Source: Amanita rubescens (Eukaryota > Basidiomycota > Agaricomycetes > Agaricales > Amanitaceae). From it: a stretch of DNA of 64,000 nt. The notes under the pieces were generated by a model. That model worked only from the letters and a program-made list of their open reading frames with translations, ran no database searches and was not told where the DNA came from. The DNA is taken from assembly GCA_015039365.1 (NCBI GenBank), contig WION01000120.1:1-64000 (forward strand), given 5' to 3'. The translations under genes and the position numbers were made by a program. Positions 1 to 64,000 of this stretch are shown piece after piece (position 1 is the stretch's first letter; each line of letters opens with the position of its first letter).

Positions 1-470
1 CATACGTCACAAACGCCAAACGTCTTAGCCTCTCCTGGCTTTGACAATCATCTCGATCCCCCGCGCCAGCGACGCTACCACACTCTGGCGACAAATGCGA
101 TATACTTATACTTTTCGCTCTTGCCCCTTAGACTAACCCAGCGTCCACATTCTTGCTGACCGCCTTTCAATTCAATGTCCTCCCGCTGCATTAATGCCCG
201 CCCCCTCTGCCATGTACTCCAGCTCGCATGAACCATGCTGTTCACCACCACCGCTATGTTATAACCCGTCACCTACACCATGTCATCATTATCGCCTACT
301 GCTACATTCTCGTGCTTGAATCTTGCTGCTGCCCCCCTGTCGCAATGTCCTCCAAACCACTTTCACCGGCACGAAGTTCTCAATCCTCACATTCCCCCAC
401 TTTCTGCATCGCCTTCGCATCTGATCGCTCACGCTCTTGTGCGGGTTGCTCGGCAGCGCTGCGTGCTCTC

Positions 471-617
471 TTCTCGGATCCTCGTTGATCATGATAGGTC
501 GTAGAACGTTTGGTGACTGAGGGAGAAAAGAACTCGGACTATCTTCTCGGATCCTCGTTGATCAGACGCTTATGGTACGATACGTCGTACAACGTTTGGT
601 GACTGACGGAAAAAAGA
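471..617. repeat. Two-copy degenerate direct repeat
   Basis: The block starting cttctcggatcctcgttgat near 471 recurs near 544, and both copies continue into a gaacgtttggtgactga-like segment (in the second copy caacgtttggtgactga) followed by a purine-rich gaaaaaagaactc tract. Period is roughly 73 bp with small indels. Function unknown. Confidence 0.75.
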
Positions 618-925
618 ACTCTCTGCGTTCATCGCACACTTTATGCTACTCCTCAAACACTATCACTCTCTCTATTGTTACCTACCTCACTGTTTTCTCA
701 CTTCTTATTGCGTTACCCCGCTACTTGTACAGTTCTCTCACTTCTTATGGTTTTTGTCACCACTGCTGTAATACGACGCAGGCAATTGGAACGATCTTTT
801 TTTCTATTTTGAACTGCTTTGCTCGGACACGAAACCACTCTCAGAGCAGTCGAGCTCCGTTAGTGATGTGCCTTAGTTGTAACTGAATATAAGCTGAATT
901 CCGTTCGTGACCCTGCTTTCATATC

Positions 926-940
926 GGGTTAGGGTTAGGG
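926..940 (+). repeat. Short telomere-like TTAGGG tract
   Basis: Reads GGGTTAGGGTTAGGG, two and a half units of the common fungal telomere repeat. It is far too short to be a telomere. Similar tracts occur at about 4319, 9119 and 29395. Confidence 0.8.
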
Positions 941-1146
941 CGTTGGGTCACAAATAGAACACGTCGACACTTACCTTCCACTCAAGACATTGTCTTCGAC
1001 TACAAAGCTAAAAGTTGGTATGTATTATTAACTTTTACATTCCATTAACTAAATCATGATCTACGATGAGTTTCTTTCTAGGCGTATTCAAATGTCAATA
1101 TTTTGCTTATGAACGACGTCAACTTACATTATACCCTCCTAGTTCA

Positions 1147-2439
1147 TGACTCGTTCGGAAGAAGGAAGAGTTAATAGAAATAAGAAAGCAAAATTACGAT
1201 GGAAGAGGAATAAGAAGACAACAGATGTTGTGACAAATGATGTTGTGAAAAAGAAACGACGACGATCTGGTTTGTGTTTAAGTCTTTGACCGAATTACGC
1301 TTGACATCGATAAATAGATCGTCCAAGGGGCCGCCGATCGAAAGAGGCGAGACACCGACGTTTCCTCCGTCGGATCCATTTTCGGAATACAGCGAGGCTT
1401 GTTGCTGAATATCGCATGTGTATGTTTGAGTTTAGCGTCAGCATATTCAAAGCTTGTTAACAATCATCTCAGTGTATCATCATTGTTCCGCGATACCACG
1501 CGATTTCTTAACCCGCAAGTCTAAGAGTGTTGTTGAACATACAATTCGTACAAAATATGGCAAAAGTAAACACTCCATCTATAACACAGGCAACATCCAC
1601 GTTTCCTGTCCCTCATACGCAAAAACTGTTCTATTCAAAACACCTCGATTTAGCTTGGTTTCGAGAGCTAAACTTTCCACGCTGTCAACTTTACGTTTCA
1701 TCTTCCCCGATTTTTTGGGTCAAACAATTTGGAACGTAATAACCGATGGCCAGATGAAACAGCTATCACCAAATGGCAGGCTTTTATTGATACAGGAGTA
1801 AGACCAAAGGGAAAGAAACATAAAACTCGTTCAATGACAGCCGCTTTCCATTTTGGCATTTGGAGACGTTATAAGAAGATTCCCTTCATCACGAGCGATA
1901 CCAAATCCGACAACTGCGATATTCAGGCCGCGTTGGATGGGTTTTTAACCATGTTACGCAACCGTGTCGCGTCTAAAATCGCCACCTTCACCAAATACTA
2001 TTCTCCAAATGTCTGGAAAGTTCAATCAAAGTTCGTCCACTTCTATATACTTTCAACTTATCAAATTCATATTTTATTAAGTATTCCTCGGTTTCTTTCA
2101 ATATTTGAAGATATAGCTGCTAGGTCTGCAATTGATTTTGAAGGCGCGTTCACAACCGTCGCGGTTCTGGAAGGCAGTTCTGAAAAAATACACATTGATG
2201 CCAACGACCACGGTATAACATGGATTCTACCGTTGGGAAAGTGGACTGGAGGAACATTAGTCTTTCCTCAATTGAAGATGAAGATAGATGTGTATCCCGG
2301 TCAACTACTTGGTTTCAGTGCTAATATTCTTGCTCATTTTTGCACGCCTGTGACTTCTGGTCGTAGGATTGTTATCACTCTGTTCACATGTAAGAACGTT
2401 TTGTTTGATTCGATAGTGTTCTCCAAATTAGGATACTAA
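1147..2439 (+). pseudogene. 2OG-Fe(II) dioxygenase, copy A, probably frame-broken
   Basis: A lysine/arginine-rich N-terminal segment (from the ATG at 1147) leads to a dioxygenase homologous along its length to the intact gene at 30654-32056. The double-stranded beta-helix part at about 2085-2430 keeps the iron-binding pattern: H-x-D (in IHIDANDHG), a distal H (in ILAHFC) and an R (in SGRRIVIT), so the fold could bind Fe(II) and 2-oxoglutarate. An intron probably spans about 2030-2088. Around 1710-1740 the reading frame shifts relative to copy B (the segment matching its VKKFGPVI changes frame twice), which suggests a pseudogene, although an unrecognised intron is possible. In Agaricomycetes, TET/JBP-type dioxygenases are expanded in association with DNA transposons; I infer, but cannot show, that this is that type. 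Confidence 0.65.
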
Positions 2440-2568
2440 GACTCTTTTATCGCTAGTATATATCGCTTCCTATATATATATTACACCATATCACTTCATT
2501 GAATGTTATGGCGCATCAGCTTACGTATTGTAGCAATTTATAAGTTTATACATTCGCATCGACTACAC

Positions 2569-4058
2569 TCATCCGCCGGGCATTGTCGATACACTCAACC
2601 GCACCAGTGTTGTCCGATTCGAGAGCAACAAGAGATGGAAGCGGCCTTTAGTTGATGTTGGCGGTAACAATTGCAAAGAATGAGACATTGAAAAGAGACA
2701 CGAAAAGTAACGAACCTCAAAAGCCTTATCCACAAACCGTTCCACAGCAACGACCGCAACGCGGCTCACATCCTGCTCATGTTCGCGCGCTCGCAGCAAC
2801 GCCCGTCTCCATTCTTCGATCAAGTCTCCTCCATACACTCCTTCGATTCTTATACCTTCATCTCCGAAAATGTCTATATATTACTTAAATTATGTAAACG
2901 AACGCAACTCACCCTTACCCAACTTAAACAAGACAAGGATCAGCGCATAACGCTCGACGGCGTTCTCGCCCAGTGCGCCAACGTTTAAATTCACCTGCAT
3001 CTTGCACCACTTAGTATTTTCAGATCGCCATCCACACTCGACCCAAAACCACATACCTCTACCACTCTCAAATACGCCTCCAACACGGTCGTATGATCGC
3101 GCGCATCTACTCTCTCCACTGCCAGCGTCGTGTACATCCTTTGACTCTGTACCAGTTCCTCTTTCTGGTACCGCAACCTGTCAGCAAGCAAGTCAGGCTG
3201 TGAACGGCGGTCAGCGAGATTGTGGACGCAGGGTGACGAACTTGTGTTTGTCGTACCAAGAGGGTTGGGGTGAAATTGAGACAGGGAGTTGGGTGAGGGC
3301 GTAGTCGGGCTTGTGAGAGGGGGAAAGAGCGCCCATGGCCACAGTGGAGAGGGCGCGGTAGATGGAGTAGGACCCGGTTTGGGCGCCGATGGTATTGCGG
3401 TGTTTAATGGAAGAAGAGAGACGGGAGTATATGACGGGCCCGCGTGTCTTTGGGTCTTGCGTTCCCCAATTGAGCGGGTGGGGATCGATACCGTGTTGGT
3501 TGGGGTAAGCTGCCGGTCGAGTTTAGGAAAAGACGGGTGTTGATGGACGTACGGTAGTGTTGTGAGGATCACTGTTAGTGGAATGGTCAGATTGGACATG
3601 AAAAGGGAAGAGATCGGCATACCGTCGAGTTTATGACTCGAGACTCGGAGCGATTGGAAGAGAATCTCGGGAAAAGATCCAATAAGAATATCTTGATGTT
3701 TGTAGATGGAGTGTAATCGGGTGGGAGATGGCACCGATGTGGCGTTTATAAACGTTGAGGTCCCATTTGGGTGGCGGAGGGGCGCTAGGTGCAGATCAAG
3801 GATGTTGGCGGCCCGAATGAAGGATCCTGCAGAAGGGGGTTGGTCACTGGCTCGGTACATACAGAAAGGGATGAACGCACCTTGGTAAGTGCTGGACCCT
3901 TCTGTCTGTCTCTGTACCATCGCCGTTGTCGCTGATTCCGACGTCAAATCTGAACCCCATCGCGGTACCATCGATCCGCTGGGAAGCGCTGGAGATTCGA
4001 ACTGGCCATACAGTATACTAGAAGTCGGAGGGCCATCTTTGTACTGAAGATCGTTCAA
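2569..4058 (-). CDS. Hypothetical multi-exon gene, proline/serine-rich (uncertain)
   Basis: A 355-codon open frame (2991-4058) rich in P, S and T ends in a helical stretch (EELVQSQRMY... VVEVCGFG). Through a plausible splice near 2995-3000 it seems to continue into a frame reading VNLNVGALGENAVERYALIL and then, after another short intron, IEEWRRALLRAREHEQD before about 2660. I do not recognise the family. It is convergent with the dioxygenase copy A upstream. The N-terminal half may contain unrecognised introns, so the boundaries are approximate and the gene may be defective. Confidence 0.35.
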
Positions 4059-4312
4059 ACTTCATGCTTTCACTCGTAATGAGTCTCAAACTTGTAATAA
4101 ATGATGTTCAATTCTTTTCGTGAAGCACGAGATCCCTTCTCCTTCTCGGGAAGGGGTAACGAGAATACCTCCTCATACTTGAGGTTCATAGTGATAAAGC
4201 CAAAGTGTTGTGATTGGTTGTCGCTTGCGCGTTAGTGGCCTGAGCTGTCGTTGTTGCTGGATCCACAGGAACAAGAGATGGTGTCGCGAACGAGCAACCA
4301 CTTGAGGGGCAT

Positions 4313-4535
4313 TGTATGGTTAGGGTTAGGTCGACGGATGATAGAAGATTTCATATGTGTAAATGTAATGGAACCGGGTTCTTAGACACCGATCAGACAC
4401 ATTGCTGTGTTGTTCGGGGTCCTCATGTTTCTCGACGCTTGATCGGACGCGTTCACTGAAACCGCATCCAGAACGTGAGGAGGACAAAGAGAAACGTGAG
4501 AATGATTCGAGTACTTTTACTTGTCAGATTACATA
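4313..4535 (+). repeat. Left inverted repeat of the 4.3-9.1 kb element
   Basis: Begins near the GGTTAGGGTTAGG tract and contains ttcggggtcctc, a cgttcactgaaaccgcat core and gaggaggac, then tcagattacataag. The partner is at 8912-9136 in inverse orientation. A diverged third member lies at about 30505-30640. Confidence 0.8.
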
Positions 4536-4586
4536 AGAAAATTAACTTAGATTGTCCCAGGTCGATCAACCGCTTCAGCAACTGCA

Positions 4587-5876
4587 TCATTCTTCACCTT
4601 CTTCGCTCGCCCTGTCGTTTCGCTGATTCTCTGAGTTATCATCATCAATGATCATTTGGCCCAACTTCACCCTTATGCTGGCACGTTCTTCATCCCCATA
4701 TCCAATCTTTCTTTTTACTACGCAATGCTTCCCTTGCGTTTTCAAGTTCTGATGCAATTTAGAAGCTGCTTTAGATGCAAACGCTTTCTGTAAACATAAA
4801 ATCATTCATCCGCTTTGAGCTGACCACAATGTATCTATTTACCTGTGAGAACGAATTGTCAAGCATCGTCATGCTTCGCAAGATAGATACCATCTTGTAA
4901 TCGTTTCCAGGTAGCGATACCAACATAAATGTCATTTGCGCCTCAACGATATCGCCAATTTGAAATCGAACCGGCGATATTTCCACATATCTACCACACA
5001 ACACACTGTAAGTTTTTTTCTCCGCGCCAAAGTTTTTTTCAACTCACTTCGTTTCGCCCGTCTCCAAAATGGTACGCTCGTAATATTCGACAACGTTGTT
5101 AATGTTATGAACATAGCCTGAGTTTTCGAGATTTGACAGAATTCCATATGGGTCGGTATCACTTGAAAATGGGATTTGTCTCTCTGTCGGGCCACAATCT
5201 TTAATTGAAGAAAAGTAACGGTTAGATGAATCAATGCTCGTGAACTCGCCATAAGCATCAATACATCCACACGGTTTCAGTTTATCTCGTGGTACATGGC
5301 CTCCAAATAGTGAATATACATCGAGAATCCCTTTCACTGCTGCCTCGAACGTGGGAGTCCCAAGGCCGGTGAGTGATACACTTTGACGAAGGTACCTTGC
5401 TTTCTTTGCCGTTCTTTGTCGCGACCTGGTTAGTGGAGAGATTGTGTAATAAATACCAAACTTACATTTCTTGGTTCCTAAAGGGAGGGAGATCATGCCT
5501 CCAAATAATACCTTGCACATGTACGACAACTTCGACCAAGTCGCTCATCGTAGTCTCTGGATCTTTACGTGTTCCTTCTGCATATACAAGCTGCTTGGCG
5601 GATTTCATATGGAGGACTCTATACGCATTGGGCCAGTCTGAAACCTGGTCGGAAATCGCCTCAATTATTGAGTTGCGATGAAAACTTAATACCAACAAAA
5701 CTCACGTTGGTGAAACGCGATAACTGTATCCCCGATACAGCACTGACACTTCTTTCCCCTGAAAGGTATTCAAGTTGATCTGCTAATAGGTTATGCTGCG
5801 TTAGCCAAAGAGCTTTACAATTGACAGATGTAATGTGATCATTACCTGCGGCTTTCAAGTCGTAGTCGCCGTTCAT
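4587..5876 (-). CDS. Agaricomycete hypothetical protein, multi-exon, high-copy type
   Basis: Exons joined by typical short introns give a coherent protein: start MNGDYDLKAA at 5876, then DQLEYLSGERSVSAVSGIQL, a segment with DWPNAYRVLHMK, the longest exon (about 5045-5412) with LFGGHVP, CGCIDAYGE and IPFSSDTDPYGIL, then SPVRFQIGDIVEAQMTFML and GNDYKMVSILRSMTMLD, ending in an acidic tail (SEEGEE) with stop at 4587. I recognise this arrangement as a widespread, multi-copy Agaricomycete hypothetical family but know no function. The VRFQIGDIVEAQ strand-rich stretch is its most conserved-looking part. It is transcribed outward toward the left inverted repeat and is divergent from the gene at 6494. 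Confidence 0.6.
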
Positions 5877-6493
5877 GTATGTGATTGGTTACCAGTGATT
5901 GATGCCGTCATCTGCTCCTCAGCTCATACATTTTCTATATAGGACCTACAGCGATCCTGAACTCGTGATCTTCCTTCCCAGGGATAGGGATCGACGGATC
6001 GCCGAATGGACTTGACTACAATAGACAACGTCAGATGACGCAGTAGCTGCTGAAATAAGCATTGACGCAACGGGCGCCGCATCCGACGGCTCACCGAATA
6101 TTACTATATCGAACAGTATCCCGCAGCTCAAAGATCATACTTCAAGTGATTAGCCTATGGTCGTCACGGTAAGTACTTCGGACTTCATGCGCGTTATCAT
6201 TTCTGACAGGCGAAACATCTAACGGAGCACCGAAGGCCACAATAACGGTGCTCCGATGCTCAATGATTAACCATCAGATGATGCGCCTTTACTACTGTTC
6301 TATTTCTGGTGTGTTGAATTCGATCGCAATACGATCTACAGTCAGCTTCTCGCCTGAACGATGCGGCTTCAAGTTCACCACCATCGTTACCCTTATCATA
6401 TGAGGGTATGTTCAAGTTTTTTTCCGTGTGCTATCCTGCTCCCCACAACCAGTCTTTCACCTCTCACCGTTGATCTGTGGTCTTCGTGTCTCA

Positions 6494-8667
6494 ATGGCTC
6501 CAAGGAAAAGGAAACGAAGTAACACCAAACAAGTAAAGTCTTCCTCGGTTGTTCCGGAGTCAGACAAGTATGTCTCTTGTCTGTCCATCACACGTTTCTC
6601 ATTTTGCATACTTCTATAGCTTCGTCATTCCAGGCGATGATGATAGCGACGTTCCACTTGCGCGTGTTTCAAGCACCAACATCCTGTCTGAAACTGTCGC
6701 TCACGAAAACGAGATCACAGAACCTGAGCAAATGTATGTCATTCTTTAAGCTTTCTCTTATTCTTTTCTTACTTCTGTCTATTGTAGCCCTAACCTCTCT
6801 ACAAATGTCGCTGTTGATACAGATGAATATGCTGTCGTAAATGTCAAGAAACCAAGACTTTTCAAGTTACGAAGGTACATTTCGTTTCATTTCAATGCTT
6901 GATGTAGACATTTATCGCATCCAGTGATTCGGACCTTGCCAAACCTATTCAGACAGCACGTCCAACCAGAGGGATGCCCCGCATAAAATCTCAATCGCAT
7001 ACAACAAAAGAATCCTCTACTGTGTATGTTGTCGCTTTCCGTTTTTCTCCTCATGACGTTGGCACTCAACGTGTTTCATATCTCAGCGCTTCTAGTACCG
7101 AAGGAGACTCTGATTTCGGTATAAACGATAACAAAGATAGACACTCGTATGTTCAATTCTAACTCTATGTTCTTCCGCCAAACGAGATATCGACTCAGGT
7201 TTTCCGATTCCGATATCGACAACTCAAATGAAAGCGGGGACGATTCCGATGCGATGCACAGTACGCATTCACTCAAATCGAGAAACTCAACGAATGTTTT
7301 GACAAACTATCGAGCAAAAGAAACAAAAACAACATATCTGGACTCTTTTCCGGAGATTACGGACTCCGGTGTTACACGAAACAAAGATATTCAGAATAAT
7401 CCCTTGATATTAGAAGAAGAAGATATTGATCCCCTCTTACGCGAAGAACATAAGACTCTACCCACTCTTAGGCAAGTTTCGATGCATCCAACATCTTTGT
7501 GACTCTTCGTTTCGTGCTAACGTTTTCAACATTAAAGGAATGCATCTGTTATTCAATTTGTTCGGTTTGGCCAACCTCAACCTGAGCCAGGCTCTAACGT
7601 TGCTCTTGGATATGAGAAAGTTGTTTTAAACATGGTAGCGGGGCCTGAGGGTAAACGGTACGTATACTAAAAACTTGACCCAATGTGCCGATTACCATGT
7701 TTCCTTTTAGGCAATTAACAGCGGCAGTGAAATTTACCCACACATTACCTTTTCTCAATCCTTCTCGTGCATCGCCTAATCTAGTAGCATATGATGCTGG
7801 CAAAATATGCTTCAAGGGCGAAAACAGTAAACAAGGCAGGAACGCAGTGTTCCTTACGACTGGACTAGTTGTCGAATCTCAATTGAAAAATCCGACGGAT
7901 AGTTCGATTAATGCTAGTCACAAGGTGAGATTATATTTATTATCTTCTGCACTTCGTTCTGATAAACTGATATGGTGCTGCTATTTGCTAGATTCGACAG
8001 GTTGTCTTACTTCCTTTTGCGGGAGAAGTACAACGGCTTCTCGCCTATATAGGAACTGTGTTTGAAACGGACGAATATCTTTGCTTATTAGACTCAGGGA
8101 GTTTGCTTCTTACTACTCGCAGAGAAGGGGCCGGTGCAGATTATAACAACTCTGTAAATTATGCATCCTGTGCGTTTTCGTTCCTGATCTTCTTTGACTT
8201 CCCTAAATCTTTTGTAATCAAGCTTCAAGCTCCCCTTCACGTACGCGAGTACCTGCAGGACTTCTCACTTCATCGCCAGTCAAACTTGGATCATCGCCGA
8301 ATCCAAACAAGGGAAAATCTACGCATTTTCCTCCATCACTTGGGTTCAAAGACAATGGTACGTACAATTTTCTGTCAACGTTATGTGTCTTAAAACATCC
8401 TCCTTCAAAGTACCTGTTTACGATGTGCGCAAAAGACCAGAGTTTATGTTTGACAAGGAAGGATTGAAGAATATCACGGATTTGCCGATATATAAAAACG
8501 GCAAGACAGACATCCCCCCTTGCAAGTACATCGCTACTGTTGGCTATACAGTGGGCAGCTGGAAAACAAGAGCGAGCGCTGATGATGACACCATCAGAAG
8601 CTGTGCGAGCTTAAATATTCAGTTCATAATCATACTGGGCAAAGTTGACGTTAAAGACCTCGCATGA
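6494..8667 (+). CDS. Hypothetical nuclear-type protein, multi-exon
   Basis: The chosen start MAPRKRKRSNTK gives an immediate basic, NLS-like N-terminus. Short introns (for example one after PESDK near 6566 and one after PEQM near 6731) link small acidic, Ser/Asp-rich exons, including SDSDIDNSNESGDDSDAM at about 7205-7255. The more structured C-terminal half carries QFVRFGQPQPEP, LTAAVKFTHTLPFLNP, GRNAVFLTTGLVVES and finally PVYDVRKRPEFMFDKEG (8408 onward) with stop at 8667. No domain recognised. It points toward the right inverted repeat, and with the divergent gene at 4587-5876 it forms the cargo of the putative element. The large disordered N-terminus and basic patch suggest a nuclear role; that is inference. 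Confidence 0.55.
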
Positions 8668-8911
8668 TAACATCTATCTGATTGTTATGTATGATACACG
8701 TATAACATAAATGACGGTTGTAGTTGACGTTATATGAACTCTTGCACCCATGTCTCCTCCATCTTCTCTACATGTTTCAATGTGCAGATATCAGTTTTTG
8801 GGAAAGGTTCATTCGCAAGAGTAAATGAGATACGCTTTACTTGAGTGGGTCCTTGAGGTAAAACGCATGGGCATGATGACGAGTCATCAATGACCTCATG
8901 CAATTAAATGA

Positions 8912-9136
8912 CTTATGTAATCTGAAGGAAAAGGAAACTCGTCATTGTCACGCATCTCTCCGTCCTCCTCACGTTCAGGATGCGGTTTCAGTGAACGCGT
9001 CCGTTCAAACGTCGAGAAACAAGAGGACCCCGAACAACACATATATATGTGAATGATCGGTAAAGAACCTTTGCTGTCCACGACATTTACATATAGGGAA
9101 TCTGCTGTTCCCTTCATCTTAACCCTAACCCTACTA
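8912..9136 (-). repeat. Right inverted repeat of the 4.3-9.1 kb element
   Basis: Inverse partner of 4313-4535. It ends outwards with ttaaccctaaccct at 9119-9132, so both outer edges of the unit carry the same telomere-like motif. Confidence 0.8.
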
Positions 9137-9229
9137 TATAACGTCAAGCCGATCTCAACGTCGCCAGCAAGCATTTCACCGCTGTTTATCTCTTCTTTAC
9201 TTAACGTTGGACTCCCATCCGCCATATGA

Positions 9230-10616
9230 CATGTGTTCCATTCCTGTTGTTGAGACGCTTAGGGTAATTCTCCCTTCGGTTCGCCCCAACTCGACTTACC
9301 TTGATTTGTCAGCAACTGGAATAGTTTTCAAGTCTAACCTTCAAATGGCGCTCACGCCAGAACCATCAACGGCTCTCAAATCTCTCACCTCATCTCCGTC
9401 GGCCGCCATACCAAAGTCGCCTCTACAAGCGGCTCTGGAGCCTGTCCCAAACACATTGACACCTGGTCAAACGGCGTTCATGCCCTTCTGACAAAAAGCC
9501 CATATGTCTACTCGCTCACGCTCGCAAGAGGGTCTCAAACCTACTCTACAAATGGCCATAGCACGGCCCCCCCTCCGCCCGTTACGTATCTGAAATAGCC
9601 GCCCATCCCAAACACATCTTCACGGCATTCAAGTCCTTCTCACAAACGACCCATACACCTACTCCCTCACCCTCAATAGCGGCTCTCGCATCTATTCTAC
9701 AAATGGCCTTAAGGCTTACACGTGCCCCCCCCTCCCCCCCAGCCTTACACGTGCCCCCCCCCCTATATATCCCAATTGGCCTACAAGCCTATCACTCATA
9801 CCCTTACGGCCCTAGAGCCCATCTCACAAACTCCGGCTCTCTGTTTTCACCTCTCTCAACATCTGCGAATCGCGAATTCACCCTGTCACTATCAGAAACG
9901 AACCCCGGTCTTATCAACTTGCCCGCTCACCATCAGAAAGGGCCCGTGGTTCACGCCTATGCTACTAAATACGCCTACGGTCCCCCCCGTACGTATCCGA
10001 AACCGCCTACAAATCGACCCAATCACAGCCACCGTACGATTCACATCCTTTACAAATCTCTCCAGGAGCGCACCTTTTGACGTTCATTGATGGGATTCAG
10101 AGAGGTGACTAACATCGTTCCATGTCATACTGCGTCTTTCGAAATCGGATATACGCCCAAATGTGCTCTGTACTTGCATACATCTAGTTACATACCATTT
10201 GTTTACCTAGCTCACCAATATCATTTCTCTTATAGAGTCTGTTCGATACTCGTATGATAGTCATGTGAAAATTTAAACTGTAGTGTAAAAAGAAACAATT
10301 GAAGAGCGTCACTGTCAATCGACATTTGTGTACTCTGTATCACGTTTCTTCCCGGCATTCTTTTCTGAGGTCTTGGCCTGCTTGACGCGGGATGCGAGTG
10401 CTGTGCTACTAGAGACAGAGGATGTAGAAGACTGCAAAAGCAATGATGTGCAAAGGAAGGATAACTACCCAAAATGACCTTACCGCTACATTATTTTCAA
10501 GTCCACCATCAACAGGCGGGACAATCGCAAAAGGTCTTAGGCGATCGTCGTCGCTGTCGGTTTTACTCCCTTCTTTGTTGCTAGTGGAGTTGTTGATCGA
10601 GAGACATGTAAATCGT
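9230..10616. other. Low-complexity C-rich degenerate repeats, no gene
   Basis: From about 9340 to 10080 the plus strand is C-rich with loosely repeated blocks such as ctctacaaatggcc and ctcacaaa, and with poly-C runs. Open frames across it are only the proline/serine-rich consequence of that composition. 10090-10616 shows nothing recognisable. Confidence 0.5.
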
Positions 10617-11048
10617 TCATCTATTGGTTCCTCCGAATGTATGACTCCTTTGACTCTCTCCGTGTAAATCTGATAGAACTTGTCGTCTATGATGTTGTGA
10701 TTCTAATAGTACAATAAACAAGGTCAGCGACTCCCTGTTAATAGAGAAGATGGGAAGACACACCGGACGGTGTCCAACATAGTGATTACCCGCTATGGTG
10801 AGAGGAGGAAGTTGCGCTACGTCCCCTGCGACGATGATGTTTCTCTCGTCAATCATAGATAAGCAATCGGAGGGCCAGGAGAGCATGAGGCTAAGCATTC
10901 GAAGAGACCCAAAACTGACCATGGACACTTCGTCAATGAACAGGTAGTCGAGACCATACCACAATTTGGTCATTTGTGCTTGGCAGGAAAGAAGGCGCGC
11001 CAATAGAGCAGGAGCAAGGGATGAATGATGCGGATGAACCTTTCCCAA
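10617..11048 (-). pseudogene. PIF1/Helitron-type helicase fragment
   Basis: One frame retains two adjacent SF1 helicase motifs: a Walker B stretch LFIDEVSMVS (about residue 37) and motif III VAGDVAQLPP, with correct spacing, preceded by KVHPHHSSLAPALLARLL, which is typical of the PIF1 family. No Walker A and no downstream motifs IV-VI follow, so only about 100 codons of a roughly 1000-1800-codon protein remain. Probably the relic of a Helitron other than the one at 15.3 kb, since the residues differ. Flanking frames to 11461 on the same strand may be further decayed pieces but show no motif. Confidence 0.7.
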
Positions 11049-11636
11049 AACCCTTCACCTTTCAGGTTGCGGTGCTTCTTTGCCAAAGGCGGACAGGGTG
11101 TTCTAGAATTGCGTCGTCACATTGGCGCATCACATGATGGCAAAACTTTGAGCTCCGGAATACTGTAGGTTTGGTGATCCGTTCCGAGTTGCTGCGCCCT
11201 TTGCGTTAATTCATCATCCACACTAGAGTCAGCCGTGATCCATCGCACGATCGCATTCCTGCTGGAGCGTTCCAAAATGCTCCAGGAAATTCTCCAGAAA
11301 GATCCTGTGCCTGACGTCCCCACCCCACCTAAGTTGTTTGCTGAAGTGAGTAGGCGAAGTGGACGCATCAGTAGACTTCCGTCTGGCAGTGGCATCACAC
11401 GAACTAGCTGTAGTATAGCATTGACACTCGTACTAATGCCAATGTAAGGACCTATCCTCATGTCTCGAAGCGGTGACCATCACACATATAAATGCTATAC
11501 GAGCTACGTCGCCGACTAGTTGCTGTCTTTTGATGGTTTGATGCTCTATTATGAGCATTGAGAACAATCCCCAGCTTACAGAGCAACATTACGATGAGCA
11601 TTTAAACATGTCGTGTATGAAATTACATCTTTCTAT

Positions 11637-12645
11637 TTAATTCTTTATCACCATCTGTGGGTTAAACTGGTAAGTTTTGGCGTACTTCGTCAGTTTTATA
11701 CACCACAATATGTTATGCCCCTCAAGTTTAGACCATTCTTTATTCTCTCCTTCAAGATTTATCATCCAGCACCGACTGTCTCCGAGCCAACGTGTCCTCA
11801 TTTTCAACTCATCCGCTGCGCATTGGAAGTTTTCAGTAAGTATTGTGTGTACCGCAAGCCAACCGCGTTTCTTGTATTTATCAAGTGCTTTCAACGCCTT
11901 TTTGTTTATCGGTCCACAAACTATTGTTTCTCGCTGGATAAAGGTGCTGACGGGATATAAAGAGTATGCACGCGCGTGTGTAATCACATTCATAACGCAG
12001 GCTTTATGTATCTCAGTTTAAGAACAAATCACATTAGGAACGCTACGCACTGGAATGAAAATCCAATATTGCACGAATCGGTGATGCCTTCGTCGCCATC
12101 AATTGTACGACCTTGGCTGTACTTCTGTGCTTGAAGGTCTCCAGCGCCTCTATTTGTTGGAAGCTGGGATACTCATAGATGTTTTCGACAACATCCAATG
12201 CATTATTTCCTATCTTTGGAACCAAGGTATACCCAAATGCGATCATCTGCGTCTTCCAGACTTCGAGGTGCTTCGCTTCAAAGTAGAGGTCCAAATCGGC
12301 ATATTGATAATATGTCCTGTCGAAAAACTGCAACGCGGTGGAACCGCTGATAAGCGCGTCGGTACCCTTCATCGTTTTGACAAATTCTTGTACATCATTC
12401 TCCGATGACAAGAATGGCATAAGGACTCTTGTCAGTTTGAAAACTGACTGGCAGTATTCATCCTTCAGATCCCTCAGTCTCTGTGAGGTACGCTCTAGGA
12501 CCAAAATGTCTTCGATCGGCAGGAGATCAAAAATTTTGAACCACAATTCTACGCTGAAATTTGTCCTTAATTTCCGGTCATCAAAATAATACGAACAGCG
12601 ATTGAAAAGTGTTACACACATATCGAAGGTGATCATCAATGACAA
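11637..12645 (-). CDS. F-box protein with nucleotidyltransferase-like domain
   Basis: Two exons, 12051-12645 and 11637-12001, join in frame across a 49-nt GT-AG intron to give 319 residues. Residues about 28-75 form an F-box (NFSVELWFKIFDLLPIEDIL), the adaptor that docks proteins to Skp1 in SCF ubiquitin ligases. It is followed by ISGSTALQFFDR and YADLDLYFE, the GS...DxD pattern of nucleotidyltransferase-fold proteins, then a C-terminal part with NVITHARAYSLYP spanning just past the splice. This combination is a common lineage-expanded family in mushrooms; its biochemical role is unknown to me. An internal Met nearer the F-box could be the true start. The gene looks intact. Confidence 0.75.
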
Positions 12646-13024
12646 TATCGGCTTTGTTATGCAAAAGATATGAGAACGGATAGAACGTGCACGAACGGAA
12701 TAGAGGTGACATCTAGAACCAGCATTGACGGTACTTATAGTTGTTCACGTCCAATAGGAATACTTCGATCATTCCTCTTCCGAATGGTTTAAATATGTCC
12801 CACGCGTGTAGAAGCCGCCTCGAACTTGCGTCTGTTCGTGCACTTTGTATTAAGAACTGAAGGATACATTCATTGATAACGTATATGATTCATGTGAGTA
12901 CTCTGTCTAACGTCCTCCACCTATCTACAACGTCGACACAGAGGACTGCGATAAATTTGTTCCATACGTTAAGCTTTACAATACAAATTAAATCAGTAAG
13001 AGAGACTTGAAAGTAGTGTTGATC

Positions 13025-13712
13025 TCACGATAAAACGATGCGTTCAGCCAATAAACGGTCAGTCGCCGTGATAGAAACAAGCCTTTGTTCTTCTGTTTTG
13101 GTGGTCTTCAAAATAAGCACATTGCCAAACCATAACGAATGACCGGCGGATAAGTTCATGATACATGAATTGACAATTTGATCTGTCTTTACTAAGTCTT
13201 TAACGTCGTTATAGCCAAGAATATGAGTGAAACATACCAACGACAAGAAGAAAAAGACATATTGATATTTCAATGGCAGAGGAGAACCAAGTGGAAATTC
13301 GTTCACGAGTTTCACTCGAGGTGTAGAGCCCTCAAAATACATATCCAAATTCATATTTTGCAAAGTTGGTTGTAATGATGGATGAATTAGAGGGATATTG
13401 ATCAGAATGGGCAGCTTCGACGAGTCAGGAAATAGTAACGCCTTGAAAGTTGGATAGGATTCCTGCGCTTGATAAGAATTCAAACGTTATCGGTGGATGA
13501 AATTGTACGTACAACAGCAACTTCGCCACTTAGTTTAAGAATTTCCGAACGTCGCATATGAGGGCCCGAGAGATAGAAGTAGATGATGTCTGAGTGAAGG
13601 TGACTTTGGGAGCTAAGACGAGTCGGTGGTGGAAGTCAACGTAACATGTAATCCATAGGATGTAACCGTCGTCATCCGACTTGCCGGTTCCAACCAACAC
13701 GCTTAGCTTCAT
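13025..13712 (-). CDS. Hypothetical protein, possibly two exons (uncertain)
   Basis: A 152-codon frame (13025-13483) contains PLKYQYVFFFLSLVCF and SLWFGNVLILKTTK, a pattern I associate with Agaricomycete hypothetical proteins. An upstream frame starting MKLSVLVGTGKSDDDG at 13712 could be its first exon, but I cannot fix the splice. No function assigned. It may be a decayed copy. Confidence 0.3.
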
Positions 13713-13719
13713 CGTTGCA

Positions 13720-15293
13720 GGGCAGTCCTATTGAGCTAAACTGTCATCCATGCATGCCGCGCGGGGTGTAATCTGCGGAAGCCCGTACTCACATCCATCC
13801 GACTTGATCATCCTGTATCCATAGTAACACTTTGAATCGGAAGCGAGAATTTCAGGATGGATCGCTGCGGATTTCCGTCCAAGTCCACCTAATCTGTCAT
13901 TGCGTCAACATGGCCGATAGCTTTACGTGCAAACATTAACGCACCCGGTAGCCATAATGGTGCTTTTCATGGATCAAGACGCCATCTCCAAGTCTTCAAA
14001 TGGTGTCTCTCACAAGGGACGCGCGTTCCGCGTCGGTGACTGGTTATCGCAGTGCGCGTGGGCGATAATGATTGAAATTGACTCCATGTATATCATGAGC
14101 GCCTAAATTTTACGTTAACAATGCGCCTCACCGTAGACAATGTACAGTCGTCAAATGGTGTCAGTCACGACTCACACAGGAGATCAATTCAGTGAATGAG
14201 ACGGGATCTCCTTGATCAGCGGCCCACACGTTCCACATCTGCAATCGGTTATTTGTAACATGCTTCGGCAATGAGTTGATGTCGTGTGTATAGGCAGGAA
14301 CAGATAAATATTATGTAAATGTCTTGACTGTATCTGATATAGGCTAGCATGTTGCACGTGCGATGGGAATCCAATTATAACTGATAACCCTGTGACCGAC
14401 CTCGACAGTCCTCCAACGTAACTACTACAAAGTGAAGATGTACATGTCGTGCGAATTGAAAGACTTGGTGAGTTTGCACTATGTGATCATCCATCCCTGT
14501 CTGATTTCGTTATCCATTTAGCATCTTCTCATTTCAACAACTATCCAACCGTTCTATGGCCTATGTGTAGCGGTGGGGATAGATATTGATTGTGTTCTCG
14601 TCAATGGTGCAATCCATTACATTGTCCATGATTAAGCTGACCTGACTTTTGGAAAAGCGCTGTTACTTTTCTCAAAAATGATTTACACAAGACTTGTACA
14701 GGAATCGTCCATTACCAACTTAAGGAGTTTCCTGTACGGTTCACCACATCTGATAAGCTTGATGCGCGAAAAGCTATGCGTGAGTGATGATCATTGGGAT
14801 ATCAGTATTTATGTCTACACAGATGGATATACAGATGATGTTGCATGTAATCAACGCAGTTTCAGTGACCTCTTTTGCAAAATGGGATATCATGAATTGT
14901 GAGTCTAGTATGAGATGACGACGTTATGACGTTCCTTATTTTTGTTTTTAATAGCATTTCAACATGCGTTGTCTTTTTATCCTACGCTTGTGTGCCTAGT
15001 GGTCATCGTGGCATGCATATTAGTCAGAGACATCAGGGCTTTGCAAATAGCAGTTCTTGTACATGGTAAGAATCTATATTCGATATTACCCTCAAGGTCT
15101 TAATACATATGATCCTATAGATTTGATTCACAATTCAATGTCTTGTGTTTATTCAATATCAGATACATTCTTATCTGTAAGTTCAAGCTATGATTCCATA
15201 TAATGTTCTAACACCATAATATATGTATAACAGCAACTTTATGTTCAATGTAGAATAGCATATATTCTTAACTTAGTTGCCCAAGACAGGGGT
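13720..15293. other. No gene recognised; boundary of AT-rich Helitron region
   Basis: GC content falls and CpG becomes rare from about 14.9 kb. The frame at 14678-14902 has no recognisable domain. The 5' end of the Helitron should lie in this stretch, but I could not pick a convincing terminal TC dinucleotide without a second copy for comparison. Confidence 0.4.
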
Positions 15294-18200
15294 ATGACTC
15301 TTTTGCTTGTTATCATACAAGTATGGTTACATATTGTCTCAGATGAGATGCAATTTGCTGCTTTCATCACATTGGTGGTCATTGAAATGTGTTTGAATGT
15401 ATGGCATGACATTAGTCAATTTAAACTCTCAGCATCTAAAAGGTCTGAACATATTGGTGGCTATAGAATGCGTCCTATTTCCTATGATATGTTGATGCCT
15501 TATCTGCCTAAAGCGATACAAGGTCACTTAGCAAAATCTGGTTGCACTTTCCAATATATTGAACACACCAAAGAGCCAAAGGATCAATATATTGATTCAA
15601 TGTATGTGCAGACATCCATACCTCTGAGTGCACTTGTAAAGATCATCCCTGTATCAGCATGTCGACAACTGGCTCAATCACATGGGATGAATGTAGGCTC
15701 ACGATCAACTTCAGCTATGCTTCACAACCTTTTCTTATTACATTCTTGTTCTGAGTGTCACAAATTTGTTACAATATTTGCTGTGAACAAACCAGATAAA
15801 ATGGAAAAACCCCCAAAAATTGTTGATAAGTTCAAACTAGAGATAACAGATACTAGATCTAAGACCAGAAAATTTATTAAAAATATGAAAGTGAATAATA
15901 TAAATGATATGAAGGACAAATCAGTAGACACATATTATAAATTAGCAGATAGTTCAACTATTGTAGAAGAAACATTGGATTCAATATTTCCACCGCCCCC
16001 AATTACTAAAAGTATTGCACATACAGTTATTACTGGAGCATGCCAAAAAATGTCTAAGATAAACATTGAAGAATTAGGATGTGCTGTATGTGGGCAGTTG
16101 ACCAGTGTAAAACTTCTCTCAAGTTTAAAAAATGTTAAGAACCTTCTTCATGTGTTAAATACTCCGGGTGTTACTAGACAGGAGAGACACAAGGAGCATG
16201 ATAAATTAAAAGAATATCCTGTGGTCATAGATCATTCTTGCAAACATGTATGTAACACATGTAGAACTGCTCTGCGCAAAGGCAAAGTGCCTAAACATGC
16301 GCTTGCCAATGGGCTTTGGATTGGTGAAATTCCAGATGAATTGTCTTCCTTAAGACTAGTGGAGCAAATGCTAGTTGCCAGGGTGCGACATTCTTGTTGC
16401 TCCATAAAAATTGCATCAGGAATGCGGAAAATGAAAGCAAATGCTATAGCCTTCCCTTCTCCTCTACCAAAAGTATACGACATGCTACCTCCTCCAAAGG
16501 ATGACATAGAAGAGGTTTTGGCAATCATGTTTACAGGCCCTTGTAAACCATCTGCAGCTGATTTCAAGAGAACACCATTTCTAGTCCGTCGTAATCATGT
16601 AAAGAGAGCTCTAAACTGGCTCATTCTAAATCATGCAGATTATGCTGATGTGTGTGTATCTGAATCAAATCTAGAAAGCTATCCAGAAGATATGCCCCCA
16701 GTTAGTGTAGAATTCAAACAATTGTTTACCAATAAAACTGCTGAAGGTACAAGTGTGCATGATATGGAGGATGAAGATGGAACAGAGGAAGGTATGTGCT
16801 CTTTCACAGTCCATGGATTAACAGGAGAGCAACTTAACATAATGTCATTAAATGAAGTCAAGGCTAAGGCATTGCATCACTTAAACAATCAAGGCAAGGT
16901 TCTTGCAGTTGGACATGGTGCCCAAGCTGAAAGCATCTGGAAAAATCCCCATTTATATCCTCAAATGTTTCCCTGGCTATTTCCTTATGGATTAGGTGGT
17001 ATAGGAAGTGTACCAAGATTGTCAGATGCTGAACACAAAAGACGACTACTTATGTATCATGATAAAAGATTTCAAACAGATCCTAACTTCCCTTTTGTAG
17101 CATTTAGTCATGAACAAGTTAAAGCAGCTACAACTAATGGTTTTTTACTAGCTGAAAAGCGTATTTTTGATGACATATCAGGGAGGCTTCTGAGTATTGA
17201 TGCTGATGCACTGAACTCAATCATTCATCGCCTGTCAAAGGATGACTTTGTTGAGCCAAATACTGAAGCAGAAAAGCAGTGTTTTCAACTGATTAGAGAT
17301 TTAGATCATGTTTCTGGTAAAGTTAAAGGATCCAATACAAGCAAGAAATGGATGAGAAATGAGATTTGGTCTCTTGTTGCACACTGTGGAGCACCATTTT
17401 GGTATATCACATTATCTCCAGCAGATGTAAAACATCCTATTTGCATTTACTATGCCGGAAATGAGGCATTATTTGAACCAATTAGCCTACCTTATGATGA
17501 ACGTCTAAGGCGGATTTGCAGCAATCCAGTGGCATGTGCAAGATTTTTCCACTTTTTAGTAAACACATTTATTTGTGATGTTCTTGGGGTTGGTTCTACA
17601 CATATGGGCTTGTATGGTCATACTAAAGCTTTCTATGGTACTGTTGAACAGCAAGGCAGATTGGCTCTTCATTTACATATGATGCTATGGATCAAGGGAA
17701 ACTTGACACCACAGGAAATGCGTGACCTCATTCTGGATCCAAACTCTGACTTCCAAGAAAAAATCATTGCATGGATTGAAAGTTGTCAGATTGGAGAATT
17801 TTTGACAGGAACAAAAGATGAAATCTTACAAAGAATGGACCACATTAGTAAATCAGAGGACTATAAAGACCCTACTGAAACTTTGCCTGATGCACCTCCC
17901 CCAATGTGCCCAACTGAATGTAATGACTGCCAGAAATGTTCTGATGTTGAATCTTGGTGGAAAAATTTTGAATTTGTAGTGGATGATATTGTCAGCAAGT
18001 CAAACATTCATAACTGTGATAGAGGGTTAAACAAGGATGGTTCAATTAACAAAAGGGTGGCATATGTGGGGTGTAGAGACAACAAATATGGAACATGCAA
18101 AGCACGCTTTCCAAGACCTACTTTTGAAGTGACTCAAATTGATGCAGAGTCTGGGGCTTTGAACCTGAAAAAAGGTGAACCTTGGATGAACTTCATTACT

Positions 18201-20783
18201 ACTTATTTGACATATATATTCAGGTGCAACACAGATGTAACAAGCATGTGGTCAGGTACTGCATTAAAGGCAGTTATTGTCTACATTTCTGACTATATTA
18301 CTAAAAGCAGCTTAAAAACACATGTAGTGTTTGAAGCAATAAAAAGCATATTTGATAGAAATCAAGAAATCATTGGGAGTTCAATTTCTGAAAAGGATAA
18401 AGCTCGACAATTGCTGACAAAAATGGTAAACTTGCTGTCAACCAAATCAGAAATGGGTGGACCAATGGTTTGCATGTACCTCCTTGGGAATCCAGATCAC
18501 TACACCTCACATAAATTTGTCTCGTTCTACTGGAAATCATTTGTTAATGAGGTGCATAGTGTGTGGGACTCTGATGTGGCATCTACCCTAAATAGTAAAG
18601 TTGCAATTCTAAAAGTAAAAAAAAGAATAATTGGATTTTCACCTGTATATGACTACATTTACAGGCCAAATGAATTAGAAGACATGTGTTTGTATGACTG
18701 GGTTAGAAGATGTGACCGAAAGCGTATTTCATCCAGAGACTTAAATAAGAAGACAAGTAAAGTCAATGGTGCATTTAGTGATGATGAATGTGAAGATTGT
18801 CCTTCTGAGTGTGAATTGATTGATGAATATGATAGGGATGAAAATAGTGAAGGTGAAGATGAAGGTAAGTCTAAGAAACTGCAGAATAATATGTACTATT
18901 TCAAGAAGTCACATCCCTTGTGTGAAACACATGTTACTCATGTTTACCCAGACAAAGAAAATATAGTTGTAAATTTTATAGGAGGCACATTACCTAGGTG
19001 TGACCAAGGCAACAGAGAATACTATTGTATGACAATGCTGACTTTATTCAAACCATGGAGAACAGGGAATTCCTTAAAAAACATTGAGATTTCTTGGGAT
19101 GAAACATTTATAAATCACAACTTTACACAAAGACAGTATCAATTGATGAGGAACTTTAATATTAAATATGAGTGCCTTGATGCTCGAGATGACTATCGTG
19201 CTCAAATGAAGGCAGGGAAGGGAGCAGCATTGTTCATGTTTAATGAAAACATAGAGACTAATGATGAAGAAATATCTCCAGAAAGTTATGTTGATGGGAT
19301 TTACTTACATGATGGCATTGAAACCAATCAGAACATAATAGGCAACAAGGAATTAAAGCTACAGAGAGAAATGGCAGATATTAGGGCTGTGATGCGACAA
19401 ACTGGCTGGACAAATGAAATTTCTCCTCAGATTGATTCCAAAACAATAAATCCAATCAAGTCTGCAAACTTGAAAGGATCTGATTGGAAGGCGATTGTAC
19501 AAATAGAAAAGCAAAAAGTTATTGCAGATAGAATCAAACATCAATCTGATTCTCCAGAAGAAGGTCTCTCAAAGTGTCATGGTAAACCAAATGTTGTCCA
19601 AGTCATTGACAAATCATATTTGGAAAAAAAACATTACAAAACCATTCATGAATATTCTATCAACTCATTATGTACAGAGTTTAAATTAAATCAAGAGCAG
19701 GAACGTGCATTCAAAATAATTGCACATCATGTTGTAATGGTGAACTCAGGTCAACTGAAGATGTATATTGGAGGAATGGGAGGAACAGGTAAATCTCAAG
19801 TAATTAAAGCAGTTACATCCTTCTTTTTTGCACAAAATAAAGCTCATCAGTTAATTGCTGTTGCTCCAACAGGTTCAGCTGCTGCACTGTTGTCTGGATC
19901 AACATATCACACGGTTTTAGGAATAAATGACCTAAGTGAAAATGCATCTGAAAAGATGTTATCTCAAGTCCGAACACGATTACAAGGTGTTGATTATGTA
20001 TTCTTGGATGAGGTGTCAATGCTTTCATGCCATGATTTATACAGGATCAGCACACAGCTTGCAAGGGTTAATAATCGATTAGATACACCCTTTGGAGGTA
20101 TAAACATAATATTTGCTGGTGACTTTGCACAACTGCCTCCACCAATAGGTGGAGAAAATGTGTCCCTATATAGCCGTACAATAGGACAATTTGGAACATC
20201 CCTGAGATCACAAGAAGAAGCAATTGGAAGAGCTGTTTGGCACCAAGTCACAACTGTTGTGATTCTTAGGCAAAATATGAGACAACAACAAAATACAGAA
20301 GATGATGATAAGTTTCGCTCAGCATTGGAAAATATGAGACACAAAGATTGCACTACTGATGACATACAGTTTCTAAGATCAAGAATTACATCTCTTGTCC
20401 CAGGAAAGCCCTCAATATGTGATCCAAAGTTCAGAAATATATCAATAATCACTGCAAGGAACATACAAAAAGATGAAATCAACAGGTTGGGGTGTATAAA
20501 GTTTGCACAAGAAACTGGTCAACAACTAACTATGTTCTATTCAGAAGACTCACTAAGGGTCACAACTGATGAAAATACTACAAGAAGAAAAAGGAAAACT
20601 AGGAAATTGGCTGCAATCTCTAATGAATTGCAACAGATTATATGGAACCTTCCACATTCCTCTGCTGATAAGCATGTACCAGGTAAATTGTCACTCTGTA
20701 TAGGACTCCCTGTCATCATTAAATGCAATGCTGCAACTGAACTATGCATCACAAATGGCCAAGAGGCTATTGTTGTTGGTTGG

Positions 20784-21446
20784 TGTAAGGACGGTGATCC
20801 TAATTGGGACGGAGCCCGGGAACTAAGCCGCGGACGGGGAAGGACGGAGTATAACGGAGTCCGGGACGTAGTGGGGAAAGGCTAGGCTTCAGCGTGCAAG
20901 CTGCGCCGTGCTAACGTACGTCTTGCCTAAACTTCTGGAGAATGCTCTGGAGTCCGGGATGGAGTCCGGGACCGGAGTCCGAAGGGCGAGCAGTCTGGAT
21001 GAGGTTGAGACGATGAAAGACAGGGAGTCAATACGAGTTGGGGCACAATCCAAGTCGATATTCGGACTACTGTATGAATACAAGTGAGGCCTTATATACG
21101 TAGTCCAACAAGGGGAGTTATGGCCGTGTTCTGATGAGAACAGGAAACTATGGAGATATGGAACAGGAAGTGGAGTAGAGCATATGGTACGAAGGGATAA
21201 TGATACCAGTGATACCCGAGATGAAACAAGAGGTGAAACAAGTATGGAAATACGTAGAAAGGAACTTAGCGAATATGCACGGAGTTGTGACGGAGTTGTG
21301 ACGGAGTCCGTCACGGAGTTTTCGGAGTTTTGGCATAGGCTTGATATGAGATGCGACATGGGTGGAAAGTGGTCATGGGTATAGTCAGGAGTCCATCGGG
21401 GTCCGAGGTCACGGAGCTTGGGTGGAGTCCGGAACGGGATATGACA
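20784..21446 (-). repeat. 3' LTR (left copy) of the gag-only retrotransposon
   Basis: 663 bp, starting tgtaaggacgg and ending gatatgaca on the plus strand, with many ggagtccg motifs. It is the 3' LTR because the element reads on the minus strand. Confidence 0.93.
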
Positions 21447-21465
21447 GTATTCCCCCTTTAAGGCC
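21447..21465 (-). other. Polypurine tract
   Basis: On the minus strand the sequence directly before the 3' LTR contains aaagggggaa, the expected plus-strand DNA priming site of an LTR retrotransposon. Confidence 0.75.
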
Positions 21466-22385
21466 GAGCCCTCGAGGCCATTGTCGATGAGAGAATGAGT
21501 ACAAGGTTCAAAAGTCCAGAGTGTCGCAACAAACATTGCCAAAGAGAGAATAAGAGAGGATAAGGGAGGATAAGAGAGGACAAGGGAGTCGGATGTCATA
21601 ACAGTGAAGTCCGGAGTTTTTCGGGGTTTTTCGGAGTTTTTTCGGAGTTGTCCTGTCAAAGGGAGGTGTCGTATAAGGAGGTGTATGAAGTCTGGAAATT
21701 TCGGAGTTTTTTCGGAGTTTTTCGGGGTTTTTCGGAGTCCAGAGGACCATTGGAGATGGAGGCTGGCATTTGGGAGAAGTTGGGGAAGAAGTCGGATGAA
21801 GAAGGAGAAAAAATGGGGTCTGAAGGAGTGTGGGGTATAGTAGCTGAATGGGTCCGGGGTTTTTTCGGGGCTGTCAAGTAAGTCCGAAAATATTCAGTTA
21901 CGGTAGTCAGATTAACGTCAGAGGCGTCAGGCAGCGCTGAGGTCAAGGGAATAGTAGGTAGTCGGAGCCAGAGATTAGGCTTTGACAAGGGGGGATATCC
22001 TAGGGGTGTTGGCACCGTAATATGACAGAGGTCCGGAATATGGTGATGCTCCATCCGGTCAATCAACGGATTGTGTTGGTGGGGTCATCGGCGTCCGAGA
22101 ACGAGTGGCAGTTCAGGTCCAACGGAAAGAAGAACAATTCACCTGGGGTGAGACAACCAGCAAGTTGGTGTCAGATCCATCCACAAGGTGGAGGCAGATA
22201 GGTGATATTGGCTGTATAGGGGTGAGAGGCGAAGAGATGGGAATGGGGTTGTAACGGAGTCCGAGATAAAAGGCCAAGATAACAAGCAAGTCCGGGTCGT
22301 CGAAAATGGCCACATTGAGGTAACCACTAGCACTAGTGACTGGAGTCGACGCAACTCCTAGTTAGTGCAATCCAGAGGACGCCAG

Positions 22386-23561
22386 TTATTCGTCTGAGTC
22401 AGATGACTCCAATGGGGTCATATACTCTGATTCGGAGTCCGAAGTTTTGGAATTTGGGCTGGGGGGTGTGGGGTCTGAAGTTTCGGAGTTTGGACTGGAG
22501 GGTGTGGAGTCCGGAATTTCGGGGTTTGGGCTGGACATTGCAAAGTCCGGAATTTCGGAGTTGGGACTGGAGGGTGTGGAGTCCGAAATTTCGGGGTTTG
22601 GGATTGGGGAGTTGGGTGATGAATGTGAGACTGAGGAATGAGATTCGGAGCTGTGAGTGGAGTGATTGTCGGGGGTAGTGGCAGAATGGTCAGTGTCATT
22701 GGCAAGTTCATTCTTGGTCAACCAATAAGCCTGATCAATTTGTTGGGCCTTGAGACGCATCTTGATGAGTGTCTTCGGCTTGCCACCACGGAGTAATTCA
22801 ATCCGGATACGAGTCGGGAGTCCACGGAAAAAGTGATCACGGAGTGCCGGTTCGTTCCATTCGGTACGAGAAGCGAGTTTGTTGAAGTCGACAATGTATG
22901 TAGTGACATGGTGATGATCCTTCATGGTGAGGTTGCTGAGTGCAGTTTCGGCGTCCCCACGGAAATCGTAAGGTCCAAAATGGTCCGTGAGCTCTTTGAC
23001 AAAAGCGTTAAAATCATAGAGCCAGTCAGGAATGTCATCAATATCACCCATAATGACGGGTTCAAACCAATCTAAAGCCGCGCCTTTGAGGTAAGAGATC
23101 GCATAGCGGACCATCCTTTCATCTTTCCTGAACAAGTCTGGACGGTCCGAGAACACAAGACTGCATGAAACTAGAAATTCTCGGAGTTTGCTGGGGTCCG
23201 TGCCATCAAATGGCTCGGGGTCCGGAATTTCGGCAGATGAAGGGTGCTGGAGTTTTCGGAGTCCACGATTAAGATTCTGAATGGCGTTGGCTAGTAGGAG
23301 GTTGGAATTCGGAGGGTTGGTTGGTGGAGGAGGATGGTTGTCTTCTTGGTCGGAGTCCGAGATGTCTGTGTGCACGGAGTTGGGCGATTTCTCACCTTCA
23401 GAGCTGGAGTTTCCGTGTCCAGAAGGAGACAACCTGGGCTTGCCTCTGCGGCGAAAAAGCACTGAGATCGAAGGGGCAGAGACATTGGAGATGGCATAAC
23501 GGCCAATGAGGGAGGGGCCTGTCTTTGACTGAGTGTTGGGCATGAATGGACGCACGCGCAC
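22386..23561 (-). CDS. Retrotransposon gag protein
   Basis: 391 codons, intact. The N-terminus is followed by an acidic/proline linker (SDSDQEDNHPPPPTNPPN) and a Ty3/Gypsy-type gag core at about residues 115-290, with EPFDGTDPSKLREFL, AALDWFEPVI and LTDHFGPYDF. This core packages element RNA into virus-like particles in the cytoplasm. No CCHC zinc knuckle follows. Instead the C-terminus is a Ser/Pro-rich repeat of the type NPEISDSTPSSPNSE, repeated about five times and acidic at the end. It is the only gene of the element. Confidence 0.88.
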   Translation of the reverse strand: MRVRPFMPNTQSKTGPSLIGRYAISNVSAPSISVLFRRRGKPRLSPSGHGNSSSEGEKSPNSVHTDISDSDQEDNHPPPPTNPPNSNLLLANAIQNLNRGLRKLQHPSSAEIPDPEPFDGTDPSKLREFLVSCSLVFSDRPDLFRKDERMVRYAISYLKGAALDWFEPVIMGDIDDIPDWLYDFNAFVKELTDHFGPYDFRGDAETALSNLTMKDHHHVTTYIVDFNKLASRTEWNEPALRDHFFRGLPTRIRIELLRGGKPKTLIKMRLKAQQIDQAYWLTKNELANDTDHSATTPDNHSTHSSESHSSVSHSSPNSPIPNPEISDSTPSSPNSEIPDFAMSSPNPEIPDSTPSSPNSETSDPTPPSPNSKTSDSESEYMTPLESSDSDE

Positions 23562-23575
23562 AAGTCCGAATATAC

Positions 23576-24238
23576 TGTAAGGACGGTGATCCTAATTGGG
23601 ACGGAGCCCGGGAACTAAGCCGCGGACGGGGAAGGACGGAGTATAACGGAGTCCGGGACGTAGTGGGGAAAGGCTAGGCTTCAGCGTGCAAGCTGCGCCG
23701 TGCTAACGTACGTCTTGCCTAAACTTCTGGAGAATGCTCTGGAGTCCGGGATGGAGTCCGGGACCGGAGTCCGAAGGGCGAGCAGTCTGGATGAGGTTGA
23801 GACGATGAAAGACAGGGAGTCAATACGAGTTGGGGCACAATCCAAGTCGATATTCGGACTACTGTATGAATACAAGTGAGGCCTTATATACGTAGTCCAA
23901 CAAGGGGAGTTATGGCCGTGTTCTGATGAGAACAGGAAACTATGGAGATATGGAACAGGAAGTGGAGTAGAGCATATGGTACGAAGGGATAATGATACCA
24001 GTGATACCCGAGATGAAACAAGAGGTGAAACAAGTATGGAAATACGTAGAAAGGAACTTAGCGAATATGCACGGAGTTGTGACGGAGTTGTGACGGAGTC
24101 CGTCACGGAGTTTTCGGAGTTTTGGCATAGGCTTGATATGAGATGCGACATGGGTGGAAAGTGGTCATGGGTATAGTCAGGAGTCCATCGGGGTCCGAGG
24201 TCACGGAGCTTGGGTGGAGTCCGGAACGGGATATGACA
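23576..24238 (-). repeat. 5' LTR (right copy) of the gag-only retrotransposon
   Basis: 663 bp, matching 20784-21446 wherever compared. It presumably holds the promoter driving gag leftwards. Confidence 0.93.
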
Positions 24239-26057
24239 GTTGGGATTCAACAATAGGGACCAAAGGGCAGCTTATATTGGAGACTCTATTTGTAAAGCTC
24301 TTGAACCCTCCAAAAGACATCACATTAAATACTTTACCTCTAAATGTAGTTCCATTGACTCGTACTACAAATGTCATAATGTGCAAATTGCCTGATGATA
24401 GCAAACTCAGCTTGTCCAGATCTCAAGTAGAAGTTCTTCCAAACTTTGCAATGACTGACTTTGCATCACAAGGGAAAACTCGTCCATATAATGTTGTTGA
24501 TTTGACATATTGTAGATCACATCAGTCTTATTATACTGCACTTTCAAGGAGTGCAACTGCAGAAGGGACAATTATCCTTCAAAGCTTTGATGCAAAAAAG
24601 ATAACAGGTAGAGCATCTCGAGCTTTGAGACAAGAGTTCAGAGACTTGGAGTTGCTAGATGAAATAACTAAACTTGAACATGAGAGCAAGCTGCCAAATA
24701 ATGTAAGTGGATATAGAAGGAATACTTTAATACAAAGTTACAGAAAGTATAAAGGGGAGTCTTATGTGCCTTCAGCAGTACATCGTGCAATTAGGTGGAG
24801 CAAATCTGACCCAATGCTTGATCCAATAGAAGATGATGTAGAATGGAAGATACTGAAGAAAACAAATAAAAGTGTTGCAAATCTTGGTTCAACAAATGTC
24901 ATTAACTCTTTTATTCCTGCAAAAGGAAGTGTCCCCTTACAATCTAAAAAAAGAAACCTGAAAGAGTGTGACATCCTCCTACAATCAAAAAAATTAAAAC
25001 TAATTGACTGTAACAAGATGTTTGAAAAAAAGATTAACAAAAAAACAAACAAATCAGCCCCTGACATAGAGACAAGTAATGTGATATCTGTTTCATCATT
25101 AACACCTTCAGGATTTTCTTGGACTGAAAACAGCTGTGCATATGATTCTGCTTTGAGCATATTACATGCTATTTGGAAGAGTGACTGTATGAAATGGGAT
25201 GATACATTTAGAAACATGAATGAGAGAATAATGGGTCCTCTTTTAAACAACTTCACAGCATCCAATATTGGACTGATATCATTGAATGCAAGCAGAGATA
25301 ATTTACGTTTCAGATTAGAACAGTTATCTCCAATAAACTTTGCATGGGGACGCTACACTAGTATCACTAGGCTTTTGGAAATCCTACTTGAGACTCCAAT
25401 AGATACTCTTCAAAGATCTATACGTTGCTACAATGAACACTTAGTGGAAGATGTTCAGCTTCGCAACAATAGTTGTCTAATAGTTGCTGGTGCACAGGGG
25501 GAATTATCTACTGAATCTTGGATGACAAATTTCAGAGAAGACATAGAAGGGATATGCAATTTATGTCAAATAAACATATATAGAAAATTCAGATTTGCTT
25601 ATGCACTTCCAATTGTAGCTTTGGATGTATCAGGTCATGAATTCCAGATTAATAGTAGATTCAATGTGACAATAGATCAGGAACATCATACATATATGTT
25701 GAGAGGAATCATTTACTTTTCAAATTACCATTTCACCTCTCGAATTGTATATGAAAATGGAATGACATGGTTCCATGATGGTATTACTACGGGTGATGAG
25801 CCAATATATGATGGTATGATAAACACAATACAAAATTTATACCACTGCAGAGGAAAGAATGCATCCATTGCCATCTATACAAAAAACTAATCTTATAGAG
25901 GATAGTAGTGTTCAAGAATGAAATGTTGACTTTAAATGTAAGTTACTCTTAATAGTTAATCATCATGTCAGATTTGATATAATTAGATAAAAATAGCCTA
26001 AATAGGCCTCGGACTTGCCGTGCACTGCAGCGGCCCACATAACCAAGTATTGCTTTA

Positions 26058-26599
26058 GTGTACCGCAGTAAATCGGACAATCTACCGCAAGTTTTGAACA
26101 CCTTGAGCCGAGATCTATGCGGCGCGGGACTCGTCGAAAAGGGTATTTTGGGTGAACTTGGTGCGAGCACACTTCTCCTCATTGCCCGCGACTTCGCTGC
26201 CCCACGTGATTTACATGGTCCGGATCTCTTGAAGCCTGTTGGCGTGCTGGGTTTCCTCGAGACACTTTTCGGAAGAAACATATTCACTGGATCGGACGAT
26301 TTTGACAATGCCTTTGGCAACGCGCACGTAAATTTTACGCATTGGATCAGCACCCGGGACCGTATCCCTGAGGAACCGAATAAGTAAGTATGACGTGGTA
26401 AATGCGTGAACTTGCTTATTTGTACACACGCAGGAACCTGCTTGCGAACCTATGGGCTCGTGGCGCAGCGCTTCAATGTTCCTTTTCCCAAGAATCATTT
26501 GACCTTCTAATTCCTTTTTATTATGGTTCTGCTTGGATGTGGAAATACGGTGTGCGGAATGAAGGATTGGTTGATCCGAGCCGATGTAATGCTAATTAG
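26058..26599 (+). pseudogene. Fragment of a conserved Agaricomycete hypothetical gene
   Basis: The plus strand reads TLSRDLCGAGLVEKGILGELG, LLIARDFAAP and LLKPVGVLGFLETLFG, then FGNAHVNFTHW. A GT-AG intron (about 26383-26431) joins this to NLLANLWARGAALQ and SQESFDLLIPFYYG. I recognise the wording as the C-terminal part of a large, multi-copy mushroom protein of unknown function. The upstream two-thirds are missing: the AT-rich Helitron flank ends immediately before it near 26.0 kb. Either the Helitron landed in this gene or it carries it as a captured fragment. Confidence 0.55.
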
Positions 26600-28339
26600 T
26601 GTAAATGCTTTCGCTCTGTGACGTCTTCCACTGTACTTAGTATTCGTACCAAAAAAGTTATGTTCTTAGTTAACGTTAGTATACACAGCGTAAAACCAAT
26701 AAAAAGTGCCGTGGAAAATGTTCATCAATTCTGGAATTTTGACCGAGTTGTTCTGAAGTTGTGCCGAAAATGTGATGGTTATCAAGTTGTCAGACGTTTC
26801 CCCAATCTAAATCCATTGCGACGACATTTTGACTGTTATATTGACGGGAAAATAACAGTATAATGACGCGTGTCAATTTGACAGTATTCTGACCACATTT
26901 GGCCCGACTGCCTAGCAACGAGCAATTGTTTGCTTCTTCTTGCTACCTATATACCTGTGACTCGATTGAAGCACAAAATTGAATAAATTAGACTAGGTAT
27001 GGTACATGGTAGCCCAGAGAAGTGACCGCAACTGGTAGGCAATCAAGAATTTCGACAATTCCTTGAGCACATTGCGTGCCCGCCATTGTTCAAACATTCG
27101 CAGCTCCTCGCTCTTCCCCTTGGCGAATGGATGATGGCCATGACTTGACAGGGGCACCAAGGACTGAGATCGACATCAGCTGAGTGCGCCGCTGTTCCTG
27201 CGATCCTCCAAGGAGCGGCAGTTGTATCGCATACATTGCATATCATGTCGCATATAGGACACCAAACCTACAAAACTCAAGAATCTGAGTCAGCCACTGG
27301 ACATGTAGCGAATAGCAAATACTTACCAATCGAGCCTGAGGATTATCGAAGGACGAAGACTGAATCTATGATCTGTAAGTCTCTCATCATGGTTATCACA
27401 ACTACTACGCACCTCTCGGATCGTTCCCAAATGCCAAAACTTCATGTGACTGATTGCCTTCAAGAGCTGTCGCCGTTGTCATAAATTCTTCTACCTCCTG
27501 TTTGACGTCTGATGAGAAATCCTCTGGCAAATGGGCTGATTCATTAGAGAAACATCTGGAGCCGGCGGCAAGACCAGCGGAGATGCACACATCTCAGTAG
27601 TGCTTGAGAAAGAGACACCATCCGACATGCTCACTGAATACGTGAATGACAAAGGGTTTCCGAGTCTGTTGGTGTTGACGTCACTGATCTGGTGGCACGG
27701 GCTGGCGCTATATCGTCTGGATTAAAGTAAAAGTCACTGGCGTGAAGCACCTCGGGGAGCCCTCGTTTCTGGGCATACTGCAGGTGGGTTTCTCATCGAG
27801 CAATAGATCGTGGTCTTTGGTCACATTTGGTATAGTTGCAATGCACTTTTGGTGTCGTGATGAGGTAGAGAGTGAAGGTGGAGAGTGAAATGAGCAGAAC
27901 ATGCCTGAGCGCACTGGACAAGGGACGCGTGCGTCGCATGCAATTCTCGCCAAGTCCTCGCCGAGCATCACATATTTCTCGCAGAATTTATGGACCTATC
28001 TGTACTTGAAATTTTGATTTCAATGTGACGCTGTTATTATCTCAGCCATCACAATACTGTCAAGTTGTCGCACAATTTGGAATTTTCCCTCAAAGTTACA
28101 CATAGAAACCGGTCGTCACCATGATTATCAAATTATCACGCCACTTGAATAGGCTATAGGGGCACACAGGGTTGCATGCGCATCATACGGGTTGTACGAG
28201 TTTGGGTGTGTGAGTCTGTTTGGTCTTGTCGACGCGTTGTGGTCGCGGCATTTCTTGAAGACAAGGACAAGGCGGACAACACAAAGGCCATGGAAAAGCG
28301 GGTCTCTCTATATATAATATGCCAGTATGTCTTTCTTGA
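26600..28339. other. No gene recognised
   Basis: Only short unrelated frames. From about 28.2 kb the sequence resembles the upstream flank of the sacsin-like gene at 57.7 kb (shared gtctgtttggnctt...gacgcgtt), so the duplication that produced the next fragment includes 5' flank. Confidence 0.4.
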
Positions 28340-28800
28340 CATGTTCAACAGAACTCGGGGCTACAAAACAAGTTGGTGCTGTTGCCATTCTCGGGATATA
28401 CTTAACGCAGCCTTAGATTTTTGTTCTCGATACGGGAAATGACTCCGCGTTGATGGCATACAATGACTCGCAGTTCCAAAAAGAGGATTGGAAGGCGATC
28501 CAAAGCATCCATGAATCGTCGAAGAAAGCAGATGTCTCGTACGTACATCTGTTTCCGCAGAGTCACGGACGCTAACACATTCTTCAGTAAAATGGGTAAA
28601 TATGGTGTCGGCTTTTGGGTTTGTTACCACGTACGTCGGTCCGTTTCGCTCTTTGCCCACGACACTAAACCGCATCTAGGTCACCGATCAACCGCAAATT
28701 CTCTCTGGGCCGTCATTTGCTCTTCTTGGTGGTTGCATGAAAATTGAATACGACAAGTTCAAAGAGTCAGACCATTGCAAACATTTTTAAGCCTTGTCTT
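28340..28800 (+). pseudogene. Sacsin-like N-terminal ATPase fragment
   Basis: Matches the first exons of the genes at 47496 and 57958: FVLDTGND, LMAYNDSQF, KKADVS, then after an intron KMGKYGVGFWVCYH and SGPSFALLGG. These cover the N-box-proximal region and glycine-rich lid of a GHKL (HSP90-like) ATPase. The start exon is reduced to a remnant near 28350 and the downstream gene is lost or inverted (next entry). Confidence 0.75.
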
Positions 28801-28889
28801 TGGAGAAGTCAGAGATGCCCACCAGTCTCTTTCGACCGATCCCATCCTCCTCAAATCCGATTTATTTCCAACCTACCATGTCTAAAGAT

Positions 28890-29392
28890 AATACGGTCTT
28901 CATCATGCCTAGACTCCGAGGATCATCGCCGACCGCATGAAACCGCGGGGAAAAGGCTTGAAGTTGGATCAATAACCTCCAGCGGTGCAAGGTGCCGGCT
29001 GACGAGCGGATGAACTGCGATTTCGTCTAATATAGGATAGGAAAGAGGCTTGAAGGGATTGAGGTTGCGAGGAAAACTGAGCGAGGGCGAGCAACAAAAT
29101 ATCCTTGCCCTTGAGGACAGATAATTGTAGTCCCTTCAATAAAGAGCAGGATGGATCGCTCAAGCTTGACTTGTCGAGGAAATTGATCTCGCCGGTCAAA
29201 GAAATGAGCGGCATAGGCGAAATTCCCTTAACATTAAGGCCGTCAATGACATGCCACCTCACGGAGGTGTTGCTGGTCACTAGCCATTCCACATTCGTGC
29301 ATGGAACTAAGACGGGAAAAAGGGAAGCTTCTTCAACTTGTCCAGTTTATCCCTACCTCAAGAATCGCGTGTCTGGCCATATACAACGTGAA
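28890..29392 (-). pseudogene. Inverted internal fragment of the sacsin-like gene
   Basis: The minus-strand frame reads NTSVRWHVIDGLNVKGISP, INFLDKSSLSDPSCSLL and ILLLALAQFSSQPQSL, matching the gene at 57958 in the segment coded at about 60430-60700. It lies in the opposite orientation to the N-terminal fragment just upstream, so this copy is rearranged. A TTAGGG-type tract follows at 29395. Confidence 0.75.
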
Positions 29393-29394
29393 AT

Positions 29395-29409
29395 GTTAGG
29401 GTTAGGGTT
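29395..29409 (+). repeat. Short telomere-like TTAGGG tract
   Basis: GTTAGGGTTAGGGTT sits at the distal breakpoint of the inverted sacsin-like fragment. Confidence 0.8.
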
Positions 29410-29499
29410 GAAGGACTCGATCGATGGGCTACGATTCAAAAGATCCTTGATCCCCTGCTATCGCTTGCTACGGGACCCTGGAATGTGGTTGACATACTA

Positions 29500-30430
29500 G
29501 CACGACCCACAGAATATTGTCTAAAAGAGGTGGTGAATGAACGTGTGGGAAGCGAAATTGATAGATGTACATACTCGTCGAGAACTTTTGCACATTCAAT
29601 CGTCTATCTTGAATCAGACGAAGCCCCGCCTTCAAAGCGAGGAGTCGATTATGAGCAGTAGCAATCGATGTATCATAGGTGTGAAAGCGGTTAGCAAGGA
29701 ATTCTGAGTCGCATGAAAGGGTGAATTGCGGCTGTGTAAGGTGTCAGCATGAAATAAAAGAACGAAAGTTGTTGAACAACGTACCTACCGTCCTATGGCA
29801 AGAACACGCCAGCTTGAGGGTGGACAATGTTCGCAGCTTATCGAGCCAGTGCGGGTTTGTGGAATATATCTATTCTGACGCAGTGTATCCCCATGTAGCC
29901 TTCCAGGCTCTAAAGGCAGAGGTCCGTAATTAATGAAGGAAGGAGGAGCAGGATCTTGGAAGACCGTATACGGGTGTTCCTGCTGTGGAGGAATTGGCCA
30001 CTGCGGTATTTCTTGTGGTATTTTAGATGTGATGCGGTAGATGGACGATGATAAAATCATGCGGTTGTCAAGGTCCGATTTTCCGACAAAGTTGATGGAT
30101 GTACCTCGTACGTAGCTGCGTAGACTCGTCGAGTACATCTGCACATGCGATCCCCCATCTCGAGTCAGACAAAGCCTTACATAACTGTGAAAGTGGTTAG
30201 GACGTGATATCAAATGAAGCAAGCCAGGGCACCTTTGGTCCAGGAATAGTACGCTGTCCCTCCTTATCACGCTACTCCTTTCATCGATAATTGTGCAAAA
30301 AAGCCTGAATAGCACTTTCGTTGATGAGGAACCAGGTGCAGTCGAAAACGGAAAAGACGAGCGGAACACCGGTGGAAGGTAATGGACTGTGCTGATGAAG
30401 TATACGATGTGGTATTGAACGGTCAATGGA
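29500..30430 (-). pseudogene. Two decayed tandem copies of an unidentified gene
   Basis: The segment at about 29548-29715 and that at 30075-30215 are diverged copies of each other (both contain tcgtcgag then cacat, a tcagacnaagcc block, and gtgaaagnggttag). Minus-strand frames around them are interrupted. The wording is loosely reminiscent of F-box/leucine-rich proteins, but I would not name it. Confidence 0.35.
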
Positions 30431-30479
30431 GCATGCTGTGGTGGAGGTCTGTGTTACAGTAATTGAGAGACAGAAGGGT

Positions 30480-30640
30480 GCCTCCTGAGTCCTGAAAGAA
30501 ATTGAAAACATATGATTAGTATTATACCGATCATCACTTAGAGCGAGATCGGGGTCCCCTTATCTCTCCATATGCTCGAATGCGTTCACTCGAAGCCGCA
30601 TCCGTATGGAGAGGGAGGACGCGTAATTCGCCAGAATTGA
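30480..30640 (+). repeat. Third, diverged member of the 4.3/9.1-kb inverted-repeat family
   Basis: Contains ataccgatcat, tcggggtcc, then gcgttcactcgaagccgcatcc and ggaggac, in the same order and orientation as the left repeat at 4313-4535. It lies immediately upstream of the intact dioxygenase gene and may serve as its 5' flank or be a solo terminal repeat. Confidence 0.65.
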
Positions 30641-30653
30641 GAAACCTTTTCCC

Positions 30654-32056
30654 ATGCTTCTAAATTTAGACACGGCCATCTTACCACACTCGATGAATGG
30701 GAAAATAGGCGTCAAAACTGCACACCTGCGTTCTGCAGCAGGAAGGGCTGCACAAAACAAGAGAGCTAGAGAAAGGTTAAAGCGAATCAAAAAGGAAAAA
30801 ATGGCTGAAATTGAAAAGGAGGTGGTGTTACCGCCAATTCTGCCTGTGCCTGAGCCGCGTCGTAGGTCTGGTGAGATATCCTATTGAACGAATTGGGCAT
30901 CTAGTATTAACCAAGATATAGATCGACCTAGAGGTCGAAGGTCAAAAGAAGCCACGGAGAGGAGGTATTCAAGAAGGGCAGCCATGCGAGTAATGGCGAG
31001 GATTAAAGCAGAAAACCGTATTGGTAAGTTTTGTCAATGAAGTAAGGATATATACAATGACAAGGTTGCAGTTTCTCATTCTTGTCCATATCTTCCTACC
31101 GAATTTCTGAAAAAACGATCTCAGCAATACGTGCAAGATACCATTCGTTCTCGTTACACAGGGGTGAAAATGCTATACATAGCGGGAAATGTGGAGGTTC
31201 AATGTCCCTCCTATGCGTACTTTGTAAAGCAGAAGAAAGGGCTCAAAATATCGATCAAGCGAATCATGACGTTGTCGCTTAGGACAATATACCCTTCTTT
31301 TCTAGTTAAAAAATTTGGACCGGTCATTAGCGAGCGGCAGAGGATTGAGATAGCGGAGAAATGGGAATTGTTCAAAAAGACAGGTGAGAATGAATGAAAC
31401 ATCAAAGAAATACGGATTAATCAATCAGACAGGTGCGAAACCTTCACAGAAAAAGCATCTGGGAAGGGGAACAAAGCCAGCTTTTCATTTCGGAGTGTGG
31501 AGAAGATATCAAAACATACCATTTATAACAAAAGACAGTAAAAAACAAAAGAAGGCTTCGGACGAGTTTTTAACCGTCCTTCGTAATTTCGTCGCAAGAA
31601 AGATAGCGACTTTTACTGAAAACTACGCCTCAAATCTGTGGTCGAAACAGAAGGGGTGAGTGTTGGTTACTGATAATGTATGAGTTATAATTGAAATGTC
31701 TTAGGATCTCAAACTACCTATCGCAATTTGAGAACATATCATCGCGCACCGCTTTAGATTTCGAAAGCGCATTCACTACAGTGGCAGTAAAGGAAGGAAG
31801 TAGCGATCACATTCACATTGACAAAAATGATCAAGGCATCACATGGGTACTCCCAATTGGAGAGTGGGAGGGCGGAAACATGGTCATCCCTCAACTAGGA
31901 CTGGAGATCCCAGTAAGGTCAGGGGAATTGCTCGGATTCAGAGCCAATTTATTGGCACATTTTTGTACTCCAATAACGTCTGGTAACCGACTAGTGATTA
32001 CCATGTTCACCTGTCGTCACATTTTTAGTGACGCTCTACTGTATGCTGAGCTTTAG
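30654..32056 (+). CDS. 2OG-Fe(II) dioxygenase, copy B, intact
   Basis: Five exons (30654-30870, 30916-31023, 31072-31383, 31433-31655, 31705-32056) join in one frame to 403 residues with GT-AG introns of 45-49 nt. The N-terminal ~110 residues are strongly basic (NKRARERLKRIKKEK, RRYSRRAAMRVMARIK), suggesting nuclear localisation or nucleic-acid contact. The C-terminal beta-helix has the iron ligands H-x-D in HIHIDKNDQG (near residue 323) and H in LLAHFC (near 371), with R in SGNRLVIT (near 380) for 2-oxoglutarate, and the GGNMVIPQL turn. The family couples 2-oxoglutarate decarboxylation to substrate oxidation. A TET/JBP-like role on DNA bases is plausible because such genes are transposon-linked in mushrooms, but the substrate is not shown here. 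An alternative start lies at 30693. Confidence 0.8.
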
Positions 32057-32829
32057 ATTCTCATAAATGAAAATTTCAAGTTTATTACATCTACATGCCA
32101 AGTATTGTAAAATTATTAAAGAACAACAACAATGAGATCCTCTGTGCAGCTGCCAGCATTGAGGTCCATCTTGAAGCCGATATCACGCTTACTAATGCAA
32201 TGAGTCAACTCGACAATCAAGAACCGGCGTTGTTAGCCATGGGGAAGTGTCGTAGCGGTATAAGAGAGGGGCAAATTGGGACGCAGAAGTGCACGGAGAG
32301 GTCTATAAGCGAGGATTTGCGCGGTCGTAAGGGGTGCCTGACAGTGGGCAGGATGGTGCAGAAGGGGAGTAGGAGGGTCGCGGTCAGACGTCGAGGCATT
32401 TGCTTAATTGTAGGAGGTGTCTGACTTGTGGGATCCATAAGGTTTGCAGAGGGCGTAGAGTAACTCCGCATCGTTGTAGGAGGAGATCGTGTGCGGAAGG
32501 TGTTCCGCCGGAGTGGGTAAGACGTGCCAGAGTGCAGAATGATGTCTGCTGCGTTCGCAATCAGGTCTTCAAAATCATTGAACAATAATACTCACATCGC
32601 ATGATACTTGGGATGCAAAGGTGAGCGAGTGAGAAAGCGTGCACTGCGCAGATTTGGTGATAGTTGCATTGTTTGACGGTATAGTTTGTTTGTGCGCACT
32701 TGTCAAGTTTGTTCGCACTTGTCAAGACAGCCGCAGCTTAAGTGTATTACATGCAGCGAGGGTGATTTCGACAAAAGACCGAGAACTCCGTTACAGCCTT
32801 ACACTCGGCCTCAGAACAGATAATGTCGC

Positions 32830-33560
32830 CTGGAGAATATAGCCCATCACCAGACGTTATGGATGAACAACAAGAACTTTGCATGCAACGTCTTCAGCCA
32901 GTTCTCAAAAGACGACTCCAAGCGGGATATAGTAATCGAACAGAAGACTGTTCCATTTAACCAATATGCTATAAAACGATCTTCAGCTCGAAGTGTGTCA
33001 AAAAGTGAGATATATGCTCACTCATTGTCGGAACCAGCTATGATTCCGGTCTCATTACGGTTGCGCAGGCTTTGTCTTGACGAAGTTAACGCAAATGGCG
33101 CGTGTATGTGCACAAGGAAATCTGTCTTGGATGGAAGCGGCAGGAAGGTGAAGAGGCCGCCGGCCCGCCAGAGGTATACCCATCAGAGAACATTGGATAA
33201 GCGATGCACACGTCTGGGTGCAGTTTATGGTTTTCGAATACGCAATCTACTTGAATCGCCGTTAGATAAAACTGAGTCGTAAATGGAAAGCTGAGGCTCT
33301 CCACTCTGACGCTCAGTCATTCTGTCCGATTTTGTCCATGCAGCTAGGCGTGTCTTGTTGATGCTGCAAGTTTCCCATATTCCAATTGTCCTGAGGTTAT
33401 TGAGGAACAGTAGAGAAACGTTTAATTCTTCGTGATGTAATCCCTGATCATTCGGTTAGGCTCTTGTACAAGCATGACGCGCTGGCCAAGTTCACTGGGT
33501 GACGATCGAAGCGGGAACCTAATGACTGTGCCCGGAAAATAAGAAGGTCGTATGTACGCG
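32830..33560 (-). pseudogene. Sacsin-like gene fragment
   Basis: Minus-strand pieces match the gene at 47496 in order: a RFPLRSSPSELGQRV stretch near 33500, HKLHPDVCIAYPMF near 33210, ETGII and GSDNE near 33040, and a GLYSPGDI-like end near 32850. Stops and frame changes interrupt it. It carries the part after the ATPase lid only. Confidence 0.7.
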
Positions 33561-33639
33561 TTGCCGTCCTGTCCGCTAAGAATTAGTTAACGTTTGAAAA
33601 AGGGTGAAGAGTTGAATACATTAAGCCTGATTGTTGATT

Positions 33640-33766
33640 TTTCACCTGCGCGGACGCGCCGCGCGACTTCTTCATCCGTAAGGCGCAGATACCTCTTGTC
33701 GTACGTGAGATTAGACCCGGAACGTGCAAGCTTTTCGCGCGTTTCCGTCAGGGTCTTAGGCGCCAT
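33640..33766 (-). other. Possible isolated coding exon
   Basis: From an ATG at 33766 the minus strand reads MAPKTLTETREKLARSG and RLTDEEVARRVRAG, followed by a GTGAAA donor. It has codon-like texture but no partner gene. If spliced it would join the sacsin-like fragment just downstream, which may be fortuitous. Confidence 0.25.
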
Positions 33767-33769
33767 CTT

Positions 33770-34870
33770 CTGATTCCCATATGCAAGTTGCCGCCGCTAT
33801 CGCTCTCAAAACCGGAACCGGGACCAGTATTCTTACTATTACCCATCAGAGGGTTGAGGATAGCAAGCCGTCCAAGCAGAGAAGCGATCGCGGTGAGGAG
33901 GAGCACGCGATGAGACATAGGGTGTCATTCCAGGTCCCAGATACGTCGGCATTGAAGATCCGGACGTAGAGAAAGATGGGCTGATGGACGTTGTTGAACG
34001 ACTGAGACTTGGTTTGGATGAATACTACTAATACCTCTTGACTCGAGGACGATATCGACCAGGATCCGCTTCACCCCTCCTAAACGCTAGAAGGAGCGAT
34101 GAGCGATGCTGGACGGACCTAAACCATCCCGCAACCCAAGCAGGACGTCCTCGTCTGCTGCTCGGTCCTTGTTATCATACCAGGATTCGTTCGAGTTTGC
34201 GGTGGACGATGATGGGAGTGACAAGATTCATTACGATGATGGACCTGACAAAGAGTCAATTGCGAGTTTCTCTTTAGAGTTTATACGGCACAAAGCATCA
34301 AGCGCACTGTTCTTTGCCAAATTCGAAGAGGAGAAGAGGAGAATGGATTCATCGAGCCGCATTATCATTGGCTGCCAGGTTCGGAGGGGCAAGTGTGGAG
34401 ACGTCATACAGTTATACACCACAATCCGGGTGATGGAATCTCTTTCATTTCAACTCCCAACTCCAGGAAGTGCCGGCTGTGGGAATGGATAAAGTCCCAT
34501 CATTCCCGTTGTTCTAGGGCCAGAGAAGACGAACCTGGAAGAAGATCTGTATATGCCTGTCCCGCTGAGCGGGAGCCTTGGTTCGTCACGCGCTGGGAGT
34601 CCTATTACTAGTCCCACCAAGAGGAGTGGAGGTTCACAATGCCGAGCAACACGGCCATCAATACACTTGAAAAACAGCCACTCTCTGGCGTGGGACCGCT
34701 TAGTCAGCGTGTCCTAGGGGCAAGCCAACACTTGTCGTCGTTGCGCAGTGTACATATGACTGTGATCACTGCTCAAGGTGTGTATTGTAAATGAATATAT
34801 AGACATCTATAGTGTATTGTGGTGTAGTAGTACATGTGTGTCAAAATACCTGGAAACCTGCTGAATAGTG
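33770..34870. other. No gene recognised
   Basis: A 128-codon plus frame at 34106-34492 has an acidic stretch (FAVDDDGSDKIHYDDGPDKE) but no known domain or clear splice partners. Confidence 0.35.
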
Positions 34871-34879
34871 AAATGACCG

Positions 34880-36160
34880 TGAGGGATGGTATGTCAGGGA
34901 GAAGGTTGTCCTTGTTAATGATATTGACTTCGAGTCCGCAGGTCGCGGAACTGGCTTCAATGACATCATCATCCACGGCTGCAACAGTGTGATCGTTGCT
35001 TTGTGGATTGTCCTGACGACGTAATTCAGCAGAAAATCTTTCACATGGTGCAGGTCTCCATGTCCTGCGGATCATCGATAATCGATAACAAAAGTCACCG
35101 TTTTAGATTTGAACGAATCATCGGATATAAGATTGTTAGGTACACAGGTACTTGTAATGGTGGGAATAGTTTCAATATTGCCGTTCTGTCGTTTATGCAC
35201 CTTGAACAACTTGTCACGCTTTGCAAAGGAAGAGTGTTTCTCGCGGAACGATAAGTTTTGTGCGTCCATTCCGAAGTCACCAATTACGCTAGTCTACCCC
35301 TCTTTCCGCCAATTCTGGTCTGCAATATTCCTTTGAATCTTTTTGAGAAAAGATCCCATCATTGTATGACCCGAGATGCCTTCCGAAAGACTGCTAGTTC
35401 CTCCGAGAGGAGATGCTCCGTTGGGTCCTCATGATCGTGTACGATGATGCTGAACCGCTTAGCACCTGCGTCAGGTGCATTTGCAATGAATTCTGTGAAG
35501 AATTGTTTCGGATAATATTGCCTCAAAGTGTTACAGATGATGGTGATAAAAGAAGTGTCCATGGGTCGTTCCTCAGGAGCATTGAGCTTGCCGAGCGTCT
35601 CCGATAGATCAGAAGTGTCATTGGCCATTTCAGCATCGTCAGAGTACTCGACGGGCTCGATGTATTGGATCCTTTCAGTCAAAGAGTCGGGAACTGCGTC
35701 TAAGGAAATGTCAGCTTCTTTTACATCACCGGGGGAGAGTTTCGCTAGAGATTTCTTTCGTTGGGAAATTTGTCAGCCACTTCAGCGTCACCAAAGTAAT
35801 CGACAGGCTCGATGTATTCAAACCCTTCGGTCAGAGAATTGGGAACCGCGTCGACGGAAATATCCGCCACCACGGGAGAGTCCTGGAGAGTCTCGCCAAC
35901 GATCTTTTCCGTCACTTCAATGCTGTCGTTGTGGCACCTAGCCAATGACGAAGGAATGTAGAGAAGGCGATCATCATCCAAGTACACAGTCCTCTTTTTC
36001 TTGGGCGCGAAGATCTTTGCCGCAGCGGGCCAGTTTCCCACTGGTCCTCGTCACAGTCAAAGTCCTATATTTGTAGAGATCAGGAGAAAAAAAACGATAG
36101 AGAATACCATGCCTGCACACAAATCTTGGTTGATTTTGAACAGCGAGCACTTTGGGCAAT
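34880..36160 (-). pseudogene. Sacsin-like second-ATPase fragment with duplicated linker
   Basis: The frame at 35359-35682 matches the second ATPase module of the gene at 57958 (TLRQYYPKQFFTEFIANAPD, HLLSEELAVF), and 35070-35269 continues it (NLSFREKHSSFAKRDKLFKV). Upstream of the ATPase lies sequence with no match to that gene: two tandem versions of a linker reading about FEYIEPVDYFGDAE and IQYIEPVEYSDDAE, and KKKRTVYLDDDRLLYIPSS. Frame breaks near 35340 make it a pseudogene. Confidence 0.65.
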
Positions 36161-36453
36161 TGTTCATAACAACAGGGCTTGGGGGGGCATGGACAAGGTT
36201 CCGGTGAAGTGGACGCACCGGACTATTCGAACCTCTGCGTCAAGGAGACTATCGGTGAGCATTCGCTTTAACATTTTATTCTTTTTGACAGACCCGATGT
36301 GGTGCATAGGGGTTCGTAGTATTCATGCATGCAGAAGCGAAGGAGCTTTTGAGTGAGCTTGTAGGAAAAGAACCGGCGATGGAGTATCGTGCAATCACTG
36401 TATCTGAGCGGGTCGTCTAAGGATTACATAATATACCCATCTCGCGATGTCAG

Positions 36454-36462
36454 ACGCCATCG
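36454..36462. repeat. 9-bp target-site duplication, left
   Basis: acgccatcg, repeated exactly at 38994-39002 on the other side of the element. Confidence 0.9.
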
Positions 36463-36560
36463 CAGACTCCTACCCAGTCCCAGCATCGCTCGTTATGTAA
36501 GCATGTCGCTCTGGAGGGACTGGCAAATAACATGCGTCAACAACGTCCCGCGTTGTCACC
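36463..36560 (+). repeat. Left terminal inverted repeat
   Basis: Shares cagactcctacccagtccc and then ctctggagggactggcaaat plus aacatgcgtcaacaacgtc with the inverse of 38893-38993. Confidence 0.9.
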
Positions 36561-36685
36561 AGTTGTCACGTTTGGCTTCGGCCGCGGCGGACCTTGAAAT
36601 GTATTTCTAAAAATATGTACGTCGTACAGCGTCGGGGGAACGTCGAAATACTAGATGTATATATGCACTATCCTTCTGCTCGACA

Positions 36686-38163
36686 ATGCCTGAGTTACAA
36701 CAGCCACAAGTACAGGGCATACAGCCACTACCTCAAAGGGACTTTACGGCTATATTGGATGCATTTGATGCATCTGGCTGCTCAATTCCAGACCTCGTCA
36801 TTGCTCTCTTGACCGAGCGGCGCTTCAAGAGCAGCGCATACACTGCTGAGCTACTTCAGCAGTCTGGTGACGTCCTCAGGAGTCTGTTAAGACATGCCAA
36901 ATTGCCTAGGAATGCTGAGAAGGCTGCTTGCGAGGCTCTGCACCATGTATATGTGCGTGAAATCAAGGACCTTGTCAAGCCAAGTGCTGGATGGAATTTC
37001 TCGGCCCAACGAGCAACACCAGAGGATATTGATGACTTTGATCTTGAGGACTTGGCTTCGGATGTAGCTGATACTGCTCCTCGGCTCTGGGCTCTGCTCG
37101 ATATCTTGCTATCGGCAAAGAATAAACAACTGGCGAATTCTGATGGCAATGTTGCTAGGGCTAGTCCTGGTGATGGTGAAACTGATGACGATGATGACGC
37201 TGCACTTCAAGGAACTGTTAGGACGCCTCCAACCTCTCCAGAGCAAAAAAATGAGAAGAAATCAAACCGTCGGCTTGCTCTGCGTAAAATCGTGAGGCAT
37301 TTGCTATTTGATTCACATACAATCGAATTGCTGTCTAGAAGAAAACAGTTATTGTCAGTATTTTTATGCAGAGCACCAGTCAGAAGGCAAACCCGTTCCA
37401 AAGTGTCTTCGGCATATTCCTTCACGCTTGCCGAGCACCAGAGAAAGTTATTGAAACACTTGCTCATATGGGGATCAGCATCTCGATGACAGCTATCTAT
37501 GATGCCATCAAGTCTCTTTCGATAAATGCTAGACGAGCGTTGCAAGACCTTGGCCGAACGATGTCTTTTGCTATTGCTTATGACAATGTAGATGTCCTCT
37601 TGAAGACATCTGTCCCAACTGTTGAGAAAACCACGGAAAACCTGCGGCATCTTACCTCGGGTCTTTTCTTTCCCCTCATGCATGGTGTAAAACGTGAGGA
37701 CTTGAAATGCTCGAAAGAACTATGGGAGAAGTCCTCGTTCAACCCTTGCAACGTCGATGTTCTACTGAACAAGAAGACTTACTTGGACTTGGTAGCATTG
37801 CTGACAGATGAACTTGACGAGGATGGGTTGACTGCACGGGACCGCTTTACTGCATGGCTTTTCCTCCGAGATCTCTGCACGTATGGACCAGTTTACTTCC
37901 AGAAGTTCCTGAACGATGTTGGTGAACCCGAAGCGCTTGAAGCGATACCACTCGTCAAAACCAAAATCCTGCCTGCGTACACAATGGAAGTCAATAACTC
38001 GACGACTAGCGGAAATATTCAGGCAATCGATAACTTACTAGAACAAGCAGGTATTCTGGATCCAGACGAAATCTCTGACGATGAACACGACCCCGACTTC
38101 GACGTTACTGAATATAAGACGTCCGATTTCACGGTATTCAGGTCGAAAAGTTCCCCACTGTGA
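36686..38163 (+). CDS. DUF6589 protein, C-terminally truncated
   Basis: Two exons (36686-37283 and 37349-38163) join in frame across a 65-nt GT-AG intron to 470 residues. The N-terminal third is helical with an acidic linker (GETDDDDDAAL). The DUF6589 signature follows: QKANPFQSVFGIFLHACRAP, HMGISISMTAIYDAIKSL, IAYDNVDVLLKTSVPTVEK and LTSGLFFPLMHGVK. Family members are often far longer, so the C-terminal half is missing, consistent with the fusion to antisense RecQ sequence at the 3' end. DUF6589 proteins are numerous in mushrooms and of unproven function. Its place inside TIRs with a target duplication suggests a role in transposition, and the Asp in AYDNVD could be part of a nuclease site; both are inference. 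Confidence 0.8.
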
Positions 38164-38697
38164 GATACAGTGGGCTTCGTCAATGACGATACTGATGACA
38201 CGGTCATTGAAAGTCTTATCGCTGAGGAGCTTCTCAAAGCCGCCTTTAGGCCGCATCAGCTCCTCTGGATTGACGATGATGACTCGATATCGAAATGAAG
38301 CAATGAGCTACTCAAGTTGTGAGCAAATATGTTGAATATGCAAAGAATGTCAAAGGCTCACCCGAAAATTCCATTCTGTTGCAGTTTTAGCCGATATGAA
38401 GATTCCTTCTATGTCCAACCTGCTCAAAAGCTCCGTATTTTGTTCCCCAAGAATGTTTAAGGGTGTGACAATGATCTGGATTCCTTGTGGCCGGAATAAG
38501 AGCGGCATCCAGAAGGTTAAGGTCTTCCCACTGCCAGTAGCCGCAAGCGAGATGACGTCTTGGCCACGTAAAATCGCATCACAGACGCGAACCTGCCATA
38601 GACATGGCCGTCTTCCGAGATTCTCAAGTGTTTTGGCCCGGATTTCATCGAACGATGGGCAATACGGATCAACAACCATATCTGTTTGACTAGACAT
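38100..38697 (-). pseudogene. RecQ-family helicase fragment
   Basis: From an ATG at 38697 the minus strand encodes the N-terminal RecA-like domain: NLGRRPCLWQVRVCDAIL (Q-motif region), Walker A AATGSGKT, IIVTPLNILGEQN (motif Ia/Ib), then after an intron near 38310-38360 VINPEELM-like sequence and the DEAH box VIDEAHCISQWGTFRPEY. It ends at about YREIG near 38110 where DUF6589 coding sequence begins on the other strand. The second RecA domain and RecQ C-terminal parts are absent. An intact version would unwind DNA with 3'-5' polarity. Confidence 0.8.
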
Positions 38698-38892
38698 AGA
38701 GAAATCGCCGAGATTGGCTGAAATTTTGAGTCAGAGGGTTAGATATGGTACAAGAATTGATATACCACTCACCTTTTGTCAAGCCGAGCAATTGTGGCCA
38801 GGGGACAGGCGTGCCATGCAACTGGGTGATACGGCACGGCCAACGCGCACTCAAGTTATTCAAAGTCCGAAAAGATGTCACAGAAAGTAACG

Positions 38893-38993
38893 CAACCGCG
38901 ACGTTGTTGACGCATGTTATTTGCCAGTCCCTCCAGAGCAATACGCTTACATAACATCGTCAAGCTAGCTCCGAGGGACTGGGTAGGAGTCTG
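38893..38993 (-). repeat. Right terminal inverted repeat
   Basis: Inverse partner of 36463-36560, ending ...gggtaggagtctg. It is followed by the right copy of the 9-bp duplication at 38994-39002. Confidence 0.9.
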
Positions 38994-39299
38994 ACGCCAT
39001 CGATATCTCGGTGTTGAAACTTGAGCTTCAAGAGGGTTTTTAGTACACGGTTTTAGCGAATCGTTACCTTCGCAAAGAGAACCTTTAAGCTCGCATAAGG
39101 TCATGCGATTATGAAGGGGTGCGCGGCTTCATCGTGATCACAGACCGCAAAACCACCGAGGGTTCCATTGCTTGGTTCCGGCGGCCAAGTCATAGTCATC
39201 AAGTTTGAAGAACTCCATGCAGGAATTGGTATTGAAATTGTTTTACTCAGTGCGCGGCCCGGGCCGCATTACAGGAGATTTGTGGGTTACAAAATAGAA

Positions 39300-41543
39300 T
39301 TAGAATGGTGGGAGATTATATATTTCCCTCAGTCCCTGCTCGGCGTTCAAAACACGGCGCTCCATCATCATCAGTCCAAGGTCCCTGAGAGCTGGAACCT
39401 GCACTCGTGCAGTGAATATAAGCCGCCCGACTGCCCATATGTCCACATCTGCACCATGATTATCTTCATATACCTTTGGTGAATGTTCACGCTGGCTCAA
39501 ATGTGGTGCTGCTTTCGTCGGCGCAAAGGAAGCATCTTCCCAGTCAATCAGAAACCACTTGGAAGAGTCTTCACGGCTTTGCATAATATTCGGCCAACGG
39601 ATATCGCGATGAAACACTGGTGGATCAGCATGGGCTACCTGACCAGAGTGTTAGTTAATGACGTAGAAGGAAATCGAGACTACTTTGAGAGCTTCGAGGA
39701 TGCACACTACAGCATTTCGAACATCTAGAGGTGATTTAGGACCTTCATCAATGCCTCTTGGCCCCAGATCGACGTATGAACCATGTACTTCATGCTGAAT
39801 TTCAGCTTTCTTAAGCCGGTCCACGTTAGGAACACCCTTCGAAACTAGTGACGCATAGATCGCCATTAGGTGTTCGACGCGCTCTTTACCATTGTCCTCA
39901 TCCCCTAATCTATACGTCTTGCGCACATTTGATAAAAAATATTCAATCGATTTACTGACCCTGAGTCTGAAGTCAATATACCGGATAGCAATAGAAGAAA
40001 CATGTCCACCGGGACTGCAAATGCATGTCTCTATCTTTGTCTTCTCCAATTACCTGCTGAAGCCTTTTGAGAATCCCACACAACTTGATCATCCTTACAG
40101 CATTCTTGATTCGTTCACGTCGTGAAGAAAGATCAGCGGATATTAGATCCACGATCCGAAGGCTTTCGGCTGGTGGCTGGACTATAGCGGCGAGGACAAC
40201 TTGCGTCCCAATAGCATAATAACCTAGACCCCGCGAAAAGGGATGATTGAAATCTTAATCAGGCACAAACGTCTACTAACCGAGAGTATAAGGTGCAGGA
40301 TCATATACCCATCGCGTCTTGCGTTTGAGTTCATCTCGAGGATGCGCTCCCGCGAAGTAAATTCTCTTTTCTTCACCTCGGAATACGCAAACGTTGGAAA
40401 GTAGGAGACCAAAGCAAGGTCGCAACTTGTCAATTTCTGTACCCTGGTCCCGAATACAAGCAACACCCAAGGGTCGCTCGAGGATGTGTCGGATGTTTCT
40501 ATCCCAAAACGAAATAAGCGACATTTCAGTACCGCTTGGGTCTACTGGATCCAGTGCAATTGCATGATCAAACAGGGGTAGAATCCCAACAGCAGTTTCA
40601 TCTTCGCTTTGCTTAAACAGAAGTTCAAGGTCTTCATCGCTGCAGACTTGGGCAGAATATATTTCATTGGACAAGTATCCCTTCCACCGGTTGTACGATA
40701 ACGGGATCTTCCAATCTGGATCAAGAGGCTTCTCAAAATATTCCTTTAGGTGCTGGAGATCCAGCGCCACTGGTTTTGTCCATAGACTGCTTAACTTTTG
40801 CGATATGTCAGCTATAGCGTGATTAGTACTTAGGTTTAAGGCCACATCAGAAGAGGACCAACTAGGGTCATCACATTTTCTTTTCAAAGCTGATACTGAA
40901 ACAAGAATTAGGATGGCAAATTGTATAAAGGGAAAAGGTTTCGGTGAATTTCGGCAAACAAGAGCGCGAACGCAGTCCAAATTGTGGAGTTGGTAAAGGA
41001 AAAAAAAGTTTTCGGGCAGAATCTCATCAGCAACGTTCAGCTGCGGAGATTTACTTCCACTGACCAGCGACCGGGGCCTTTACAATGATGTGGATTTCGT
41101 GTCTGGGAGGCGACATTGAAAAGATATCGAAGACGCTGTCCGTGGGGTCTAATTCGTCCGCAAATTCCGAAAGACCACCTTCCAGAGACCCGATACGTGC
41201 AGCCAAAGTCTTTTCTGGCTCCGTAGCGATAGGGTCCTTGGGCTGAGAAAAGCAATGTCACTTCACATCGCAAGTCATCAATGGCGCTCACCTTCCACAA
41301 TTCCAGAGTGTGAGGATCAACATCCTTTAAGGTACCATGTCTTGCCTCGCTTTGTATAGCTTCCTTCAAGCCGCTAACCACATAATCGCGCCCCACGGTA
41401 ACTATTAAGACTTTATATTCGCCTTTTATAAGACAATTAAGCCGGAGAGAGCTGTCCTGGTTCGGGACCAGTGGGGAACCAAGCATTCTGTCACTGTCGC
41501 TTGAAGGCAGAAAGGAGAGAACCGACAGGCTAGTCTGAGACAT
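39300..41543 (-). CDS. Crinkler-type protein with kinase-like C-terminus
   Basis: The N-terminal exon (from 41543) has the Crinkler header LRLNCLIKGEYKV with DVDPHTLELWKVS, a ubiquitin-like fold. An intron (about 41251-41299) leads to a second exon with DSVFDIFSMSPPRHEIHIIV. Further exons (about 40276-40900, then 39651-40049) cover an uncharacterised middle region with FDHAIALDPVDPSGTEM and DRNIRHILERPLG, and then the catalytic loop HRDIRWPNIM and a metal-binding FLIDWEDA at about 39540-39617, stop at 39300. HRD and D-W-E are the HRD/DFG equivalents of fungal kinase-like domains. Crinkler proteins of this build are modular effectors that act in nuclei of host or competing cells. Exon borders between 40.2 and 41.0 kb are approximate, and integrity is not certain. 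Confidence 0.65.
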
Positions 41544-41835
41544 GTACTAGTAGGGGAGTTGTCAGATGCTGTCGTGACGTTAAATTACATAGAAAATATC
41601 TACCGCGTCGGATACGATGGCGTACTATGTAGATTTGAAGTCATCCTGGTTAGACTTAGAGACAAAGTCGTCCTTACAACTGGCAGGCCGCAAAACGAAG
41701 CAGTCCCACACTTCTGTCCGGTCAGACGAGTTTTGGAACGGTTATTGTACCGCCTGTATGTATTACGTGTAAAGTCAACCTGTCATCGACACACTTGACA
41801 CGGCGCGCCTCCTATCGAAGTCCTACTGGTAGCCC
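41544..41835. promoter_or_regulatory. Shared divergent promoter region of the Crinkler pair
   Basis: About 290 bp separates the 5' ends of two head-to-head genes with homologous first exons. No clear TATA box or operator-like palindrome was recognised. Confidence 0.4.
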
Positions 41836-44320
41836 ATGTCTCATCAGACTAGTTTGTCGGTTCTCTCCTTTCTGCCCTCAACAGCGACAGAATGCTTGGT
41901 ACCCCACTGGTCCCGAACCAGGATGGCTCTCTCCGGCTTAATTGTCTTATAAAAGGCGAATATAAAATCCTTCGAGTTACCGTGGAGCGCAATGATGGGG
42001 TTAGCGACTTGAAGGAAGCTATACAAAGCGAGGCAAGACATGGTACCTTAGTAGGATGTTGATCCTCACACTCTGGAATTGTGGAAGGTGAGCGCCATTG
42101 ATGACTTGCGATGTGAAGTAATATTGCCCAAGGGCCCTATCGCTACGGAGCCAGAAAAGACTTTGGCTGCACGTATTGGGTTCCTGGAAGGTGGTCCTTC
42201 GGAATTTGCGGACGAATTAGACCCCACAGACAGCGTCTTCGATATCTTTTCAATGTCGCCTCCCAAACACGAAATCCACATAATTGTAAAGGCCCCGGCC
42301 ACTGGTGAGTGGATTCTGGAAGTAAATCTCCGCAGCTGAACGTTGCTGATGAGATTCTGCCCGAAAACTTTTCCTTAACCAACTCCACGATTTGGACTGC
42401 GTTCGTGCTCCTTCGGTGACCGACATTTCATGCCGTCTCATTCCCCCCTTTTCCTTACGTGCTCCCTAGCATTTCTAACTGTCCGGTTGCCTCAACCACC
42501 CCTGACGTCCCGTACTGGTTCAGACCCACCCGTAATTTCACGTGAGTGTATATATCTGATATTATCTTCTCCATGTAGTTGATTTCCGGCATTTTACAGT
42601 AAACATCAGCCTCCGTAAACGGACAGTTGGAAGGGTTGTATGATGCCATGATGGAGGAAAGGCTGATCTATGTACGTTTCGGGGTCTTGAGACGTTTGAT
42701 GCCGACGTCTGAGTAATCTTCATGCTAGGTTCGAGGGACTCCAGGGAGCGGCAAGTCAACTCTCTTGGATCTACTGCATCAGCATATTCTACAGAAAGAT
42801 CCCAAAGCTTTTGTTTGTGTAACTCAGTCGTGGCCGCCGCGAAACTTCCCCTTTTCAGTACCGTTCGATTCGTATGTTTGGCTTCAGGACACCATTCCCA
42901 ATTTCCGCAACCGAAGGAGTCTTGCTTTCTTACTTATGGATGAAGCCCAGGAAACGTTCGGGGATAGCTGCCTTTGGCACTTTTTCTTGAAGGATATCAT
43001 CGACAACCCACGTTGGTATCGCGTTGTCGTATTTTGCAGCTATGGTAGCATATCAACTCCTGCTGAGGGCACCCCTGGAGGGGCGCCCGCAGTTCTCAGG
43101 AGAGCAGCTCGTATGACTCTATGGCCCAGGAAGGCCGTGGATGGAATGGAAGTAAATGGTCTATTGCTCGATCGGGACGAATTCAACGAGGTTGTGTTAC
43201 AGTTCAACAAAGAGCTAGCGATCGACCTAGACCTCTCACAAAAAATCTTTGAGTTGACGGCTGGGCATGTTGGCGCTGTCTGTGAGCTCTTGAGGCTCAT
43301 ATTGGTCAAAGTGTGTTCTTTGTACAGTTTCGTATCTCCACTAACCCTGTCTCTAGATGAAAACACACATACGAAGAGAAGGACCGCTCACGCTTGATAT
43401 CTATTATGAAAATTTCTCTCTTGATTACATCATGCATAATCTCGCTGGAGCCTTCACCCGAGGCCTACCTAACGACATGGAACTGTCGGGCCGTCCAGAC
43501 GTCTCTAAGGTGTTCCGACGCTTGCTCGCATCCGGCAGAGTTCGGACGGGAAGCAGCGACATTGAAGCTATTGAATACTGCCATCGCAACGGATGGATCT
43601 ACGCCGAAGAAGAACTCGAACCTGGATTCCAGCCTTACACGTTTGCGTCCCCTCTCCACCTTGCGGCACTATCTTGGAAACTCCAAGCCGAGGATGATCT
43701 CCCCCACTTTAAAACCCCTTATGCGCTGTCCCTACAGGTCCTTGCGGGATTCAAGCCCTCGCAAATGGAGTTGCCAGCGATCCGCCGTGTCGATGGTGCT
43801 AGGTCCAATGACCTCAGACCACGGGAAGCTCAGTACCACGACGAGTATTATCGCTCCCTCCTCGCCGTTACCCATGGAAATGTTTGCATCTCCCCAGAGT
43901 TCGCGTCTGCACGGAGAGCAAAAGTTGCCGGGAGTATTGACTTCTTTATCCCTGGTGTGAAATGGGGAATCGAAATCACTCGCGAGGGAGATTGTTTGAA
44001 CGACCACGTTTCCCGTTTTACTAAAGCAGACGGTGCATATAGCAAGTGGCTGAAAGATGGTGATATATCTGATTATATTCTTCTTGAATGTCGCACAACA
44101 ATTCCCGAGACTTCCCACTATTCGGGTACGATACTTGAATATTTGGAGATTGCCTACTACTGGCTAACCTCTTTTTTTCTTCTTAGATATTCCTAATCTG
44201 TATCATGTTGTGTTTAACGAAAAGTATACAGAAGTTCGTGTGTTCAACAACGAGAGGGAGCTAGTATGGGGACCAACAGCATTACGAGAAAATCATATTG
44301 ACCATGCTATGTTATTGTAG
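41836..44320 (+). CDS. Crinkler-type NTPase-nuclease protein, first exon frame-broken
   Basis: The first exons are a near copy of those of the divergent gene (LRLNCLIKGEYKI, DSVFDIFSMSPPKHEIHII). A one-base length difference near 42050 breaks the header frame, so full expression is doubtful. Later exons look sound: a P-loop RGTPGSGKSTLL at about 42730-42765, Walker B LAFLLMDEAQ near 42930, VRRAARMTLW-type helicalised linker, and after an intron near 43313-43357 a C-terminal domain with VAGSIDFFIPGVKWGIEITR (about 43925-43985), resembling the D...ExT/K core of restriction-like nucleases. A last intron (about 44125-44187) leads to IPNLYHVVFNEKYTEVRVF and stop at 44318-44320. The header-NTPase-nuclease order is a known Crinkler architecture. 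Confidence 0.65.
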
Positions 44321-44715
44321 AGTATTCGTAGTACTATTAATGATCGATCCTTCATGGTTAAAGAGAACGCATTCACGCTCGTCTTCCCGAACCGCAAGAT
44401 TTGATAACTCTGACATCAAGAAATGGACAAGCTAAAAAACGGTATCTTTCGGCTTCATGAGCGATCCGGTCACCTTCGGCGAGTCTAGTATCAGCACGCC
44501 AAACTCGTTGCGGCGCGGCGCCCCAATCGATAACGGGTTAGAAGAACGTTTTTGAAAAAGTGCCAAAGCTCGAAACATCAGACAACTCGGGGTGAAATTC
44601 AGTCACGATACACTTGTCATATATTGTCCAGTCCGAATACAAAATTGAACACAAAAATACAACGCTATTTACGCGCTTAGACTCGGAGTTGGTCAGCGAC
44701 AATATTCACCCAAAG

Positions 44716-45796
44716 TTAGACGCACTTACAACGCAAGCCGCCGCGGCGTTGGTTCTGGTTCCGTTGCTGCTGTTGGCGCTCCTGTTGTTGGCGCTCTTGT
44801 TGTTGGCGCTCTTGTTCTTGTTGCTCTTGTTGTTGTTGCTCCTGTCGCTGGTTCTGGTTCTGGTTCTGATTCTGGTTCTGGTTACGGTTCTGGTTCTGGT
44901 TGTTCTGGTTCTGGTTCTGGTTCTGGTTACGGTTCTGGTTCTGGTTGTTCTGGTTCTGGTTCTGGTTGTTCTGGTTCTGATTCTGATTGTTCTGGTTCTG
45001 GTTCTGGTTACGGTTCTGGTTCTGGTTGTTCTGGTTCTGATTCTGGTTGTTCTGGTTCTGATTCTGATTGTTCTGGTTCTGGTTCTGGTTACGGTTCTGG
45101 TTCTGGTTGTTCTGGTTCTGATTCTGGTTGTTCTGGTTCTGGTTCTGGTTCTGGTTACGGTTCTGGTTCTGGTTGTTCTGATTCTGATTCTGGTTGTTCT
45201 GGTTCTGATTCTGGCGAGGCTGTTGGCGAGCGCGTTGTTGGAACTCTTGGAAACGTTGTTGGTTGATATTGACCGCAAATACCATTCCTGCAAGCGAATG
45301 AGTACATCGCAACTAAACACAAAGCCGACGACGTACCGTTTTGACAATCGTTATCCGCACCACTGTAGATGTAGATGGGCTGATTGTCGTTCACCTGAAT
45401 CTGGAACGTTGGATATTGTTGTTGGTTCTGGTTAACAGAAATCCTAATCGCGGACAAGTCGCGTTAATAGGTGGACACAACTCGCGTCACAAGACGTACT
45501 GTCCAGAGTTGAACCCATTGCGCGTGCAAGGTTGATCGAAGCTCGACTGCGTCACGGTATGAGTCCCAGGGAAGCTGAACAGACAGACATTAGCGAGGAA
45601 AACAAGCGGCTTAATCCACTTACAAGATGAACTGGATGATTTCCCCATTGCTCGCGTTCACAATCTGTGGCTGGAAAACTTGTTGATTGTTGGGGCCGAC
45701 TTGGACGTTGATTGTCGGAGCCTGCCATTGGGTGGCTAACCCAAGGGGCAACGCAAGAATAAGCGCAAAGACAGCGGTGAAGGTACGAGAAAGCAT
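44716..45796 (-). CDS. Secreted cupredoxin-like protein with Q/N-repeat tail
   Basis: Four exons (45624-45796, 45500-45574, 45337-45443, 44716-45287) join in frame to 308 residues. The start MLSRTFTAVFALILALPLGLA is a clear signal peptide. A plastocyanin-type fold follows, with NASNGEIIQFIF, GTHTVTQSSFDQPC, INQ-rich strand QYPTFQIQVND and, across the last splice, CQNGMVFAVN, as in fungal extracellular cupredoxin/serine-rich proteins. Where those have a Ser-rich, GPI-anchored tail, this one has about 150 residues of NQNQNN/NQNRNQ repeats, then QEQQQ/ERQQQ repeats and a basic end RRGGLRCKCV. No GPI signal is evident. Copper binding is uncertain. Confidence 0.82.
44750..45220 (-). repeat. Hexanucleotide-based coding microsatellite
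   Basis: On the coding strand, units of cagaac with interspersed aac and cgt encode the NQ-rich tail; nearer the 3' end caacag/gag units encode Q/E/R. Such an array is length-unstable, so alleles probably differ in tail size. Confidence 0.85.
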
Positions 45797-45819
45797 GTTG
45801 AGATGCTGAGTTGGTCAAC

Positions 45820-47495
45820 GCGTCTACCCAGGTTTATATACGTGTGCCATTGTATGTCTTTCGTGTTGGGTCTTTGCACTGCGCGATGGAGTTTGACGCA
45901 ATAGATCGCGCGCTGTCACGCTGTGTCACCCTCACCTCAGTCATGCGTTCAAACTTCAGATCTTCAGAGACGGTTCCCGGTGGAAGTTTACCTGCCAAGC
46001 ACGTCTTCAATCCAATGGGAGCCGGATGAGTCGAAGTAAGTCATGTATCGCCAAGTTGGGTGCAGCTCAACAGCATGCGTGTTTACCAAGGCTCAGAGAC
46101 GTCTACGGCAACTCTGACTTGGATTTAATAGAGTAGAGAAATGGCAAATGACGCACAGACGATTCACCTGTCGCCATGGCCGTATAGGCAAGCCAAGAAT
46201 TTCGTAGATCTCAGATATTTACCACTGATCCACTCTGCAGACGCACTGTTCACACCTTCTGACTGCGTCCAATTTTACGCATCATGATCGGTTTGCCAGT
46301 CGCACTCGTCGAGTCTTCATGCCTTTCTGGCCATGAGCCAACTCAACGAAGACTATATCTATGCCAGGTGATGAACGACAGGACATGACTCGTAACTTGT
46401 TCGCAAACAGGGCCGACCTCCACATCTATGCCAGAAGATAATCACCATTTACATACAAACAATTCTTCAAATAACACGACGGAACAATCCAGAATTCGCT
46501 CGATCAAATCTCACTTCAGTCTTTCGATGCAACGATTGCGTGCTTATTGGCAGAAACTGTCTATTTGTAGAATGTTTACCGCTACCGCAGTATCCTCCTG
46601 GCAAGCCCTGAACATTACAATATGTGGTGCACGATTTTTAGGCAGCTGGCCCCCGGTTGAATATCTGTGACCGTGATGGTGACCGTAACATCCGAGTCAG
46701 AAATTTTGAACGTGGCTACTTTCGTCGATCCCAGTTGCCGCTGGGCCCATGAAAGCTACGCTGAAAATATGACCTGACGCCGAAACTTTTCGCGGCACCA
46801 AAAGGATTCTCTTACGATCCTTGGCCTTTCCCTCTGGATCATGCCCTGAAACTGCAAGTACCGAACTCCCCTCCTTTCAAGTTTGGCCCTGCTAGCTGAT
46901 ATAGCCTATGATTTTCGACTCCGGCGTAAAGAAGATTGTCGTCTCACGCTTCGTTCGAAGGGTTTGTTATGACCAATCGCATTGTCTGCTGCGCTTGGTC
47001 TCAAGGTGGTTGGTGTTCACGAGCTTTTCTAGACGGGTTACCGAAATGGTTGAGGTATTGCAGTTACATTCCAATCATATTCAAGTTTTGATTCGATACC
47101 AGTGCACGGAAGAACAGGAACATTTCGTACGCAGCCTTCAATGATGCCTCATGTATGTACAACAAAAGTTAAAACATGGTTCTTTGCTCCGTCCTATCCG
47201 TCACTGCGGCTGCGGAACATGAATCACTTTGTGTGATCTGGTCAGTCTTATGATGACTTAGCCGTGTCAGTATTTGCTCTTCGCTCGGCAGAATATCATC
47301 GCGACTATTTGGTCTGTATTGATGCATATACTGACTCGAAAGTCGAATTCACGCCCTCTGGTCCAGCGTCTTTCTTCTGATGGCTTCTGTTACGAGAACA
47401 GCGATAAGGCTGCGGGGACGCAAAGAACCCAGTAGTACCGCAAGCAAATATATATCTCAACCGCCTCTCTTCTAAGGCTACCTTCAACCTGCACC
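45820..47495. other. No gene recognised
   Basis: Only short unrelated frames. 47300-47495 resembles the 5' flank of the second sacsin-like gene at 57.8-57.95 kb and ends in a shared cctgcaccatgag start context. Confidence 0.45.
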
Positions 47496-49969
47496 ATGAG
47501 TGATGCTTTCGGTGAGAGTGTCAGTCCCATCGCTGCGATCCAAGCAATCTTGCACGACTACCCCTTCTCTGCAAGCATCCTTCGAGAGTTGTTGCAAAAC
47601 TCGACTGATGCAGGGGCTAAAAAGCAGGTTTGTGCTGCGCTGCCACTCATGAGGCATGTATTGAACAAAACCGCAGATATTTGTTCTTGACATGGGTAAA
47701 GACGGGAAAGACTCTGCGCTGATGGCGTACAACGATGCTCAGTTCCATGAAGAGGATTGGAGAGCAATCCAAACGATCCACCAATCGTCCAAGCTAGCAG
47801 ATACGTCGTGAGTTTGGCATCTATTTCCGCAGCAAACCACTGTTGACCTCTCATTTAGCAAAATAGGCAAGTATGGCGTAGGATTTAGGGCCTGCTATCA
47901 CGTACGATGGTCCATTTTTGCTCTTCGCCACTGACCCCAAAGTTTGCATAGGTCACCGATACACCCCAAATCCTTTCTGGGTCATCGTTTGCCACGCTTA
48001 ATCCCATCCACTCTGGCGGCGAGATAATCGACTACGATAAATTTAAAGAAAGGGACCATCGCCGAAATTTTGATTTTTTCTCTGACATCCTTCAGCCTTC
48101 TTCCATTCCCGGAACGGTCATCAGATTACCACTTCGGTCGTCACCGAGTGGACTAAGCGAGCGCGTTGTACTCGCTCAGGAGCTTGATCAAATGATCAAG
48201 GATTACATCACTGAAGAGTTGAACATCACTCTTCTATTTCTCGGTACCCTCAGGACAATCGAAATATGGAAAGTTCATGACGCAAGCAAGACACGTCTAG
48301 CTACGTGGACCAAATCCGAGAGCGTAGTTGAACATTGGAGCGAAGAGTCTTCATTTTTCGTTTCCGACGTAATCCTTTCCAACGGCAACGATTGCTTTTC
48401 TTGGCGGATCATTCAGACTCGGAATGAAGAAGACGAGGCCAGGTCTCGCCTCGCGACTCTGGTTAGTGGCAAGACTATCGATCACATCTTTACAAAGCAC
48501 AAGTTGAACCCTGATGTGCGCATTGCTTATCCTTTGTTCGCCGAAACATACACCTCCGGGCGCCTCTTTACATTCTTGCCGTTGCCGTCCAGGACAGATT
48601 TTCCTGTCCATATCCACTCGCTATTCGCGTTGACATCGTCAAGACAAAGCCTGCGCAATCGAAACGAAACCGGGATTGTACCTGGTTCAGACAATGAGTG
48701 CGCATATATTTTCTTTTCGTCGTGATTTGGGACTGAAAGCTCCTATGTAGCGTCTTGATTAAATGGAACTCTTTATTGTTTGATCACTATATTCCGCAAG
48801 CCTGGAGCCATCTCTTGAAAACCTTGGCTGAAGATGCTCTACCCGGAGACATTTTCAGTGCTTGGCCTCCCCATTGCTCGTCGATAACATCCGGTGATGG
48901 CTTATACTGGGAAAACATTCTCCAGGCGACGTTACATTCTTCGGTTCAGTCCGGTTTAGCGATCTGGCCGAAAGTATCGGAGACGGATACGATAACTCAT
49001 GTTGGTCTGAACTCTTCCCTAGTCATAGCCAAAGACCAGGTCAATTGGGATGTCCTCATCGCTCTGGCCCGCGTTGGTCTAACGCTGGTACAATTGCCAC
49101 AAACCCATACGGAGCTCCTCGACGATTCTATCGCCAAGTTGACTCCGCGTGTTGCGCGAGACCAAATCTTGCTTCGTAGCCTCCTCTCCGGGTTCGATGG
49201 TTTGTCCCGGGTTCAGCGGAGAATTCTATGCGAGTACTTCCTCTCGGGCAAGGACTTTAGCAGTATATATGACCTTCCCCTTTTCCCTGTCCTGGACGAA
49301 TCCTATATCTCCCTCAACAACAGGACAGCGACAACTCGGCACTACATTGCCATGACTAACGATGAAGTTAACGTATTTGGAGCGTCAGCGGGCGATGCCA
49401 TACCTCTCGATCAGCTGCAACCCGCCGTGGCAGCGTTGGTACTAGAAATGGGCACGACTAAGGCCAATATTGATCTACTTTCCCCGACGTCTGTCGTTGC
49501 CTACTTGTCAAGTGAAGCTGAACCTCGCAGCGAAGAGGATTTGTCGAAATTCTGGTCTTGGCTGAGTGAATGGTGTCACCGAGAGCAAGCGATGATGCTG
49601 CTCAAAGCCAGCTCTTCTCTTCGTCTTATACCTACGTCAAAAGGACCGCAGCTTGTCTCGTCTCCCGTATTTCGGGCGCTAGGTGATCGCTTGTTTGAGA
49701 AGCTTGGACTTGCTTTCATCAGTTCTCTTCTTCCAAGCGGAGTGATCTACTTCCTGGGTAAGCACGGAGTCATCAGAGACGCTCATGATGTGCAAGGCCT
49801 CTTGACGGCTATTTGTCAAGCGGTGTTGCAGGTGCATCTGTCTCTCTCGAGTCTCAATCTACTGAATACATCTTCGATAGTCATGATGGCACTGCAGGTT
49901 TTTGTCTCAACACTCTTCAATCACACCTCCAGACCATTCTCCGCTAACGATAAAGGACAACTTTGCTGA
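47496..49969 (+). pseudogene. Sacsin-like GHKL ATPase gene, copy 1, 3'-truncated
   Basis: Exons 47496-47627, 47677-47807, 47859-47901, 47952-48697 and 48751 onward join in frame. The protein begins with an HSP90/sacsin-type ATP-binding fold: N-box FSASILRELLQNSTDAGAKK, IFVLDMGKDG, then KIGKYGVGFRACYH with the glycine-rich lid, and TVIRLPLRSSPSG. The following ~550 residues match the gene at 57958. Homology runs to about 49830, then continues weakly and out of frame until a stop at 49967. The remainder, including the second ATPase module, is missing; AT-rich sequence starts soon after. An N-terminal protein of about 750 residues could still be made. Confidence 0.8.
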
Positions 49970-50785
49970 ACTATCGGGCCATTTAAGTCTTTACGAAGAT
50001 GGAGGCTGACGTGTTTCCTTCGCTTATGATTTATCGATACTGCGACAGTTTGCGATGCGATGTTGCAGATGTTGGGAATAATGACTCCCACAAATCGTTT
50101 TCAAAGTGTTTGAGGCAACTGAAGTTGCTTGATTTACTTTGTGAGCGTAGATCGCGACGTCACTGTGGTGATTGCACGTTGTGGCATCGTGCAACTCTTT
50201 GTTTACATTGCTCGTTCGTTGGGCCGGGTTGCCGTTTCATGTAATCTTCACTTCCACTCCTTTGGACTCTCGAGAGGCGCTGTGGTTTGATCTTATTAGT
50301 TCGGTTACTTTTTTTTCTCGCATGCGCAGTGTCCTATTATCCAATTTTAAAAACCTGTCGGCATTATGCATACCTGGATGCTGCACGAGTGATTATTGCT
50401 GATTGCTTGCAAGCATGTGGTGTGTGTTATGTTGAATGGGCTGCAAATACTTGTGTTGAGATGTTAGTGCATATATTCTGTTGCGTGACACTAAGCAGAT
50501 AAGCTTGATTTTCAAGGTTATCAACATTCAAGTTATTGGTTTGTTCCTGACCTCATTTGAAGCCTGCAACCAAATCATTCATGTCTATTCATGTCAGAGA
50601 TGGTTGTAATGGCATGATGCATGTGATGGATACCAGAAAGAAGAAACTGTAATTGTGTAAATCAACTTTAGAAGCCACAAAGCATGTGGACAGGAGGGTA
50701 GCTGGGGCCAGCATCATGTGTATGTATGTTACATGCTACCCTGAATTTAGATTGGATTCTGGAATTGTAAGTGAAGTACATACCA
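49970..50785. other. No gene recognised; 3' flank of the microexon gene
   Basis: GC content falls and CpG becomes rarer toward 50.4 kb. This is presumably the 3' untranslated and downstream flank of the minus-strand gene that ends at 50786. Confidence 0.4.
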
Positions 50786-53700
50786 TCAAATGTAGATCAT
50801 AACCTGTTTGTACAGAAATTCAGCCAATTCTTCATGACCACATTGCACAGACTCAGAAGTAATATGAGTCTTCAGTTTCTGCACATAGTCATGTTTCCTG
50901 AATTGTTTTAAAGCCTCCATGATTGATTGCAAATATGGCCTCTTTATCCAAAATGACAGCTTGGCAATGATGTTAATTGCTTGGAAGTATTAGCATAAGT
51001 GCAGCATAGTGAATAAGATGGAATTAAATTACCAACTACCACTTGGCATGCTGTAGGCTTATTGTGGTAATGTTAATACTTTTAAAAGGGGAAAGGGAAA
51101 CTCATACAGTTGCTGAAAAATTCTCTGGTTGATCTCCAAACAGGGAGAAAAGTTCAGGCTGACTATTAGAAAGGAAACTTCCTAGCAAAATTGGACTTAC
51201 ACACTAGCATGCAAATTAATATCAAGATTCATATCTTCCACAATCTTATCACTCACCTGCAGAGTCAGGATGGTCATAAGAATTAATAGAATGTTCCAGG
51301 AGACAATATGCCCACAATCTATAGGTAATAATAACATCAGGCCAAATCACAAAAAAAATGGACAAGCTGTGCTCTCACTTGCTGTATTCATATATTTGAG
51401 AATTGAAAGATTGAGACTTGGAGAAAAATGCAATGTCACTCACAGCCTGATAGTTATAGGAGAAGATGTGGTGAGGTAGGCTTTAAGAAAAATAGTGACA
51501 CCCACTTGCTGTTGGTTACAAGAGAAAATGTAATGTGACTGGCTTTCAGAAGGATGTGCACTGCCACTCACTGCCTGTTGGTCATAGGTGGTGTGATAAG
51601 ACTGCTGTTCAAAATATCACTTACTTCCTGAGTTCATTTGGCAAGGTAAAAAGACTTCCTTGGAGAAAATGTGCAATATGCAATGTTACCCACTTCCTGT
51701 TGATGAGAGATGTGGTGAGAATCTTTCAGGAAATTCAAATGTTATTCACAATCTGTGAGTCATAGGAGAATATATGTATATATGTTGAGGCTACCTTTCA
51801 GAAATTGCAATGTGACTCACAAACTATTAGCCACAAGAATGTATGATGAGCTGCAATTTAGAAATGTGTTTTGTCACTCACTTGCTGTAGGAGAATATGT
51901 GATGAGGTGATTGGCTTTTAGAAAATTACCATGTCACCCACTTGCTGTTGGTTATAGGAGAAGGAGAAGATACAATAAGACTGGCTTTGAAAAAGAATGA
52001 TAACACTCACTCGCTGTTCATTGCATATGAAAAAGTAATGTGGCTTTTAAATTCAAGTATTGAAATATGTAATGTCAACTCACTTGCTGTTCATTACATG
52101 GTGGGATGAAACTGCTGGTCAGACTCTAATGTACAATGTACCTACTTGCTGTTGATCATGGAAGAAGCTGTGATGAGGCTCCCTTGAGAAAGACTGTGAC
52201 ATCACTCACTATCTGTTCATCATGTAATGAGAGTAACTTTCAGATAATGTACAATATTGCTCACTTGCTGCCAATTTTAAGAGAAAATGTGATGAGAGTG
52301 TCTCACATGAATGTAATGTTACTACTCACTCGCTGTTGATCAAAGATAAGAAAAGATATGATCAGATTGCATTGCAGAGGCTGTGGTATCACTCACTCTC
52401 TGTGGGTTATAGAATGCATTTGTGATTATACTGCATTCCAAAAATGTGTAATACTAATCACATACTCTCTTTGGCCACAGAGAATGTGATGACATTGCCT
52501 TTCAGAAATATGTACAAATTACTCACTCGCTGTTAGTCATACAAGCAGATGTCATAAGACTGCCTTTCAGAAGAATGTGTAGAATTACCCACTTCCTGTT
52601 AGGAAATATGATGACATTGAAACAGGGCCATATGTACAACATATGATCACTTACTCGCTGCCATTTGTCATACAAGGTAATGTGATTGGATTCATTGGAG
52701 TGCATTTTGGAGAAATTACAATGCCACTCACTCTCTGTTGGTCATAGATAACTGGCAGTATTGAACACTGAGTAATGTCACTCACTCCCTGTTGGTCATA
52801 AGGATGTAATGTCATTGTTTTAAAAACATTCAATTGCACTTACAAACTGTTCACAGAGCATTTGGGCATGACATGTTCAAGTGGGTGAATTACAAAACAA
52901 GGAGTCATGTCACTCACTCTCTGTTGCTCATAAGATGTGGTTAAATCCAGATGATGGTGAATCTGAGTATCACTCACATACTATTGACCATAAAGTTGTG
53001 ATGAGAATTGCAGAAAATGTGTGTCATTTACTTTCTGTTGACCATGATGAACAAGTTATGATGAAATCTCAAGCATACTTACTTTTTGCTAATTGGATGG
53101 GATAAAACTGCCTGGAAAAGTGAATAACAGCCTCCTACATTCTGCAAGTTGTTAGTTCTCTGAAAAAATACAGTACCTCATAACTCACATCCTGTAGGTG
53201 TAAATGAGATTTGTAGAATTGGTTGGTTGACAATATCTCTCACTCTCTGTTGATGAAGAAGTGAGACTGCCCAACAGGCAATAACATAATGTCACACACA
53301 TCCTTTTTTAGCAGTGAGACATGATGAACTACATGATGCTTAAATATATGTGTAGACTCACTGCCTGTTTGTCAAAGAATTATTATGTGATGAGACTTCT
53401 GGGCAGAAAAGGGTGCAATAAAGTTACTGACAAACTGCATGCAACAGAATGAGAGTGATAAGATATGTAGTCTGGCTCTTAAATCTCACAAACTTTGATC
53501 ACAGCAAGAGGTGATGAGACCTTATAATGGGGGAAGAGTCATTTACTCACTTCCTGTTAAGAAGATGTGATAAGCCTATTGCAAAAAAAAAAAAAAAGCA
53601 TGATCACTCACTCTCTAAATATAAGTACTATGTGATAAGTTTACCTGGCTGAAGACAGCAGTGCTACTTACTTCCTGTTGACCATGGGATAGAATGTCAT

Positions 53701-55914
53701 GCATCTGCCTGGCAGAAAAAATGCAGTGCTACTGACACCCTGATTGTCAAAGGTGAGATATGATAAGACTGCCTGTTAAAAATAGCCTTACATCCTGGTG
53801 ATTGTTAAGTAAGATCTAATGGACCATGCAATAGAACACATGCAGGCATCACTCACTGCCTGTTATTATGGTATGAAAGTGATGAGTAAAGTTCAAAAAC
53901 AGGAACTGCCACTCACTTCCTATATTAAATATCATTTAATGGTTTCTTTAGATAAAAGTACAATGCTACCAACTTTCTGTGTTCATAGTACAGATCAGAT
54001 GCAGGAATATTGACAGTGTTGCTCACCTTCTGTAAGCAGGTGTGGCAGGGTGTGACTCTATGGTTGAAAGAAAGGATGCTGCACCACTCACTGCCTGTTG
54101 ATTATAGGATGGAAAGTGACAAGACTGCATATAAGGTAACTCTTCACCCACTTTCTATTGGTTATGCCATAAAGCATGAAAATGCCTTCCACATGTTGGA
54201 GTAAGATATCACTAACATCCTGTTGATCATGTGACAAAACTGTTGAGCAGCAGACTAAAGCATCACTCACAAACTGTTGCCATGAGAAAGATGCCAAACC
54301 ATAACCAGTCCAATAGTGACTATGTACTTACCCACTGTTGCCCATATCATCAGACTTGATCACAGAAAAGTGTGGTAATATAACTCACTTGTATCTCATC
54401 CTGTTGTTTAGCAGGCATATATACATGGCTGATCAGACCACAATAAAGGAAATGTAGTTTCACTTGCATCCTGCTGCATATTGTTGCAAGCATTGATTAT
54501 TTCATATGCAATACCTACCTGTCTGGTCACCTGTCATTCAATTCAATTTTCTCTTCCTGATATGCCAGTGTTAGAGAAATACACACACCCAAAAGTGTGG
54601 AAATTTTGTGAGAACCATGACAACAACATCATCCCATGAACAATTGTCAGCCAAAACATGTCTGAAAACAGTCAAGTTTTTAAAGTAATACTTAGATCTG
54701 AATCATGTGATCCTCACTGAAGTGCAGATTTAACACAGAGATCAAGGTTATTCATCTGTGTTGAGACAAACAGTTGATGGATACTGTTATCATCTATTGC
54801 ATCAGCTGTCTTCTGGGCTAATTCAGGACAGTTCTTCTCTGGTAGATCCAGATCTATGAAATTACTGTACATATCTCTGCTTCCAAAAAAGAGTTTTCCA
54901 ATGCTCTTACCTTCTAATCTGACATATGCCTTGGGAGGATATTTAGCATGCAATACTTTAGGAAGGTAAACTGTCTGAAAAATGCTTTCAGCTTTCTCCC
55001 TGGCCATCTTCCACTTATCATCATTCTCAATGTCTGGCAAGTTTGCATATTCATTGATGATTTGACCATCAAATTTGGTAAAGATGGTCACCAAAGGAAC
55101 TGCAAAAAAGTCATTTAACAGTGAGTACAAGGTAAATTTTGCACATGTTTTAAATATTCAGAAAAGATAAAACCAATCATGATGTGCATGTATTTATAAA
55201 CATTCTGAAAGATGAATCTCTTACCTTTGCCTCTCCCTTTATCAAAGAACTTGAGTTCTGCAGGTTGTATGGGACGAGGATCATCCATGGGTATGCAGTA
55301 CCTGGAAGGGGCTTGCTGATCAGTCAGTTGTGTAAGATTGGAAATATGTACCAAATTGCATGCAACTGGTTTTTCAGTTCAGCTTCTGTGGATCTCTTTT
55401 CAATGAACTCCCAAGCAATCTCCAATTCCTCAATTGCACCAGCCTCAAAACCCTGCGAGTCATGGAAGATAAAATTACTTCCAGGGTAAGTAATCTGATG
55501 TTCAATATTATGCAGGCCTCTCTATCATCATTGCATATCAAAAACTAAACTCCTACATTATCATTTTACCTACCTCAATTGATGGTATTAAATGAATGCT
55601 TGAACATGGAAGCTGGTCACCTGCAAGAAACCAAACATTTAGAGAATGGACAAAGTTCAGCTTGTCTTACCATTCATGTCATATATGATGGGCTCTGTTT
55701 CCTTGCCTACACCACAAACCTTCTCAAGGATGGTTGTCTTGCCAGCATTAGCCCTCCCTATGACAAGAACACGAAAATGTGTACATCTGTATCTTTCCCT
55801 GAGCACTACTATTTTTGCTCCACTGTCATTATCTAATATGAACTGATGAGAATTTGACAAAGCCAGATAATTTTGCATACTCAGTGGAGGTGCATCAGCA
55901 GCATCTGCCATCAC
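50786..55914 (-). CDS. P-loop GTPase gene with a long run of single-codon exons
   Basis: Six ordinary exons (55671-55914, 55574-55620, 55352-55521, 55225-55301, 54718-55099, 54589-54661) join in frame into a G domain of a family common in mushrooms: P-loop VIGRANAGKTT, GLHNIEHQITY, switch-II-like FHDSQGFEAGA, WYCIPMDDPRP, TIFTKFDG (TKxD base recognition), FVSTQMNNLDLC and KFPHFW. After that W codon come exons of 12 nt (54519-54530), 3 nt (54468-54470) and 12 nt (54389-54400), then 3-nt exons whose low coordinates are 54332, 54271, 54217, 54152, 54092, 54027, 53974, 53917, 53857, 53792, 53737, 53672, 53612, 53551, 53490, 53432, 53362, 53300, 53244, 53189, 53139; a 6-nt exon 53083-53088; and 3-nt exons at 53032, 52978, 52918, 52844, 52786, 52732, 52655, 52593, 52527, 52466, 52397, 52330, 52265, 52210, 52146, 52084, 52011, 51942, 51882, 51821, 51750, 51694, 51625, 51572, 51506, 51444, 51379, 51316, 51201. 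Two ordinary exons follow: 51108-51158 (PELFSLFGDQPENFSAT) and 50786-50959 (LSFWIKRPYLQSIMEAL... FLYKQVMIYI, stop). Each microexon sits between an AG acceptor and a GTRAGT-like donor, all in phase 0, none a stop; 32 of 51 single codons encode D, E, K, R or Q. The G-domain exons are near certain. The microexons rest on splice signals and phase; one large intron from 54588 to 51159 would also keep the frame. Confidence 0.8.
51200..54530 (-). repeat. Array of about 55 similar short introns
   Basis: Seen on the minus strand, successive units of about 50-80 bp share gtgagtgacatt at the start, an often present ctgaaaggcagtctcatcac in the middle, and a ctatgaccaacag-type end. They are too diverged and too regularly punctuated by codon-sized gaps to be a simple satellite. 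A 15-16-base poly-A run (plus strand) lies at about 53583-53597 inside one unit. Confidence 0.85.
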
Positions 55915-57957
55915 TAGACACTAGTAATACTAATACTTTGTCCAAGTCTCCTAGAACACTAGAGGCTTTTATTGGTGGGGTAGCACAAAGTAGACGGTGT
56001 TATAGCCGGGTTTGAGAGACCGATCAGCCCGGATGGCGTTAGATGGCAAAATAATGAATAGTACGAGGGCGTGAGGGCGCGGGATGGTCAGGGCGAGCGA
56101 TAGAGATAACCGGTTATGACGGGAAGCCAGATCCGTGACCAAATATTTGGATGTTCTATATTTGGGAAGACCAGACTCCCGCGCCCTTTGGGTCGTTGTC
56201 AACATAATGCAAATTTACGCAACGCATACGGAGCTCACGGAACTCCTAGAAAAAACAAATTGTCCATGCCAATTCTGCGTTATTCGGGCTTTCTCGCTTA
56301 TTCCACTTTGTTGTCCCCCGAAGACAACGGAAGACAGGATTATCTCACGTCGAAGAAAGAATCGAAGGTGACGTTGACAAGTCTACCTTGTGCTTGTTAT
56401 CGTCATGTATGCTATGAGCATGATGACGATTGAAGACGATGGTGATGCCGATTTCATTTCATTTTACCTTTAAGACAAGCTGTTGATGTTGGATGCAGAT
56501 CAGCAGCAATATAAAATTGCGCTCACCAAGACTCGTAAAGTAATTCACCTCTGTATGTCGATTCCTGCCTACGGCTTAGCAAAATAACGGGTCCAACGTT
56601 TTCGCTAGGAAGAAACAGGGCGCCGACCGTCTTTTCCATTTTGGTTTATTGACGTAAGTATCATTGCATTCCTGTTACGTCTCTGAGCTGTGTTAGCCCT
56701 ATGATTGGTGGACTCGCATCGTTCCAGGTGAGGTTCCATGTTGCACTATCCATTTAAGACCATGTTGATTCAACTAGGTTGGTGCGACGTCCTATTGAGG
56801 TGAAATGAATTATAGGCGGTGCGATGCTCATGCGGTCCCTTCCTATTCAATTGGCCCTGAAAAACGAAAACTCGTACGAGGAGCCAAATTCGACAGTAAA
56901 TGATACACTTATCATCAATAAGTACGGATCGTTCCCAAGCGAGCGTCGCTTTTAACTGGTGCTGGTTTCAACAAGGGATATGTGGACCTTCTTTCAAGTT
57001 TCAACGTCGATCGAACGGCAACTCTGCTGATTATATGACAACTGCTAGAACGCGGCACGTAATTCAATTACATTCGATATTAACCCTGTTTCTTCGTATA
57101 GGTGAAGCGGAGCGACAAGTCATTAAGGACATGGACGAGGCGCTCCCGAATTAAAGATCACTGACCAATTCATTGATAAATCGGAACGCGAAAAGGACTT
57201 GTTGCCCACGAAGCCAATGTCGTTCGCTCATTACCCAAAGCTGTGGACGAACTAGCTAGATTTTCAAATTAGATTACTTATTCGTGCTACACCATGATCT
57301 AGGGCCAAACTCTGCCTCAAACTAAATGTATTTTTTGTCACTAAAAAACCGACATTTATTTACATGAGCCTGTTATCATGACATCATGTGCTTTAAGTAG
57401 CTCGGCCATAAATAAGACCCGACTTCCATCACACTCTCATCGCCGGGGTCCATTTCCAATCCCAACCCGGGACGGCTGATAGATCGTAATACTTCGCGAC
57501 GCTGTCCTGAACATGTCGCATGTATTTTCGGCGTTTACGCGGGAGATTAGGTTTGACGTATCACATATCAGCAAGACACGTGCTGACCGCATGGCTAGAG
57601 ATTCTAACCTGCTGGATCGACTTTACAGCTGGGCCGTCATGCGTCTTCGTCATGCGCGACGAAATGAGGGTTCTCTGTTATGCCATTCTGTTCGTGATTT
57701 ATGTAAAGTGCTGCCAGTGCGAATGTTCATGGCGTCTGTTTGGCCTTATTGACGCGTTCTGGTCAGCAGAGTCGGCCTCTGAGTCCGCACTTGACTTGTT
57801 TTGAGGCTTTTGACACCCTCCATTACCTCCATTCCAGCGTCTTTCTCATGATGGCTAATAAGGCTTCTGTGTCAGCAAGGCTGTGGAAGGCAAAGACCCC
57901 GATAACACCGCAACATATATTTGGAAACGGAATGTTTCTTGACAGGCAACCTGCACC
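55915..57957. other. No gene recognised; 5' flanks of two genes
   Basis: CpG returns to normal immediately after the GTPase start, from about 55960. 57500-57957 resembles flanks of the other sacsin-like copies. Nothing else identified. Confidence 0.4.
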
Positions 57958-60900
57958 ATGAGCTGTAATTTCGGTGAAAGCGTCAGTCCCGTCGCTGCGA
58001 TCCAAGCGATCCTACATGACTACCCCTTCTCTGCAAGCATCCTTCGAGAACTGTTGCAGAACTCGGATGATGCAAAGGCTACAAAGCAGGTTTGTGTTGC
58101 GTCACTCAGAAAGCATATGTTAACAAAGCCATAGATTTTTGTTCTCGACACGGGGAAAGACCCTGCGTTATTGGCGTACAATAATTCTCAGTTTCAAGAA
58201 CTAGATTGGGAAGCTATCCAAACCATCCATACGTCGGCCAAAAGAGCAGATACCTCGTGAATTTATCCATTTCCGCAATCAATCACTGCTGACATCTTCT
58301 TTAGTAAAATTGGAAAATACGGCGTAGGCTTTAGAGCTTGTTATCACGTACGTTGTTCCATCTTGAGCCTCATTATGGACACTGAAGCGCATATAGATCA
58401 CAGATGGACCTCAAGTTCTTTCTGGGTCGTCGTTTGCCATTCTTGATCCCCTCCATTCTGGCGGCATGAAAATTAACTACAATGAATTCAAAAAATCAGA
58501 CCATCGCAAATGTTTTGATTTTTTCTCCAACATGTCTACATCTTCTTCTTTTGGCGGCACGGTCATCAGATTACCACTTCGGTCGAGGCCGAGCGAACTA
58601 AGCCAACGCGTCGTACTCGCACAAGAGCTGGATAAGATGATCAGCGATTACATCAACGAAGAATTGGACATTTCTCTTCTATTCCTCGACAACCTCAGGA
58701 TCATTGAAATTTGGAAGGTCCATGATGCAAGCAAGACGTGCTTAGCTACATGGAGCAAATCCGAGAGGAGGGCTGAACGTCAAAGCAAAGAATCTTCACT
58801 TTCCATTTACGACTCAGTCCTATCTGATGGTCATGCGAACTTCTCTTGGCGGATTATTCAGACCCAGAATGCGGAAGAAGAGGCCAAGTCTCGTCTCGCA
58901 GCGCAGGTTGGCGGCGACGCTGTAGATCTCATACTCAAAAAACACAAATTACGTCCTGACGTGCGCCTTGCTTATCGATTGATCACCAACGAGCACATCT
59001 CTGGTCGCCTCTTTACCTTTTTGCCACTCCCATCTATCACGGATTTCCCTGTGCATATACATGCGCTATTCGCATTAACTTCTTCAAGACAGAGCTTGCG
59101 CAACCCGAACGAGACTGGAACTGTAGCTGGATCCGACAACGAGTACGCATATGTCCCCATTTTGCCGCGATCGGGTGCTGAAGGCCTTCATTTAGTGTAT
59201 TAATCAAATGGAACAGTCTGCTATTCGATTACTATATCCCTCAAGCTTGGGGTCGCCTTTTGAAAACGTTGGCCGAAGACACTGTATGCAAGGATATTTT
59301 CAGTTCTTGGCCTCCGTACTGCTCGTCGATAACGTCTGGTGATGGCCTATACTGGCAAAATATTCTCCAGGCAACGTTGAAGTGTGCCATCCAGTCTGGT
59401 TTAACGATATGGCCGAAAGTAACAGAGACGGATACGACCACATATGTCAACTTGAAGTCATCCCTTGTCGTAGCTAGAGACAGAGTTCATTCGGATGTGC
59501 TTATCGCTTTGGCTCGGGTTGGTCTAACGTTGGTCCAAATGCCCGAAACCCATATGAAGTTCCTCGACGACTCTATAAGCAAGTTAACTCCACATGTCGC
59601 CCGGGACCAAATCGAGCGTCGTAGCTTGGGATTCAACAGTTTGTCTCAGAACCAAAGGAGGGTTTTATGCGAGTACTTTCTCTCTGAGAAGGACTTTAGC
59701 AGTATATATGGCCTTCCCCTCTTCCCCACCCTGGATGGATCGTATATATCCCTTGACAATAGGGACGCGACAAGTCGACGCTACATCGCCTTAACCACCG
59801 ATGAAGTTGATGTGTTCAGAGCGTCAGCGGGCGATGCTATATCTCTAGATGAATTGCCACGCGAAGTGGCAGTGTTGGTACGGGAAAAAGGCACGACTCA
59901 GGCCAATATCGATCTGCTATCCCCGCAGTCTGCCGTTGCTTACTTGTCAAGTGAACCACCACCGCTCAGCGATCAGCGATTGACGAAGTTCTGGACGTGG
60001 TTGGAGAAATGGCAACAACGTGATCAAACAATGGCGCTCCTGAAATCCAACACTGTGCTTCATCTCGTCCCGACGTCGAAAGGCCCACAGCTTGTCTCTT
60101 CTCCTGCGTTTCCGGCTCCAGGTGTTTCACTGTTTGAGAAGCTAGGGCTTGCCTTTGTCAGCTCTGTACTTCCGAGTGCAGTAGTTCAATTTTTGAATAA
60201 CCACGCGGTCGTCAAAGACACTGATGATATGAACCATTTTTTAGCGGCTATCAATTTGGCGACATTGCAGACTCTCGGCGATGACGAAGCAAAGTCGGTG
60301 TTCGACCATATCTCCACTTGTTACAGGTCACTTTCTAGTGATAACTTGACCAAGTTGAAGAAGCTACCCGTTTTCCCTGTGCTGGTTCCATGCGCAAACT
60401 TGGTCTCTCCTAGCTTAGTGCCAAGCATGAATGTGCAATCTCTGGTCAAATGCAATACCTCTGTAAAGTGGCGTACCATCGTCGGCCTTAGCGTCAAGGG
60501 AATCTCGCCTATGTCGCTTATTCCTTTGATGGACAACGTAAACTTCCTCGACAAGTCCTCCTTTAGCAATCCGTCATGCTCTCTATTGCAGGCACTACAG
60601 CTACCGCTCCTCGGCGACGAAGATATATTGCTGCTTGCCCTTGGCCAATTCTCTTCACAGCCAAAGTCTCTTCGAGCCCTATTCGTCTCCTACGTCAGAC
60701 AAAATCACAGATGGACCAATAGCGTTACGTCAGTCCTCCGGAAGACACAGTTTATTCACTCGTCAGACGGTACCTTGCGATCGCCAATCGAAGTTATTGA
60801 TCCCAACTCGAGGCTTAAAAGTCTTTTTCTCCCCGCTTCGAGCGGCTCGCTTATCCCGACCATGGAGGATGATTACGATCGCGAGATAATCGATGATCTT

Positions 60901-63900
60901 CGGGACCTGGAGATGATGAAGGCATCTTTGTCGTTAGATATAGTGCAAGAACGAATTTGGTACATCTCGGCAAATCACACGTCGCCTGAGGCACTAGTCG
61001 TTGCTCGATCCTTGCTTTCGCTCATGAATGATCCAAGTTTCGTTTGTGCCAGTTTTCCTATCGACCGCTCCTTGCGCTGGTTACCGACGGAGGCTGGTCT
61101 TGTCAGCTTGAAAGAATGCATTGATTGGGGACGTCGTGATGCTGACCTGTTCGACGAAGTTCTCGCCACTCTTGACAAATCTTTTACAATCACACCCTCT
61201 TTCCGGGCTCTGCTAGGCTGGGATAAATCTCTGCCTTTGGATGTCCTTACGAAACAGTTGGACCGTGTTCTTGGAAAACCAAATCCTGATACGCAATATC
61301 GCAAAATCAACGAGATTATAAGAGAACTTGCGACTCGCGAGCTCGGAGATGCAGACGTTAAAGCTGTACACGCAGCTACCGCTGGACGGCCTTGGGTACC
61401 CACCAAATCTGGCACGCTCGCGCTGCCCCTCCGTGCCGTGTTCACAAGTGTAGTTGATTCGAGTTGCTTTCACGAAATTTGCTTCTCGAAGGCGCAAAAG
61501 CAAATCTACATGTTCCTTGTGAAGATGGGATGCAACGAACGGTATGTTATTATTCTGACTAGGAACGGAGTCATTGACAATCGAGTCAGGCCTTCGGCGT
61601 CAGCGATTATCAGCGAACTTAATGCATTACGCAAAAATGCGGGAACGGATAGAAGCATTGTTCAGCAAGCGGTGCAATTATTGGAAATGTTACCTGATTC
61701 AATAACAGACAAGGAACGTGGCTCTCTGTTAGTTCCAACAGACACGGGGGATCTCGTGTCGTTACGCACTGGCGTATGTTATTACAAAGGACCAGTCACT
61801 GGCGTAGACGATGGAAAGATCATCGCTCATCACCTTATCACTGAAAAACTTGCAAAGAAGATTGGGATCCAATACCTGGGCGTCGACGAAGCACTGAACG
61901 ACATCGACTTGGGTGGGAACCCTATCACCCTCATCCGTAACACTTTAAGGCAATATGATCCGAAACAGTTCTTTACTGAATTCATCGCGAATGCATCCGA
62001 CGCAGGTGCCAAGCGGTTCAGCGTCCTCGTAGACGATCATGAAGGTCCAACGGAGCATCTCCTCTCAGAGGAACTAGCAGTCTTTCAGAAGGCATCTCTG
62101 GTCATATACAACGATGGGATCTTTTCTAAAAAAGATTTCAGAGGAATATTGCAGACTGGAATTGGCGGAAAGAGGGGCAGGACTGGCGTAATTGGCCACT
62201 TTGGATTAGGCGCACTTTCGATGTTTCACTTTACAGAGGTAAGATGGGGTTTGGCTGATATTCCGAAGACTAACACTTCTTCTCTAGCTGGCTATGATTG
62301 TTTCGGGCGATCAAGTCCTTTTCATGAGTCCGTCAAAGCAAAACTTGTCGTTCTGCGGGAAACACTCTGTTCTGCTTCCTTTGCAAAGCGTGAAAAAGTA
62401 ATTGCTGTCCGGGAGATATTTTCTACGTTTTTAATTTCTATTTCAGGTTATATCCAGATCATCTTAAGCCGTTGGTTGGATTGTTCGGATTTGATCTTTC
62501 TTCCACTAAATCATACCAAGGGGTTAGCTTCGTTTCTTCAACGTCGTTCACTGTGCTGACCATTTCCTAGACTCTATTTAGACTGCCGCTCAGGAACGAA
62601 TCGCATTCAAGTCAAGATCCTGTTTCTACGACGCCTTGGAGTGTAATACTGGCCCAAGAGATGATTCTCACCGAGTTCGATAAAGTGGCGTACAAATCGC
62701 TTCTGTTCACTCGGCTGGGATGTATAGAGGTGCAAAAACGGCAGAATGGCAATATTGAACCTCTTCGCGCCATCAAAAGTGTCCGTGTACCAAACGATCC
62801 TACCTCCGGTGATTCATTCAAATCTGAAACGGTGACTTTTGAATCGCCAAAACTGCAAGTACCCAAATGGCTAGTCGTCACGATAGACGTCAATGTCCCT
62901 GAAAAATTCAAGGCAGGGCTTGCAAAGAAATATGACATGCATCACCTTCTCCCGATATGCATTGCCGCAACGCTGGACAGTGACCAAGCTCAGAAATTGG
63001 AATATAATCTGTTCTGCACTTTACCGTTGCCCGTCACCACGCCTTTACTGGCCCACATCTCTGCTCCGCTGATCCTAGAACAGGATAGGCGAAATGTACG
63101 CATCAACAGTGACCGAACCGAGATAGAATCCGAATATAACCAATGGTTATTGTCGTCAGAACTCCCTCGCTCATACCTTTGCTTGCTCGAGATGTTATTG
63201 CGGATTCAAGGCACCAATATTGCGTGGTGGCCTGGGGCACACAACATTGATGTCAATTATCCGAGCCGAATTTTTATGAATGCTTTTTGGAGTTCCGAAA
63301 TCCTTAAAGAGAGTTCGAGACGCGTTTTCGCAAGCAAATACAATCCTACATCCCTCCTGAGCCCAGATGAGGTCGTATTATACGCGAATAAGGCAAATGA
63401 ATACACGGCATGCAGCTGCACGCTCCCTAAAGTCCTATCTGCTATTCAACCCCCGAATATTGCGGAGCTCCCTGTTCAATTGTTCGATTACGCTAAAAAG
63501 GCGTTACGTATCGTCGATGGTCCATTTCTCAAAACGCTTTTGGAGCATGCCGATCCGCCCAGCCTACGTTTGTCCGTGGACGAGATGAATAGTTTATTGT
63601 GGTACCTATCGAAGAAGATACAGTTGGATGGCCTACCACTGATCTTGCTTGAGGATGGATCCTGTGCGAAGATCCGCTCGCAATTCACTCAAGCATATTA
63701 TATAGTAGGGGAAGAACAAAATGCTGCCTACCACCTCTTCCGACCCAATCGCCTCGTACACAGGAAGTTCACCGCATCTAAAGACCTTCTGAAAGTTGAA
63801 GTGAATGTATCGCGTCTAGATAACGCTGGAGTAGCAGAACTGGTCGAAGATCATATTGGGCCTGATCATGAACGGTCTGGGGATGAAAAGTACCAAGCTT

Positions 63901-64000
63901 GGGTTGCCGCATTTTGGGACGCTAGGCTGAACGTCTCTCTGGAAAGCATTTCACATCTTCCACTAATTCGAACAATCCAGCCATCCAAATTCATCTCCAT
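57958..64000 (+). CDS. Sacsin-like two-module GHKL ATPase, copy 2, runs off the window
   Basis: Starts MSCNFGESVSPVAAIQAIL at 57958 with the same exon plan as copy 1: N-box FSASILRELLQNSDDAKATK, IFVLDTGKDP, KIGKYGVGFRACYH, TVIRLPLRSRPSE. One long open exon from about 59197 to 62238 carries the middle region and a second ATPase module near 61900: TLRQYDPKQFFTEFIANASDAGAKR, VIYNDGIFSKKDF and RTGVIGHFGLGALSMFHFTE. Short introns at about 62239-62287, 62389-62448 and 62522-62571 lead to GTLFRLPLRNE and an open exon from about 62572 to the window end. Two ATPase-plus-repeat modules are the hallmark of sacsin-type chaperone-like proteins, which bind ATP with an HSP90 fold. No break seen, so this is the intact parent-like copy. 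Confidence 0.85.

Follow-up and report, generated by a model that had tools for sequence, protein, structure and literature searches.

Can one gene carry about fifty consecutive exons of a single codon each? The question is raised by a locus of Amanita rubescens (contig WION01000120.1, positions 1 to 64,000; this stretch of 64,000 nucleotides is referred to as the window). The original prediction described about 51 such exons on the minus strand. We consider about 50 consecutive single-codon exons the best reading of the window gene, at a probability of roughly 0.92, because stops are nearly absent from such units genome-wide, array exons are conserved against drifting introns, the peptide recurs in paralogues, and JGI proteins match sister arrays.

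Codon-sized units at the window locus

About 50 acceptor-codon-donor units lie on the minus strand between the exon at 54661-54589 (…KFPHFW) and the exon starting at 51158 (PELFSLFGD…), separated by introns of 44-74 nt. Every one of the 28 minus-strand occurrences of AG-NNN-GTRAGT in the window fell within the array, and the plus strand had none. A chain forced from the donor at 54588 to the PELFSLFGD exon, with a length prior weighted toward 3 nt, contained 50 internal exons, of which 49 measured 3 nt and the remaining one 12 nt. The window chain scored 207. The best of 50 dinucleotide shuffles reached 0.3, and the opposite strand gave -2.5. A chance origin of the array was rejected, as the shuffles gave no comparable chain. 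With a flat exon-length prior (1-40 nt), 37 of 45 exons were exactly 3 nt, and the remaining eight were 1, 1, 12, 25, 29, 36, 40, and 40 nt. With an intron limit of 90 nt and 51318 as the end of the chain, 52 exons were obtained, of which 50 measured 3 nt and the other two 12 nt.

The gaps of 6, 12, and 12 nt noted in the original prediction were recovered: the two of 12 nt are DEIQ (54400-54389) and VTRQ (54530-54519), and that of 6 nt is likely CAAAAA (53088-53083). At CAAAAA, the intron-capped chain took an overlapping TAA and the uncapped chain skipped the unit; a 6-nt exon (QK) is the probable reading, with a donor, GTAAGT, stronger than that of the TAA reading. The identity of the final one or two codons preceding PELFSLFGD is provisional. 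The parts of the gene, read from open frames, chains, and JGI protein P0001, are as follows.

55671..55911, minus strand: exon 1 of the GTPase gene (MADAADAPP…, P-loop GRANAGKTT); open frame, donor GTAAGA; about 20 fewer residues in P0001
55620-55574, 55521-55352, 55301-55225, 55099-54911, 54853-54718, minus strand: other G-domain exons; open frames, borders by eye and from P0001
54589..54661, minus strand: last ordinary exon before the array, HVLADNCSWDDVVVMVLTKFPHFW; open frame, junction present in P0001
54519..54530, minus strand: first array exon, VTRQ, 12 nt; capped chain, and P0001 reads KFPHFW-VTRQ-D
54468..54470, minus strand: single-codon exon GAT (D); capped chain and P0001
53432..54400, minus strand: conserved part of the array, DEIQ (12 nt, 54400-54389) then single codons W F D K A K K E A D G E R E F F; capped chain
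51316..53364, minus strand: variable part of the array, single codons A D R D N (QK) K Y R F G R R E R R R R Q I Q Q R Q Q F I E E A Q A Q I; flat-prior and capped chains, QK by eye
53083..53088, minus strand: probable 6-nt exon CAAAAA (QK); by eye
51108..51158, minus strand: first ordinary exon after the array, PELFSLFGDQPENFSAT; open frame
51040..51057, minus strand: probable exon PTACQV; by eye, PTACQV also in P0036 and P0068
50786..50979, minus strand: C-terminal exon …INIIAKLSFWIKRPYLQSIMEALKQF…FLYKQVMIYI and stop; open frame, 5' border provisional

The conserved part takes the form EWFEQGKKETDRE… in paralogues and EIKWFAEAKKQADGEREYF or similar in RNA-like proteins. The exon at 51158-51108 has homologues in P0036 (LPELFSVFGEHSTFFSAT) and downstream of the array at locus L026 (SEIFSIFGDRERLF), and the C-terminal exon resembles the C-termini of P0030, P0032, and P0036.

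Arrays across the genome

The core AACAG-NNN-GTGAGTGA occurred 2614 times in the genome, and its reversed control 7 times. The FPHxW exon of the GTPase family was present at 23 of the 26 array loci read; L014, L017, and L018 had no recognisable FPHxW exon and were excluded from the parsed set, and eight 3-kb loci (L001-L008) were left out. Chain scores were 163-580 for four arrays, compared with <=2.1 in 50 shuffles each. In 20 arrays parsed with a flat length prior of 0-60 nt, 665 of 723 exons were exactly 3 nt and 700 were multiples of 3, a count that takes in near-identical copies and uses splice-site matrices trained on 3-nt-gap matches. The capped run used for the window gave 48 exons of 3 nt and four odd ones (33, 18, 4, and 40 nt) at L009. 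The chain of L026, given no end point, halted exactly at the C-terminal exon SEIFSIFGD, as did that of its near-identical copy L033; these were the only two of 23 free-ended chains to halt at a recognisable C-terminal exon. With a flat prior, free-ended chains collapsed in several old arrays, the window included, and older arrays were lost with a long acceptor matrix. By extrapolation, the genome holds roughly 10,000 single-codon exons.

The original prediction had emphasised a strikingly polar peptide. This description holds for the window copy and does not extend to the arrays in general, since others encode Leu/Gln/Gly-rich or coiled-coil-like strings. A peptide of the WF..K..REI type, read from single-codon exons, recurs in paralogues. 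In young arrays, the introns are near-identical and the codons nearly unrelated. Eighteen units with the same 53-nt intron carry seven different codons, the clearest sign of the one-codon cassettes tentatively proposed below.

Array units share a sequence of about 53-65 nt, and some introns are identical to the base. This favours a satellite-like repeat within one long intron, which the transcript would skip (54589 to 51158) or inside which it would end, the codon-sized gaps being a by-product of the repeat. The codons argue against such a repeat. Stop codons were found in 1 of 2614 core units, although the reversed control for the TRA pattern also gave 1. TRA made up 1 of 1303 NRA units, yet T opens 147 of 495 other parsed codons. 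After the near-identical copies L024, L025, L029, L030, L032, and L033 were dropped, the 891 non-redundant parsed codons included 2 stops, compared with 57.5 expected from position frequencies. Stop avoidance could in part be an effect of splicing, in that TAA and TGA create a competing GTRAGT donor and NAG a competing acceptor.

Exon conservation also speaks against the repeat. Between the window and its diverged copy L030, 1 of 159 exon sites (0.6%) differed, compared with 134 of 2768 intron sites (4.8%; p 0.004). In five pooled copy pairs, the differences were 2 of 447 in exons and 192 of 9521 in introns (p 0.007).

Array peptides in proteins from intron-free contigs

The parse of L009 was made without any protein and predicted 48 single-codon exons; its peptide was identical to JGI protein P0030 in 40 of 49 columns (z 31). 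Matches were also found between L023 and P0006 (28 of 55 columns identical, z 19) and between L022 and P0040 (24 of 52, z 11.6), and P0062, one of the eight JGI proteins tested, matched no array. P0030 is a protein of 478 aa on an intron-free 1486-nt contig, almost certainly spliced RNA. The intron-free JGI contigs in general are likely spliced RNA, judging from their absent introns and not from a label.

P0001 differs from L030, an allele-like copy, at 2 of 314 compared residues. It is RNA-like because the ordinary introns, including that at 54910-54854, and the first two array introns are gone and the third array intron is kept. The in-frame TGA at 54716-54714, where the original prediction allowed that transcripts might end, lies within the intron preceding the exon at 54661-54589 and is spliced over in P0001. 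The intron after the GAT exon (54470-54468) has a GC donor and is retained in this protein. Since a retained array intron closes P0001, and P0006 seems to close in the same way, splicing of the full array may be inefficient. Also weighing against the main reading, just 6 of the 13 JGI proteins that carry the FPHxW motif extend into the C-terminal part. Codon-sized exons are seen in mRNA for relatives, on contigs inferred to be RNA; a complete transcript of the window gene was not found, and in P0001, which is nearly identical to the copies of that gene, the first array exons alone are seen, with array introns 1 and 2 spliced.

These endings are compatible with the satellite-like repeat, as is the NCBI gene model P0068, in which FPHYW leads straight into the C-terminal part and no array peptide intervenes. 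However, the peptides of sister arrays recur in proteins from intron-free JGI contigs, and these matches largely refute the repeat reading, which we consider very improbable. A general genomic repeat without a coding role was rejected: stops are avoided, exons are conserved, and RNA-like proteins exist.

The peptide could also be real and the JGI proteins derive from other Amanita species with ordinary exons or retrocopies, the A. rubescens arrays being no longer fully spliced. Identity to the closest exons in this genome is only 91% for P0030 and 81% for P0006, the P0032/P0036 exon tested had no match here at E 1e-25, and P0001, the sole near-exact match, is unspliced beyond the second array intron. 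Against this, array introns 1 and 2 have been removed in P0001, which comes from the window locus or its allele, and stop avoidance and exon conservation are found inside A. rubescens arrays. Among NCBI models with the FPHxW motif from four Amanita species, 28 of 29 are without the C-terminal part after the motif, as if arrays block there too. An origin in other species is therefore given very little weight, and splicing of single-codon exons in A. rubescens is preferred.

The host gene family

The host gene encodes a P-loop GTPase domain with many paralogues in mushrooms, as in an expanded fungal family of G-domain GTPases. Pfam MMR_HSR1 was detected in 40 of 46 family members at E 0.01, and the window protein fell just below the cut-off (20.0 versus 21.9 bits); the assignment is to a weak MMR_HSR1/Arf-type GTPase. 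No ankyrin family matched at E 0.01, a weak NACHT match was found in one of the 46 members, and the gene is not a NACHT-ankyrin NLR. No sequence relative was found in the PDB, and the resemblance to IRG proteins (G domain and helical domain) appears poor.

Comparison with known systems

Micro-exon genes of schistosomes and bicycle genes of aphids have exons several to many codons long. They share with the Amanita arrays in-phase runs of tiny exons and rapidly diversifying families, whereas nearly every Amanita array exon is one codon.

The original prediction placed the scale outside anything known. Codon-sized exons had, however, been reported in Tuber melanosporum: according to the accessible parts of the sources, its nank (NACHT-ankyrin) genes contain 3-bp mini-exons (PMC9815663, PMC4986451, PMC3689799, PMC10197012, citing Iotti et al. 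2012). As far as these parts describe them, both systems have dozens of consecutive 3-bp exons in one gene of an expanded fungal family, with a variable segment C-terminal to the nucleotide-binding domain. Tuber nank genes encode ascomycete NACHT-ANK NLRs, whereas the Amanita gene is a basidiomycete GTPase without an ankyrin match. Alternative splicing is the driver reported in the Tuber excerpts; in Amanita, codon hypervariability is visible in the DNA itself, and the RNA-like proteins carry long strings along with some intron retention. Single 3-bp and 1-nt exons are spliced in Drosophila homothorax (PMC7392893) and Arabidopsis (PMC4674806); in the text available they are likewise too small to be defined alone, and are isolated cases compared with about 50 arrayed in Amanita. 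In the literature searched, partly in excerpts, no precedent for codon-sized exon arrays besides Tuber was found, and no paper mentioned both Amanita and microexons. What is new here is the phylum, the protein family, the scale, and codons varying freely between base-identical introns.

Introners are near-identical introns that occur across unrelated genes and bear insertion marks; the arrays, too, contain near-identical introns. An introner-like element might have been inserted repeatedly into an ordinary exon at codon borders, as the young arrays, with like introns and unlike codons, would allow. However, among 1144 single-codon exons, 1054 end in A or T and two in C, which is hardly expected of an ordinary exon, and the arrays read belong to one gene family (the three loci without FPHxW were not placed). 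We know of no insertion mechanism with strict 3-nt spacing. Intron invasion is thus an unlikely origin, though less so than the two alternatives above.

Proposed mechanism and meaning

For arrays of single-codon exons, the spliceosome would remove the introns one by one and join the codons in order. Because a 3-nt exon is too small for recognition alone, the introns would be recognised as units (intron definition). The joined codons would form a 50-60-residue arm, predicted to be hypervariable, that links the G domain to a helical C-terminal domain. Gain or loss of a unit would add or remove one codon without a frameshift, so that arrays could grow, shrink, and diversify safely. Since the first ~15 codons (WF…K…REI/REF) are constant and the rest hypervariable, our guess, by analogy with the variable domains of fungal self/nonself receptors, is that the arm sets the binding partner of each GTPase paralogue.

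Tentatively, and with some doubt, the arrays could be strings of one-codon cassettes, each a recyclable intron and one replaceable codon, in which codons are diversified and introns kept constant, so that the whole genome would hold a repertoire of variable GTPase arms. The contrast between codons and introns may stem from positive selection, from codon-targeted mutation, or from homogenisation of the introns. Fungal NLRs have highly similar C-terminal repeats with few hypervariable positions (PMC9815663, in the part available). Both are fungal families built of near-identical units in which certain residues are hypervariable; NLRs translate the constant part, whereas in Amanita it is intron, predicted to be spliced out, and the variable residue is left. 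The arrays would then be a codon-by-codon counterpart of hypervariable receptor repeats, with all but the variable residue spliced away.

Because 28 of the 29 public models stop where arrays begin, databases probably lack a variable segment in many Amanita proteins. If the reading is correct, codon-by-codon exon strings exist in a second fungal phylum and an unrelated protein family, at about 10,000 exons per genome. This raises the testable question of how small an exon can be and whether the spliceosome can pass fifty in order, and it suggests a route by which a protein segment may grow and vary residue by residue without frameshifts.

Probable Single-Codon Exons Form an Array in a GTPase Gene

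The array, a run of acceptor-codon-donor units on the minus strand, lies in a GTPase gene with the following parts:
55911-50786, minus strand: GTPase gene, with its P-loop G domain in ordinary exons
54661-54589, minus strand: last ordinary exon before the array, with the G-domain end HVLADNCSWDDVVVMVLTKFPHFW
From 51158, minus strand: first ordinary exon after the array, opening PELFSLFGDQPENFSAT

In the splice-site chain, the units are consecutive between the two ordinary exons, with introns of 44-74 nt. The original prediction of mostly codon-sized gaps, in phase 0 between the two ordinary exons, was upheld: the chain scored 207 in the window versus at most 0.3 in 50 shuffles, and a pattern search found AG-NNN-GTRAGT 28 times on the minus strand of the window, 28/28 within the array, and 0 times on the plus strand. 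The array peptide was read as VTRQ-D-DEIQ-W-F-D-K-A-K-K-E-A-D-G-E-R-E-F-F-A-D-R-D-N-(QK)-K-Y-R-F-G-R-R-E-R-R-R-R-Q-I-Q-Q-R-Q-Q-F-I-E-E-A-Q-A-Q-I, in which the QK unit was read by eye; automatic parses skipped it or took an overlapping TAA.

Arrays Occur Throughout the Assembly

The assembly comprises 75.7 Mb in 786 contigs, and the window is on contig 25. The best NCBI protein relatives were mostly from Amanita rubescens. The core AACAG-NNN-GTGAGTGA had 2614 matches in the assembly versus 7 for the reversed control, and the first G-domain exon had at least 150 (the best 150 of 263 candidates, near-identical copies included). Besides the window, 25 regions were examined, picked for core matches or as near-copies of such genes and thus not a random sample. 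A recognisable exon with FPHxW, the motif of the last ordinary exon before the array, was present in 23 of these 26 loci and not found in L014, L017, and L018. Under a length prior favouring 3 nt, 1144 of 1170 exons in 23 chains were 3 nt long; in an earlier parse of 20 arrays with a flat length prior of 0-60 nt, 665 of 723 were 3 nt and 700 were a multiple of three. Of 891 single-codon exons in 17 non-redundant chains, 202 carry the exact core; scaled up roughly from this share, the assembly would hold about 11,500 such exons, counting near-identical copies.

Intron-Free Proteins Spell Array Peptides

JGI proteins on contigs of about 1.1-1.9 kb continue beyond FPHxW without introns, and 6 of the 13 with the motif reach the C-terminal part (P0030, P0032, P0036, P0062, P0122, and P0092). 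Because the genomic copies span several kb with dozens of introns, we infer that these contigs are spliced RNA. P0030 has 478 aa on a 1486 nt contig. The array of locus L009 was parsed from splice sites and length priors, with no protein used, as DWFESADNAAAKERQYYDDGVHAGYGYYGGEKISEKERDKRKDFVERE, and much of this string was already present in the flat-prior parse that preceded sight of any protein. The P0030 segment is DWFESADDAAGKEREYYDDGIHSGGYGYYGGKKISEKERDHRRDFVERE; 40 of 49 columns were identical (z 31 against shuffled peptides). L023 matched P0006 (28/55, z 19) and L022 matched P0040 (24/52, z 11.6). The window peptide gave z 7.5 with P0122, 6.3 with P0030, and 5.1 with P0006, and P0062 matched no parsed array in this comparison.

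The protein P0001 differs at 2 of 314 compared residues from L030, a copy of the window gene, and at 5 from the window. A transcript end at the in-frame TGA (54714-54716), which the original prediction had considered, was not borne out by P0001, which splices over it. The predicted array segment was found in part: the first two array introns are spliced (FPHFW|VTRQ|D), but P0001 then enters the next, which is retained (GC-AG border GAT|GCAAGT at window 54467, minus strand). Since P0006 also apparently ends in a retained array intron, intron retention occurs in array genes. Among 29 NCBI models with FPHxW, the C-terminal part is missing after the motif in 28; the remaining one, P0068 (A. rubescens), joins FPHYW to that part without array peptide and may represent either an isoform that skips the array or an artefact of gene prediction.

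In the P0030 structure model (mean pLDDT 80.6), confidence was high for the G domain and mostly so for the helical C-terminus. Residues 316-336 and 338-359, most of the single-codon stretch, were below 50, as would be expected of a variable array-encoded arm. No solved structure with a sequence match was found. Fold comparison ranked immunity-related GTPases first, but the rmsd was about 7 Å, and we base no claim on it.

Array Codons Avoid Stops and Are Conserved between Copies

Array codons are predicted to be read as protein. Among the 2614 core matches genome-wide, TAA or TGA occurred once (also once in the reversed control of this pattern), TAG never, and NRA codons 1303 times. In 891 non-redundant parsed codons, 2 stops were observed versus 57.5 expected from position frequencies. 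Splicing constraint could account for part of this, because TRA would add a rival donor, and NAG a rival acceptor. The comparisons of gene copies and of paralogue opening peptides are free of this weakness. Between the window and L030 (contig C316), differences affected 134 of 2768 intron sites and 1 of 159 array-exon sites (p 0.004); of the gap events, 26 fell within introns and one within an exon. Five copy pairs pooled (window/L030, L021/L024, L016/L025, and the shared starts of L026/L032 and L019/L031) gave 2/447 exon versus 192/9521 intron differences (p 0.007), the four pairs besides window/L030 each being too small alone to show the difference. The near-identical pair window/L029 was left out (exons 0/159, introns 12/2816). 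Paralogues share the kind of opening peptide seen in the window, each from single-codon exons:
L011: EWFEQGKKETDRE…
L019: EWFEQGKEADREI…
L022: EWFEQGKKTDREI…
L009: DWFESADNAAAKERQYY
Window: WFDKAKKEADGEREFF

Codons Differ beside Near-Identical Introns

L019 and its near-copy L031 share about 22 first codons (one more in L019) with nearly identical introns there; their codon strings then diverge, with 73 exons in L019 and 40 in L031. In 191 within-array unit pairs with introns at least 97% identical, codon positions 1-3 agreed in 39, 49, and 58%. Agreement in L019 (0.40/0.45/0.55) was close to that of independent draws (0.33/0.44/0.51). One 53-nt intron, identical in eighteen units, accompanies seven codons. 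A codon was shared by 55 of 200 identical-intron pairs, and by 17 of 28 pairs with both flanking introns identical, some being one unit in two gene copies. From this disagreement beside near-identical introns, the codons are therefore old or fast and the introns apparently new. The pattern could stem from strong diversifying selection, from a mutation process directed at codons, or from homogenisation limited to introns; that exons are conserved between copies favours the third of these, at least in the window gene.

Of 1144 codons, 1054 ended in A or T and two in C, and codons creating YAG acceptors or GT donors were uncommon. Among the NRA units listed, C13:581779-584784 holds a run of solely CAA/CGA codons (Gln/Arg), mostly at 65-bp spacing.

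Neighbouring Genes and Repeats

The window also contains:
58397-62559, plus strand: long gene flanking the GTPase gene, sacsin-type domains (Pfam SACS)
47952-49969, plus strand: related, shorter flanking long gene, similar by eye to the 58397-62559 copy; no Pfam match in its second part
15231-20885, plus strand: Helitron-type helicase frame (Pfam DUF6570, Helitron_like_N, PIF1)
22386-23591, minus strand: Ty3-type gag frame, after the Helitron-type frame on the opposite strand
44848-45214: 6-bp/81-bp tandem repeat, several frames open, encoding Ser-Gly, Arg-Thr, or Asn-Gln runs

Shared frames at 20889-21893 and 23681-24271 point to a nested retroelement. Elsewhere, in L032 (C134:36500-41000), which nearly copies the L026 gene, the chain runs for 23 single-codon exons and ends on reaching unrelated sequence, which may be a mobile element.

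Precedent in Tuber

The earlier view that nothing comparable in scale was known has to be given up. Four papers (PMC9815663, PMC4986451, PMC3689799, PMC10197012) credit Iotti et al. 2012 with the report that NACHT-ankyrin genes of Tuber melanosporum contain dozens of mini-exons of 3 bp or codon size; such arrays are therefore already known as a kind. A literature search found no paper combining Amanita and microexon. The host genes in Tuber are NACHT-ankyrin genes, whereas those in A. rubescens form a GTPase family that gave no ankyrin match. New in the present case is a second occurrence, in Basidiomycota and apparently independent of Tuber, on a scale that looks very large. New, too, are intron-free proteins that spell the codon strings, and the decoupling of codons from introns that are nearly identical.
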